The position numbers and the translations under genes are program-made. Shown here piece after piece: positions 1 through 64,000 of a stretch of 64,000 bases of DNA (positions are counted from its first letter, which is position 1; every line of letters begins with the position of its first letter). Source of the DNA: Owenia fusiformis. Its lineage: Eukaryota; Annelida; Polychaeta; Sabellida; Oweniidae. The stretch covers positions 23,317,936-23,381,935 of the forward strand of contig CAIIXF020000006.1 in NCBI GenBank assembly GCA_903813345.2. Reading direction: 5' to 3'. Under the pieces are notes generated by a model, which worked only from the letters and a program-made list of their open reading frames with translations, made no database searches and had not been told where the DNA came from.

Positions 1-506
1 ATTGTGAAATGTGTTTTAACATCATATGTTTTACCTTTGAAAGGAGCTTTCCAGGAGTTGACCTTTAAACTCTCACCAAGTATTTCTTCTCCCAGAAATT
101 CGGCATCATCCGGAATACAGCGCTCTGGTTTAGGATAAACTATTGGTCCAACCTCACATTTCTTATATGTATTGTGTATTGTATAATGTTTGTTAGCCTT
201 GAAATCTTGGATCATGGTCACCACTTCAGGATGTCCATTTTGGACGATAGCATGGACTGCAGTTCTTTCATTTTTCCCATCAAACCACATTTGACCCATG
301 ACTTCAAACTGCAGGGGATTGGATTTAAAGGTTAAGCGTTCAACCCGGCTGATATTGGCGTGCCATTGATACGGTGTACAGCATTTCTGTGGAGCATTTA
401 CATAAAGGACTAAATTCTCATTGTGCCGATTTGTTGGGTTTGCAGAAGTATATGTTGCAAGGATCAGGCCAAGCAGAACAAATAGCAGCAAGTTGATCGT
501 TGTCAT
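1..506 (-). CDS. Ependymin-related secreted protein, copy A (3' part off the window)
   Basis: This is the N-terminal part of an ependymin-related protein. The reading frame is open from an ATG at 506-504 to the left edge, so the C-terminus is missing. The first ~22 residues form a signal peptide (MTTINLLLFVLLGLI and on to TSANP). A Cys-Cys pair followed by TPYQWHANIS and the later KCEVGP, KPERCIPDDAEFLGEE match copy B at 3858-4529 closely, so the two are tandem paralogs. Family members are secreted glycoproteins that bind calcium or lipid; the role here is unknown. The start is supported by a splice acceptor (TTTTAG) one base upstream, so anything further 5' is intron. The Asn-Ile-Ser sequon suggests N-glycosylation. 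No stop or frameshift is seen in the visible part. Confidence 0.85.
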   Translation of the reverse strand, partial: MTTINLLLFVLLGLILATYTSANPTNRHNENLVLYVNAPQKCCTPYQWHANISRVERLTFKSNPLQFEVMGQMWFDGKNERTAVHAIVQNGHPEVVTMIQDFKANKHYTIHNTYKKCEVGPIVYPKPERCIPDDAEFLGEEILGESLKVNSWKAPFKGKTYDVKTHFT

Positions 507-1240
507 ACTAAAATGAGTTTTGAATAAACTGTATAGAACATATATAAAACATGTTAAAGTCTTTCATATACACTCTTAGAAGATTGAAATTTCTATTTAT
601 TATGTCACTACCAGAAGTTATGACATATTATATTGTTATAGTCTCCAACTTATTTGTGGACAGTGTTCGGAGTTGGGTAGTTGGTGTTTGGAGTTCGGCA
701 TTCAGTGTCTGTAACAAATTCTTACAACTTCAAATAATACAACTTCAAATTTTAACCATGAACATATATAAATACATATTTTGGCTGACCTTCAATGTTC
801 TCAGAAGTTCAAAGCTGACTTAAGATTTGACCTTTGGTTGACCTTCAATGACCTTCGAAAGGTGGTTATAATTTGTCATGTTAATGCCTTGTACTTATAT
901 TAGGGTGCAATGACTATGAAACGAAAACAAACACAAAGTGGCAACGAGATCAAGAATTGGTAATTAAAATGAATACATGTACATTTCATCATTTATTTAT
1001 ATATATTCATCTCCCTTATGCAACATTCAAAGGTGAAGTGAGACCTCACCTAGGAATTGTTCTGGACCAATCAAACCTGAATTCTTGAAAACAATGAATG
1101 ACAAAATCTTACCTGATATTTTCTATGATTGTTATTTACTCAATATAATTCACCTGTAGATCTTATTGCTATGGCTATATTCACATATTCAACTGACTTA
1201 TATTTTTTTTAATTCAGGATTTTATTTATATAGCCAACAT
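507..1240 (-). promoter_or_regulatory. TATA box, non-coding exon 1 and intron 1 of ependymin copy A
   Basis: Read on the minus strand, a TATATAAAT box lies at about 1225-1233. About 30 bases on, a transcription start near 1200 would give a short non-coding exon ending at 1113 with donor CAG|GTAAGAT. The intron (508-1112) ends with TTTTAG just before the ATG. The same arrangement, with similar sequence, is found upstream of copy B at 5295-5410, which supports both. The start site itself is inferred. Confidence 0.6.
632..905 (+). repeat. Dispersed repeat (family 'TTATAGTCTCCAAC'), copy 1
   Basis: This stretch shares the order TATTGTTATAGTCTCCAAC, a GTGTTTGG-rich part, TCTGTAACAAAT and CATGTTAATGCCTTGT with copies at 22940-23150, 25115-25240 and 25485-25565. 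It lies in the intron of ependymin copy A. It has no coding capacity and no clear ends, and the class is unknown. Confidence 0.5.
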
Positions 1241-2263
1241 TTGAGTTATTTATGAACCCTCAAATGATAATAAATGATGAAAAGATTATGTGGCAATACA
1301 TAAATCACATCTGATTATGTGATTTTGAAAACAAAACAGCACATCCACTTGTTATATCATTTGACAACATTAGACTAATGTGAAGTAAATTTCCTTGTAG
1401 CGCTCCAATCATATTTTCCTCTTTCCTCTTTTTTTGTTTTGCTTCCTTGGAAATAATTGCCCTCATAAGAGCTTAAGGAAATTTTCAGATGGGGATTTCC
1501 TCCTGTTGAACAACTATTTGATTTGTGGGAAGTTTCAATCTGTTGAGGACCATGATGCTTTAACAGGGGTCTAAATTCAAAGGTGTTTTATTGATTAAAT
1601 AATATTTTCTTATAAATGTTGATGCTTAGCAATTAAAATGAGCCTCTTTTGCATTTTCATTTAAAGAGATGCTGAACAAATTAACAAGAAAGTAATCCCT
1701 GAAGTGTGTCTGAAGTCTGAAGATAAAATTGGTTAAAAACACTAAAACCTGCTTGAAACAGCCACACTAGTTAGCTAATGTTATGGTGTTAACAATTTCA
1801 AAGTAAAAAGGAATAAAGAAAAATTTCCATGGGGAAATTAGTTTAGCACCTCTTTAATGACACTCTGCATACTTTATTCAATCATGTTGGATTCTATAAT
1901 GGATTTATTCATTTATGAGAGTCAATATTTATAAATAAACTTAAAATTGACCCTTGTTGAAGTCTCCTTTGATTCGTATAAATATAAAGTGATACTTAAT
2001 ACAGAGGGAGCTGCATGTTATATCAGTAATTTGAAACAACCTCAATGGTATTGATACTGTTCAATGACTATTCTGTCTTGAAATCTTCCCAAAATATATA
2101 TAGAAAAACTATGCTGGATCAAAACAAACTTTATGTTCATAGACAGTCAGTCCTACATGGCCTTTAACTAATGATAAAAAATGATAATAACATACTGTTC
2201 TACTGTATAAGAATTTATTCAGAATTTATATAACATGAAATTTTATATGAAAAATATAAGCTT
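1241..2263. other. Upstream and intergenic DNA, no gene seen
   Basis: About 1241-1460 resembles 5410-5640, so the duplication of the two ependymin genes includes upstream sequence beyond the TATA box. The rest is AT-rich and holds nothing recognisable. Confidence 0.5.
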
Positions 2264-3324
2264 AGTAACCTGGACAGGTTGAATGATGCATTTATGTTTT
2301 TACTCTATATTTGCAATGGAACAACCATTCTTATTGAATTTTCATGTTTTATTCTGGAGACAATTTCCTAGATAGAAAAAATATTTTATCAAAATTTCCA
2401 ATTTTATAATTTTGACAGGCTTCTTTCAAAAACACTTCACTGTCAATAAAATACAGGTTTTTGCTTGAACAATTGAACTTCTAACTTCATTTCAAATATT
2501 GTCTGGTTATTGTATTTTAGGCCTCCTAAAGTCTTTCCAGATATATTTGTTGCCACATTAAAAATTATGGCTGATTATTGTTATTCACTTTAGTCATATT
2601 CAATATTACTACAGTGCATTAGGTCAATAAAAAACGTGTTGCTCTGGGTCTTGTTTTGTGAAACTTTCCCTAGATTAAGCCCAGATAGAGGAGGTCAATC
2701 TTCTTGTCAACAGACACGAGTTCAACCCGATCAAACTGTTCAATACTGTCCAAATTGAAGTAGAATATTACAAATTTCCAACTTCAAGTATTTCCGGCAT
2801 TAGATCCTTCAGAGATGTTAATATAGCTGTGTCAAATTCTATCATGAAATTGTCAGGGAAACCTGACATATTCAAAGCATGGTACACTTTACATGCCACA
2901 GGGTTGCATGCTGAGTGAAATTGGCGGGAAAGCCTAGTGGCAAAAGAAGGTGCTTTATCAGACGAAAAGTGACCCAGAGTAACAAGTTTTTCATTGGCCT
3001 CATGCTAGATGTAATAATATTATTGAATATGACAAGTACATCTGGAAAGACTTTAGGGGGCCAAAAATTCAAAAGCTGGAAATCTTTGAAATGACGTTAA
3101 AAGTTCAATTGTTCAAGCAAAAACCTGTATTTTATTGATACTGGAATGTTTTTGAAAAAAGCCTATCAAAATTATAAAATTAGGAATTTCATTAAAATAT
3201 TTTTTTCAATATTGGAAATTGTCTCCAGAATAAAACATGAAAATTTCAATATGAATGGTTGTTCTATTGCAAATATAGAGTAAAAACACCACTGCATCAT
3301 TCAACCTGTCCAGGGTACTACAGT
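2264..3324. repeat. Long inverted repeat (foldback element) between the ependymin genes
   Basis: The outer ends are TAGTAACCTGGACAGG on the left and the inverted form CCTGTCCAGGGTACTA on the right. The arms are about 400 bp each (about 2264-2680 and 2905-3324) and diverged but collinear, with a spacer of about 200 bp. No protein is encoded. It is probably a non-autonomous foldback or MITE-type element. Confidence 0.7.
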
Positions 3325-3605
3325 ATAAGATAGACTTATGCAGAGGTTGACTGACTAGTAGCAGTAGCTGGTCTTCAATATGAATCTATCTGTACTGTAG
3401 TTGTTTAAGTGAAAAAAAGTTAAACATTATAGGGAGAACAAATTGCAAGCAATATTTACAGCAAAGCAACTAAAAATTGATATGTTTATTATTTGAGGAT
3501 CTTATCTCTTCTTTTGACTCTGATGCATCCTTAACTATGTTTTTTAAACTTTCACATTTATAGTAATTTCTGTATCATTCAAAAAATGTCAGTTTTTCTT
3601 TGATT

Positions 3606-3846
3606 GAAAGATGATGTCATTTATATAAGCAATGGAATAATAAGATTTGGCTCAGTGAACTAAGCTAATTTCACATTCAAACATCCATAGAAGCTCCATT
3701 TGAGAATTTTAAGATCTTAGCAGCATGTCAGGCTATCCAATTGGAAAGATGATGTCATTTATATCTAAACAATGAAACGAAAAGATTTGGCTCAATGAAC
3801 TAAGCTTATTTCACATCCATAGAAGTTCGATTCAGAATTTTATCTT
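3606..3846. repeat. Two-copy tandem duplication downstream of ependymin copy B
   Basis: The block beginning GAAAGATGATGTCATTTATA at 3606 recurs at 3744 (offset 138 bp), including the shared stretch AGATTTGGCTCA, TGAACTAAGCT and CATCCATAGAAG. It lies just 3' of the copy B stop codon, so it probably falls in the 3' UTR. Confidence 0.75.
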
Positions 3847-3857
3847 CATGGTAGAGT

Positions 3858-4529
3858 TCACAATGACTTGTCACAATAATCAGGTATGTCAAATATGCTG
3901 AAGTCCTTGATTCCAGCTTTGTAGTTGGACGTTGTTGTCGTCATTAATATGTCTAGTTCCCCTTGAGGAGAATCGATTTTTCCAGACAAAGTGCTTGTTA
4001 CTGGAATGCAGCTTTCGGTCATTGTGAAATAAGCTTTCACATCATATGTTTCACCTTTGAAAGGAGCTTTCCATGACTGCACCTTCAGACTCCCGCCAAG
4101 TACTTCTTCTCCCAGAAATTCGGCATCATCCGGAATACAGCGCTCTGGTTTAGGGAAGTATACAGGTCCAACTTGACAGGTTTTTTGTTTTTTGTTCATT
4201 GTATACTGTTTTTTGGCCTTAAAGTCTTGGATGACAGTTAGCACTGAGAGAACTCCATTTGTGACAATATTTGCATGAACTGCGACTTTTTCTTTTTTCC
4301 CATCATACCAAATATGGCCCACAAGCTCAATCTCTACAGGGTAATGGTTGACCACTAAACCTTGAACCTGGCTGATATTGGCTTGCCATAGATATGGTGT
4401 ACAGCATTTTGGTGGAGGTTTTTCGTAAAGGACTAAATTCTCATTGCGACGATTTGTTGGGTTTGCAGAAGTATATGTGGTGAGGATCAGTCCAAGTAGA
4501 ACAAACAGCATCAAGTTGATCACTGTCAT
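3858..4529 (-). CDS. Ependymin-related secreted protein, copy B (complete)
   Basis: A complete 223-residue ependymin-related protein lies in one coding exon. I place the start at 4529-4527 (MTVINLMLF) rather than at the longer frame to 4565. A pyrimidine-rich TTTTTTAG acceptor lies one base before this ATG, and copy A has the same design. Residues 1-22 are a signal peptide. Cysteines occur at 42-43, then in TCQVGP, ERCIPDDAEF and ESCIPV, with a last one in the C-terminal DYCDKSL. There is an NIS glycosylation sequon. The length fits the secreted EPDR/ependymin family (about 200-230 residues). It lies head-to-tail with copy A, both on the minus strand. Proteins of this family act outside the cell; the ligand here is not known. 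Confidence 0.9.
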   Translation of the reverse strand: MTVINLMLFVLLGLILTTYTSANPTNRRNENLVLYEKPPPKCCTPYLWQANISQVQGLVVNHYPVEIELVGHIWYDGKKEKVAVHANIVTNGVLSVLTVIQDFKAKKQYTMNKKQKTCQVGPVYFPKPERCIPDDAEFLGEEVLGGSLKVQSWKAPFKGETYDVKAYFTMTESCIPVTSTLSGKIDSPQGELDILMTTTTSNYKAGIKDFSIFDIPDYCDKSL

Positions 4530-5410
4530 ACTAAAAAACAGTTGAGAATAATCGGTACAGTACATATGTATAAATGAATTAAATCATAGGTATCAGGGGG
4601 GTTCGAACCCCCCCCCCCCCCTGGCCAAAATTTCTTCCAAAATCATGCAGTTTTCCCCATTCTGACTTTTTTTGGGTGATTTTTGGCCAAATTTACCAAA
4701 GTGAACCCCCCCTATAATTTTTGGGAAAAGTGAACCCCCCCTTGGAAAATTCTGGCTACGGGCCTGAGTATTTAATAAACTCTTTAGAGAATAATACTTC
4801 CATTTCTACATGAAACTGCCTTCACCATGGTCAAAGTTATTGAAATAAAACAAAAATATGAACAAGATTGTGAATTAAACAAATATACACTGTAGAATGA
4901 ATAATAAGAAATGACAATGGTTGATTAAAGAAGAATTTCATTTGATATTATTTTATGTACAGTATTTCCTATTATTGGGAATATGCAATTCATAAGTCCC
5001 TCATTTAAGGACGAGGTACAATGTCAAAACAGAAACACTGCTGCATGTCAAATAACCAGTCCTTCATGTGAACTAGGCCTTTATGTTCACTTTGTTTAAA
5101 TGTTAGTATAATCTATAGTTTGCCTTAACCTCATATTCAACACTAGGTTAATATGAAAAATGCTCAATACAAGGTACAGTACAGTACTATAGCACTAAAT
5201 GTATGTATTGGTGAATAAAAGTTAATAAATGATTTATCTCTATTCCAATATGCAGTTTATTCAGACATGTATTCTTGGCATTGAAAATTCTTACCTTATA
5301 TTTTCTGCGATTGTGTATGTGATATGACTTCCTTGTTGTAGATCTTATACTTGCTTGGCTGTATTTACACATAAACCTGACTTGGTTGTAATTTAGCATG
5401 TATTTATAGT
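4530..5410 (-). promoter_or_regulatory. TATA box, non-coding exon 1 and intron 1 of ependymin copy B
   Basis: On the minus strand TATAAATA lies at 5408-5401, preceded by AACTCAAATGTTTG, which copy A also has. A short exon would run from about 5375 to 5295 and ends AAG|GTAAGAA. The intron 5294-4531 ends TTTTTTAG before T-ATG. The matching layout of copy A is the main evidence, and the start site is inferred. Confidence 0.6.
4591..4766 (+). mobile_element. MITE remnant of the 'GGCCCGTAGCCAG' family
   Basis: The right end carries CTGGCTACGGGCCTG, the same terminal sequence as the element at 18939-19128. The interior has GGGGGGTTC, a poly-C run, CTGGCCAAAATTTCTTCC and AAATCATGCAG, again shared. 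The left terminal repeat is degenerate. It lies in the intron of ependymin copy B. Confidence 0.6.
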
Positions 5411-5802
5411 ACAAACATTTGAGTTGTTTATCAACACTCACATGATAAAATTTCTAAAATTATGAGGCAATGTATGAATCACAGCTGATCTTGTGACTTT
5501 GAAAAAAGCTCCACATTGGCAAAGACACAATGGCACATATGATATTGATATTACCTCACTCCTATCGGCTAATCATGTGATGTGAATTTCCCAATAATAT
5601 TTTCATCTTGCTTCCTTGCAAACTATTTTTTGAGTATCTGAAGCGCCCCTAGCAATTCTATCTATTGATAAAAAGTTAGATAGGGGCTTATTGACAGCTC
5701 TTTCTTTTTGATTTTTTAAAATTTAAATCAATATGCTTACAGTGAAAAATAATCTTCATATAAAACTAAGTGAAATTTTCAGGCTGCTCCAGATTAGGCT
5801 GA
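5411..5802. other. Upstream region of ependymin copy B
   Basis: The first ~220 bases resemble the upstream region of copy A (about 1241-1460). The rest is AT-rich with a poly-T stretch at about 5800, which is the tail of the neighbouring LINE. No gene is seen. Confidence 0.45.
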
Positions 5803-6700
5803 TTTTTTTTTGTTTTTTTTATTAAGATAAATTTATTTCATTACAAGATATAACATTATACATCCCTTCAATCGCCCAATGGCATTATAGAAGGGTACAG
5901 TAAGATTATACAAATACAATATGAATAAGGTCAAGGGGGTTAATACTGCACTTGAGGTTGACCATGGGGTGGACCTATCTCTGTGGACAAAATTATTTAA
6001 AGTACTGTTAAGGAGGGGAAAGAGCTCATAGGTTTGTTTCAATGAATTCAGCAATTAGGGTTTGGAGTTTTGAATTTAAATCAAGGGAAAATTTTTCAGA
6101 ACCATGTTTCATTAAGTAAAGCAGATCATTCTGAGTTGAGTGTTCGTCTGAAGAACCAGTTGTATCCATAATATCAGTTTTTAATTTGGTTATACTTTCT
6201 TTGATGAGAGGACATTGAAAGAAAAAGTGTTTTTCTGTCTGAGGAGCTCCACAATTACAATTTGGATTATCAATATATGTAAAATTATGTGCATAAAGTT
6301 GGGCTTTGAAAAGAAGATCGGCTCTAAATCTGTTAATTAGAATTTCATGAGATCTTTTCAGATTGAGTTTGGAAGTGCTAATAAAACTTTCTTGATTTTT
6401 AAACAAGATCTTTTGGTGTTTTTTAAAGGATTGAAAAGTTTCCATATTACGTAATCTTTTAGGTAATTGTGACCAGTTTGATATTGCAGATGGTACTGAT
6501 GAATTTAAAAACCTCTCTGAGCACCTGGTGGGTAAAATAAAGTCAAATCTATCGCGCAAATTTCGTGTTCCAGGATTTTTGAACTTCTCAAAGATTTCAT
6601 CTAGAAAGGGTGGATTTGGCCCATTAACTACCTTGAACATGAAGTTATTGATTTGCATTCTTCTTCTTGTTTCTAAGGAAGGAAGGAAGATTAGGCTGTT
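5803..6700 (-). mobile_element. 5'-truncated LINE: C-terminal end of the polyprotein and 3' UTR
   Basis: The frame at 6026-6658 (210 codons, open a little further 5') reads like the end of a Jockey/CR1-type LINE polyprotein: a block with LPTRCSERFLNSSVPSAISNW-type text, then a Cys/His motif in NCNCGAPQTEKHFFFQCPL. The 3' UTR runs to a T-rich tail at about 5803-5835 (A-rich on the element strand). The endonuclease and reverse transcriptase are missing, so this is a dead 5'-truncated copy. Its 5' break is close to the minisatellite at 6713. Confidence 0.75.
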
Positions 6701-6712
6701 TATCCCTCATTT

Positions 6713-7173
6713 TGCAGATAAAGCTTGGAACAAGTGTTCCTCATTTTGATATGCAGATAAAGCTTGGAACAAGTGTTCCTCATTTTGATAAAGCTTGGAA
6801 CAAGTGTTCCTCATTTTAATATGCAGATAAAGCTTAGAACAAGTGTTCCTCATTTTAATATGCAGATAAAGCTTGGAACAAGTGTTCCTCATTTTGATAT
6901 GCAGATAAAGCTTGGAACAAGTGTTCCTCATTTAAATATGCAGATAAAGCTTGGAACAAGTGTTCCTCATTTTAATATGCAGATAAAGCTTGGAACAAGT
7001 GTTCCTCATTTTGATATGCAGATAAAGCTTGGAACAAGTGTTCCTCATTTTGATATGCAGATAAAGCTTGGAACAAGTGTTCCTCATTTTGATATGCAGA
7101 TAAAGCTTGGAACAAGTGTTCCTCATTTTGATATGCAGATAAAGCTTGGAACAAGTGTTCCTCATTTTGATTC
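6713..7173. repeat. 39-bp minisatellite, 12 copies
   Basis: Twelve copies of a 39-bp unit contain AAGCTTGGAACAAGTGTTCC followed by TCATTTTGATATGCAGATA. One unit is 9 bp shorter. Because 39 is a multiple of 3, several frames stay open on both strands; these are not genes. Each unit contains the 14-bp perfect palindrome GGAACAAGTGTTCC and a HindIII site. Confidence 0.95.
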
Positions 7174-7281
7174 ATATTCATGAGAGTTTCTCTTTATCTA
7201 AACTTTTTTAGAGAATCAACATCCAGCATATATCAAGGGATAGTACTGGATGTGGATCTCTGTAAAAGGTATTCCTACATA

Positions 7282-9933
7282 CAGGGTGTCAAATAAATAT
7301 GTTCTTCCCTTGATTTCAAAAGTGTGAACTTTTGTGCATAAAAGTGCATCTAGTTGAGCTAGTCATCTCAAACTTGTAGTGGGGTTGCTCCATGAAGTTT
7401 AGTTTTAATGTGCTAGTCTATAAAGAACAATACAGATTAATTTATTTATTTCATGATAATATAACAATGGAATATACAAAGCATGTGCACTGGACACCCT
7501 TAGTAATTGGGCGTATCAGTGCATATATCAAAATTTATTGCAGAGCAATCACAAAACATATAATATATAACATTATCACATGATTAGGAGTGTCTAAGCA
7601 TTTTGATTGGTCAATTATCTAAATTGTTTAGATGCAATACAGAAACTTTGAAGTCTGGATATAAATAATTAATTTAAATGGAATGTGATCTTATATAGTA
7701 TTTCCATCCATCTTTTCCAAAAGGTCCTTTTTAATGTTGTGTTTAAAAGAATTCAAAGTTTTACATGTTCGAAATACAATTGGCAAAGAATTCCATAAAA
7801 TAGCACCAGAATATGTCACTGATCTTTTTGTCAATTCAGTTTTTATTTTGCTGGGGCGTATGTTATGAAACTGTCTTGTAGTACGATTACCAACATTATG
7901 ATTGTGCATGTATGTAAAGTAGTTTTTGAAAAGATAAGCAGGAAAATTTGATGGTTCCTTGACACAATTATACATAAATTTTGATTTCTCTAACCTGTGA
8001 ATGTCAAAAATTGTTAAGATTTTCATTTCCCTAAATAATGGTACACTAGGTTGTTGATAATCTGCATTACAAATCAGTCTAACAACTTTTTTCTGAAGAT
8101 TAAGTAATGGTGTAAGTAATGATTTGTTGGCATTACCCCATATGATGTTGCAATACGAAATATGTGAATAAACAAGTGAATAGTAAATGTCTAACAATGC
8201 ATGTCTTGATAGTTTATTTCTTACTTTGAAAAGAATGCCTATTATTTTTGAAATTTTTGAAACAATATATTCAGTATGCCTATTCCATTTCAGATTTGCA
8301 TCAATGATTACACCAAGAAAATTTATATTGTTAACTCTTTCAATCTGGTTATCACCAATATATACCTTGTAGTGATGGCTATTTATATTATTAAGTCTTG
8401 ATTTAGTAAATAACATATATTTAGTTTTCTCTATATTGAGTGAAAGCTTTTTGTTTTTTAGCCAGTTGATTATACATTTTATTTCAGTGTTTGCCCTCAA
8501 GTAAAGATTATCTAAGTTGTCATCTTCTAGAGAAATAGTTGTGTCATCTGCAAAAATAACTAATTTTATCATATTGGTAACATTAAATATATCATTTATA
8601 TACAATGTGAAGAGGACTGGTCCCAAAACAGATCCTTGGGGGACGCCACAATGTAAATAATGCTCTTCATCAGAGTATGAACCTGATATGAAAGTTTTTA
8701 ATGGTCGATCTTTTAAGTAACTTTTGAACCAATTTAACACTACTCCACGGAAACCTAACAGTTCAAGTTTATTTAATAATATTGTATGGTCAATCGTATC
8801 AAACGCTTTTGATAGGTTAAATACAATCCTAGAATATGCTTATTATTATCCATTGAAAACCGAATTTGTTCCAGAAAAGTTAAAAGAGCCATGTATGTTG
8901 AGTTGTTTTCTTTGAATCCAAATTGTTTTTCATTCATTAACTTATTCAGTCAATATGGTACAACGAAAATGGGACTTCTGCGCATGTTAAATTTTTTCGT
9001 CAAAACTCAACTTTTGTTCAAGTTGATACGATTGTCTTTCGAACTAGAGACTTACCTCATTCGAAAGATCATAAAAGACTTTATCTATACTGAAAATCTT
9101 AGATCCAAACATAGTAGAATACGCCGTCAGTCCGCATTTGATTTTTTGAAGTGAGTTTCGTAGATCGTCAGATTTCTCCGACTGATATCGGGTTATCTCA
9201 AACTGGTTCGTTTATAAATACAAATTTGTTTACCGTTGTAAGGCGCATGCGCAAAATTGATTTATAAACCTTATTGGTTGATGGTTTTTCTCCTGCGCAT
9301 GCGTGAAGTCTGATGAACACTTATGACCAAGACCGGAGCAAACATTACTAGCTCTTGAACGAAATTCCAAGATTCAGGTCATTTCGCCGTGTTTGCTAAG
9401 CGTGTATACGTGAATGACAAGCTGTTTTGAGTAGATCGGGTACCTGTTTTAGACACAACATTGATTTAGCTTGACATTGATGTGCACATTGGCACTTTTG
9501 AGCATGTTAATACAAGTTTTTACACTCTTAGCACGAGACGGGTTTTCGAAAAATCTGTTATCTGATTCACTCGATTATCGTATGGATATGTATTTCTGCT
9601 GACATTTCAACACCACATCACATAGAATTACGATGCAGAATGATAATAAAACACAAAACAACTACTAAATTCCACTTGTTATTTCACAGGAGGTAAAAAT
9701 GCAAACTGCCTAAATTCTTTGTAAGGGTCGTCAGACATCGGATTGGCCGCCATATTTGAAATGAAAATATCACTAAATAGAGGTCTGCGCATGCCTCAAC
9801 ATTTCGACTGTATTATTTTTGATAAATTTAGAAATTCTTGAGTGCATTACTTTTTCAATGCAGATAAAAAAAAGTTATGCAACATTATGTGGATGTTAAA
9901 GCTAAGGGGAGAACATATTTATTTGACACCCTG
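7282..9933. mobile_element. Mariner-type TIR element, non-autonomous, carrying a LINE insertion
   Basis: The ends are CAGGGTGTCAAATAAATATG (7282) and the inverted form CATATTTATTTGACACCCTG (to 9933), with an inverted repeat of about 30 bp. Each end is flanked by TA (7280-7281, 9934-9935), as Tc1/mariner elements are. I see no transposase. About 1.5 kb of the interior is the LINE at 7437-8950. The part 8950-9900 has no coding capacity. Confidence 0.75.
7437..8950 (-). mobile_element. 5'-truncated LINE with reverse transcriptase domain
   Basis: The frame ending at 7691 encodes the second half of a CR1/Jockey-type reverse transcriptase: [10 protein letters not shown] (motif 3), [20 protein letters not shown], then FADDT at the active site, then the thumb region with [12 protein letters not shown] and AILWNSLP. 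The frame is open past 8740 (that codon is GTG, not a start) to about 8843. Upstream, QFGFKENNSTYMALL is read in another frame, so there is a frameshift near 8830. The 5' break is at about 8950. The 3' UTR ends in an AAAT-rich tail at about 7440. It is a non-functional insertion in the mariner-type element. Confidence 0.85.
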
Positions 9934-10042
9934 TATTTCAATCTGTTGGGCACCCGTCAACATTACAGTTTACCCATTATAGCTGACTTCAACAGACTTC
10001 CAAAATCCTAGCCTTTTACATAATTAATGTTCAACATTTCAG

Positions 10043-13000
10043 GATTTGATGACTCTTGGGACAGTAACAGTGAAGGTGATGATTCCACAGGCTTAGCAGA
10101 TATCAGGGCAAACTTTACCAAACCTCACCCTGATCCACAACCCTCCGCACCCCCCACCCGCGCTCGCACTGAACCCACCACACAGCCAGTACCCCAGGGA
10201 CCATCTCAAGGTATTTTATACTTTATTAAGCATCAAATATTCAAACCAGGATTAGCCTCAGAAATTATTGTAATGTAATGGATTTGACCTTGGAAATCAC
10301 CTCTTAGAATTTGGCGTGGAATGATTCCAATTGAATCAATACTGAGTTGTTCCTGAACTCTTAATGTGAGAAATATATGTGCATGTATATGTACGTACAT
10401 GTATTTAACCTTTTTAGTTCTGACGCAGAAAAATAGTTATATTATATGTTGTGTATGTGTTTGTATTACATTTTGTTTTAGATAGAAATAAAGAATTCGA
10501 AATAGACTTAGGAAAATCAACATCTTCAGGGAAAGGCATAAAGAATATGGTCAAAAAGCTTAGTGGAAAATTCAGCCCAAGAAATGATAAGGTACTGTTT
10601 GCAACACATATTTGAAGAATGATTAAATGCGCAATGTATTTAAGGCTTTGTGTGATTTCAAAACTCTCAACTTGTAACAACGGAGGATGTCGCTGTCGCT
10701 TTTTGAAAAAACATTTTCACATGTTAATTATAATCAATTTAAAAAGTTAACTGATATAATCTGATTGTTAAGAAAAGTGTGATTTGAACCAGTATCTGGT
10801 CCAAATCTCATGGCATATGTTGTTCAGGGTCATTACAAACTATAGTGTCAACTAGCCACACTGTTTGGCACCAGGTAGCTTGGATCGAGTACAGATAAGA
10901 CTATGAAAAAAAATTGTAAAGTTTTTTTTTCAATAGAAAATCCCACTTTATACTGATACCAGAAAAACTTCCTTTGTTCTTGCAACTTTTGCTACAGAGC
11001 GCAACTTTTACAAAATAGCGCAAGTTACCGCATCTTTAACACTTCAGCTAGTTTTCAAGTCAATATCTGTCGTTAATTCCTTGATAAGACCACTCAAAAT
11101 CAGAATCAAACAAAAAGGTACACAGAAGGTACCGATTTATATTATTTATACTGTCTATACATCACAATATTCTTGGTTATGGACATGAATATGAAGCGAT
11201 TTTTGGTGACTGTTAATAAGAGAGACCCCAATCACAGGGCAACTTTTCTTCTTTTTGCATCGCAACTTTAGCATAGCCCTCAAGCAGCTTTTTGGGGAAA
11301 ACTTTCTGCTGTCAGACTGTCTGCATCCTCCGATCACAGGGCTTCAAAATCCAGAATACTTCTTTCTTTTTACCCCTGCGATAAGTAGTTGGGATTTCCC
11401 CGATTAAGAACTCGCAATTTGATTCGCTGTCTCAACACTGCCACAGCAATCATGTATACATCATCGGCGCATAATTAGATCACATGATTCAGGTTAATCG
11501 GACGCTTTCAAATTGGTTATTACAGGGGGGAAGATGTATTCCATTTCTTTCTTATTAAAAAAATCTTGAAATTAGAAATAAACAGTGGAAAAAAGCATTG
11601 ATACGTTAAATAAAAACATAACATGTTCTTTATATTAAATTTACTTGACGCAACATCTTTTCGAAGTATTTTTATTATACAATCTGTATTTTTACATTGC
11701 AGGGTAATATTTCCCGGGAGCCACTCGTTCAAGAATCTCCACAGAAGTCCCCAGAAAATGCAATTCCTCAACCCCCTAGTCAGTCCAAGAATATGTCAAT
11801 GTTTGTTACTAGTAAAGAGGTCAGCGTAAGAAATAATGACAAGGGGAAATCTCAAAAATACTCAGAAGGTCAAGGTGCAGAGAACACCCCTTATATGGAC
11901 GATCAGAATAGGTAAGTTGTTTTGCGTGTATTGTACTTTGTATTTTAATTGTGTATTTTGTATTGTACTATGTATTTTGTATACCCTCATGACATACTTC
12001 TCTGCAATGAAGAAGTATGTGCGTTGCTTGCGAAGTGTCATTTTGATAAAAGTTCCTGTCAATGAATAAGGACTTATATAGATGGTGCTACTAGAAAATA
12101 GAAATAATATCAAAAATTATATTTTGATGTATTTTTTGGTAGCCATATATTGAATGAGTTATTCAATATTCAAGGTATTTCTCACCCGCTGTTTTCTGAT
12201 CAAAGTGTTTTTATGTTACTACAAATTTTATGAAGTGGAGGATAGAACATTGGATATAAATTGGCAATATTGTTACTCCAATGCGAAGAACAGTAAAACA
12301 AACAGCTAGGGAAGGGTACAGTAAAACCGATCTTAGTGAACACCTCTCTTTAAATACACCTGTGTTTAGTGAAAATCACTCCAACATTTTACATTGACTC
12401 CTGTATAAAATCCTCTTTGGTGAACACCTACCTACAGCGAAGTACAGAAAACACTTTTTTGTGGCTCCATAGGTGTTTACTATATGCAGGTTAAATGCTG
12501 TATTTAGTTTTGCCAGAAATGATGCTTTAACTTGATCCCTTTCTTATTTCAAGTCGGTGATGACATTTTTTAGCAAGGCAGAATGATATATTAGTCTGAT
12601 GTCTTGTTTAGAATAATTTGTTTTTATTAAATATTTTAAGGTATGAAATCACCTTTTTTATTTATCATTTTCTTCATTGCTCATCTTGTGCTAAATTTCC
12701 ACTCATGAAAATGTACCCGACAACCCCCCCCCCCAAAAAAAACACAAGATATTAATGCGAGATAAATATAAGTATATGTCCCAACATTATTAATGGACTT
12801 GTCTGACCAAATCAAGAAAGTTAATTAATAACGATACAGAAATGTTGACACTGGATCATACCTGTATTGCCAATATCTTGTTAGAAGAGAAATGTCTTTT
12901 CAAGGCCTCATGCAAAGTTTGACTGACTGAAAAAAGTTGTTTTAAAAGAATGAAATTAGAAGAGGTGTGCCTTTTCAGCATGTTAGCCTAATTTTAACTT

Positions 13001-16000
13001 TTTGAACATGTTTTAAGATTGTGTTGAATAAAATCAGTGAAGCTTGTTGAAAAGATTTCATTATGACGGGTGCATTGAGGACACCACCAGGGCAAGCTTT
13101 GATATTGGGATCTAACCTTTCTCATTTGAGGCCTTATAATAGATAAAAGTAATATTATGGGGTCAGGTAAGGGTAGTAGTGTCATGTTTTTGGTACCTCA
13201 AAAATTCAGTAAATCAGTTGGCTATGTTTCAAATTAATGTTTTAGGGATGGTCCATGCAGTGTAGTTCTTTTGTGAAGATGAAACAGTTTTGGTAATACC
13301 CCCCCCCCCATGATGTAATGGGTCATCCTTAGTGTAGGTGTAGAATGCATAAAGATTGAAATAGTCCCCCCCCCCCCCGAGTAACTCTATGGTAGAGCAC
13401 TTGGCACTAGGTTGAATAACTAGTTCAGGCAATACCAATGTGCTTGTTGAGTTTAAATGGACACATGTGATATTCCTTGTTGGTTTTTCATGCTTCATGC
13501 TGTACCTAGTGAAAAAAACAACTGGTCCGTATCAAAAATAACCAGTGGACCAGTCCTTAGGGCATACACTGATGTAAACCCAAGTCAGAATATACTGCTC
13601 AGTGCTCACCCTTATTTGATGGTAAACAAAATAAAATAAAAAATGATGGATATATAGTTCTTTCTGTATTAATCTACTTTTTTCTCACTATACATGTATG
13701 TAATACACCTGTTTGTTTATATTTTCTATGCATTTATATGATAACCATTTTTAAAGATTTCAGGTCTCAAATTAGTCTTGAATTCAGTCTCAAATTAACA
13801 TACATATATATTGCAGTCCTTATGCCCCCCCCCTCTCTAACACAGACACATGGTTGAATTAGAAAAGCATGGGGGGAATGATCAAAGACTGGATGCAAGA
13901 CAAAATCTAGCATTCTTTAAATTTTTAACAATCACAAAAATAATGTTTTATTGTTTTAGTAAATAATCCACAAATTGTGGACATATGATGGTGATATTCC
14001 TTGGTCTTTTATGTTTACAAACATAAAATATGACTGTAAAATATCCAAACCAGACAATGCTATTCATCCTCATTTGGTGGTAAACAAAATAAAAGACAAA
14101 AGTGCCAATCTTTTTGATTAATGTTAGACAAATGATAGTTAATAGATAGATTTAAAAAAAAAATCTGTCACTTGTAATTCTTAGTCCTCTATTCTGGGAT
14201 ATTTCCCGATATGTTTTTTTTAGGAATGTCTATATCATGCAGCAATTTATGCGTCCTCTAAAAGAGGTCCCCAAAAGTGATTGTTAGCAGAGTCATCAGC
14301 AAATATATCATAAAGATACTCCTCAGCAGCCGTCATAAATTCTCCACGATTTATAAGTCCATTACTGTCATCATCAATGTAAGCAAAAACAGCATCGGCA
14401 AATGTTGCATCGATTCCCAAGACGGCATAGAAACTTTTGAAATTCTCCAAAGAGATCTGTCCAGTTTTTTTTACATCCATTGCGTCGTAGTAGAGCTTGT
14501 ATTGATCTTCAAACCATGGCTTGAACCTGTCATCATGGATGAACTTGAAATTGTTAAGAATCATTTCTTCTTCAGTCATCTGAGTTTTTGATGTGCTGAA
14601 GTCATCCCAGAGGAAGGTGAATATTCTGTGTACTCTGTTGGCTTCCTCTCCCGATAGGTTACCTGGGAATAAGATTGGTTAAATACTATTTGTCAGGCAT
14701 TTCATTTGCATCAGGCAACAGCACTGGTGACTTTCCCCAGTTGTTTGAAACAGAATCATTATTATTTTGAGTGGCACCTGTTTCCATAATGTTTTGATTG
14801 TTAAAATTATAATTTCCATTGATGTTTCCTGTTGTTTTCATTTGTTTAATCAGATATTCTAATAAAAATACATAGTAAGTAGTTTGCAAACCGGGCCACT
14901 GGGATTCCAAAGTGCCCCAGTTTTTATAAAGGCAGCACATTTACATAATATTTTTAAATTATTACAAGTGATCCTGGATCCATCTCTTTTTAATATTCTT
15001 TCATTTTTTGGCTAACATAATGAATAACTAACTTACCAGCCTTTATGAGTCTCTCTGCTATTAAGATGTGATCAGCCTTTGTTAAAACTCCATCGCCATC
15101 AGCATCAAAGCGTTTGAACTGAGTTCTCATTTTCTTCACCCAATACTTGGGCAAATCCTCTACCTATAAAACAATAATATGGTAAAAGCTGTAGATCCGA
15201 ACACCTCTGTTATCTTACAGGGGCGTCAGAAGGATTTGTCAAGGGTGGGGGCAACTTTTGGATGGGTTGTGCGTGAAGAGTGGATCGGGGGCATGCCCCC
15301 AGAAAATTTTCAAATTTAGACCCTCTCTGGTGCATTCTGAACATATCTCAGCACAATATTCCCAATAATAAAAATAAGAAAAAATGTTTTAGAAAACTAG
15401 CTTGACTTTGACTAAAAAACTTTGATTTTTACTATAATATACATTTTGCACTCAAAGTAGCCTATTTACATACTGTATGTGTTCCTGAGAAACTATGATA
15501 TAGAAATAAATATAATATGAGAAATGAGATCTTCTATGCTTGATGTAGACTAGATTATGACACAGTATCATTTCTGTCATTATTACACTTTGACTTTAAC
15601 TAGCTCCAGAGCTTTCAATTCTAGGCTCAGTTTCAGATCTAAAAAGATCTGGGAATAGGAGGGGGCAGTCGCCCCCAACGCCCTCCCCCTTCCATGCCAA
15701 TGTCTTAACACCTCAGTGTGAAAAGTCTCTTTCTCAGAAATTTTTCTCATTTTTTTAATCTTCCCTGTACTTCTATGTTAACAAACTATGTAACAACTTT
15801 TGTGAATCCAAATGAACTTGGTTATCCATGATAATACATGTAATTTCTTATCTTAAAATATCTTGTAAGGCATTGTTTCTGATACTGTTTGAATGCAGAT
15901 TGCTTGGGTGTTCAGATAATCCTAGATTTTATTTGTTAATTTCAAACGCAAACGATTTTATTTGGACTTTATTTTTTGTAGTTTCAAAACAAGTGTCGTT

Positions 16001-19000
16001 TATGTACGTTTGTTTGTTTCTTTGTTTGATTGCTTGAATATTTTATTTTAAAACTTACCTTTTTTGAAGATTTAGACATGATTCGTTGTTTGCCTATGGT
16101 GTCCACTGGAGCTTAATCTCCACCCTCTTCTCTTGTGCATGTATATATGTAATTATCCCACCGAACGAAGTTAGAGGGGGATATAGGAAAGCCGTCCATC
16201 CGTCTGTCTGTCCGTTTGTCTGTCTGTCTGTCCGTCCAGGCAATAACTCAAATACCCATCAACGGATTTGATTCAAATCTTATAGGCTTATGCCTTATGG
16301 GTGTAGGACCTCTGCTCGAGATGGAATTTTTAATATGGCCGCTCAATTCAAAATGGCCGCCATTTTTCGTAAAAAAGTAATCTGTGATAACTCAATTACT
16401 AGTGGACGGATTTGGTTCCAATTTTATATACTGGTGCCTAGGAACAAAGGAGCTTTTATTCAAGAAGAGATTTTAAAGATGGCTGCTGATTTTCAAAATG
16501 GCCACTTTTTTCGCAAGAAAACATAATCTTTGATAACTCAAATACCAGTAAACAAGTTTCATCCAAATTTTATATGCTGATGCCTAGGGACATAGTTGCT
16601 CTGTTCGAGAACATTTTTTCAAGATGGCGGCTGAATTTAAAAATGGCCGCCATTTTTCCATTAAAAACGAAATATTTAATAATTCAAAAGCCAGTAAATG
16701 GATTTAGTTCAAATTTAATCTGCTGAAGCCAAGGGAAACTGTTGCTCTGTTTGAGAAATTTTTTCAAGATGGCATCTGAATTTCAAAATGGCCGCCACTT
16801 TTACCCAAAAGATGTAATCTCTCATAACTCAAATACCAGTTGACGGCTTTGGTTCAAATTTTATATGCTGATGCCTAGGGACATAGTAGCCCTGTTCGAG
16901 AAAGAATTTTCAAGATGGCAGCTGGATTTCAAAATGGATTTCAAAAAACTTATACCAGTGAACAGATTTGGTTCAAATTTAATATGTTGCTACCTAGGGA
17001 CAAAGGAGATCTACTTAAGAAATTTTCAAGATGGCAGCTATATTTTAAAATGGCCATCATTTTTCGTAAAAAAATGTAATCTTTGGTAACGCAAATACCA
17101 GTTAACGGATTTGGTTTAAATTTTAGAAGCTGATATCCTCTGTTCAAGATGGAATTTTCAAGACTGCCATTAATTATCAAAATGTGTTTTGTTCGGTGGG
17201 AATTACAACTCCGTTGAGTTGATGTTTTTCTAGTTGTGACCTTGCTCATGCAAAAACAATCACATTTCAACCACAGGTAATGCCAAAATATCACCCAAAA
17301 TTGTGGTTCATTGAGTAAATAGACTGTCCTCATTTTTTTTCCCCTCTCATATTCAATGAGTCTTTTCAGAGTTAATGACCCTTTTCTAGGATCAATGTAG
17401 GGAACTTATATGACCCTGTTTGAGATTTGAAATCAATGTTATTTATTGTTATTGTATTTTGTTTACCACCAATGAAGGTGAGCAATACCTCTTGGGTATG
17501 TCCCGTATATACGGTCGTAATTTACGTAATTAACATGGAAGATAGACCCAGAAACCCCTCCTTGAAGGAGCCCTGTTTTCTTTTATGTGCACTTATACAT
17601 AGACATATAAGTACACACCACAGCCTTTTGTTCGAGTTGCACACCACTCAGTCAAACACCCTGAAGTACTTCACGCAAACAAGCAAATTTAGTCTTGCCT
17701 GAACCGGGGATCGAATCCGGGACCAATTGCGTAAGAGGTACCTGCGCTACCGCTGAGCTACATGGGTGGACATGTTTAGATACATCACTGTATACAGTCA
17801 GGGGGATTTGTATATGTTAAACATTTAAATGATGTGCATTGGGTTGGCTAGAAATGTGTTAGGTTTCAAGGCAAAATATATCCATTTACTTGTCAGGCAA
17901 TTTGTTGCATGACGTTTCTGTTATATGGACATGAAAACTGTCTTTAAAGATTAAAAACATTATTTTGTCTTATAAGTCCATGATGTTATGTTTTCTAATG
18001 ACATCATGAATGGTTTTTGACAATTTTTGTATGTTATTGATGGCAAATTGATGAGATGTATGATGGTGGTCTATTTTACAAAAACGCTCTTTAAACCCTT
18101 GAGTACTTGAGTAGGGGACTACAGAAAATTTGACTTCACATATCATGAGTTTAGGAGGTGTAAGATTTTATCCCCATACTTATCTACCATTCAACAACAA
18201 CCTGTTTTAAAGTAGATAAGATCCAGGTCCAGGGTCTTGAAGCAAGACTATTCTACCATTTGACATCATTTTTGTTAGGTATCATTTGCAAAGCATCAGA
18301 ATGAGTAAATTTTAGTGAGGCAATTTCCTCACCTACTCCATGTCATGTTATGGCCCTGGTGTTAAAGCTGTTCTACGGAGAGTATTTCAACTGTTAAAGG
18401 GTAACGATAAGCTTCCCGTATAGGAACAATATGGCGACTCTCCTGCATCAGTCTATTTTTAAAAACTTCGGGAAGATCTTGAAACTTCACCCATAAAGTG
18501 TGAAATTGATTTGTCAAAATAGAAATCTAAATCTCCCTTTTATACATCTTCGCACACTCGGTCTTCACTGCGTTGATCGTCTACGGGAGCCGAGTGAATG
18601 AAGATGCTTTTATAAATGTGTGACGATCTTTACTACATCTATTCCATTACTACATAAACAGGTAGAGGTGTTTACGCAGTGACTTCAACTTGTGAACTCT
18701 TGAGTATTATTCCAGGATCGCGCCTTTTATACTAAACGATGAGCAACTCCAAAAACGAGCGTTTGATTTGCTAAACGATATGCGTTACCCTTTATATTTT
18801 GTGTTTTCTAGAGTTGTGTTTATCTACAATGAACTACACACAGACCACTACACATCACTGACCAGTAGCACTCAGGAGGCTGTCACACAGAGATTCGCAG
18901 ACACGTAAGAATATAAGTCTTCACAAAGTTATATACATCAGGCCCGTAGCCAGGATTTGCCAAGGGGGGTTCAGTTTTCAAAAATTTCCAGGGGGGTTCA

Positions 19001-20569
19001 CATTTGACAATTTTGGCACAATCACTTGAGAAATGCTCAAAATGATGAAAAACTGCATGATTTTGAAAGAATTTTTGGCCAGGGGCCCAAACCCTGCAAA
19101 CCCCCCCCCCCCTCTGGCTACGGGCCTGTACATCAAGACATTCCACCCTTTATCTTCAAACACTAGCTGTAGAGAGGGAGGGGGTGCAGGTATTTGTTAC
19201 CAAACTTGCCTGAATCTCCACTCTTTTTAAAAAATGAATATTCAAAATTATTGAAATATAAAATTTCTGCCTCGTGTAGTTTAACTGAATGAGAACTTTT
19301 TATACATAGATTGTATTTCATCATAAAAAATGTTTATACATAATGGCTTCGCCTTTTGGCATTATCAGGCTTAGCTGAAACTTAGTGAGATATGTAATAC
19401 TGATCTGTCTTCAAGGTGAATAGAAGAGATATTTATTTTTCATGTCCGTGCCTTTATATAGTTACCCTAACCTAGTAATTTGAAGTATCATTTATCAATG
19501 TACTTTTCATTCTTGTTTTAAGATCCATATAAAGATGTCACTGCAATGAGACAAACTGTTTTATAATTTTCTTAAAAACATGAAAAACTCCATGGGTTCA
19601 GTGTCCTTCGTGTAGCCCTCTATATTCCAAATGAGTAACTCTTGATAAAGTTGGACCTATATTTTCAAACAAGACTTTTGTCATTGAAAGTGGAATACAA
19701 GTGTAACAACATTGAGGGAATCATTTATGTCGCCACCAATAAGTCGTAAACTCATCGTTTTTGGGCCGATATAAAGATGGCAGCAGATTGATTAGACTGC
19801 CCTCTTTATTTAAAAATTATTTCTGTCATCCTTTAGCCAATCAGTAAATTCTTATTGCTGCCATTTATCGTGACCAACATTAGTGTTTGGTATCTGAAAA
19901 AAATTATTACATTTTTTTTAATTAAAGAATAAAAACCGAGATTTTATGATTTATGGCGCAATACAACTATTTGTATTTATGAAGTTTAGCAGCCATACAT
20001 ACTCCAATATAGACCAGAAATCAATTGTTCTAGCTTTTGTGACGTTACGTATCATATTAGAATTTACGATAACTGTTCGAAGTCGATAGCTGTTCAGATT
20101 TACATATTGTAGTTCTGTGTATACAACCAGGGGCTGACATTTTGTCAATGCATGTGTTCTTTTTTCCTAATTTATAAAATTTATTTTCAGAGCTGAAGTT
20201 TTCATCACTAGAGGTGTCCAGGAATTCTTCGGCATCATACGCATAATAATTGGCTTCATCTTGATATTTGTGGTTGAGACCATCAAGTTTGTACTGAGAT
20301 ATATTGGACAGTTTCTCCTCGTTGGGACAGTTACGGCATTCGGGGACTACCTTATAAAGCCACTTTTTCTCGCCCTCCACCAAAGCATTCTTAACCCAGT
20401 GTTGACTTTTATCTGGAATCTGACAATTGGCTTACGAAATATTATTGGACCGATTTTGGAGATCTATAGAAGTCTGATGTCTTCTACTGCCGTTTTATTA
20501 CAGGCTTTCCGATTGGTTGAAATCAGGCAAATCCCAAACCCGAATCATCAGTCAGTGATGACAGCCTAG
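10043..20569 (+). CDS. Multi-exon gene: disordered N-terminal part and multi-pass C-terminus (5' end not found)
   Basis: Exons are 10043-10210, 10482-10591, 11703-11911, 18812-18904 and 20191-20569. All five have AG/GT borders and the phases agree at each join, giving about 319 residues ending in QSVMTA. An ATG at 10027 could also serve as start if the first acceptor is not used. The first three exons encode Ser/Pro/Asp/Lys-rich, probably disordered sequence (GFDDSWDSNSEGDDS at the beginning). Exon 4 has VVFIYNELHTDHY. The last exon carries two or three hydrophobic helices (FFGIIRIIIGFILIFVVETI, then FLLVGTVTAFGDYLIKPLFL and PVLTFIWNLTIGLRNIIGPI). It is thus likely a membrane protein with a long cytosolic N-terminus. 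I do not recognise the family. Intron 3 (6.9 kb) contains an antisense gene. Confidence 0.7.
13372..13645 (+). mobile_element. tRNA-headed SINE, full-length but diverged copy
   Basis: The head has TAACTCTATGGTAGAGCAC, which resembles a Pol III A box region, followed by a degenerate B-box area. The body has GGACACATGTGATATTCCTTG. The 3' end GCTCACCCTTATTTGATGG, GTAAACAAAATAAAATAAA is shared with copies at 13970, 17434 (minus) and 53405. It lies in intron 3 of the membrane-protein gene. Confidence 0.6.
13970..14100 (+). mobile_element. 5'-truncated SINE copy
   Basis: It shares GTGGACATATGATGGTGATA and TTCCTTGG with the SINE body. It ends CATCCTCATTTGGTGG, TAAACAAAATAAAAG, like the other copies. 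The tRNA-like head is absent. Confidence 0.6.
14247..16079 (-). CDS. Sarcoplasmic calcium-binding protein (EF-hand), 187 residues, 3 exons
   Basis: Exons on the minus strand are 16079-16059 (MSKSSKK), 15163-15037 and 14662-14247. The phases agree, and a Gly codon is split between exons 2 and 3. EF-hand 1 is canonical in form at residues 27-38 (DADGDGVLTKAD), with Asp in place of the usual Glu at position 12. The second EF-hand (about 64-82) is degenerate. EF-hand 3 (112-123, DVKKTGQISLEN) lacks key acidic residues. EF-hand 4 (146-157, DDDSNGLINRGE) is canonical. Length, WFEDQYKLYYDAMD and the C-terminal FWGPL fit the invertebrate sarcoplasmic calcium-binding protein/calexcitin group, which are cytosolic calcium buffers or sensors. 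Two sites probably bind Ca2+. The whole gene lies antisense within intron 3 of the membrane-protein gene. Confidence 0.9.
15219..15700. repeat. Probable dispersed repeat in the calcium-binding protein intron
   Basis: The text GGGGCGTCAGAAGGATTTG, then GGGTGGGGGCAACTTTTGG and GGGGGCATGCCCCCAG at the left, and AGGAGGGGGCAGTCGCCCC at the right, have the look of a non-autonomous transposon. I could not define terminal repeats or a target duplication. Confidence 0.3.
16149..17206. mobile_element. TIR element with seven ~145-bp internal repeats
   Basis: The ends are CCCACCGAAC on the left (16157) and its inverse GTTCGGTGGG on the right (17191), both followed outward by AATTA-like sequence. After a GTCTGTCTGTCC microsatellite come seven diverged units of about 145 bp, one of them shorter. 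Each has AACTCAAATACCAGT, GGATTTGGTTCAAATTTTAT and GATGCCTAGGGACA, plus CAAGATGGCGGCTG and AAAATGGCCGCCATTTTT. No protein is encoded. Confidence 0.75.
17434..17769 (-). mobile_element. tRNA-headed SINE, full-length copy
   Basis: On the minus strand it begins at about 17769 with a tRNA-like head (CCCATGTAGCTCAGCGG: A box TAGCTCAGCGG; B box near GATTCGATCCC; loop CTTACGC that would give a valine-like TAC anticodon). Stems are imperfect, so it is a SINE head and not a working tRNA. The body ends at about 17438 with GCTCACCTTCATTGGTGG, TAAACAAAATACAATAACAA, the tail shared by the other copies in the window. Confidence 0.7.
17770..18394. other. Intronic DNA, nothing recognised
   Basis: This part of intron 3 of the membrane-protein gene holds no exon, RNA or clear repeat that I can see. 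Confidence 0.4.
18395..18794. mobile_element. MITE with AAAGGGTAACG ends
   Basis: TAAAGGGTAACG at the left and CGTTACCCTTTA at the right form a 12-bp terminal inverted repeat around about 400 bp of non-coding DNA. Its right end is only about 17 bases before exon 4 of the membrane-protein gene, so the element supplies the branch-point region or sits next to it. Confidence 0.65.
18939..19128. mobile_element. MITE with CAGGCCCGTAGCCAG ends
   Basis: CAGGCCCGTAGCCAG at the left and CTGGCTACGGGCCTG at the right form a 15-bp inverted repeat. TACAT flanks both sides, a likely 5-bp target duplication. The interior has poly-C/poly-G and CAAAATGATGAAAAACTGCA. Related pieces occur at 4591-4766 and about 27300-27400. 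It lies in intron 4 of the membrane-protein gene. Confidence 0.8.
19129..20190. other. Intron 4 of the membrane-protein gene, rest
   Basis: AT-rich, with a poly-A/T region. No other exon or RNA is recognised. Confidence 0.4.
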
Positions 20570-20674
20570 TCTTAGTGGAATTAAATACGAGCTTTGAAAA
20601 AATGATACCCACGATCTGAAGTGAAATAATGTGTATGATAACAGAAATAATTGCTGCAAATATACGTTCATATA

Positions 20675-20953
20675 CAATGGCGTAGCGTCATATACGCATA
20701 AAACGCCATGGCGTACTCTCAATTTAGAGAAAAGTTGATTTTTAGATTGAATTGGCCCACACTTTAAACATGGATAAAATTAGTCCATATTAAGTCCGAA
20801 TTTCGTATTTTAGAACGCTCTAAAACGCTTCAACTGCAATCTCATTTTTAAATTATCTTGGGGAGAAAACCCACCGCCAAACCCCCTTCAAAGATTGTTA
20901 TAGCTTCGCTCACTCGTGGCATATACTCACAAAATACCCACGCTACGCCACTG
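20675..20953. mobile_element. MITE with CARTGGCGTAGCGT ends
   Basis: CAATGGCGTAGCGT at the left and ACGCTACGCCACTG at the right are inverted repeats, flanked by ATATA on both sides. It is 279 bp and non-coding. It lies about 105 bp after the stop codon of the membrane-protein gene, so it may be part of the 3' UTR. Confidence 0.75.
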
Positions 20954-21718
20954 ATATATGTATTACATCGGAGCAACCACAAAGCATTATCCTAAAGATG
21001 GTGTCCATGTGAGAAATGTATTTAAAATCAAACTACATATTATTTTTTATAATATCTTTAACCGTCCTATGACTGCCGTCCATAAAATCTATGTTACAAA
21101 GATAACATTTTCTTAATGCTTTAACCTCTTACTGTTTTTAATGAACTTAATAACTCTAGGGGACCAAACAGTTTTCACGTCAAAAACAGAATGCTTTCTA
21201 TATAGGCTTCTGGAAAAGGGTATGTACCTCTTATGATTTAGTGATCACCTCTTAACCAAAACTCACTTTATATACTCAGGAACACATTTCAATGATAACT
21301 TGCAATTGTATATATGATTTTCAAAGCATTATGCATACAGTTTATGCATTGTCTTATACAGTTTATGCGTTGTATTGTACAGTTTATGCATTGTCTTTTA
21401 CAATTAAATGTACAGTTCCAAAATATAGGGCTAAATGGGCACTATTGCCCCATTTATATACATAGGAGACCTGTTTCAGATTGGATAATTTCTTGGTACT
21501 TTGCATTAATTGTATATGATATTTTACTTCTGTGTGATTTAACTTTATAGTGTATTAAAAAGGTAGTGGAATTGATTACAGCAGTTTTTATTGAATTATG
21601 ATAGATTAATGGAAATAATTATCTTAGGGAATTTGAATGGATATTTATGTGGTTTAAAGTTATTTAAACTATTTAGTACTTTTCTATTATAATTGACTTA
21701 TTTATTTATGATATTGAT

Positions 21719-21791
21719 AATAAACTAAAGTCTGATATATGATATTGATTCACACATAGTCTAAAATGATAGGAATTCTTCTTCAAATAAA
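21719..21791 (+). terminator. Candidate polyadenylation signals of the membrane-protein gene
   Basis: AATAAA occurs at 21719-21724 and 21786-21791, about 1.2 kb after the stop at 20569. These are the clearest hexamers before the next element, but AT-rich DNA yields such hexamers by chance. Confidence 0.3.
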
Positions 21792-21925
21792 GTATTATTT
21801 CAATAAATTCCTTCTTTTATACTATGCAAGGCTGTACACTAACTTTCACCTTTGTACGAAAGAATGAAGTACAATAGCATGTATTTTAGATTATCTCAGA
21901 ATTATGTGAAAAAAACATAATTTAA

Positions 21926-22414
21926 ACCTGCACATCGCTCCAAAACGCAATATCTTGACATATATTGTTTTTACATTTTCAAGCTCTAATATAAAGTTTA
22001 TGTAAATAAAAATTATTTTTTTCTGCGTAATATCAAAGAACAATCATTTAGTTAAAAAAATAAAAAGGCGAGTGCGGGATTCGAAACCGGGCCTCCCGCG
22101 TGCCCGGCGAGGATTCTACCGCTACACCACCGTATTATAATGAGTGGAGGTAGTAATTAAACGCTACTTATTTTGAATGCTATGATTCGGAAGTGACGTC
22201 ACGTTCTTCATTTATAAACCTTTCCAAAATCATATCGCCGGCTCAGATCGAAGCAAATTCAATGAAAAATCTTTGAAATGACACATTTATCGTAAGTATT
22301 TCTACACAAGATTTGCCCCATTTGTTCATCATTCTACAATCTTTCATTAAGCTCAAAATGATAAAGTTCACCCCCGAAACAACCCAAGATTGCGTTTCGG
22401 AGCGTAGTCCAGCT
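21926..22414. mobile_element. MITE with TTAA target duplication carrying a tRNA-like sequence
   Basis: The ends ACCTGCACATCGCTCCAAAA and the inverse of AGCTGGACTACGCTCCGAAA are related inverted repeats. TTAA flanks both sides (21922-21925, 22415-22418), as for piggyBac or Kolobok-type elements. It has no protein. A tRNA-like block lies inside at 22067-22138. Confidence 0.65.
22067..22138 (-). pseudogene. tRNA-Gly-like sequence, degenerate
   Basis: On the minus strand GGTGGTGTAGCGGTAGAATC, then CTCGCCGGGCACGCGGGAGG and CCCGGTTTCGAATCCCG resembles a glycine tRNA. The A box is intact and the B box has one mismatch. The anticodon loop reads CGGGCAC, so U33 is replaced by G and the anticodon would be GGC. 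The acceptor strands do not pair. It is a pseudogene or part of a transposon, not a working tRNA. Confidence 0.7.
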
Positions 22415-22939
22415 TTAAAGCACTAGGGTACATTTTATATTATATTAATATTAAGATTGAAATTATTTTTATAGTCACCATAAGATACTCGCTGCTAATA
22501 TTGAATTAACATTTATTTACCGTAATAGTGTTTGCTGTACTCTATGTTATTTACAAATGTATATTTATCAGTTGTTAATACTCTATGTAAATGAATAACA
22601 AAGTATTAGTATTTGTAAGTGTTATTGCATGTTTTGAAAGTTGTTATTGTATTTATGCTGTTACCTCACTTTAGAATATAACAATGATTGTAATCACATT
22701 TCCTCATGTTAAGATAAGAGAAACAAATGTAAATATGTTAGATATATATGAATGTATGTATATGTATACATGTTCATAATAGGACCTTTCTTATGTGAAC
22801 ACTTTTCAGTCTGAACACATTTTAGTTCATTATTATTATGTACAAGTCTTAATTAATCAGATCTCTTGATGTGAAAAGTCTATGTCATTGTGTCAATTTT
22901 AAGATAAGCCGATCCCAACTGCTCTTGCCAGAGAAAGGT

Positions 22940-23150
22940 TTTTATGATGTATATATTGTTATAGTCTCCAACTTTTTGTGGATTGTGTTTGGTGTTTGGC
23001 ATTGGGCGTTTGGTGTTCAGCTGTCAGCATCTGTGACAAATGGCAGGTAGTGACATTTTGCATGTTAACGCCTTGTTACTGTAGGCTTTATGTTCAAATG
23101 ATGGGTAAGAATGAGTCCCATTGCAATATTATCTGTCAGGAGTGCTTGGT
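22940..23150 (+). repeat. Dispersed repeat (family 'TTATAGTCTCCAAC'), copy 2
   Basis: TATATTGTTATAGTCTCCAA, then GTGTTTGGTGTTTGGC and GACATTTTGCATGTTAACGC match copy 1 at 632-905 in order. Confidence 0.5.
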
Positions 23151-25110
23151 GTATTTTTGATTAACAAATCCAGGGACAAATAACCTCCTTAGATGTAAAT
23201 TAATGTATTACTTAACAGACTAACATTGCTTAAATCACAATGACCAACCATGGGATAATAATTATATATATTTCTTGTAATGTTTTTTTTAACTTAATTT
23301 CACCATTGTTATTACTTTGAATTCTTCCAATACTTGGTCTTCATCACATTTAAAGATGCTGTTACGTACAGTTCATTGTTCAAACACGGAGAAAAAGTAA
23401 TTTTAAAATACATCTACCATAAATGTTAAAAAACATGTTGTATTTCTTTTTTGTATTATACATTAAGATAACTTAAACTGATGAGACTTGAAATGACATA
23501 TCTATTAGGAGACATGTCTCTCTCTCTACCAAGAACGTATATGGACAGATCTCTTACGTACATTCCCAAGTATCCTGAAACATGTAATAAGACAAATAGA
23601 ATGTGAAATGAATGGCATCTATTCTTTAACTGCAATTCTGATTGGCTGCCAGGGTTTCGATGGATCTTTTCTGATTGGTTAAGGCTAGATCAAATAATTG
23701 GTTCTTATCTATTGAATAGGGTTGTTTCACAAGGGAGTTGCATCTGATAATTCTGCCTATTGATATGTAGGCCTACTCTTTGATTGATTCATTATTTAAA
23801 CAGATTAGATAATTAATTGCCGTGTGGATTATATCAAATATAAAAGTGTTGGTTTAACAACTGAGAAAACTCTTAATGGCTGAAACAAACCAGAGTATGT
23901 ACACAGAAATGAGAAAACACAAGCATAAATCAAAAGTATAAATAAATGAAGAGAAAAAACCAATGTACGCCTAAGTTGAAGATCAAGATCAACATGCTGG
24001 CACAAGGGGTTAGAAATAGAAATACAGATTTATCATAGAATTATCATTCAAATCTGAGATGAATATGTTTGTTCCTAAATTCCTCAGTGTAATATACACA
24101 CATTCATTTTTTGTGTTAACATTGTTCTACCATTGTTTTTTGAATTCCTCACTTTGACATCAATTTTTGACCTATTGTAATAGAGAGATTACTAGTAAAT
24201 TAAATTTCCTGAAATATAGAAAATAGAGTCAACATCCATTTACATTATCAAATTTTCTTTCGTTTCGGGCTTGGAGAAAGCCCCATATTTACCTTTGCAA
24301 GAACATAAAACCTGTCAAACACCATTGTTACACTTTTATATGTTCATTTGATATTAAGTCATTTGGTCTTGGGAGTCTGAAATGTTCCACTAACAGAGGT
24401 GTTCCACTTCTAGAGGTGTTTCACTTCTAAAGGTGTTCTACTTTACAGGTTTCACTGTACAGTATATCCTTTACAAGGCAGAGAGCATCAGACTGCATTT
24501 CAACATTAAATAACAACTTATCAATTGAAAAGAACCAATGTTTACTTTATAAATGTCTTGTTTACAATTGATCGGAATATGATAGGTAATGCTATCTGCA
24601 TATTAAATAAAAAAAGAATTTCAACTCTTACAAAGTGCATAGGCCTACATTGTATCACCAAAGAAATTCCTAAGAATAGGAAAAGTTTTTTTTAGCTTTT
24701 TGAGTGGGATAATTTCAAGTTTCAACTAATAATTCCAACTTACTGATTTGGAAATATTCAATTTTTATCAACTTATTTACCAAGGGATATTGATTTTAGC
24801 ATTGCTTCATTACATATATTATTTTTATCATAAATAGATGATGCATCAGATTCAGAAAAGATTACAAGATAAACAAAACATCCATGATATAAGTACAAGC
24901 ATTTATTTTATAACATATTAACTATGCTTAAGATGTAAAACATTTCTACTTTTAGTTTACTTTTGAAATACGTACACCATGCATGGACATTGGATATTGT
25001 TAGGAGTGATTTCTGCTGCATTGACATTTGATTATATACACGCACAAGAAAGGGAACCAGGTAAATAAAAGTATTCTGATACCCATCATGTATTTCTGTC
25101 TCACCAGACA
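23151..25110. other. Intergenic DNA, no gene recognised
   Basis: AT-rich sequence with a few short GTGTTCCACTTCTAGAG-type repeats near 24400. I found no exon with convincing borders or any RNA gene here. The 5' exon(s) of the next gene, including its signal peptide, could lie in this stretch but I could not identify them. Confidence 0.4.
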
Positions 25111-25114
25111 GCAC

Positions 25115-25240
25115 TTGTGTGATATTATAGCCTCCAAGGGGTGACATATTGTTCTCCAACTTTTTTCTGGACGGCGTTTCGCGTTTGTAACATTCGTTCG
25201 GGGTCAGTAATAATTTGTGGTGACATTTTGTCATGCAAAT
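25115..25240 (+). repeat. Dispersed repeat (family 'TTATAGTCTCCAAC'), copy 3
   Basis: GTGATATTATAGCCTCCAAG, then GTTCTCCAACTTTTTTCTGG and GTGACATTTTGTCATGCAAA are diverged forms of the same family. Confidence 0.4.
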
Positions 25241-25484
25241 GATTTATCATTACTCAGATAGGCTCGGGTTATTTAAGCTCTCTCAGTTGCTAACGAAACT
25301 AGTTACATAGTTGAACTTCCTTTCTGAGATTCTGATACTCAGACCATCTCTGCAATGCACAAGAAGGAAACTGAGAGAAGGCTGTGATATCTCACGATGG
25401 TTGCAACAGTAAAAATCACTAATATTGGCTATCTTGTTAGTTGGCTTTTCCTCAGGCTTTTCATAGCAATTTTATGTCACCAAC

Positions 25485-25565
25485 ACAAATGGTGACATAA
25501 TGTTATAGTCTCAAACTGTTGGAACAAATGGAAGGTGGTGACATTTTGCATGTTAATGTTATGTT
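25485..25565 (+). repeat. Dispersed repeat (family 'TTATAGTCTCCAAC'), copy 4
   Basis: ATAATGTTATAGTCTCAAAC, then GGAAGGTGGTGACATTTTGC and ATGTTAATG match the ends of the other copies. The middle is deleted. Confidence 0.45.
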
Positions 25566-25822
25566 TTGTTTAAAGGGGCCTTTATAGTTTACTATTTTAA
25601 TGACCGATGTTCAGGAAATGTTTTTGTTTCAACATATTTTTGTGCATCTCTAGAAATAGTTGAACTAAATAAAAAAGTATACAATCCTCATTTCAGAATT
25701 CAAAAAGAGACAAAATTACACCGAAACGGGGTTTACATTACCTTTTGCAATATCAAAATAATTTAAGATGGTGTAAAACATCAGTAGTTTGATAATCCTT
25801 ACTTTGTACACTGTGCATGTAG

Positions 25823-28800
25823 TTGATGGTGGGTGGTCAAATTGGAACAGTTTCTGGGCCGGATGTAACAGACAATGTGGAGATAATGGAACGCAGATAC
25901 GCAAACGAAAATGTACTAAACCTGCTCCTAAATATGGCGGTAAGCCGTGTGAAGGTCTGTCATATGAGAGGCGACCGTGCAACAGATTCCCTTGTGTACC
26001 AGGTAAGCGCCCTTCAAGAATTGTATCCTATAAATTAGTACGAGCCTAAATAACATGAATAAAATAGGTAGTCTCGCTTCAAGACTTGTGACCTCCGGTT
26101 GGATCACAAGGCCTTGAAGCTAGACTAAAAATGGGATGAAGATGGGGATCGTTCTGGCGATTTGACCCAAAATAGAAAAATAAACCAGCCTTAAAACGCT
26201 CTAATTTACTCTCGCGTTTTATCAATTTGGTTATATTTCGTTATAGTTTGTTGCCGCTATAATTTCTGCTTCTACAGTACTAATTATTACAAATTGTAAA
26301 AATAGCATCATGGGCGTTTTAATGAAAGATATACTTGATTCCTGGTATGTTTTCACCCAATACATGCTCATGGACGTGGCTTCGAATATATAATAGAGAG
26401 GTTTCGCAAAACGTTTTTTAGCTCCACGGATCCGTATCCGTAACGTATTTATCAGATTTATGCGTAGTCAGTTCAATTTATACGTGAAATGATACGGAAA
26501 ACACGAAAAATGAGGCTTTTGTACGTTGGTCATTTACGTATCCGATTTTACCCTTCGATTATATTGTTTTTAGTTCTAAAGGTATTACTATATGAACAAC
26601 CACAATGTGCTGTGTATAATTTGACTAAAATTTGGTGAATGAATTTGTTTATTGTTTGAAATAAATTGAGTTTTTCAAATAGTATGTTCAATTTATTTTA
26701 CACTGTATGGAATGGTATTGCAATAATTACAGTGTACATGTTTCGCACAACGTTTTAGCTACCCGTATCAAAATCCGTAACGCATCGATGGAGTAAAAGT
26801 GTATTCAATACGTTTGTGATACCAACAGCAATACCGAAAGTACGTAAACTAACACTTTCTGTGCGTAGTTGTCTCCGTATCTATTTTGTCCTTCAAATCT
26901 TGATAAATTTTTCCCTAAATGTATAATTTTAGTAACACACATATGTTATCATGTGTGTCGTGCTAATTTTGATGAAGTAATAACCTTATCTGCCGATAAA
27001 TTTGATTATAAGCGATGGGCCTGCAATTTTTACAAATAAAGCTTTAGTCACATTTGCTAATAGGCAGATGTAAGGTCTATCGTTTCTGGGGTCAATAGTA
27101 ATACCGTAGTCAATTTCTTAGGGACATCAAACCAACGGTTAGCAGCTAGGCCACCTGAATATATATTTTGTGCCTTAAGTCACGCTCCGAATTCATATAG
27201 AGCAGGGTCTTGGGCTTAGTTTGAGTATAGTAGCTTGTTCCTGACCTCGACAATGAATGTGCTATTGGGTCTAAAGATGGCGCCCCGAATCAATCTTGCC
27301 CGTATCCAGCTTGTGGCAAGGGGGGGGGGGGGCTTTTTTGGCTTAAAACTCCCGAGAAGTGCTCAGTATGATGAAAAACTGAATGATTTTCAGGTAGCTT
27401 CTTCCGGGTGGTATGACTTGAACACGCATCAAGTCATGCGATCTATGTCAAATAGTAAGCGGCCTCGTTTGGGGGTCCAGGGAGACTAGTGCCCTAAAGT
27501 TTAGTGTCCAAGCTTCCCCGAACCACCGTATCATTTCCTATTTTCATTTTTGTAAATACAGGCCTGACATCCAGATCCTGTAACGGATCTTCTCTCTTAC
27601 ATATGAGTCACGGTAGGGGCCCCAGATGTTCCTAACTCTTGGGTAGTGGTCCATGATGTGTTCTTCATTAGCAGCTTTGTGATGATAGGGAAGGGGGGAG
27701 GTTGTAATTCAAGTACATATTCAGTAGATATCGGGTTGTCCCCGATTGTTTTGAGCGGTTGTCTCCAGTTGGAATAACTTAGTTGAGTAAATCGGTATCA
27801 ACGTTTCGTTGTGGTTTATTGGTTGTGCCTGATTGTGTTTTGATGGGTTGAGTAAATCGATTGAGTATTTGACTAAGCCTGGTTGTGTAATGGTGGGTTA
27901 GTGTCAAGTAGGTATAGGTTTTGCCGAAATGTGTTGTGTACGTTTGAGACTAGGTTCTCTTTTGATGGTTGTTAGTCTGGTGATTTAGTATCGGGTTGTG
28001 TCCCATTGTGTTATGTTAATCTTATAATGGGTTGTTTTCTCTTGTGAATATGTTCTGTTGGTTGGCTAGCTGGTTGTGGCTAGTCGGGTGAGGTATCTTG
28101 TTTTGTCTGATTGTGTTGTGTGATTGGCGTTGTCTCCAATTGGGTTAAGTTAGTTGTGTATCTCGGTATTACAATTTTAATGTGTTTTTTTGCCTGTGCC
28201 TGATTTTGCTTTGATTGTTTGGTTTTGGGTTTTGAAAAATTGTGTTGTGTTACTTGAACAATGGGCTGTGTTTGCTTTTGTTGGTTTAACATTGGGTTGT
28301 GCCAAATTGTGTGGTGATAATTTCACAGTTCGATGTGTTTTCATGGTTGTTAGTTTAGTTGTGTTTTATTGGTTGTGCCTGATTGTGTTTTTATTGTTTA
28401 GTGTTGGATTGTGCACAATGGTGTTGAGTTAATTCAACACTTGGTTGTGGTTGTCTTTGTTGTCTTATTGGGTTGTGACATATTGTGTTAATCTGACAGT
28501 TGGTTGTGTTTTGGTGGTTGTAAGTCAGGTTGCGCCATGCTGGCTTTGGTGCCGGGTTATGCTATATTGCGTTCTGAGTATATTGACACTGGGTTATGTT
28601 CTATTGTACTGTTGCATGATTGGTGATCTAGGTTGTGTTTGGTTGTAATAGGTTATATATGTCGAGTTGTGGGCTGTGTCCGATCAGGCTGTGGTGTTTA
28701 TTGGGATAAGAAACAAATGGCCGGTTTAGGGTAATTTGTTGTTGGTTTATCAGTTGATTCTATGTAGACCCCAAAGGAGATATAGGGTATTATGATGGTG

Positions 28801-31800
28801 AGATATTCAACTGGCATGTTAGGCGTTAGCTTCGCGTCGTTCTCTGATGAGCTGGTCCCATGTTGTTCAAAGAATTCAAGAAAAACAATGCTAATTTATC
28901 TTTTTACATAATATATTTTTTGTTGATTTCTCATACAAAACATACTTTTATTGCATAACTGATATATTTGTGTCGCTTTCTATGATCAAATATGTTACTT
29001 TGTTCCCCTCCTTAGTTTATATGAGGCATGGGTTTTCAACTAAAGCCCATGTATGAGGAAAGGGGGGGGGGTGGCTTATGTGAAAACGTATGGTTTCCGA
29101 ATGCCTTGGCCTTGCCCAAGTCGCTATTTTTTTTTTATCTTGAATTATTACCAAAATATACAGCTGCAAAAACATGAAATTAAAGGTCCATGTGCAGTAT
29201 GGCAAGTGATTTTAGAAATGTTTACGCATTTTGTGGCATAATGCAGTCACTGCACGTCACTTAATGACCACTATTCAGCCTATTTGTTTTCAAACCCTTA
29301 AATATTCCCAAAAGAATAATTTGACACTGAATTGGTTATTGTAAACCGAGAAATAATCTTTTCTGGCCTAAAGGATATTCTTCATTTTGAAATTGATGTC
29401 ATGAAATTAATAAATGACACCTTAGGGATGAAAGGGTTAATATGTATTTTTGCACTCACCAAAATTACTTTTGGAGTTGTGATTCTGAAAGCTGACACTC
29501 CCAATGGTGTTTTGAAATCTAAGTGCAGATGAAGCCTTTTATTTGACCCTAGTTTACATTTCTATTAAACACGGATTGAGATGCGTTTATAATTACGTAC
29601 TTCAAAAAACGAACTGCGAAACGAAAATTATCGATATACGTATCCGTAAACGTAACGAGATACGGATGCGGATACGTTTTAGCTAATTCGTTTTGCGAAA
29701 CCTCTCTAATTTCTCACTGGGCGACTCGCATGAAGCAGTTGATTTGCTATCATTTCAAATTCCATTTAGAAAACTTCAATGATGAAAAATCGATTCTAAC
29801 TTGTTGCTTCCCTTTAACGTTTAAGCCTACGTCTCTTCGTGTTTTTCAAGTTGATGGTCAATGGGGTCCATGGGTTGACTACCCAAGATGCAGCAAGTCA
29901 TGTAATGGGGGAACAGAGGGTAGATACAGGGTCTGTAATAGACCTCGTCCAAAATTAGGGGGCAAACAATGTGAAGGTCCTAGATCCGAGTTGACGCCGT
30001 GCAACACGCAACCTTGCCCCCCGAGTAAGTAAATCGGAAACACTCAACCGTGCCACGTAACTAAATATTTCTGCATACATTCTACAGAAACATGCAAGTG
30101 ATTTTTTACTTTATTGTGATGCTTTTCTGATATTTCATTCGCGCTACGATTCTCTTTATCAAATGAATGTGCTGATGATTGTGCTGACAATTGTGCCGAC
30201 GGTTGTGCCGACGGTTGTGCCGATTGTGTTTTAGTTGACGGTGGTTGGAGTTCATGGACTAACCCTGACCTAGCAATGTGTTCTGTGTCGTGTGGTGGAG
30301 GCTGGAAGACTAGAAAACGTTGGTGTGTCAAACCTCGTCCTTTGAATGGAGGTCAGAAATGCCAAGGAGAAGGACGAGAAACCCTTTCCTGTAACACTCA
30401 GCCATGTGAAGAGCCCAAAAGACGAAGTAGCGTATTATTCAACGTTTCTTAAATAAATTGAATTTGTGATGTTACATAAATTCATCTTTATCTAGTCTTG
30501 CGTCGAATGGGATTAAATGGGGGGGGGAGTGGGATTGAACTCGAAAAAATTGATGCAAGATTAAACATTTGTCACAAACAGTAACCGTACAATTGGTATG
30601 TTTCAGCAATATCCAACGAGTGTATCGAGTGTCTGTGCAGAGTAAGTGTGCTTTATTTCTTAACTCGAGCTCATTTAATTATAATTTTTGTGAAGTAGGC
30701 TATATTGGGCGGGGGGTCACAGTCTTGAACCAGGACTAATAATTTCGCTTAATTTGGAAAGGAAAATTGATTGACTTCTACGACTAGACAATAACATTAT
30801 ACCATTAAATATGGAACAAGTAATAACCCGAGGTAATAATAATCAAACAGTAACTATGTGCTGTAAAACACACGGGAGATAAGCAAAACGAGGGCGAAGC
30901 CACGGACTGCGACTAGCGTAACTTTACACCGCAGCCCAGCGCCAAAATGGAGGGACATCCGTCAGTGCCTTCTGCTTCTTCCGACAAAATAGAGAAATCC
31001 AGGTATTTTAAATGCTAACGTAGTGTCTAATCGGTGACCAAAATATTACTCTGTATCTACTGTTGGTCTGTAGATAAGAAAATAAGCAGTTGTCCAGATC
31101 AAGCTAAAACATTAGCAAAGTTCTGATTTTACCTGTTAAATATGTGCATATTATTTAATTTACTATACATTTGAAAGGAGTTTTAACACGTTTCTGATAT
31201 CTAAAGGTTAGTTGAGGCTACGAGTATAATTCGTGAAAATGATTTGATAATAGAATGTGTTCATGAGGAGAAAATTAGATTCAAACTTCGCATTCATAGT
31301 GGACGCAGTCCAGTAAACAAAGCTATTTCAACAACGCAACACAGCCTCCATTGATATTCTAAGCAACGCAGTCCAACCGCGAACACGAAATACATAAGAT
31401 AGTGTAAACTATATTCCTACGCTATTATTGTTTCAGGAAAAGAAACTCAGCATCCAGATTATCATTCAAAGTTACGTTGATTAACATATATTTTTTACCT
31501 GAATCAATGTCCCAAATTGCTATATTTTATCGTTTAAGACCTAGAAATATGGCAATTCAATAGCGTATTTGGCAGAACAGTCGAGCGCAAGATGACAACG
31601 TAATATGTTTATTACAAACCAATTTGTGGATAGGGTTAAATATATAGATAATTGGATAGTGGTGAGACTTTTTATAAGAAGTAGAAATGCGAAACAATTA
31701 ACTTTTTGATGATGCAATAAAAGCTGTTGGGGAAGGGTACATTAACTAGTATTTAAGATATCAGGAAAATATCAAATAATTGGAGAGTTGGTGAGTTAAT

Positions 31801-34139
31801 GTAATTTTGGATGATCTTTCCAACAGTCCATCAATATTGCTAGCTACCATAGATTCATGATTTCAGCTGTATTTGACAGCTTGTATATATTTGCAGAATG
31901 GATTGAGACACGATGTAGGTCTATTAAATAGCCCTTTATATTCAATTTTGTCCAAAGTTGCTCCATTTCGGCCACACCTGTACACACATTGTGCTATCTA
32001 CCTTTGGCTGTGATTGCGTTCAGCTTCAGATATAAAGCAACACTGAGTCGCGGACTGCGTTGGGCAGATGGATGGACTGCGACTATTATAAATTCCAATG
32101 TTCTATGTAATTGTACGTTTTCCGCTTACCAAATATCACACGAAGATGTAATTGTAACAACAGAACATGAATAATTATATTAATTCGATGTCATTTCTGA
32201 TTCTTTTGTTTAAATCGGTATATTAGGGACAAATATTGACAAAATTACATTTTTTGTGGCAGATTTCGAATTCATTTGTGTTCATGCTAAACTATTGGAC
32301 AGCCGAGTACCAAGAATGCCATATGCAGGTGGAGTAGCCTATGAATATGTTGATCACCGACTGGAACATACTAGCTATTCTGTAGAATATCCAAACCAAT
32401 AATCTACCCCAAATCCTAACATGCCTTCCAAATTAAGTTTGGACTTACCGCCATTGTTCAGCTATAATGCGTTGTAACCTCGTTTTGAATTACGCGAGTC
32501 GCAGTCCGTCGCTTCGCCCTCGTTTTGCCATCCCCCGTGAAACAATAACCAACGTGATATATCAAAAAATTCTCTTGATATTGGGCTCAGCAGATGTTTT
32601 CAATTTCGGTAATCATTTTCTATTGATCTAGGGGCCTTGGGACCAGAAAAATTGGGGCTGTGAGGCTGCGGCTGCTGCTAATAACAAATATAGGATCAGT
32701 ACTTCCTTTTATATCGACTGCGGGAAACCTGGTTGGAGTAAGTTTTTATATTGTTGGAAACATTTAGGGTTATAGCTTAGGGCTATTCGGGGGGAGGGGA
32801 TCGAGACAAAACATTTTTTCGGGGTACGATGAAGCGCATTTCGTCAAACAGTGTACGCAGATTCTAGTTACAAAAGACGAAGCTCTCTTTTAAGAAGTGA
32901 AGTCGAACGAATGCAAAGGGTAAGTTTTCCGGGTGTTTATATAACAAATCAACAGCCCTTGTTTCCTTAGGAGGGGGGATATTTCTTTTATGGACTTGTT
33001 GGCACATTCAATAACAGTGATAAGAATGAAATAGTGCAACGACACAACACGCACAACACGCACATCACGCACAATCACTTATCTCAATGACTAAACTCGA
33101 TCGCAAGTCTCAAAGGCATCTGGCCGAGACACACCTCTGTGACCATTGCTAAGACAATGGATAAGGACAAAATAGAAGATTATACGACATCAAATCGACA
33201 TTAGGGATTACACCCAGGGTATGACACAATCAAATTATATGCACATAGACATTCACAAACGGAAGAAATAAACTTGTCATAAACAAAAATAATTGAATTG
33301 CCCATTGAATGCCCATGATAAAATCTAATTTTATACAACAATTAGTCTTGTATCGAATCCCGTAACCATTTTGTGTGTGTATAGGAGAGACGGAATGTGT
33401 GGGCATGTGATATATGAGGCCTACATGAACGGAATCTTGATGAAAGACTAATAATATTTAACTTTGATTTGAAGATTATGAAGAATGCGTTGCCAATGAG
33501 GAGTGTTCAAAACATTGTATACGTCGCTACATGTGGAAGTATGTCCCAAGGAAGTGTTACCCAAACTTCAATGCCCGCGAGGCACCCGAATGTGAAGACT
33601 ATGCTAGGTTAGTATAGTAATACCCGTAACAGCTCCAGTGGCGGATCTGAAAGCTAACAATGGGGGGGGGGGGCACATATCAAGTCATCAAGAATGTTTA
33701 CGCACTAGTTGAAAATCACGAGACTACATTTTTTGACTGGGCTATTTAAAAATGTTGATTTCTTATCCAAACGATCGCACGAATTCATTTGTATTTCATG
33801 GCATTTTGTTTATCGGATCGCATCCTAATATCCACTGATTGTGCATCTTGCCTCCACTATTACTTCTTTTCACTATTACTTCTTCTCTTCAATGATCAAT
33901 CACAAGAAATTGAATGCAATGAGCTTGTTTGATCGCCATTTTCTGATTTTTACAGGTTCCATTACTATGGCCCTGCTGGGTGTGGTACTGCAGGTATGGC
34001 TCGGGTGAACAAATTTGTACGGAGAGTCAAAAGGTGTGTTACTGGAGACGAAAATGCATCTCTTAGACCGTGGGAGGGCCACGATATTCCCTTCAAGAAC
34101 CCAAAACCAATCCGTAGGACGACGACGCCAAGGAAATAA
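25823..34139 (+). CDS. Three TSP1 repeats fused to an i-type lysozyme-like domain (5' end not found)
   Basis: Exons are 25823-26002, 29851-30024, 30235-30426, 30607-30641, 32632-32737, 33475-33607 and 33956-34139 (stop TAA). All introns have AG/GT borders and the phases agree. Each of the first three exons is one complete thrombospondin type-1 repeat starting VDG, with WxxW, CSxSC, RxRxC and GGxxC, and each is a symmetric phase 1-1 exon. The rest encodes an i-type lysozyme (destabilase) domain: ECIECLCR, FYIDCGKPGW, ECSKHCIRRYM, CEDYARFHYYGPAGCG, then a basic tail. Across the fourth/fifth exon join the text is CLCRGPWDQKNWGC, with the usual C-x-C-x10-C spacing. The Glu of the ESGC motif and the following catalytic Asp are not there, and two cysteines of this region are missing. 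It is probably secreted. An inactive, binding or regulatory domain is my inference. The donor at 30426 (GTAGCG) is weak. If unused, the protein stops at 30450 after the third TSP1. Confidence 0.8.
26003..26394. other. Intron DNA before the TIR element, nothing recognised
   Basis: This is the first part of the 3.8-kb intron between TSP1 exons 1 and 2. I see no further TSP1 exon. Confidence 0.4.
26395..29707. mobile_element. 3.3-kb TIR element in the TSP1 intron
   Basis: AGAGAGGTTTCGCAAAACG at 26395 is inverted at the right end (CGTTTTGCGAAACCTCTCT to 29707). Further in, both ends hold TTTTAGCT and several ACGTATCCG/CGGATACGT units. AAT flanks both sides. A related internal end (GTTTCGCACAACGTTTTAGC) is at about 26740. 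No protein is encoded. Inside are a GT-rich block (27720-28740), a poly-G-containing MITE relic (about 27300-27420) and at about 29100 one end of the Mutator-like family seen at 54165 (CCTTGCCCAAGTCG). Confidence 0.75.
27720..28740 (+). repeat. 1-kb GT-rich, strand-asymmetric degenerate repeat
   Basis: The plus strand is rich in G and T, with GGTTGTG or GATTGTG every 20-35 bases (for example TTATTGGTTGTGCCTGATTG). It reads as a decayed tandem repeat of about 30 bp. Open frames here on either strand are by-products of composition. Confidence 0.65.
30871..32539. mobile_element. 1.7-kb TIR element in the lysozyme-domain intron
   Basis: CACGGGAGATAAGCAAAACG, then AGGGCGAAGCCACGGACTGC at the left is repeated inverted at the right (GCAGTCCGTCGCTTCGCCCT, then CGTTTTGCCATCCCCCGTG), an inverted repeat of about 50 bp. 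AAACA flanks both sides, a likely 5-bp target duplication. GGACTGCG motifs recur inside. No transposase is seen. Confidence 0.8.
32738..33474. other. Intron between lysozyme-domain exons
   Basis: Nothing coding is seen. A 47-base stretch at 32876-32922 recurs with one difference at 54820-54866 (see findings). An ACACGCACATCACGCACAAT microsatellite lies at about 33050. Confidence 0.4.
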
Positions 34140-34164
34140 ATGATATTTGTATGAAAATGTGTTG

Positions 34165-34170
34165 AATAAA
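34165..34170 (+). terminator. Polyadenylation signal of the TSP1-lysozyme gene
   Basis: AATAAA lies 26 bases after the stop codon and about 40 bases before the TTAA-flanked hairpin element, so the 3' UTR is short. Confidence 0.65.
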
Positions 34171-34211
34171 TATATCAACAATTTACGAGGTGACTTATTT
34201 TTGTCTGTTAA

Positions 34212-34617
34212 GGTCAGGGTGCATGATGGGAAATTTTCTGCATTCCTCAATTGAGTCACATGTTATTTTTCAAACAAGAATCACTCCTTCCCCACATTGC
34301 CTATATCTTCCAGTTTTGCACAAAGAGTGCACTTGTGTGCCTAGAAAAGACTTGTGAGAAGAATGTTTTGATGAAGTGTATAAAAAACAAGAAAATACGG
34401 TGAAGAAAATTTTCAGAAATTTTTTTCACTGAATTTTCTCATTTTTTATACATTTTACAAAACAAACCTTCTCACAAGGCTTTTCTAGGCACATAAGTGC
34501 ACTCTTTGTGCAAATTTGGAAGATGTAGACAATGTGGGGAAGAAGTTATTCTTTCTTGAAAAATAACATGTGACTCAATTGAGGAATGCAGAAAACTTCC
34601 CAACATGCACCCTGTCC
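34212..34617. mobile_element. 406-bp hairpin MITE with TTAA target duplication
   Basis: GGTCAGGGTGCATG at the left and CATGCACCCTGTCC at the right begin a near-perfect inverted repeat with arms of about 190-200 bp. Inside, AAAGAGTGCACTTGTGTGCC at the left faces its inverse at about 34485-34510. TTAA lies on both sides (34208-34211, 34618-34621). It is a piggyBac/Kolobok-type MITE by target site (inference). Confidence 0.9.
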
Positions 34618-34621
34618 TTAA

Positions 34622-35462
34622 ACGTATTTTACAAAAACAAGAACTTATTATTGATGATGAACTTTTGAAACTTTTATTACATGATTTTAGATTAGTGCGC
34701 TATACTGGAAAATTCCTGAATGCTGCTCTTATCAAAAGAGCAAGCTTCGTTTAATAATCTTATCATAATATTGTTTTTCAAATATATTGTACAATGTGCC
34801 CCATACGCCTAAAATAGGCTGGGTATTCTATACGAGACACTTCAATATACAAAAATACAATTATATCTTAGAATGACTGATATTTTTTCCCGGATATTTT
34901 TGAACTGGACATTTATAATTATTGACTCAATAAAAAAGTTATTTAAAAAGAAAAAACAAACAAAAACCTGTAAAATTTTGCATCTTGCGAATATTATGTT
35001 GACAAGATGTGATTGCCAGCATGTTGAAAGCCATGTTTTCAATAATGCAGAGAAAAACTTTCTACTACAAAACAACCCCAACTGCCGCTGGCCTGACAGA
35101 TTGGTATGGGAACAGGTTCACAAGTTGAGACCCCGAAAAAATTGAAAAGACCAATAGGCTAAATTGAAATAAATCACATAGTTTTGATCCTTGAATCGCT
35201 CAGACGGATGCGCCAAATAAGCCCAAAAATTCAAGAACGCGCGCGCTTAATCAGCCTAGAAATTCTGATTCCCGGGGGAGCATGCTTCATGTGCTTGCTC
35301 GGCCTATACGGCTTCGCGTACTAGCCTATATACATGTACATGTACTAGAGCATTGCACCATTCGATCATCCTAGCTACGTCCACAAGCCGTAAAATAATT
35401 GAATTATTTTACAACTTTAATTTTGAGTTCTGTTTCTTCTAAATCAACCAAATACACCCGAA
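34622..35462. other. Intergenic DNA, no gene recognised
   Basis: The short open frames on both strands between 34842 and 35145 overlap each other and match no family I know. Confidence 0.4.
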
Positions 35463-36478
35463 CGAGGGTTGTCCCATAAGTCTTGAAATTTTTACTCTAA
35501 TTCAAAAAGATTTTAATGAATTTGGCTGAAAATTGGTATGTATCAAGATCAATCAATTATCTTCAACATGTGATAGTTTCATAACAAAATTATGAACTTT
35601 AGTAATTATTATGGTTGCTATGGTAACCGGGGGGGGGGCAGTAATGAAATATAGTAAAAATGTAAAATGTAGCCATGGGAGTATTAAGGATTTTAAAGGA
35701 TGGTATGCATCTTAAATTGTGAATCACCTGTCAAGATTGACAAAAACACTGTATTCTTGGTAAAATCTCATGACGAAATGCCTCTGTGATGTCATAATAA
35801 ACTAGCACAATTGCTCAATTTTGGTACAGAGCCACAGCATTTTGAAAATCAAAATGGCAGGGATTTTGTCACCAGATGTTAAATCTCTGTGTGCAGTTGT
35901 GCAATACCACGCCTCCTTAGGGCATACACCTACACAAACAAGAATAGCCATGGAAAAAGTATATAGACAGGCAATAAACTCCGAGTGCACCTACAATATG
36001 GAGGTGGCAGAAACTGGAGATACCAGCCTGGAGGATGCTCCCAGAAGTGGAAGGCCAAAATCCAGTCACAATCTCATCTCACATATTGCAGAGAGTATAA
36101 GGGCTGAAAGGAGACTTTGATATTAGTAAGAGTACTGCTCATAGTGATGAAGAAAGACCTTGGGATGTCAAAGGTAGCCCCTAGATTCGTTCCACATATT
36201 CTGACAGAGGAGCAGAAAAGGCAAAATGTTGAGCTGAGCCAGTGGTTCCCAAATCCTTAATTTTTACATCATATTTGTATTTTTTATCCTGTTTTCTGCC
36301 CCGGGTACCCCCAACATACCATTTTAAATCATCTGTAACATTGCCATATATATATGCTATGAAACTTACAGAGAAAGTAGAAATATATCTAAGTTACAAA
36401 ATGTGAGATTTTTATCATTGTATCCCAAATATTCTATGAATTAGAATAGAAATTTCAAAACTTATGGGACAACCCTCG
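35463..36478 (+). mobile_element. Decayed mariner-type element
   Basis: ACGAGGGTTGTCCCATAAGT at the left and ACTTATGGGACAACCCTCG at the right are typical mariner ends. TA follows the right end and the left flank is AA, probably a mutated TA. The inside holds a broken transposase (35821-36240): EVAETGDTSLEDAPRSGRPK and, after deletions and a frame change, RFVPHILTEEQKRQNVE, the mariner WVPH-type motif. The catalytic part is missing. Confidence 0.85.
35821..36240 (+). pseudogene. Mariner transposase remnant
   Basis: N-terminal and linker parts only: TSLEDAPRSGRPKSS (the GRPK-type linker), a stop after SIRAERRL, then in another frame PRFVPHILTEEQKRQ. The DD34D catalytic region has been deleted. 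Confidence 0.8.
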
Positions 36479-36550
36479 TAATAGGCATTTAAAAAAATTG
36501 GGCATTATTTTTCAAAAAGGCCCTAATTTTTCTTCCGCTGAAATTTTTGG

Positions 36551-36760
36551 GACCCCTCGGACTTATTTTCGGGGCCACCCCGTGTCTTATTAATAACATC
36601 CTTGATTAAAATGCGAAGTATTAAACATAAAACATATGATAACATTTTTATATCTGACCCCTCGGACTTATTTTCGGGGCCACCCCGTGTCTTATTAATA
36701 ACATCCTTGATTAAAATGCGAAGTATTAAACATAAAACATATGACAACATTTTTATATCT
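36551..36760. repeat. Two-copy 105-bp tandem repeat
   Basis: The unit beginning GACCCCTCGGACTTATTTTC is at 36551-36655 and again at 36656-36760, almost unchanged. It is non-coding. A CGGGG-rich MITE-like relic follows to about 36860. Confidence 0.9.
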
Positions 36761-37336
36761 GGATCGGGGGGGGGCTCGACGAGTCCCCATCCCGCCCTTA
36801 CCAAAAGTTGGATACGGGCATAGAGATGCAGAACCCCCCTGGAACCCCCTGGGCTTACCGTCACTGTATCGTGGCAAGCAAGTATTGGCTAGAGACTCGA
36901 GTAACCCTGGGCGGGCCCATGGGCACTGTTCGAGGCCGGAGTGTAATGAGTACGGGATGAATCGGAGTCATAAAATCTGAATCAATCATGGCGGTCATCG
37001 CGCCTCCTTTGTCTTGAAAGCAGGATCCGGCCAACGGAAAGGCAATGTGCAGATTAGGCCTAGGCCCGGTGTGAAAGAAATTATGGTCCCCTGGAGTCCG
37101 TTTTTGTACCGTTCGTAGTACGAACGTTCGCAATTCGTAAATTCGTAAATATTTAAAAAGTTACGAATGAGTTACGAATTCGTAAAGTTGCGAATGGATC
37201 ATTTTTGTACGCTTTCGTAAGTCATTCGTAACTTTCCAATTGTTTAGAGTAAGATTTACGAATTGGTTGACGTCATATTCCACAGTTGTCAGGACAGATA
37301 GTACAACAAACAGGGTTGATCAAAATAATTACACGG

Positions 37337-39504
37337 CCGCGCCTGGAGAGCCTTAAAATTTAAGGCTCTCTAGCCAAAATGCTAAAGAGCCTTAAATTTT
37401 TAGGTTCTTTAGCATTTGGGCTAAAGAGCCTTAAATTTTAAGGCTCTTTAGCATTTTGATAGCCAATTCTGCTAGAGAGCCTTAAGGAATTCCAGGCGAC
37501 AGAAATGACGAAATATTGCTTTTGGGACAAGATCAAACGACTTTGACATATTCTATACCCGACCTATTTTGTAATTTAACAATCAGCACAAATATACATA
37601 CCATATTAGCAGATATCGGACAAATTCAAAAAGAAAATTTTTTTGATCGATAAAATCACTGATTATTAAACCGGAAGTGACTTCTCTGAGGTCCGCGAAG
37701 ATAAAGAAGATAACATATAAAGATTTCAGTCATTTCCACTAACTTTGCCGTCGATTTGAATGGTTTTAAATGATCTTCTCATGCTTACTATGACTTCTAT
37801 TAGTACTGTTTTGACTTCCCCACTTCATAAAAAACATTATCACTTTTTGCTCGACTCATAAATTTACTTCCGGTCTACTGAGAGAAATAAGAGAACATTT
37901 TCAATCCCCAGTCTAAATTTGGCTTTTAAAGGTTCAAACATCGACTTTGAAAAGTAAATGTTTGTTTGTTTGATGTTCATGCATATCGAAAATATATGTC
38001 TCTGGTTCACCAGAGAAGGTGTAAGACCAGGCAATAATGTATATAGCCAGAAAAATGTTATTTTTACCATTTTATCCACTATAAATCGCAACGTCCGTTT
38101 AAAGTAAAGATTTTGATGTATAGACATTTATTGATGGATTGGAGGCTAGGATAAAAATGTTGTTGTTGTGTTGCATAAGCCGCTGTTTCCTCGACAGTTC
38201 ACCTCTTGTACTGTAAATTTTCTTTGTGCTGTGTGCTTACATTCTGAGGAAGATCTGAGACTAACATATTTTATGTTAGTCTCAGGGAAGATCAAATCCA
38301 GAAATCTCCGGTCACTTTCTTTATCAGGAGAGCTGTCAACACATCTGATAAGAAGTGTTCTTAGCAGCTCTAGTGAAACTTGATGCTATGTTGGTCTAAT
38401 ACAAGATGCAGCCTACTTGTAAATAAAATACGTTATCCATGTAGGTAATATATGGTTCAACAAAAAACAGCAACTAAAAAACAACAACTAAATATGAGAA
38501 ACTTATGTGGTATATGCCATATTTATGTGTCTGATCATATAATCTTCAAATTATCCATCAATTTCTTAAGAAATTGGCGAAATTAAGGAAACCAGAAATC
38601 ACATTTAATGAAAGGGCGGTGTTTATAGGCTGTATGAAATGCCCCTGCATTAACGCTCACATATATGAGTTTTAAACAATAATTTAGTAGACTAAAGTGT
38701 TGATACGAAATCTCAGTAATAGTACCAGTTAGGAGATAAGGTGATGTCCGATTTAACATTACGATTGCTGGATATGATGCAAAAATATCTCGTCACGTGA
38801 AAAATTCTAAAATCAGCATTGAAATCTAATGGGCAATAGATTTGGAAGTGTATTCTGTGATGTCCCTGCATTCACGATAAACTGCGTCAAGATGTGCTGA
38901 TCTAGAAGAAACAAGATCCTTTTTCATCCCCACCCGGTCTTCATCATACTTTTTGCTTTTTACTTTTTTCTTAAAATGGGATTCCCTGTATTCTCGTGAC
39001 TATAGTAAAGCCGATACAAGTGATTAATTTCATTAAACATTGATGATTGAGCGATGGAGCAAGCCCAAGAATTCTAGAAAAAATTGTGTACATAATATAC
39101 GGACATCAGAGAACCGGGCGGAGAACAAACTTCCGGCTTTTTATTCAAAATAAAAAGTGCTCCATCGGGGAATCGAACCCACGCCGCAGAAGTGGAAAGC
39201 GAGCACCCTAACCACTATACCAGATTGTTTTTCCATGATGGGGCTGATTTTTTGCAACCTTTTTTCTGATATACATGTGTGAAATTTTTAAGTGGCATTC
39301 TGGGTTGAAAAACTTTCGAGAGTGTTGTTTTATTGTTTAGATGACGAAAACTTCAATAAAAAACAATATAAACACGGATTATAAACACAAAGGCTCTCTA
39401 GCCAAAACACTATGTTCACAGCTAAATAGCCTTAAATTTTAAGGCTCTTTAGCATTTTGGCTAAAGAGCCTTAAATTTTAAGGTACTCCAGACACTTCGA
39501 TAAG
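37337..39504 (+). repeat. 2.2-kb internal unit, copy 1
   Basis: The unit runs from CGCCTGGAGAGCCTTAAAAT to TACTCCAGACACTTCGA and recurs as copy 2 (39505-46170). It starts and ends with clusters of short hairpins (GCTAAAGAGCCTTAAA facing TTTAAGGCTCTTTAGC). Copy 1 contains about 38235-38795, which copy 2 lacks. A palindrome lies at 38258-38285. A tRNA-like block is at 39156-39226. Confidence 0.85.
39156..39226 (-). pseudogene. tRNA-like sequence with intact Pol III boxes (unit copy 1)
   Basis: On the minus strand TGGTATAGTGG fits the A box and GGTTCGATTCC fits the B box exactly. The anticodon region GCTTTCCACTT resembles Glu or Gly tRNA with an extra base. The acceptor strands do not pair. Copy 2 is at 45826-45896. 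Confidence 0.65.
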
Positions 39505-41055
39505 CGCCTGGAGAGCCTTAAAATTTAAGGCTCTCTAGCCAAATGGGTTACCAAAATGCTAAAGAGCCTTAAATTTTAAGGTTCTTTAGCATTTGGGCTA
39601 AAGAGCCTTAAATTTTAAGGCTCTTTAGCATTTTGATAGCCAATTCTGCTAAAGAGCCTTAAAGGAATTCCAGGCGACAGAAATGACGAAATATTGCTTC
39701 TGCCGGACAAGATCAAACGACTTTGACAAATTCTATACCCAACCTATTTTGTAATTTAACAATCAGCACAAATATACATACCATATTAGCAGATATCGGA
39801 CAAATTCAAAAAGAAATATGTTTTGATCGATAAAATCACTGATTATTAAACCGGAAGTGTCTTCTCTGAGGTCCGCGAAGAAGATGAAGAAGAAAATATA
39901 AAGATTTCAGGCAATTCAATTTTGCCGTCGATTTAATTTTAAATGGTTCTAAATAATCTTCGAATGCTTACTTTCACTTTAGTGCTGTTTTGACTTCCCC
40001 ACTTCATAAAAAAAACATTATCACTTTTTGCTTGACTCATAAATTTACTTCCGGTCTACCGAGAGAAATAAAAGTTCTTCAGTAGTAGAACCTTTTCAAT
40101 CCTCAGTCTAAATTCGGCTTTTTAAAGGTTCAAACATCGACTTTGAATGGACCTTCATGTATATATCGAAAATATATGTCTCTGGTTCACCAGAGAGGAC
40201 CGACCAGGCAATCACGTATATAGCCAGAAAAATGTTATTTTTACCATTTTATCCACTATAAATCACAACGTCCGTTTAGTAAAGATTTTGACGTATAGAC
40301 ATTTATTGATGGATTGGAGGCTAGGATAAAAATGCTGTTGTGTTGCATAAGCCGCTGTTTCCTCGGCAGTTCACCTCTTGTTCTGATTTTCTTTGCCTTT
40401 TCTTTGTGCTCTCTCATGTGCTTAAATTCTCACGTGAAAAATTCTAAAAACAGCATTGAAATTTAATGGGCAATAGATTTGGAAGTGTATTCTGTGATGT
40501 CCCTGGGCTGATGTCCCTGCATTCACGATAAACTGCGTCGTGATGTGCTGTATCTAGAAGAAACAAGATCCTTTTTCATCCCCAGCTCTTCATCATCCTT
40601 TTTGCCATCTTAAAAGGGGGGGGGGGGGTGTATAGAGGGTCTTGGAAATGCATAAACAATATTTTTCAGCTCTCTTATACCATATACAATATTTTTTCAC
40701 CCCTTTTATACCATATACAATATTTTTCACAGCTCTTATACCATATACGATATTTTAGGTGAAATACAATATACGATAATTTTGAAACTGCTTTTGATTA
40801 AAGTTTGGATATTTATAAGGAAATAATATTAGGAGAGAATCCATGTACTAAAATAAATGTATTATTATAAGGGAAATAGACTCCACATACATACCACAAT
40901 GATTTCATTTATTACATTATGAATAAGACACCATTCGGGTACATCCGCATGTTCAAAAAAGCTGTGACCACATTTTATTTTCAGGTAAACAAGTTGATTT
41001 AAAACACATTTATGATATAAGATTCATGACTTATCTTTAGTGATTTCACAACCTA

Positions 41056-43017
41056 CAGGGTGATCCAGAAGTAACGTCAAAGATGTTGTAATTTCAAAAG
41101 TATTCATCAGATCTTCATGAAATTTGGTATACATGTACCCACAACATTTCTGAGTTACCATCTCAAAGATTGGAATTCAATCATTTCATTGGTTGAAATT
41201 ATGGTTGCTATAGTAACCCGATATCGCGTAACCCGGGGCAAATTACTTAACGTGTAATGCGTAATCTCAAAATATCAACAAGATCTGAAATTGTTATATC
41301 CTCAACATTTTATTTCACAACAATATAAATCATACTATTGCACAGTTACTAATAATAGTTCATTCTACATAATTGCCACCATTTGCAACACATTTCTCAT
41401 GTCTGGATACCCATTCCTTGAACACAGAATTAAATCCATTAGAACTCATTCCTTGTAGGGCTAGTACTACGGCATTTTTCAATTCCTCACAGGATTGAAA
41501 ATTATTTCCACTAAGGTTTCTTTTTAGTTCCCCATACAAATAAAAGTCACTGGGGGCAAGATCAGGTGAATAAGGGGCATGTTCAAGTTGTTGAAATCCA
41601 AGTGTTTGGACTGTGTTGCTGGTCAGGATTGCAGTGTGCGTAGGGGCATTGTCCCAATGCAAGATAAACTGCTGCAGATGTCCGGGACGCTTTTTCCTCA
41701 GGGAACGTTGAAGATCACGCTTCAGAACCTGAAAAACAAATGTTTAATGGTTGTTAAACCAGTTGTTTCATTGATTGGATTTGGATTTGAATCATGGCCA
41801 TGGAGTTATAATTATATTGACAGTGAACAACATTTAAATACTTTAATTTAAAAATAAAATTCACAGTATGATGTATTATTAGAACAAATGATATCTTACC
41901 TTTGCAATGTAAACGGCATTAATTCTCTGGCCAATGGGAACAAAATGGGTTAACACCATTCCTCTAATGTCAAAGAATGTCACAACCATTTGTTTCTTTT
42001 GTGGAATTCCTGGTACTATTTTAGGCTTGGTTGGTGTTGGGGAGTTGTCATGTTTCCACGATGAACTTTGTTGCGTGGTCTCTGGGATGTAGAATGATAG
42101 CAATGATTCGTCACTCGTAATGATCTTGTTAAGAAAGTCATCTCCATCTCTCCGATATTTTGCAAGAAAGTCCCTTGAAGCCTTAACACGCCGGTCTTTC
42201 TGCTCCTGTGTCAAGTCATGCGGCACCCATTTAGCAGACACCTTCTTTAACAGACAGTTCTTTGTCAGTATCCGTTGCACAGTCCCATAGCTCAGATCGT
42301 GTTTTTCAGCCAATTCTCTGATAGAAATTTGCCTATTGTCCATAACATCAGCTTCAATTGCTTTGATGGTTTGATCATCGAATGACGACACTGGCCTGCC
42401 TCCTCGCTGCTTGTCTACCACTTCATCATATCCACTGGAATACTTGTTAAACCACCTGTAAATGTTTCTCTCAGCAATGGCAGCTTTACCATATGCCTTC
42501 TTTATCTGTCTTATAGTCTCTTTTACACCTTTCCCCAACTTTACACAGAACTTAATGTTTGTTCTTTGCTCTATTTTACTCTGACTTGGCGCCATCTTGA
42601 ATTGGGTGGGTTAGTGTCCTTGGTCATGTTAGTATTTGTCATGGATGATGGAAGCAATTCAAAGAAATTGAAAGCTTTTTATGAATGCCTATTGTGACAT
42701 CACAACTATTACATATTTGTTACCATGGCAACAAATATAAAAATCATAGAAAACAAACAATGAACATTTTCAAATGTTACTGACTTTTTAAATTAGAGAA
42801 ATTCACAAAAACGTTATGGTTTCTCTTCAATTTGCCCCGGGTTACGCGATATCGGGTTACTATAGCAACCATAATTTCAACCAATGAAATGATTGAATTC
42901 CAATCTTTGAGATGGTAACTCAGAAATGTTGTGGGTACATGTATACCAAATTTCATGAAGATCTGATGAATACTTTTGAAATTACAATGTCTTTGACGTT
43001 ACTTCTGGATCACCCTG
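41056..43017 (-). mobile_element. Complete mariner element with 189-bp inverted repeats
   Basis: CAGGGTGATCCAGAAGTAAC at 41056 is inverted at 43017. The inverted repeats run 41056-41244 and 42829-43017, 189 bp each and nearly identical. TA flanks both ends (41054-41055, 43018-43019). The transposase gene lies between them on the minus strand with no frameshift seen, so the insertion looks recent. Confidence 0.93.
41360..42595 (-). CDS. Mariner transposase, two exons, 354 residues
   Basis: Exon 1 is 42595-41900 (232 codons) and exon 2 is 41728-41360. The 171-bp intron has a good donor (AAAG|GTAAGATATC) and acceptor (TTTGTTTTTCAG). Splicing joins NAVYIAK to VLKRDLQRSL in phase 0 and restores a full-length mariner transposase. 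Without splicing the frame stops a few codons past the donor. An N-terminal helix-turn-helix (about residues 10-55), a second with ISIRELAEKHDLSYGTVQ, the GGRP linker and WVPHDLT are present. The catalytic triad is complete: TSDES, HWDNAPTH, and SPDLAPSDFYL, with 34 residues between the last two Asp (DD34D). It catalyses cut-and-paste transposition at TA sites. A spliced mariner gene is unusual. Confidence 0.9.
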
Positions 43018-43696
43018 TACTTTGACCAAAAAACTAACTTTAACATTTCTGCAATTTGCTAAAGCCATTAGCCCATTACCTGTAAAAGTACCATAAAGTT
43101 ATTCAAAATTAGCACAAAACCTGCATCATTGGAATGGGTGGAACTCAGTGTTCCTCTTTCTTATGACCTACTTTCCCATGACATATTCTAATGTCAATGG
43201 AATCCTTCATAGTGAGCCAGGGAAAAAAATCCTTGAAACATAATTGATGCAAAATTGAGACTGTGGAATAAAAGTTTCATCATGTGTTCTATGAAAATAA
43301 AGTTTGCTGAGGAAAATATGTATCAGATAGGTAATGAAGATTCACAATGCACAATAATTTTGTAAAGCAGTTACCTGAAAATATTAAGTATTGAAAACAG
43401 TTTCAGAAATAAAGGACTTCACAAACTTCCATGTAGATAATTCATTTTTGATTGGACTCGAGTCTGGAAATTAGAGTTTGAAATAAAGGCAAGACAAGAC
43501 TTGATTGTTTAAACATTTGAAACAAGAGACACTTCGGGGTTTCAGATAAGGCAGCCTTAAAGACAGTATAAGTTTAACAAAGGTGTGTCAAAATAAAGCA
43601 AATTTCCATAAAGTGATAAAATGATTTCAAGGCAAAGATGTATTGATGAGAATGAAAACTACTCTATGCAACTAGAAATAACTTTCTTTTAAAGGA

Positions 43697-44375
43697 CCAC
43701 AGACGGTATCGCAACAGATTTCAGTCATATATTGGATTTTGGCTATTTTCTGAGGATTTGAACAGGTGCATATGTTAGGCCAATGCATTAACTCCAGGAC
43801 CAGCAATCATAGAGATTATAAAATAATTTGGACTTTAAGTCAGGGAAGGTGCAAATTTGCACCTCATCAACATGTTTTTTCTGTAATGTTGTCCTGATTT
43901 CCAGCCCTTTCCACACCTGTTTTTCAATGTTTGTTGCATCGATCACTCTGTTGCGTTTTAAATGAAAATATGATTCATGCAGAGGTTTTAAAGATATCAA
44001 TTTTGAATGACCAAAATTTAGCTGAAAACAATGGATCACATGAGTTTTCCCTATGGGAAAATAACATGGGAAATACATGTACTGTTTTCCACTTTATCCC
44101 AAATAAATCATATTTTAGAGGTTAGCTGTGTCTCAAAACTGTGTCTCAAGTGCAACATATTGGTGCATCAAACATTGAAAAAACATATGTGGAAAGGGCT
44201 AAAAATCAGGACAACATTTCAGAAAAACCTTCCCTGTCTCAAAGTCCAAATTATTTTATTACCTCGATGAGTGCTTGATCTGGAGGTAATGCATTGGCCT
44301 AACATATTCATCTGTTCAAATCCCCAATAAATAGCCGAAATCCAACATATGACAGTTTGAAGACCAAATAAAAAC
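43697..44375. repeat. Foldback repeat with ~300-bp arms
   Basis: TATGTTAGGCCAATGCATTA at the left is inverted at about 44285-44305, and the match extends outward (CATATATTGGATTTTGGCTA facing TAGCCGAAATCCAACATATG) and inward (AATTTGGACTTTAAGTCAGG facing its inverse). The spacer is about 70-100 bp. It is non-coding and nested in the 5-kb element. Confidence 0.75.
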
Positions 44376-44519
44376 CTTTTGCTATATTATGCTATATTAG
44401 CATTGTGATGCTTGTATTAAAACATGCGCTGTATGAACACTTTATACTCAAATATTTTAATGATTTATCCCACATACCCCGAAACACGAGTAGCCATAGT
44501 GACCATATTTTTCATCAAA

Positions 44520-45060
44520 GTTAAGATGAGTCAACGTCGCCAACGTGCAAATGCCAATGTTTTTGCTATAAATCAAGCAACAATGGTCTGTACGACCTGT
44601 AATAAATATATAAGCAACGTTTTTATCACAAAATTCTTTGCCGGTTTTTTAAAATAATTTTCTAAATGATAAATAAAAAATAATCGAATAATTGAACGGA
44701 GGGGGGGGGAGTGAATGGAGGGGGAAGAAATTTCCACAAATTCGTGTACTTGAAAGATGAACTCACTTACTCAGTAACTTGATGTTACAACTGTAAAAAA
44801 TGGGGTCATATGGAGTTAATGGAAGTTTTCATATGTCTTATAGACACATTACTCCCCCCTTAGTTCAATTTTAATAACGTTCGATTACTTTTTATATAAC
44901 GTATGGTAACGTGTTTTACAAAACCAATGATGACAATAGTTTTGTGATAATTAATTACTTCACTTACAAGTATTTATTACAGGTCGTGTAGACCCTTGTT
45001 GGTTGATTTATAGCAAAAAATTGGCATTTGCACGTTGTCGACGCTGCACTTTTTTAATAG
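44520..45060. repeat. Second inverted repeat, ~110-bp arms
   Basis: CAACGTGCAAATGCCAATGT and GACCTGTAATAAATA at the left have inverted counterparts at 44975-45050. GAACGGAGGGGGG at about 44693 and CCCCCCTCCGTTC at about 45225 may be ends of the same unit. Confidence 0.6.
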
Positions 45061-45825
45061 ATCTTTTATTTTAGAACTCCACAGTTCAAAAAAATCCAAG
45101 AAGACCTAACATATTCCCCCGTCCACTGCGTCTATTCATTTAGCCATTCAATTGTAAACTTTCTCTTGAAAAAATAAATCTTCAAGATTTGTTGAATTTT
45201 CTACCAAAAACCAGCTAGATCTACCCCCCTCCGTTCATTTCTTCTGATCATCCGGTGTGATTCTTATTTGAGACCATATTTAACACCTCCTGTGAAAATT
45301 TGAATGAAAAGGGCACAAAACTCTTAGTTTGAGAAGGATTTTTTCTAAACTTACAGTATTGATTGACCTGGAATGTGGAACCAATTAGAGAGACTACTTT
45401 TCCATGTTTTTCCAACACGGTTACAGTAAGAGAGTTGGCACAATGGGGAACTTTAGGGTGCACTTTCTTCATAATTAGCCTTTTTTAATTCTAGATACCA
45501 TATACCATATTTTCTATTATACCATATACCATATTTTTTACACCTCTTATACCATATACGATAAATTTTGCCCCCTCTTATACAATATACAATAAATTTT
45601 CAGCCTCTTATACGATATACAATATCTCTATACACCCCCCCCCCTTAAAATGAGATTCCCTGTATTCTCTAAGCTTGTGACTATAGCAAAGCCAATACAA
45701 GTGATTAATTTCATTAAACATTGATGATTGAGCGATAGAGCAAGCCCAAGAATTCTAGAAAAAAATGTGTACATAATTGCCGGACCTCAGAGAACAAACT
45801 TCCGGCTTGTTATTCATAATAAAAA

Positions 45826-45896
45826 AGCGCTCCATCGGGGAATCGAACCCACGCCGGAAAAGTGAAAGGCGAACTCCCTAACCACTATACCAGAGT
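45826..45896 (-). pseudogene. tRNA-like sequence (unit copy 2)
   Basis: It is the counterpart of 39156-39226, with A box TGGTATAGTGG and B box GGTTCGATTCC kept but several differences in the anticodon arm. Confidence 0.6.
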
Positions 45897-46539
45897 GTTT
45901 TTTCATGATTAAGCTAAATTTTTTGCAACTTTATAGTGATATACATGTGTGAAATTTTTAAGTAGCATTCTTGGTTGAAAAACTTTCGAGAGTGTTGTTT
46001 TATTGTTTAGATGACGAAAACTTCAATAAAAAACAATATAAGCACGGATTATAAACATAAAGGCTCTCTAGCCAAAACACTATGTTCATAGCTAAATAGC
46101 CTTAAATTTTAAGGCTCTTTAGCATTTTGGCTAAAGAGCCTTAAATTTTAAGGTACTCCAGACACTTCGAATAATAAAACCAATGTCATACAATAAGAAC
46201 TTTATAAAAATAAAGATTCCATGAAAAGTACTAAAATAGATGTAGAAATAGGTTGATAATACGTTGATTACGGTGTTGCCCTTTGTGTTCTCTGATTTAG
46301 AATGACAAAACGTCACAAATCACAATATAAATGAATAAATAAGAGGCCGTTCGCAAAGTTACGAAAGGGTCAGAGGTGGTATTAAATCTACGAACGAAAA
46401 CAGGCATGACGTCACTATTTTCGTAAATTTACGAATCGTTCGTAACTTTATGAATCTTACGAAAATGCAACTTTGCGAAATTCGCAAATTAAACAATGGA
46501 CTTACGAACGTTCGTTACTACGAACGGTACAAAACGGGG

Positions 46540-47516
46540 CCCTGGGGATTATGGTCCCCTTTCTAAACGGCCCTTACTGGCCCTGATTGTGTACAGGCGC
46601 GTATCGTGGTCATTTTGCAAGGGTACGCCCCCGTATGTGGATGAATAATGTGTGAAGATGAATGCGATTTTTGGCGTATGATTTTTCGTGCAGACCTACC
46701 ATAGGTTCTGGCAGCACCAACAGTCGTAGTTTTATCTTTGTCTCTAAGAGAATATTTATAAATGAACACATATCGATCCATGCCATCTTTATATAAAAAT
46801 TATTTCTCTTTAGACTATTAAAAATTATTTCTATCGACCTTTGCCTATTTGACCTACTGTACTTATACTGTACACCATTTTAATGTCATAATTTTCATCA
46901 CCTGAATTTTGCGAAAATGCAAAATTGCAAAATTGATGTGTTTACAACCCAGGGTTGCCCACATACCAGAGTTATTGAGCACCATGGGAATGTGTCGTCT
47001 TGACTCCCCTGCCCCTGGTTGCTATAGTGACTAATGAGAAATTTTGCCAGAGAGCTAAGTCTCTTCAAAAAATAAAAACACTACACCAGACGAAAATAGA
47101 GAAAGTCGTCTGCACAAGGTCGTGCGAATTTGGAAATGCTCTACACATAAGGGCTTTTATTGGCTTAATCAATGTAGTTAAAGCTAAATCCAGTTATCGT
47201 ACGGTTTAAATGATTAAATTACTTCTCACATTCAATAATTTCTAGTGATACTCAGGTTTATACGTACTGAATTTGCTGATTTTGAGCGTGTACTCTGCCG
47301 GGATTCGCCATCATACCCCATACGGTCTTTGACGCAACTCTTTGAATCACGAAAAAATTTGAATCTTTGAATCACGAAAACAGTGAATGACAATGAGGGA
47401 ATCGAGAACTTATTGTTAATACACTTGTACAACAAAGGTTTACACATCATCAAAGAAAATAACAGTAAAATACTGAATTTCATGTTTTTTTCAAAATATT
47501 TTTTCAAATTCAAACA
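46540..47516. other. Flank of the 9.4-kb element and unassigned DNA
   Basis: 46540-46650 is the right flank of the insertion and resembles, inverted, 48370-48615. The rest to 47516 holds no gene that I can support. The 133-codon minus frame at 47232-47633 runs into the next transposon and is not a gene. Confidence 0.45.
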
Positions 47517-48362
47517 GGGGGAACATGGGGCAAAACGGCCCTCTGGGGCAAAGTGGCCCATCGAAATATCTTTTGAACTATAAAAAGATGGTTCTTCAAA
47601 AGTCACAAAATCGAATTTTGAAATATCTGCCACCTTCTCGACCGTCCATTTTTAACCAAGCAGCGTCTCGCTTTACGTAAGAGGTAATTCTACTTTTCAC
47701 CCTCTTTTTTGGAAATTACCCCTCTCACGAGAATCTCTAAAAAATCCGGCAACAATAGAATATCGTTTTGATTTAACATTTTACATAGAGTGTGCACATT
47801 TATTCTTTATTTGTAAAAATTTCGAGCTTCAAATATTAGGCAAATTAAAATGACGTCTATTTGAAAATTCACATGTCTTTGGGGCAAAACGGCCCACACA
47901 TGTTATAACATACAAAAATCTTATTGTGCAAGAACAATTGGTTTTCAAATGTAACAATTTTAACATCTGGCTTGTGCCTTATTTCCTTCCGACACATATC
48001 GAATGACTAGAATTATGGTAGGGGTTAAGAATACTTTATCTATCAAAGGTTTGAACGTCTGAGATAAGATGTTTGTGGACGAGTCTTGTAATTGATTAAT
48101 TTTGGTTTCAAAACCCATGTAACAGAGGGTGGGCCGTTTTGCCCCACCCATGGGCCGTTTTGCCCCACTCTCGACAATATTTTTGACCATTAAAAAATCA
48201 CAGAAGATAGTCCTAAGATAGTATAAAACACTCGAAAAATGTAAACCACAAACCATTAATAAAGTGGAACATCAAAGTGCGCGATGATTGACAGATACGA
48301 AAATACCCCGTACAGAACAACTTAAAATCAAATTTTTTGGGCCGCTTTGCCCCATGTTCCCT
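47517..48362. mobile_element. TIR element with repeated GGGGCAAAACGGCCC motifs
   Basis: GGGAACATGGGGCAAAACGG at the left is inverted at the right (GGGCCGCTTTGCCCC, ATGTTCCC). The core GGGGCAAA(A/G)(C/T)GGCCC occurs six times: twice at the left end, at about 47880, at about 48130 and 48150, and at the right end. It is non-coding and 846 bp. I could not settle the target duplication. Confidence 0.8.
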
Positions 48363-48400
48363 TACGCCTGGGCGTATTTTGCGTACATGACGATACGCGC

Positions 48401-48577
48401 CTGGTGTATAAGATAATAAGGGAAAGAGTTGTATTTAGGTCACCATAGGACCTCCTACCCTTTTACACCGGTGTAAAAGGGTAGCCTAGGTGGTCCTATC
48501 AAATTTTGGTCCTACTCTCTATTGATTTATATGGTGACCTAATTACAATTATTTTCCTCATTATTTATACACAGTCA
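48401..48577. mobile_element. Short palindromic MITE
   Basis: TGTATAAGATAATAAGGGAA at the left is inverted at the right (TTCCTCATTATTTATACA), and TTAGGTCACCATA faces TATGGTGACCTAA inside it, so the ends pair over about 48 bp. In the centre (about 48455-48485) is a perfect 30-bp palindrome with arms CTACCCTTTTACACC. The related sequence at about 46590 lacks this element, which supports insertion. Confidence 0.75.
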
Positions 48578-48579
48578 GG

Positions 48580-48670
48580 GCCAGTAAGGGCCGTAAGTAA
48601 AGGGGACCATAATCCCCAGGGGACCATAATTTCTTTTACACCGGCCTAGGCCCACATAGGGCCTTGGCCC
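48580..48670 (-). repeat. Unoccupied copy of the 9.4-kb element's target
   Basis: On the minus strand the text GTGTAAAAGAAATTATGGTC, CCCTGGGGATTATGG, TCCCCTTT and GGCCCTTACTGGCCCTGA joins what are the left flank (37060-37096) and right flank (46540-46590) of the 9.4-kb element, with nothing between. Confidence 0.8.
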
Positions 48671-48679
48671 TTGGTCTGT

Positions 48680-51470
48680 CTAGACGAACTACCCACAGGT
48701 GGAACCGCCTTAGCCGTACAACAAATGATTGGGTCTTACCTCCGTTTTACCAAAATGAAATTCTCGCAGCTCTTGCTGCTTTACCTTTTTGATATATACC
48801 GGAGTGAAAAATAGGTGGCAGTAAAATCGTCCGACATGTTGGAAAATAAAGTTGAAAAGTGACAAACACTGAATAAAAATGTGATATTTGGTAAGTTATT
48901 CGAAACCTATCGACTATCAGCAGCAATCATAAGAATCTTGAATAAATTAACTTTAATTTGGACATGGTTATCATCGTTCGCAACTGCCGACATGTTATTA
49001 TTTGAAGGAAATGTCAAGACAAATGATTTTATTTTTTGTCCCGACAGTAAAATATAAATGTTTGGAACTACTTTGAATTTAAACGAGATCATTTTAATTT
49101 ACCGAACAGCAAAAGTAGAAAAAATCCGAACATTTTGAACTGATTAAGATCTTTAAATTGTGAAGGTCTGAGTACCTGGACCACTTAGAAAACATCCAAA
49201 CATATCAAAAAGTGAAGATGGGTCAATTTTATTCTCGTTCTTCGAAGATATTATTAATATTATTTATGTTATCCTTTCTGATGTTTTGTCTTAGAAGGTG
49301 TTAACTAAACCTAGATGTTGCCAGAGGAGTCGCACTTCTACCCATTACACTATATTTATTAACCATCACCTTCTGTAATTTAAAGCACCCAGGCAGGGTT
49401 AATGTCGTTTTGGTAAACTAAGGCCCTCTTACAAGAACAAGCTTTTATCCTAATAATGACACCGACATCACTTCCTTTCCTACCTGAGTGCTTGATATTG
49501 TAGGCTATTCAGCCAATACCTACCTACGGCCCCTTTCTTGTGAGGCCAATCCGCCCCCAACTAATATTATTAATAAAATAGTTAAATGTTCGGAGCTTTT
49601 TTAATGCTGTAAATATATTGTTCACAATTCTAAATCAAGAAGTTGCTCGTATTTCTGTCGTATTTAGGAAATCATGTTGCCACAAATCAGTGCACAGTGT
49701 TCATAGTGTTGTTGTAAAATTGTGTATATGTCGTTTGAAACCCTCTCTAATGCAATTTTATCATAAACTAACATCTTAGGGTTAAACTTTTGCTCGAGGA
49801 AATAACTCATTTTCATCAATAAATATTAACCCATCAGGTTTTCTACTAGTAAACTAACGTTTAAACCTCAGTCCATTGTCGTTATCTTACTACTCAACCC
49901 AACTGAGATATGGCTCTTGCCTCAGCACGAGCCAAAAATAAGCAATCAAATGACTATATTGCAACAATATATAAAAAATAGAAACATATGTACTTGTCCT
50001 AACTTTTGTATATTTCAGATAGTTATATATAATGTGCAGTAAAGCTGTTGCCTTTTGTAATTTAGGGAGTTTCAGCCATGTTAATTTTTTCGCAAAATAA
50101 CATGGCAGAGAAGCATCAAAATATGAGGCCACAGATATGATAGCTAAACTACAAAACTACAAAACCATTATTATTTTTTAAATTCAAAGTAGTTCCAACA
50201 TCATTTAGATTGATTGATCAATCTAAAGATGGCTATGTGCAAATAAAGTAAGCCTAGGCTAACCTAAAACTCAATTAGCCTAAAATGTTCATATAGAGTC
50301 TATCGTTGATTAGGCTCTGGGCGTTTATTTATATATCTGAGATTTGTCCTTGGCCCAGAGGTGCATTAGCAGTCATATTAAATTTGGCTAAGTTGAGAAT
50401 TCGCAAAAAATCCAAATCTGTAGTTTTTGCTTTTTTGTCTGAATTCCTTATCTTACAGTCTGTAAAACTGCTTCAAAGGCAAGCAGTTAAATCTGAAATA
50501 TAAGAAATATACTATTGTGCAATAATATATGTGTAGGATATCCTATGATTTTTAGAGATATCATGAGCGTAGCGAATGAGTGCATATTATATCAACGAGT
50601 GGATTAGCATTAGGAGCAAATTTGCTACCTGATTTCACATTTTGCTCCAAAAACTTCGCGGCCTGGAGCAAATGCTTGCTACCTCAAATTTATGCAATGA
50701 ATCTCATGTATTTCAACCCTTCTATCACATAGAATCAATGGAACTTACCACTCCGGACTCCCAATATTTTTTCATGTTTCTGATAGCGATAAACAACCTC
50801 AACGCTGATTAGTTGATACGGATCCCATAATAAAAAAAATAAAACAATACCACTGATTGGACTTTACTCGCTTTAGCGAAACAGAAACAGAATTTCTTGC
50901 CGAAAAAATGTCGCCTGCACAAAATCGTTGCAATTCACATCTAACAGGTAAACATAACATGTTTCATCGATGAATACGCTATAATTTGTTTCCCTCCCAA
51001 TTGATTATACTACCTTTATTAGAATAAGATGATTCATTCTCCCATTTTCAATGAAAACATGAGGATTTTGGAATGGAAAATGGTCGTTTCGTTCAGTGCA
51101 TAATGGCGAGCAATAATCAGGGATTTGTTATAAGACATGATTACAGATATTAGTCTAATGAAAAATGAGAAAAATTAGTTTTTTATCAGTCTAATGCACA
51201 GTTCTTTATTTAAACATGCACAATCCTTAATTTGCTACCTGATAATGTTTTCTTGGAGCGTTTTTGTTGCTACCTGAATATGGCAATTTGCTCCTTGTTT
51301 TTGTAGAAGGTAGCAAATCTTTGCTACTGGTAAAAAAAGTTAAGGTCAGACCCTGAACATTCAGTTGTATTTTGTCATTTGAACTGTCAAAACATTAATC
51401 ATTTTCATATTTGTGACGTCATGAAATTACCATGTAAGCTCATGAAACAATGTACGTCACATTTGCGGGA
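48680..51470. other. 2.8 kb without a recognised gene
   Basis: AT-rich, with short open frames only. Between about 50600 and 51330, TTTGCTACCT and AGGAGCAAA motifs recur in both orientations (for example GGAGCAAATTTGCTACCTGA at about 50615 and GGTAGCAAATCTTTGCTAC at about 51310), suggesting an old non-autonomous element. Confidence 0.4.
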
Positions 51471-51481
51471 GTTTTCAAATC

Positions 51482-51544
51482 CGTGGAAAAAAGTGATATC
51501 TGTGGAATATTTTCCATATTCCACAGATATCGCTTTTTTCCACG
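51482..51544. repeat. 63-base hairpin
   Basis: Two 29-base arms (CGTGGAAAAAAGTGATATCT and on, facing its inverse) pair with a single mismatch around a 5-base centre TTTCC. Pairing is weaker outside. It does not look like a tRNA or a terminator. Confidence 0.8.
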
Positions 51545-51966
51545 CATTTGCAAAATATCATAAATATATATACATGTACATGTTATTCTACAGATTTGAC
51601 CTCAGCTATGGGATAAAGAAAAATATATTCATATTGCACACGAATGACATGACCCACCACTGCATATTATAGTTTCACTCTAAACAAACTAAAGTAATTG
51701 CTTTCACTTGACGCTAGATGTCACTTAGGATAGTACTACCCTACCCCAAGTGTCATCTTTGCTATCTCGTTCACTCCACCATAGGATTAGGAAAGGAAAT
51801 CATGTGTTCCTATCACGATGATAGCATTAACTATATTGCCCGGAAAACAGATCATTTTAACAGGAGACTTTATGAACTGGACACCCTGTACATGTATATT
51901 TCTTGTAGATATCACTGAACTGTAATATACAGCTATGGATTTTAGGTTCAGCCACCGTGCAATACA

Positions 51967-53378
51967 ATGGGACGTAAACGAGACAGACATGTGGGCAAAA
52001 GAAGAACAGTCTTGCAATTGGCCGATGACCCATTTGAGAGGGATCCCAAAAGTAAGCTTTATTAATTATAATTTTACATTAATTTCATATGTACAATATT
52101 ATCATGTTCACAAAATTGTTCATGAATAACACTATCTGCATCCTGATTGTTGTGATTATAACAAATATATAGTTCTATATTAAGCATATCATCTGTGAAC
52201 AAGGTTATGATCATATCGTAGAGTACAACTCTGATGAGATCATATAACATGCTTCTTGTTTCCTAATTACCAAAATCAGCATAACGCAAGATTTCATGAA
52301 CTCTTACCTGAAGGTTGATCAATAATTTCTGAGAAAATGCCTCGTTAGTTAAGGTTTTTATGACCTTTTCATTTTGACTTTTCATATTTTCTGGTATAAT
52401 TGGCATCACTATTGTTCAACAATATCTAGAAATTTATTAGTTACATCAATATCAAAGATTTCAACTGATATCTGATTTAATGATTTTCATGTCTTTGCCA
52501 TTGAGATCAAACTCATGTTATAGTCAATGTACATGAAATGCACCAGACTCGGCCAGGACAAACAAGTACATCCCGAAAGTACAAATCAATATTTCATGAC
52601 TAAAATCAATTAGAGAATTCCAACATCAGAAATGACGATTACAATAAAACTCTCTCCCTCTCTTCTATAATTCATTACTATAATGGTACAAGCCTAACTA
52701 ATCCCCACAAACGAACAATGATCTAATTTACATAAATTACAGATTACATCACTAAGGCCCACCAGAACCCCCCAGCTGACCAAGCGCCACAAGTGACCTA
52801 CCAGCCTCAGTTTGGCACAGGACATGTTAGCGCAAGTGATGAGGACTCCAACCAGGGATATGACCCAGGATTTGGAAAACAGGAAGCTCAGAAAAAAACT
52901 AAACTAGCTAGTTTTTTGGCAGTAAGTTTTGTTTTTGATCTATATTCACTTCAAAGATGTCGTTGTTTCTTATCATATAGTAGATACACTAAATTTGGCT
53001 CCTGTTTAATTTGGTAGATTGACGGATTGAAAAAATATGGCAGATTTAAAAACTACCAATTTCCTGATCCATTTGATTATTTTGATTTAAGCAATGCAAA
53101 TTGAGATTGTTGTAGCATATTAACTGTATCTACAGTATCATATAAAGAACTTCATATTGAAATATTTTTAAATCTAGTACTGTATTTTGATATTGAGTCG
53201 CCACTTGCATATTTATATGTTGGAAAAAGAAATCCAAATAATTGTGAATCAAATATCTTTACTTTACAGGAGATAGATGCTTTAGAGGGCACCCCAGATG
53301 GGAGCCCCTCAACAACCAATGGCCAGTACAATGAAGATATTGATGGGGCCCCTATGGTGGAGGATCCGCAACCTGAAA
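51967..53378 (+). CDS. Unrecognised gene, first three exons (3' part not found)
   Basis: Exons are 51967-52051, 52743-52921 and 53270-53378 with matching phases (1, 0) and good borders (AAAA|GTAAGC, TTACAG, GCA|GTAAG, TTTACAG, GAAA|GTGAGT). The start MGRKRDRHVGKRRTVLQLAD has a strong ATG context (ACAATGG). An in-frame TAG lies 24 bases upstream, unless TTTTAG there acts as an acceptor. About 124 residues are visible: a basic N-terminus, then Pro/Gln/Asp-rich sequence, probably disordered. It carries no domain I know. The phase-1 donor at 53378 shows that the gene continues, but I found no further exon before the transposons. Confidence 0.65.
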
Positions 53379-53404
53379 GTGAGTATCGGTTTATATCATA
53401 TGAG

Positions 53405-53462
53405 TTTATGATTATTAGGTATTGCTCACCTTCATTGGTGGTAAACAAAATGCAATAAAATA
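53405..53462 (+). mobile_element. 3' end of a SINE copy
   Basis: TATTGCTCACCTTCATTGGT, GGTAAACAAAATGCAATAAA is the tail shared with the SINE at 17434-17769. The tRNA-like head is missing. Confidence 0.65.
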
Positions 53463-54155
53463 CAATTAGGATGAATTGAAAACGTTATTTGTGAAAATCA
53501 TTAATTTGAAGAAATGATGACATACACTGTGTTGTTATCTTCACCATTTTCTGTAACCAGCATTTGTTGTTTGCATTGTAACAAATGGTTACACTTTTGA
53601 AATTGCAATCAAGTTGTAACATTTTGTCATATTATATTAATGCTTTGATGAATACTAAGCAAATATTGAATGATGTATAGTGTATTATCGTATAATCTGT
53701 AAAATGAACCCGCTGATTGGTCAGTTCTTGTGCTGACCGATCTGTATTGCAACTGAGGTTGTCCCCGTTGATCATCTCCGTCGCAATACAGAAAATATTG
53801 GTACGGAGGGGACTTTCTCATATGACTAACCAAGATACAGCCATCTTTACCACATGCAAGATATTGCCCTCTTTCATCCTAAAAAGTCACACGTGTAAGA
53901 TGAGATTTATTTGTGACATCACTGGTCTATAAACATCAACAACATAGCAACAAATACACCGTTGCTAAGAGTATCCATGCTCATTCTACAAAAATAAGCT
54001 GTGACGTCATAACAATGGAGCTTTGTTGCCTCGTGTATCCATGTATTTTCTACAATATTGTTATGACGTCATAACAATAGAAAGATGAAGTTCCATTTAT
54101 CTGAAGCTATTTTGCACCCAATTTTGTCATGAAAACGTGAAAATAAAGCATTATA
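53463..54155. other. Probably intronic DNA, no exon found
   Basis: The region contains TTGTAACATTTTGTCATATT at about 53612, which recalls the dispersed repeat of copies 1-4, and a TTATGACGTCATAACAAT-type palindrome at about 54060. Nothing coding is recognised. Confidence 0.35.
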
Positions 54156-54164
54156 CAGAGTCAT

Positions 54165-55368
54165 TAGCCTTGCCCAAGTCGGTATTTTTTTACTTATCTG
54201 ATCTTGAATTATTACCGCCTTGTACAATCCAATACATCTCCGCTGTCATTATGCTGAAATATTCAATGGTTTCGAGATTTCCATAATGCCTACGCTATCA
54301 GGGGTATCGCGAAACCTTATTGATTGACAGATATCGCGTGGACACGACGTGTGACTTCAAGCTGAATGACCAATCAAAACGTTATCTGGTTGAGCCGCAT
54401 AAACAAAACAAACTTCCCATCTACGACTTGAAATGCAATGATCTGATCGAGTGTTTCGTTAGATTTACAATATATTATGTAATTAAAATGTACATTGGAA
54501 GGTAAGTACCCTGCGTGCAGAGTCTAGTTAAACTACACTCTGCCTAGTAGAGACCATATTACAGTTTAGTAGCCCCGGTGACAGTTTGGGTAATAAATCA
54601 CTTTTGACCTACGCGCTGACCTTTCTTCCACCAATCAGCGAGCTCGAAGAAACATACGCTAAATGCGTTCTAGCTAAATATGCGCACGTCATTGGTCAAC
54701 TCCGGGCTCAACGATGACGTCAGAAGGAATGACCATATATAGAACGTCGGTCAAATTTGGCCGACGAACACTGATTGGCGCGGTGAGTTCACAGGTTTAT
54801 TTTAGTTTGAAAGAGTGAAGACGAAGCTCTCTTTTAAGAAGTGAAGTCAAACGAATGCAAAGGGTAGAAGGTAAGAGTCATTAATGTAAATTAAATCATG
54901 CGATTCAATGTTGATTTAAAACTGATTTCGCGATAAAAATGCACGAAGACCTAGTCCAATGTAGCGGGTCATGTTGTCGTCGAACGGTGATTGAATCTCA
55001 GCTTATATGTTCAGCGATCGTTTCAACGTTTATTGTTGAAATCTTCTCACCTTTGGTTATCCGATCGACATGATCGATGCCCCAGCATCCACTAAACTCT
55101 CATTGATATTTATCTGATAAAATATTTGTATTTTCATGATGAATTCGTGCTCAGATTCGTGCAAAATTTGTTCGTGAAAAGTCCCGGTGAAAAGTGTACT
55201 TGTTTTTGATCGTACATAATAATGAGCTAACGCTACAGGGCCGTCGTTGATTGGTCAAATTTTACCGACATCAACAAACTGTCGGTAAAGCACGTGGCTT
55301 TCTCTTTGGTACAAGGCGGTCATAATAGAAATCAAGATAAGTAAAAGAGACCGACTTGGGCAAGGCTA
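54165..55368. mobile_element. Mutator-like non-autonomous element, 9-bp target duplication
   Basis: TAGCCTTGCCCAAGTCGGT at the left is inverted at the right (ACCGACTTGGGCAAGGCTA appears as CCGACTTGGGCAAGGCTA). The inverted repeat extends about 70 bp (TTTTACTTATCT, TATTACCGCCTTGTAC). CAGAGTCAT is on both sides (54156-54164, 55369-55377), a perfect 9-bp duplication as made by Mutator-type transposases. No transposase is encoded. TGACGTCA at about 54715 is a CRE-like palindrome. Confidence 0.88.
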
Positions 55369-55394
55369 CAGAGTCATATGAGAAAAACTTTCTT

Positions 55395-55531
55395 GTACTC
55401 GTACCTGTGCAATATCGTCTATTCTTGACTCGCTTTGATAATGTTTCTTTATCTCGTCTGCGACTCGATAAAGAAGAATTATCAAAGCTCATCAAGAATG
55501 GACGATCTTGCACAGGTACTCATACTCATAT
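55395..55531. repeat. Long hairpin next to the Mutator-like element
   Basis: GTACCTGTGCAATATCGTC, then ATTCTTGA, CTTTGATAAT and TTTATCTCG face their inverse (CGATAAAGAAGAATTATCAA, TCAAGAATGGACGATCTTGC, ACAGGTAC). Arms are about 60 bases with a few mismatches, around a loop of about 8 bases. Confidence 0.75.
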
Positions 55532-55657
55532 AAGAACCTCTATATCTCAGTAGTTTCAGTTTTCAGTTTAGATTTATTTCTACCCACACCTGTGAGTATA
55601 AATACATATACAATATACATGTAATACAAAATTGATACAATATCAAATGACAGTTAT

Positions 55658-55893
55658 TCAGTTTAATCCTTTCAAAATGCATTGTAAAAATTTACTTAGT
55701 TGAATTGTATATGTTTTGTTTGTAAATAGTTCAATTAATTTATACATATTTGGCCTGTTTTGAAAGTATGGTTTTAAATATTTCTCCCTTTGATCTTTAA
55801 ATAATAAGCATTCTAGTATAAAATGATATTCATCACCTAATTTGTTACAATGTTTACATATTCTTGAAAGTCTTGGTATATTATTGTACCTTC
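55658..55893 (-). CDS. C-terminal end of the LINE polyprotein, separated by the insertion
   Basis: This frame reads GRYNNIPRLSRICKHCNKLG, then DEYHFILECLLF, and ends ILKGLN-stop at 55658. The CxxC...H....C motif is the usual C-terminal zinc-knuckle-like motif of such LINEs. It continues NLPIEIG at 60787 once the 4.9-kb element and its short target duplication are set aside. It has no start of its own and is presumably not expressed. Confidence 0.88.
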
Positions 55894-58800
55894 CCCTTAG
55901 GAAAAAAGTTTAGGGCATTACCCTTGGTTTACCCGAATGTAGCATTAACTTACCTTAATGTCAACCTTAATCCAAAATTACCCTCAATATTTGGGAAATT
56001 AACCTAACTTTACTCATAACTAGATGTTGGGGAATTATAAGGGTCAGTTAAGGGCTAAATATGTGTGATCTTAATATACCTAAATAAACCCCAATCGACC
56101 TTATTCTACCTTAATTAACCTCAGTTACCCTATTTTCTAGGTTACTTTATGTAATCTGCTTTTTGTCTATAAATATCATTTATCTTAAAGAACTATAGTC
56201 TACCAGTCAGATGATAAGTATATATTGTATAAGACCACTTGTATAACTAACAAAACTCTTATGAGTTGAGCTGGAAGTCTTATATAACAAATAATATTTG
56301 GCTCTTAGACTACCATGAAATGAAAATAAAAGTGACAACTACCTGATACTTATGATATATAAGATGTATCAACATGGCCAGTCTAGCCTTTTACATTATA
56401 TAACATGCTGTAATCCTCCCTGGAGCTGTTTGGGAAGGCATGTGTATGGTTTATTAGTGAGACTAGAGGTCTATTATTACAGCTCAATAATATTTGACTA
56501 GAAGACACATTGTCAACTACTAATAGGTATGATTTGGTGGACTCTAAGCATGTCTTTTTGAGTCATTTTCCTCAAAAAAGTAATTACTAGTACTAGTATT
56601 TTATTTCATTGGAAATTATGTATTTTGTTAATTTTAAGCCTGATGACTTCCTCTTAAATATGTATTCAATATATGGCTGAAATCAATGTGACCCTCATTT
56701 CTGATAATAATTTATCATGATCTACCCTTGACACGAACCTCGGTAAACATTAATTGAACCTTAATTGTCCCTTAAGTCCACCTTAATTTGCCCTTAAGTG
56801 CACCTTAATTATCCCTTGAGTGCATGTATAATTTCCCTAAGTTTCCCTAATATTCCCATTGATTCACACCAGCCAACCATAACTTCCCCTATCATTTGAT
56901 ATTACTTATAGAAAATGGGATTCACTGACTGCTTAGGTAATTTAATGTTTTCTACTTGAACCCCTTGTTAGGAATCCCTAATACCATCACACTAGATTTG
57001 TACTCCCTTGTACTGTTTTGAGGAACCTGTATTTCTTCCAATATATGTGCTAGGGGTCTAATATTTAAAGTAGTTAAAATTTGACTAGTTGGCACAATGC
57101 AAATGAAAGCAGAAATTACAATTATTTGAAAATAATGAATTGCTTGACCTCTAAACATTCCCAATTTAAGCCCCTTGATAACTCTGGAGCCATTTCCAGA
57201 GTGGGGAATCTTTTTTCTTATTAAAGCTAGATCTCTAATATAACAAGTGAATTTTATTTGGCTTTTAGCCTATCGAGAAATTAAAATATAATGACAATAA
57301 AATGATAGTTCTGTTTTTTAAGACATTTAAATATGGCCAATCTAGCAATTCACATAGACAAGATAGTGTGATTCTCACTGGAGCTGTTTTGAGGGCCATG
57401 AATCTCTTCTGTTATTTAACCTAGATATCTTATATTACAAGTGAATTATATTTGGCTTTATGGCTGGCAAGAAATAATCAGAGAAATGACGACTTCCTGA
57501 TAGTTCTGTTTTATGAGAGGCCTTAACATGGCCAATCTATAGCCATTTGCTTTGAAAACATATTGTGGTTCTCTCTGGGGCTGTTTTGAGGGCCATGTAT
57601 CCCTTTCATTATCTAAGCTAGATATTTAATATAACAAGTGGTTTATATTTAGCTTAAGGTGAGCAGAAAATGAAAATAAAAATGACACAACCCAATAACT
57701 CTGTTTTGTAAGACATCTTAACATGGTCAATCAAGCCATTTAGCTTGATATTATAATGTGAATCTCTCAGGAGCTGTTTTGAAGGCAGTGTATCTCTTTT
57801 GTTATATAAGCTACATGTCTTATATTACAATTGAATTATATTTGGCTTTAGGGCTAGCAAGAATTGAAAATAAAAGTGACAATGTCCCAAAAGTTCTGTT
57901 TTGAAAGACTTCTTAACATGGCCAATCAAGCCATTTACCTTGATATTATAATGTCAATGTCTCAGGATCTGTTTTTAGGGCAGTTAAGCTAGATGTCTCG
58001 TATTACAACTGAATTATATTTGGCTTTCTTAAGAGAAAGAAATGAAAAAAGGACAACTACCCAATAGGTATGATTTGGTGGATCTCTAAGCATGGCTTTT
58101 TCGGTCATTTCCTTAATAAAATAATCATACTTACCGGTATCTCATGGTAAATTATGTATTTTGTTTATTTTAGCTAATTATTCTTAAATTTACTTCAGTC
58201 AACCATGATTTCACTTTTTTGAAACTGAATTATGAAATTCCATCAGACTTAGGCCCCCATAGATAAAGTTTGATCTATGTAAAAGGTAAATGATTTACCC
58301 TGAATTTACCCTCAAATTACCCTAAACTTTGAAGACCCCTTGTACCAAACTCATAATGTAGCTATTGATTTTTCAGTAAATAATTCTAATAATGATGGTT
58401 ATATTTTACATTTCATATTATTTATATAATAGAATTCACTGAATGCTTCATTTGCCTCAAGCAATTTAATGTTTTCTACTTGAACCGCTTTGGGGGAGTC
58501 ACTGAAGTACCATTACACTAGATTTGTACTCCCTTGTGCTGATTTGAGGGACCTATTTCTCATTCCATATATGCGGTGGGGGTTTCATATTTAAGGTTGT
58601 TAATATTTGACTAGTAGGCACAATGAAAATGAAAACATAAATTACAAATTTTTGAAAATTATGCATTGTTTGACCTCTAAACATTGCCAATCTAAGCCCC
58701 TTGATAACATACCTTGATTCTCTCTTGAGCTATTTTGAGAGCCAGGAATCTCTTTTTTATTAAAGCTAGATCACTGCTATAACAAGTGAATTATATTTGG

Positions 58801-60784
58801 CTTTTAGGCTATAGAGAAATGAGAATAAATATGACAATTACCCGATAGTTCTGTTTTTTAAGACATTCTAATATGGCCAATCTAGACATTGTCAAAATAG
58901 TTTGATTCTCTCTGGAGCTGTTTTGAGAGCCATGCATTTCTACTGTTATTTAACCTAGATATCTAATATTACAAGTGAATTATATTTGGCTTCATGGCTG
59001 GCAAGAAATCAAAATAATCAGGGAAATTATGACTATGTGATAGTTCTGTTTTATAAGAGGCCTTAAAATTGCCAATCTAGCCATTTGGTTTAAAAACATA
59101 GTGTGATTCTCTCTGGGGCAGATTTGAAGCCCAGGTATCTCCTTTGTCATTTAAGCTAGATGCCTAATATCACAGGTGAATAATATTTAGCTATAAGGTT
59201 AGCAAAAATTGAAAATAGAAATGACAACTACCTAATAATTCTGCTTTATAAGACATCTTAACATGGCCAGTCTAGCCACTTACATTGAAATCATAATGTG
59301 AATCTCTCATGAAGATACTATGATTCTATCTGGGGCTGTTTTGAGGGTCACATGTCTATTATATTAGTTGAGCTGGATGTCTAATATAACAAGTGAATAA
59401 TATTTGGCTTTTAGACTAACATGAAATGAAAATAAAAGTGACAACTACCTGATACTTATGATATGTAAGATGTATCAACATGGCCAATCTAGCCTTTTAC
59501 ATTATATAACATGCAGTAATCCTCCCTGGAGCTGTTTTGGAAGGCATGTGTATGGTTTATTAGTGAGACTAGAGGTCTATTATTACAGCTCAATAATATT
59601 TGACTAGAAGACACATTGTCAACTACTAATAGGAATGATTTGGTTGACTCTAAGCATGTCTTTTTGAGTCATTTTCCTCAAAAAAGTAATTACTAGTACT
59701 AGTATTTTATTTCATTGGAAATTATGTATTATGTTAATTTTAAGCTGGATGACTTCGTCTTAAATATGTATTCAATATATGGCTGAAATCAATGTGACCC
59801 TCATTTCTGTTAATAATTTATCATGATCTACCCTTGACACGAACCTCGGTAAACATTAATTGAACCTTAATTGTCCCTTAAGTCCACCTTAATTTGCCCT
59901 TAAGTGCACCTTAATTATCCCTTGAGTGCATGTATAATTTCCCTAAGTTTCCCTAATATTCCCATTGATTCACACCAGCCAACCATAACTTCCCCTATCA
60001 TTCGATATTACTTATAGAAAATGGGATTCACTGACTGCTTAGGTAATTTAATGATTTCTACTTGAACCCCTTGTTAGGAATCCCTAATACCATCACACTA
60101 GATTTGTACTCCCTTGTACTGTTTTGAGGAACCTGTATTTCTTCCAATATATGTGCTAAGGGTCTAATATTTAAAGTAGTTAAAATTTGACTAGTTGGCA
60201 CAATGGAAATGAAAGCAGAAATTATAATTATTTGAAAATAATGAATTGTTTGACCTCTAAACATTGCCAATCTAAGCCCCTTGATAACATACTCTGATTC
60301 TCTCTGGAGCTATTTCAAGAGCCAGTAATCTCTTTTTTTTTATTAAAGCTAGATCTCTAATATAACAAGTGAATTATATTTGGCTTTTAGGCTATAGAGA
60401 AATGAGAATAAATATGACAATTACCCGATAGTTCTGTTCCAAAATATCTTTAAAGTTTCTTAAATTTAATTTATTTCATTGATGGCTGATGTGTTTCCAA
60501 ATCAGTAGCCTCCATATATCTTAAGTGTACATTCTAGAAATTAAGGGTAAACTAAGCCTGAACTAAACCTAGATACTAAACCCAAACTTGACCTAAATAT
60601 TCCCTAAAATCAACATCATGGGTTATTCATGGTTTTAATTTTAAAATTTAAGGGGAAGATAAGGTAAAAAATGGGTTAAGGTTAACATTAACCTTAATGT
60701 TAAGGTTTGTGGACAAATTAATCTTAAAATAACCCCAAATTTTCCTTAACTCAAGGGAAGTGCCCTAAACTTTTTTCCTAAGGG
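55894..60784. mobile_element. 4.9-kb non-autonomous TIR element inside the LINE
   Basis: CCCTTAGGAAAAAAGTTTAG, then GGCA at 55894 is inverted at 60784. TC flanks both sides (55892-55893, 60785-60786), or a 3-bp GGA on the other strand if one terminal base is counted differently. The outer ~200 bases at each end are rich in ACCTTAA/TTAAGGT. The interior has no coding capacity. It holds ~195-bp satellite-like units and a large direct duplication. The superfamily is unknown. Confidence 0.88.
56300..60288 (+). repeat. Internal duplication and ~195-bp tandem repeats of the 4.9-kb element
   Basis: 56300-57182 and 59406-60288 are nearly identical direct repeats, offset 3,106 bp, with a partial third form at about 58440-58700. 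Between them the block GGAGCTGTTTTGAGGGCC, then AAGCTAGAT, AATATAACAAGTGAATTATA, TTTGGCTTT and AACATGGCCAATCTAG recurs about every 190-200 bp (for example 57379, 57577, 57769, 57963, 58914, 59331). Frames of 70 codons at 56952 and 60058 on the minus strand are part of the duplication, not genes. Confidence 0.85.
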
Positions 60785-60786
60785 TC

Positions 60787-63700
60787 CAATTTCTATTGGT
60801 AAATTATGATTTGACATCCTAAATTTTGTCATGTACAGACGTATGCTCAATGGGTGATGGAGATAAGATTCAAAGTTAATATTGGTCTTAATTGCCTTGT
60901 ATAAATGATATGTGCTTTCCTGAAGGTTTGTATTCCATTTTTGAATAAATTGATCTTTTAGTTTGCGTTTAACTCTTAATTTCAGTGCAAATCTACTATC
61001 AAAACTTTGAAATATCCAGATATTTGGAAAACCACATTCATTTAAAATATTCTCTACACACCTTAACCACTGTGACTTATAAATACCCTCCTTGTATAGT
61101 TTTAGCATTGCCTTATATACTTTGCTACTTAAAGTGTCACTTGTGACTAATTTACTCCAAAAATTAATTATCCTTGTTTTTATTGATACTTCAATAGGGT
61201 ATCTACCTAACTCACTGTATATCATAAACGATGGTGTTGCTCGTTTAACTCTCAAGATATATTTACAATATTTTAAATGAAGTTTTTCACACATTAGCAT
61301 TGCTTTGGAGCACCCCCATACCTCACAACCATAAGTAAAAATTGGCAAAATTAATGAGTCAAATAAATGTAATTGTATATCGAGTGGCAAGCCCATCTCT
61401 GTACATCTGCCTAAGACACCATACATAGCATTTTCTGCATTTCGTAATAATAAATTAACATTTTTGCGAAAATTCCCATTATAAGAGAACCAGACTCCCA
61501 AATACTTGAATGAGTCTTCAATTTTGAGTTGTTCTCCATCATACAAAAATCTAAATGTTTCTTTGTTTTTTTTCTTAGAAAATATTACAACATTGGTCTT
61601 TTTAGCATTAACGACAAGTTTATTTTGCTCGCAATATGATTTTAACGCATCAAGACCACTTTGTAGACCTTGCTTTGTATCTGATAAAATAACAGTGTCA
61701 TCAGCATACATGAGGATAAACATTTTAAAAAGGCAATCAATACATTCAGGCAATTTCAAATATTGACAACCTTGGCTATTTACAATAAAGTCTTCCATAT
61801 CATTTACAAATAATGAGAATAGTAATGGAGATAAAATTTCACCAGTTCTCAAACCATTCATACATAGAAAATATTCAGATGTTTCTTCATTAACAGAAAT
61901 GCATGATTTTGCATGGGAATATACATCTTTGATACAATTCAATATTTTTCCAGTTATTCCATAATTCAGTAATTTGCACCACAAACTTGCTCTATCAATT
62001 TTGTCGAAACATTGTTTAAAATCTACAAACACCGTATATATTTTTTTCTTTTGCATATTAAGCATAAGATCAATAATGTTATATAAATTGAATATTTGGT
62101 CATTACATCCCTGATTTGGCATAAAGCCAGATTGATTAATATTCATTAAATTGTTTTTAGCTACAAATAAATACAAACGTTTGTTTAATACTGCTGTAAA
62201 TAGCTTTCCTAAACAAGACAATAATGTGATGCCTCTGTAATTCTCAGGGTCAATTTGTCTCCCCTTATTCTTAAAAATGGGTATAATAATTCCAATTAGC
62301 CATGATTCTGGCACTTTGCCTGAATTCAAAACTTTGTTAAATAGAACAGTATAAAAGTTAGAAAGAATGTCAAAAGTACATTTGATATATTCATTGAGTA
62401 TGCCATCTATACCAGCACTTTTACCATTTTTTAGTTTTTTTACAATTAACTTAATTTCATCTGCTGTTATTTCAGCATTAAGCATATCATTATCCAAACA
62501 AGTACTATCTATTTGATGTGACTCATTAAAATGCTGATTATCTATCGAACCCAATTCTTTATAATTAAAAGATTTGAAGAAATGTAATAAGCTGTCCATT
62601 GATGCTTTGCAATTGTTTTTCTTAGGTTCCTTGATAATCGCCCAATAGTCCTTGCTATTGTTACTTTTCAATGTTTTTAGTTCTTTTATTTTTCTTCTTT
62701 TAAATAAAGTCTGTGCTTTACGTATTTCTTTCTTGTATGCTGCCCTTGTTTTTAGTAAATTGTCTTTCGTATTATCTGATTTTGTTGAATAAAACTTCCT
62801 CTTGGCCCTTTGATAGTCTCTTCTTTTGTCACTACATTCTGGTGTATACCATTGTTTTTTAGGTAATCTTGAAGCTAATTGTCTTGGTTTCTTTGTAGTT
62901 ATTCCAAATGTTGATGATGCTGCTTCCTCAAAAAGTTTACTTATTTCAGTTGTGGCATCCTCTATTGACAGCTCATCTCTTGATATTCTGCTAGTTAAAG
63001 ATGTTACTGTAGATGTATCAATACAGTTGTGAAATTCTTCAGATTTCTCATTATTCCATCTAGGGCGTGGTTTATTACTTGGTGAGAGTGATGAATTGTG
63101 GGTTATATGAGTAGGGGCTGGAGTAACTGTTTCAGTGTCGCTTATATTTACATGTAGCTCTAATGTAAATTCTATACCACAATGTATATCTGATATAATT
63201 CCATCATAGTCATGTATTATGAAATCTTTCAGAAGATTCATTATAGAAATAGTGGTTATCACATAGTCAATCACTGATGTTTCTCTGGTTGTAGATTTAC
63301 CCACTCCTTTGTCTTGTCCACACCTTCCATTCGCAATTAATAGTTTGTTCATTTTGCATGACTCAATTAATCGTGTGCCATATCCATCCACTTTTGGATC
63401 GACGCTGTTTCTTTCTGTCGACATATCTAGCATAGCTAATTGATCTGTTAATTTCGTGTTATCAGTCATTGTGTTATCATTATCATTGACAAGAATATCT
63501 GAAAGTGTTCCAGTATGAGCATTAAAGTCACCACATAAGCACAATTCTTTATTGTTTTTTAGTAAATGGATATCAATTTCAATCTCATCGAATGCCTCAA
63601 GCTTAGAATATTTAGTTTTATATGGAGGGATATAAACAGCTCCAAGAAGTAGGTCATTGTTTGAATTTATATACAAGTGTGGGATATTGGCCCACAAAAC

Positions 63701-64000
63701 ATATTTAGAATCAGAATCTAGGAACTTAATTCCATTGTATAAGTCCTCTTTCACTACCATTCCAATCCCTCCCGATTTTCTGTTTGATAAGACTGTGCGG
63801 TTTTTCAATTTAAGTCTGTATCCATGTTGCATCAATACTTTATCCAGTCTTTCATCATCACTTTTATCGGTTTTAGTCTCATTTAGTATCACTATATCAC
63901 ATCGTTTAATAAATTCCATGGTTTCTGGGTAATTTAACTTATTGGCGAGACCACAAATATTGAGAAGTCCCACCTTAATTCCAGGTGTGGTTGTGTTTTC
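60787..64000 (-). CDS. LINE polyprotein: endonuclease and reverse transcriptase (open at right edge)
   Basis: The frame is open to 64000; the codon at 63973 is GTG, not a start. The endonuclease domain begins LNICGLANK and has ILNETKTD, LCLCGDFNAHTG and SDIHCGIEF. The reverse transcriptase has GKSAGIDGILNEYIK, NYRGITLLSCLGK, QSGFMPNQGC, VFVDFKQCFDKID, GLRTGEILSPLLF and the active site LMYADDTVILSD. The end NLPIEIG is followed in the genome by codons from the inserted TIR element and a stop at 60746. More than 1,070 codons without a stop or frameshift point to a young copy. The enzyme copies its own RNA into nicked target DNA. The exact clade is uncertain. Confidence 0.88.

Follow-up and report, generated by a model that had tools for sequence, protein, structure and literature searches.

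We asked whether a run of exons in the genome of the annelid Owenia fusiformis encodes one secreted protein in which TSP1 repeats are joined to an i-type lysozyme (destabilase) domain without its catalytic residues, and what such a protein might do. The window analysed here is a stretch of 64,000 nt (contig CAIIXF020000006.1, positions 23,317,936-23,381,935), whose own positions serve as coordinates below, and the genome searched comprises 498 million bases in 525 contigs.

Exons and domains of the gene

The window holds a real, well-formed gene on the forward strand. Seven exons with agreeing phases had been predicted between 25823 and 34139, and this layout was borne out, with AG/GT borders and a single frame on translation. 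Three of them are indeed symmetric phase 1-1 exons encoding one TSP1 repeat each, as judged from their phases and translation and from Pfam TSP_1, which matched the predicted protein in three stretches (E 5.3e-22). These are T1 (25823-26002), T2 (29851-30024, donor score 3.1) and T3 (30235-30426), the last of which is of phase 1-1 if its weak donor, A|GTAGCG, is used. The lysozyme domain is encoded by four exons, namely exon A (30607-30641, phase 1 to 0, reading ISNECIECLCR), identified by translation, phmmer and comparison with paralogs; exon B (32632-32737, phase 0 to 1), the counterpart of the catalytic exon by phmmer, paralogs and MAFFT; exon C1 (33475-33607, phase 1 to 2), identified by translation, Pfam and phmmer; and exon C2 (33956-34139), in which translation and Pfam place the end of the domain, a basic tail and the stop codon. 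An AATAAA 3' of the stop (34165-34170, forward strand) is a possible poly(A) signal. A short tandem repeat just 5' of T3 (30160-30234), open in the T3 frame and reading CADDCADNCADGCADGCADC, is probably intronic, and most of the T1-T2 intron is filled by a stretch with 20-nt perfect terminal inverted repeats (26394-29708), which is probably a mobile element.

We also propose a leader exon that was absent from the original gene model. It lies on the forward strand at 24979-25060, has 82 nt, ends in phase 1 and encodes MHGHWILLGVISAALTFDYIHAQEREP, a putative signal peptide by its composition and its donor score of 3.95. When both strands of the window were scanned for signal exons (an ATG, a phase-1 exon of about 46-124 nt, a donor score of at least 0.5 and a hydrophobic stretch), this was the one candidate on the forward strand, with four on the reverse strand. 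A separate leader for the lysozyme exons was sought under the same thresholds in 25061-30560, where no candidate was obtained, and no in-frame start lies directly 5' of exon A.

The profile searches that had been proposed as a check on the domain assignment matched both families. Pfam Destabilase (PF05497) was found downstream of the TSP1 repeats with E 8.9e-15 and a score of 55.4 bits (cut-off 26.2), covering positions 2-116 of the 116 in the profile, confirming the predicted i-type lysozyme domain; NCBIfam gave no match. A phmmer search against solved structures returned as the best match 8bbu (E 3.6e-17), which we take to be the leech destabilase. Among the eight matches listed with E of at most 1, the four with E < 0.001 were all lysozymes. 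The domain matches are far beyond chance. The TSP1 part contains 18 cysteines, with the six per repeat expected of TSP1 in three stretches, and has a pI of 9.31, together with three WxxW and two CxxSCxxG motifs, which in TSP1 repeats are usually sites of C-mannosylation and O-fucosylation, respectively. The lysozyme part with its tail has a pI of 9.02, and the lysozyme domain itself contains 12 cysteines.

Exon B and the catalytic residues

Residues are named here by the 8bbu numbering, which we take to fit that of PMC10126035. In leech destabilase, Glu34 and Asp46 form the muramidase dyad, a Ser51-His112-Glu34 triad has been proposed for the isopeptidase activity, a mobile loop (Gly44-Ser51) closes over the cleft, and all 14 cysteines are engaged in disulfides, according to the passages of PMC10126035 at hand. 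Exon B of the window encodes GPWDQKNWGCEAAAAANNKYRISTSFYIDCGKPGW, and the domain lacks Glu34, Asp46 and Ser51. No alignment version shows a Glu at 34 or an Asp at 46, and the predicted absence of the catalytic Glu and Asp, and with them of the muramidase dyad, thus holds in the phmmer and MAFFT alignments alike. From the proposed isopeptidase triad, the counterpart of His112 (in ARFH) is the sole member kept; the counterpart of Ser82 is kept as well.

We compared the locus with 14 i-type lysozyme copies from ten regions of the same genome, one gene of region L009 being left out as its exon B was not found. In a Destabilase family search of the genome, 15 exon matches exceeded the cut-off. The window's own domain, which is split over four exons, was not among them, and a search with the predicted protein gave seven matches, three of which are pieces of the window domain. 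In the paralogs, exon A ends in phase 0, C-x-C-x being followed immediately by GT in all 11 copies, and by reading it starts in phase 1 in nine of these (L003 and L008 are unclear), while exon B begins x-Glu-Gly-Cys, x-Ser-Gly-Cys or similar; in L004 and L005, A and B form one open stretch without an intron. Since exons A and B of the window share the phases and places of these paralog exons, the window exon B is the counterpart of the catalytic exon. Its length is 106 nt, as against 115 nt in ten of 13 paralog copies (nine bases before the first cysteine codon and 106 nt from there to the donor), the other three copies being different or unclear.

The original prediction named a missed exon between 30641 and 32632, supplying the catalytic motifs, as a finding that would overturn it. 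No such exon was found, and the catalytic loss stands. When the whole window was searched with the exon-B peptides of three types of paralog, only exon B itself was retrieved at E < 0.01. A missed catalytic exon is very unlikely, because the borders and phases of the paralogs' catalytic exon match 32632-32737 and the intron is mostly a repeated transposon. This element, of 1671 bases and bounded by terminal inverted repeats (30871-32541), fills most of the A-B intron (30642-32631), leaving about 319 nt outside it; it has many copies in the genome, and the long matches beyond the window's own are 95-98% identical (40 of 579 candidates scored).

Five of the 14 paralog copies retain Glu at its canonical place in the exon, and nine have another residue there: six have Ser, and one each has Asn, His or Met, the copy with Met having a Glu one residue earlier. 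The Asp is kept in every one of the 14. The window copy has neither residue in place, and in the MAFFT alignment its exon B carries two cysteines as against four in all 14 paralog copies. Region L007 (C77:11500-18500) holds a tandem array of four i-type lysozymes in which Ser stands in place of the catalytic Glu, and further copies without the catalytic Glu were noted in L006, L009 and L010. A paralog that keeps both Glu and Asp lies at C1:53.8 Mb.

The alignment of exon B is ambiguous between phmmer and MAFFT, and the catalytic loss holds under both placements. The Pro predicted at the Glu position appears in all four printed phmmer alignments, whereas MAFFT places a Trp there. Against bivalve lysozymes, phmmer aligns the WGC cysteine to the second cysteine of exon B, in line with the prediction, whereas MAFFT, with exon B alone and with the whole domain, aligns it to the first one and leaves a gap for the Asp stretch. 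The four phmmer alignments favour the originally predicted placement over that of MAFFT. Perhaps the whole disulfide-closed Asp loop has been lost from exon B. Against 8bbu, phmmer sets a Glu opposite the catalytic Asp46, and this pairing would suit a domain that is still an enzyme by means of other acidic residues of exon B, such as the first Asp of this exon or the Glu that follows WGC. We consider such an enzyme highly improbable, as Glu34 is without a counterpart in any alignment and the proposed serine nucleophile is missing too.

The alignment also bears on the disulfides. From the record of an oyster lysozyme, we take it that the second cysteine of C-x-C pairs with the one following Glu and that the next two cysteines pair with each other. 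Two cysteines of the region are missing, as predicted, and the further proposal that one disulfide was lost as a unit is doubtful and depends on the alignment. In the placement of the original prediction and of phmmer with the bivalve lysozymes, the missing residues are Cys36 and Cys52, each of them from a different bond by this pairing; in that of MAFFT they are Cys43 and Cys52, which make one bond with the Asp loop between them. Under the former placement, two bonds would be broken, leaving Cys31 and Cys43 free, perhaps to pair together. The 12 cysteines of the window domain are fewer than in its 14-cysteine relatives and lie inside the published range. Their number alone is not diagnostic, because the passages at hand report 12 for most i-type lysozymes of the planthopper Nilaparvata lugens (PMC3616906), 12 to 20 for those of mussels (PMC4755537) and ten for those of another bug (PMC11140134).

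Probable splicing of the TSP1 exons to the lysozyme exons

We then considered whether the two halves belong to one chain. In favour of one chain are the single leader candidate and the lack of an in-frame start directly 5' of exon A. All exons upstream of exon A end in phase 1, the phase that exon A needs, and the place of the TSP1 exons is taken in the paralogs by a phase-1 intron 5' of exon A. The join of T3 to the lysozyme exons through the donor at 30426 (GAA|GTAGCG) is not secure, because this donor scores -2.52, the lowest of the 30 donors compared by a generic donor matrix; the six other donors of the window score 2.09 to 8.08, and 23 paralog donors taken as homologous score -0.68 to 6.15. 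In addition, T3 is open in frame to a TAA (30450-30452) that is overlapped by an AATAAA (30452-30457). Because of this weak donor and the overlapped stop, T3 may serve as an alternative terminal exon; T2 would then be spliced in phase to the lysozyme exons, and TSP1 would still precede the lysozyme domain. A scan of 30430-30620 for bacterial-type promoters and terminators found nothing, which says little for an animal gene. In our judgement, which is not a computed value, a fusion of at least two TSP1 repeats to the lysozyme domain is quite probable, and the chances that T3 lies in the same chain as the lysozyme domain are about even.

The stop with its overlapping AATAAA and the weakest donor of the 30 would also agree with one leader serving two products, the first running from the leader through T1, T2 and T3 to the TAA at 30450-30452 and the second from the leader to exon A and an inactive lysozyme, the two never forming one chain. 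The phases would allow this, since the leader is in phase with exon A, like the other upstream exons. Such an arrangement is unlikely, as the T2 donor, which scores 3.1 and is in phase with exon A, would need to be barred from that splice, and as some 5.5 kb, with two good TSP1 exons in it, separates the leader from exon A.

As for the source of the repeats, a TSP1 search of the genome gave at least 144 matches (150 of 696 candidates scored). Among the matches listed, the best-scoring ones outside the window are 46-52% identical, and the repeats are therefore probably not a fresh copy. A second TSP1-lysozyme gene was not found: among the matches listed, with 150 of the 696 TSP1 candidates scored, no TSP1 lies within 1 Mb of a Destabilase match, and in the ten paralog regions no match to the TSP1 queries had an E below 0.03.

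Possible role and origin of the proposed fusion

The gene most likely makes a secreted protein of TSP1 repeats and a lysozyme-shaped domain without the cutting residues. To this extent, that is, for a secreted protein with TSP1 repeats, an i-type lysozyme domain and the loss of the active-site residues, the original interpretation holds at the level of sequence. The catalytic loss alone is not special, because the Glu is absent from nine of the 14 paralogs and the planthopper offers a precedent (PMC3616906, in the passages at hand). The proposed binding of a glycan or isopeptide by the lysozyme fold is weakened as well; for such binding, that of peptidoglycan included, there is no residue-level support, because the counterpart of the cleft-closing Gly44-Ser51 loop falls in the changed stretch, but peptidoglycan binding by the domain is possible. 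The pI values of 9.31 and 9.02, together with the motifs of the repeats, would fit binding to acidic glycans or surfaces. Overall, we favour as the best explanation, and as a fairly probable one, a secreted fusion of TSP1 repeats with a dead lysozyme that has an adhesive or matricellular role and arose by exon insertion.

The product would be one secreted, cysteine-rich protein of about 361 residues, with a signal peptide, two or three TSP1 repeats, a catalytically dead Destabilase domain and a short basic tail. The symmetric 1-1 TSP1 exons may have entered the phase-1 intron 5' of lysozyme exon A, where the matching borders are observed, and the lysozyme half would then have lost its catalytic residues and two cysteines, perhaps with the disulfide-closed Asp loop. 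The basic TSP1 repeats would hold matrix glycans or cell surfaces, an adhesive or matricellular role being most likely, and the lysozyme fold, kept by its remaining cysteines, would provide a cationic module for binding or scaffolding at the surfaces of microbes or of the host. An old antibacterial enzyme thus seems to have taken on a binding or structural role.

In a tree of the domain and its paralogs, for which L001 and L002 were entered without exon A (the likely exon A of L001 is in L011, and none was found for L002), the window domain forms the longest branch, with 2.13 changes per column. It joined L008 with 85/82 support, a placement that the program flagged as long branches meeting and that is not resolved. 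The branch length also fits relaxed constraint, and the lysozyme half may be decaying, with no function of its own, as the loss of the catalytic residues and two cysteines and the weak donor before this half would likewise suggest. We regard decay as quite unlikely, given that all four lysozyme exons are open with usable borders, that twelve cysteines remain, and that the bit score of the full-profile match is still more than double the cut-off.

In this genome, the catalytic Glu is already missing from most of the i-type lysozymes that were examined. In this setting, the protein might instead be a lineage-specific innate recognition or adhesion protein, with the stripped lysozyme as the ligand-binding end of a TSP1 stalk and with alternative splicing of T3 perhaps switching the lysozyme end on and off, a possibility that we raise tentatively and rate as not very likely.

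Compared with known systems, the window domain resembles leech destabilase, TjL (2DQA) and MlL (3AB6) in its near full-length profile match and its kept His112 and Ser82 counterparts, and the i-type lysozymes of its own genome in its exon A/B borders. It differs from i-type lysozymes and destabilases in having no Glu34, Asp46 or Ser51, two rather than four exon-B cysteines, TSP1 repeats in front and a basic tail. The SH3b-destabilase lysozymes of clitellate worms are similar in being i-type lysozymes with an extra N-terminal domain, but they carry SH3b in place of TSP1, and the alignment legends among the passages at hand mark their muramidase and isopeptidase residues (PMC11083476). In the i-type lysozymes of Nilaparvata lugens, Glu and Asp are likewise not conserved and most have twelve cysteines, but the passages at hand mention no TSP1, unlike the window protein; the same passages report second-hand a non-enzymatic antibacterial action of i-type lysozymes (PMC3616906). 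With extracellular TSP1-repeat proteins the window protein shares repeated basic TSP1 with WxxW and CxxSCxxG motifs, and it differs from them in its lysozyme-domain partner. The enzyme family is a known one, present here in a form that is unusual and apparently inactive, and, provided that the splicing is correct, its combination with TSP1 was not found in print in the literature searched.

If the fusion is expressed, an antibacterial enzyme family would have given rise to a binding or structural module by exon shuffling and changes in one catalytic exon. Graded stages can be compared directly within this one genome, from copies with Glu and Asp intact, through those with the Glu alone lost, to the window copy, with Glu, Asp and cysteines lost. 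A "lysozyme" annotation made from a domain match need not mean lytic activity.

Elsewhere in the window, all on the reverse strand, we noted an Ependymin-family gene (3861-4583, Pfam Ependymin), a neighbour of similar look (3-563) and an exon of an EF-hand protein (14250-14678), as well as two reverse-transcriptase ORFs and a Mos1-like transposase (60749-64000, 7694-8839 and 41882-42610).
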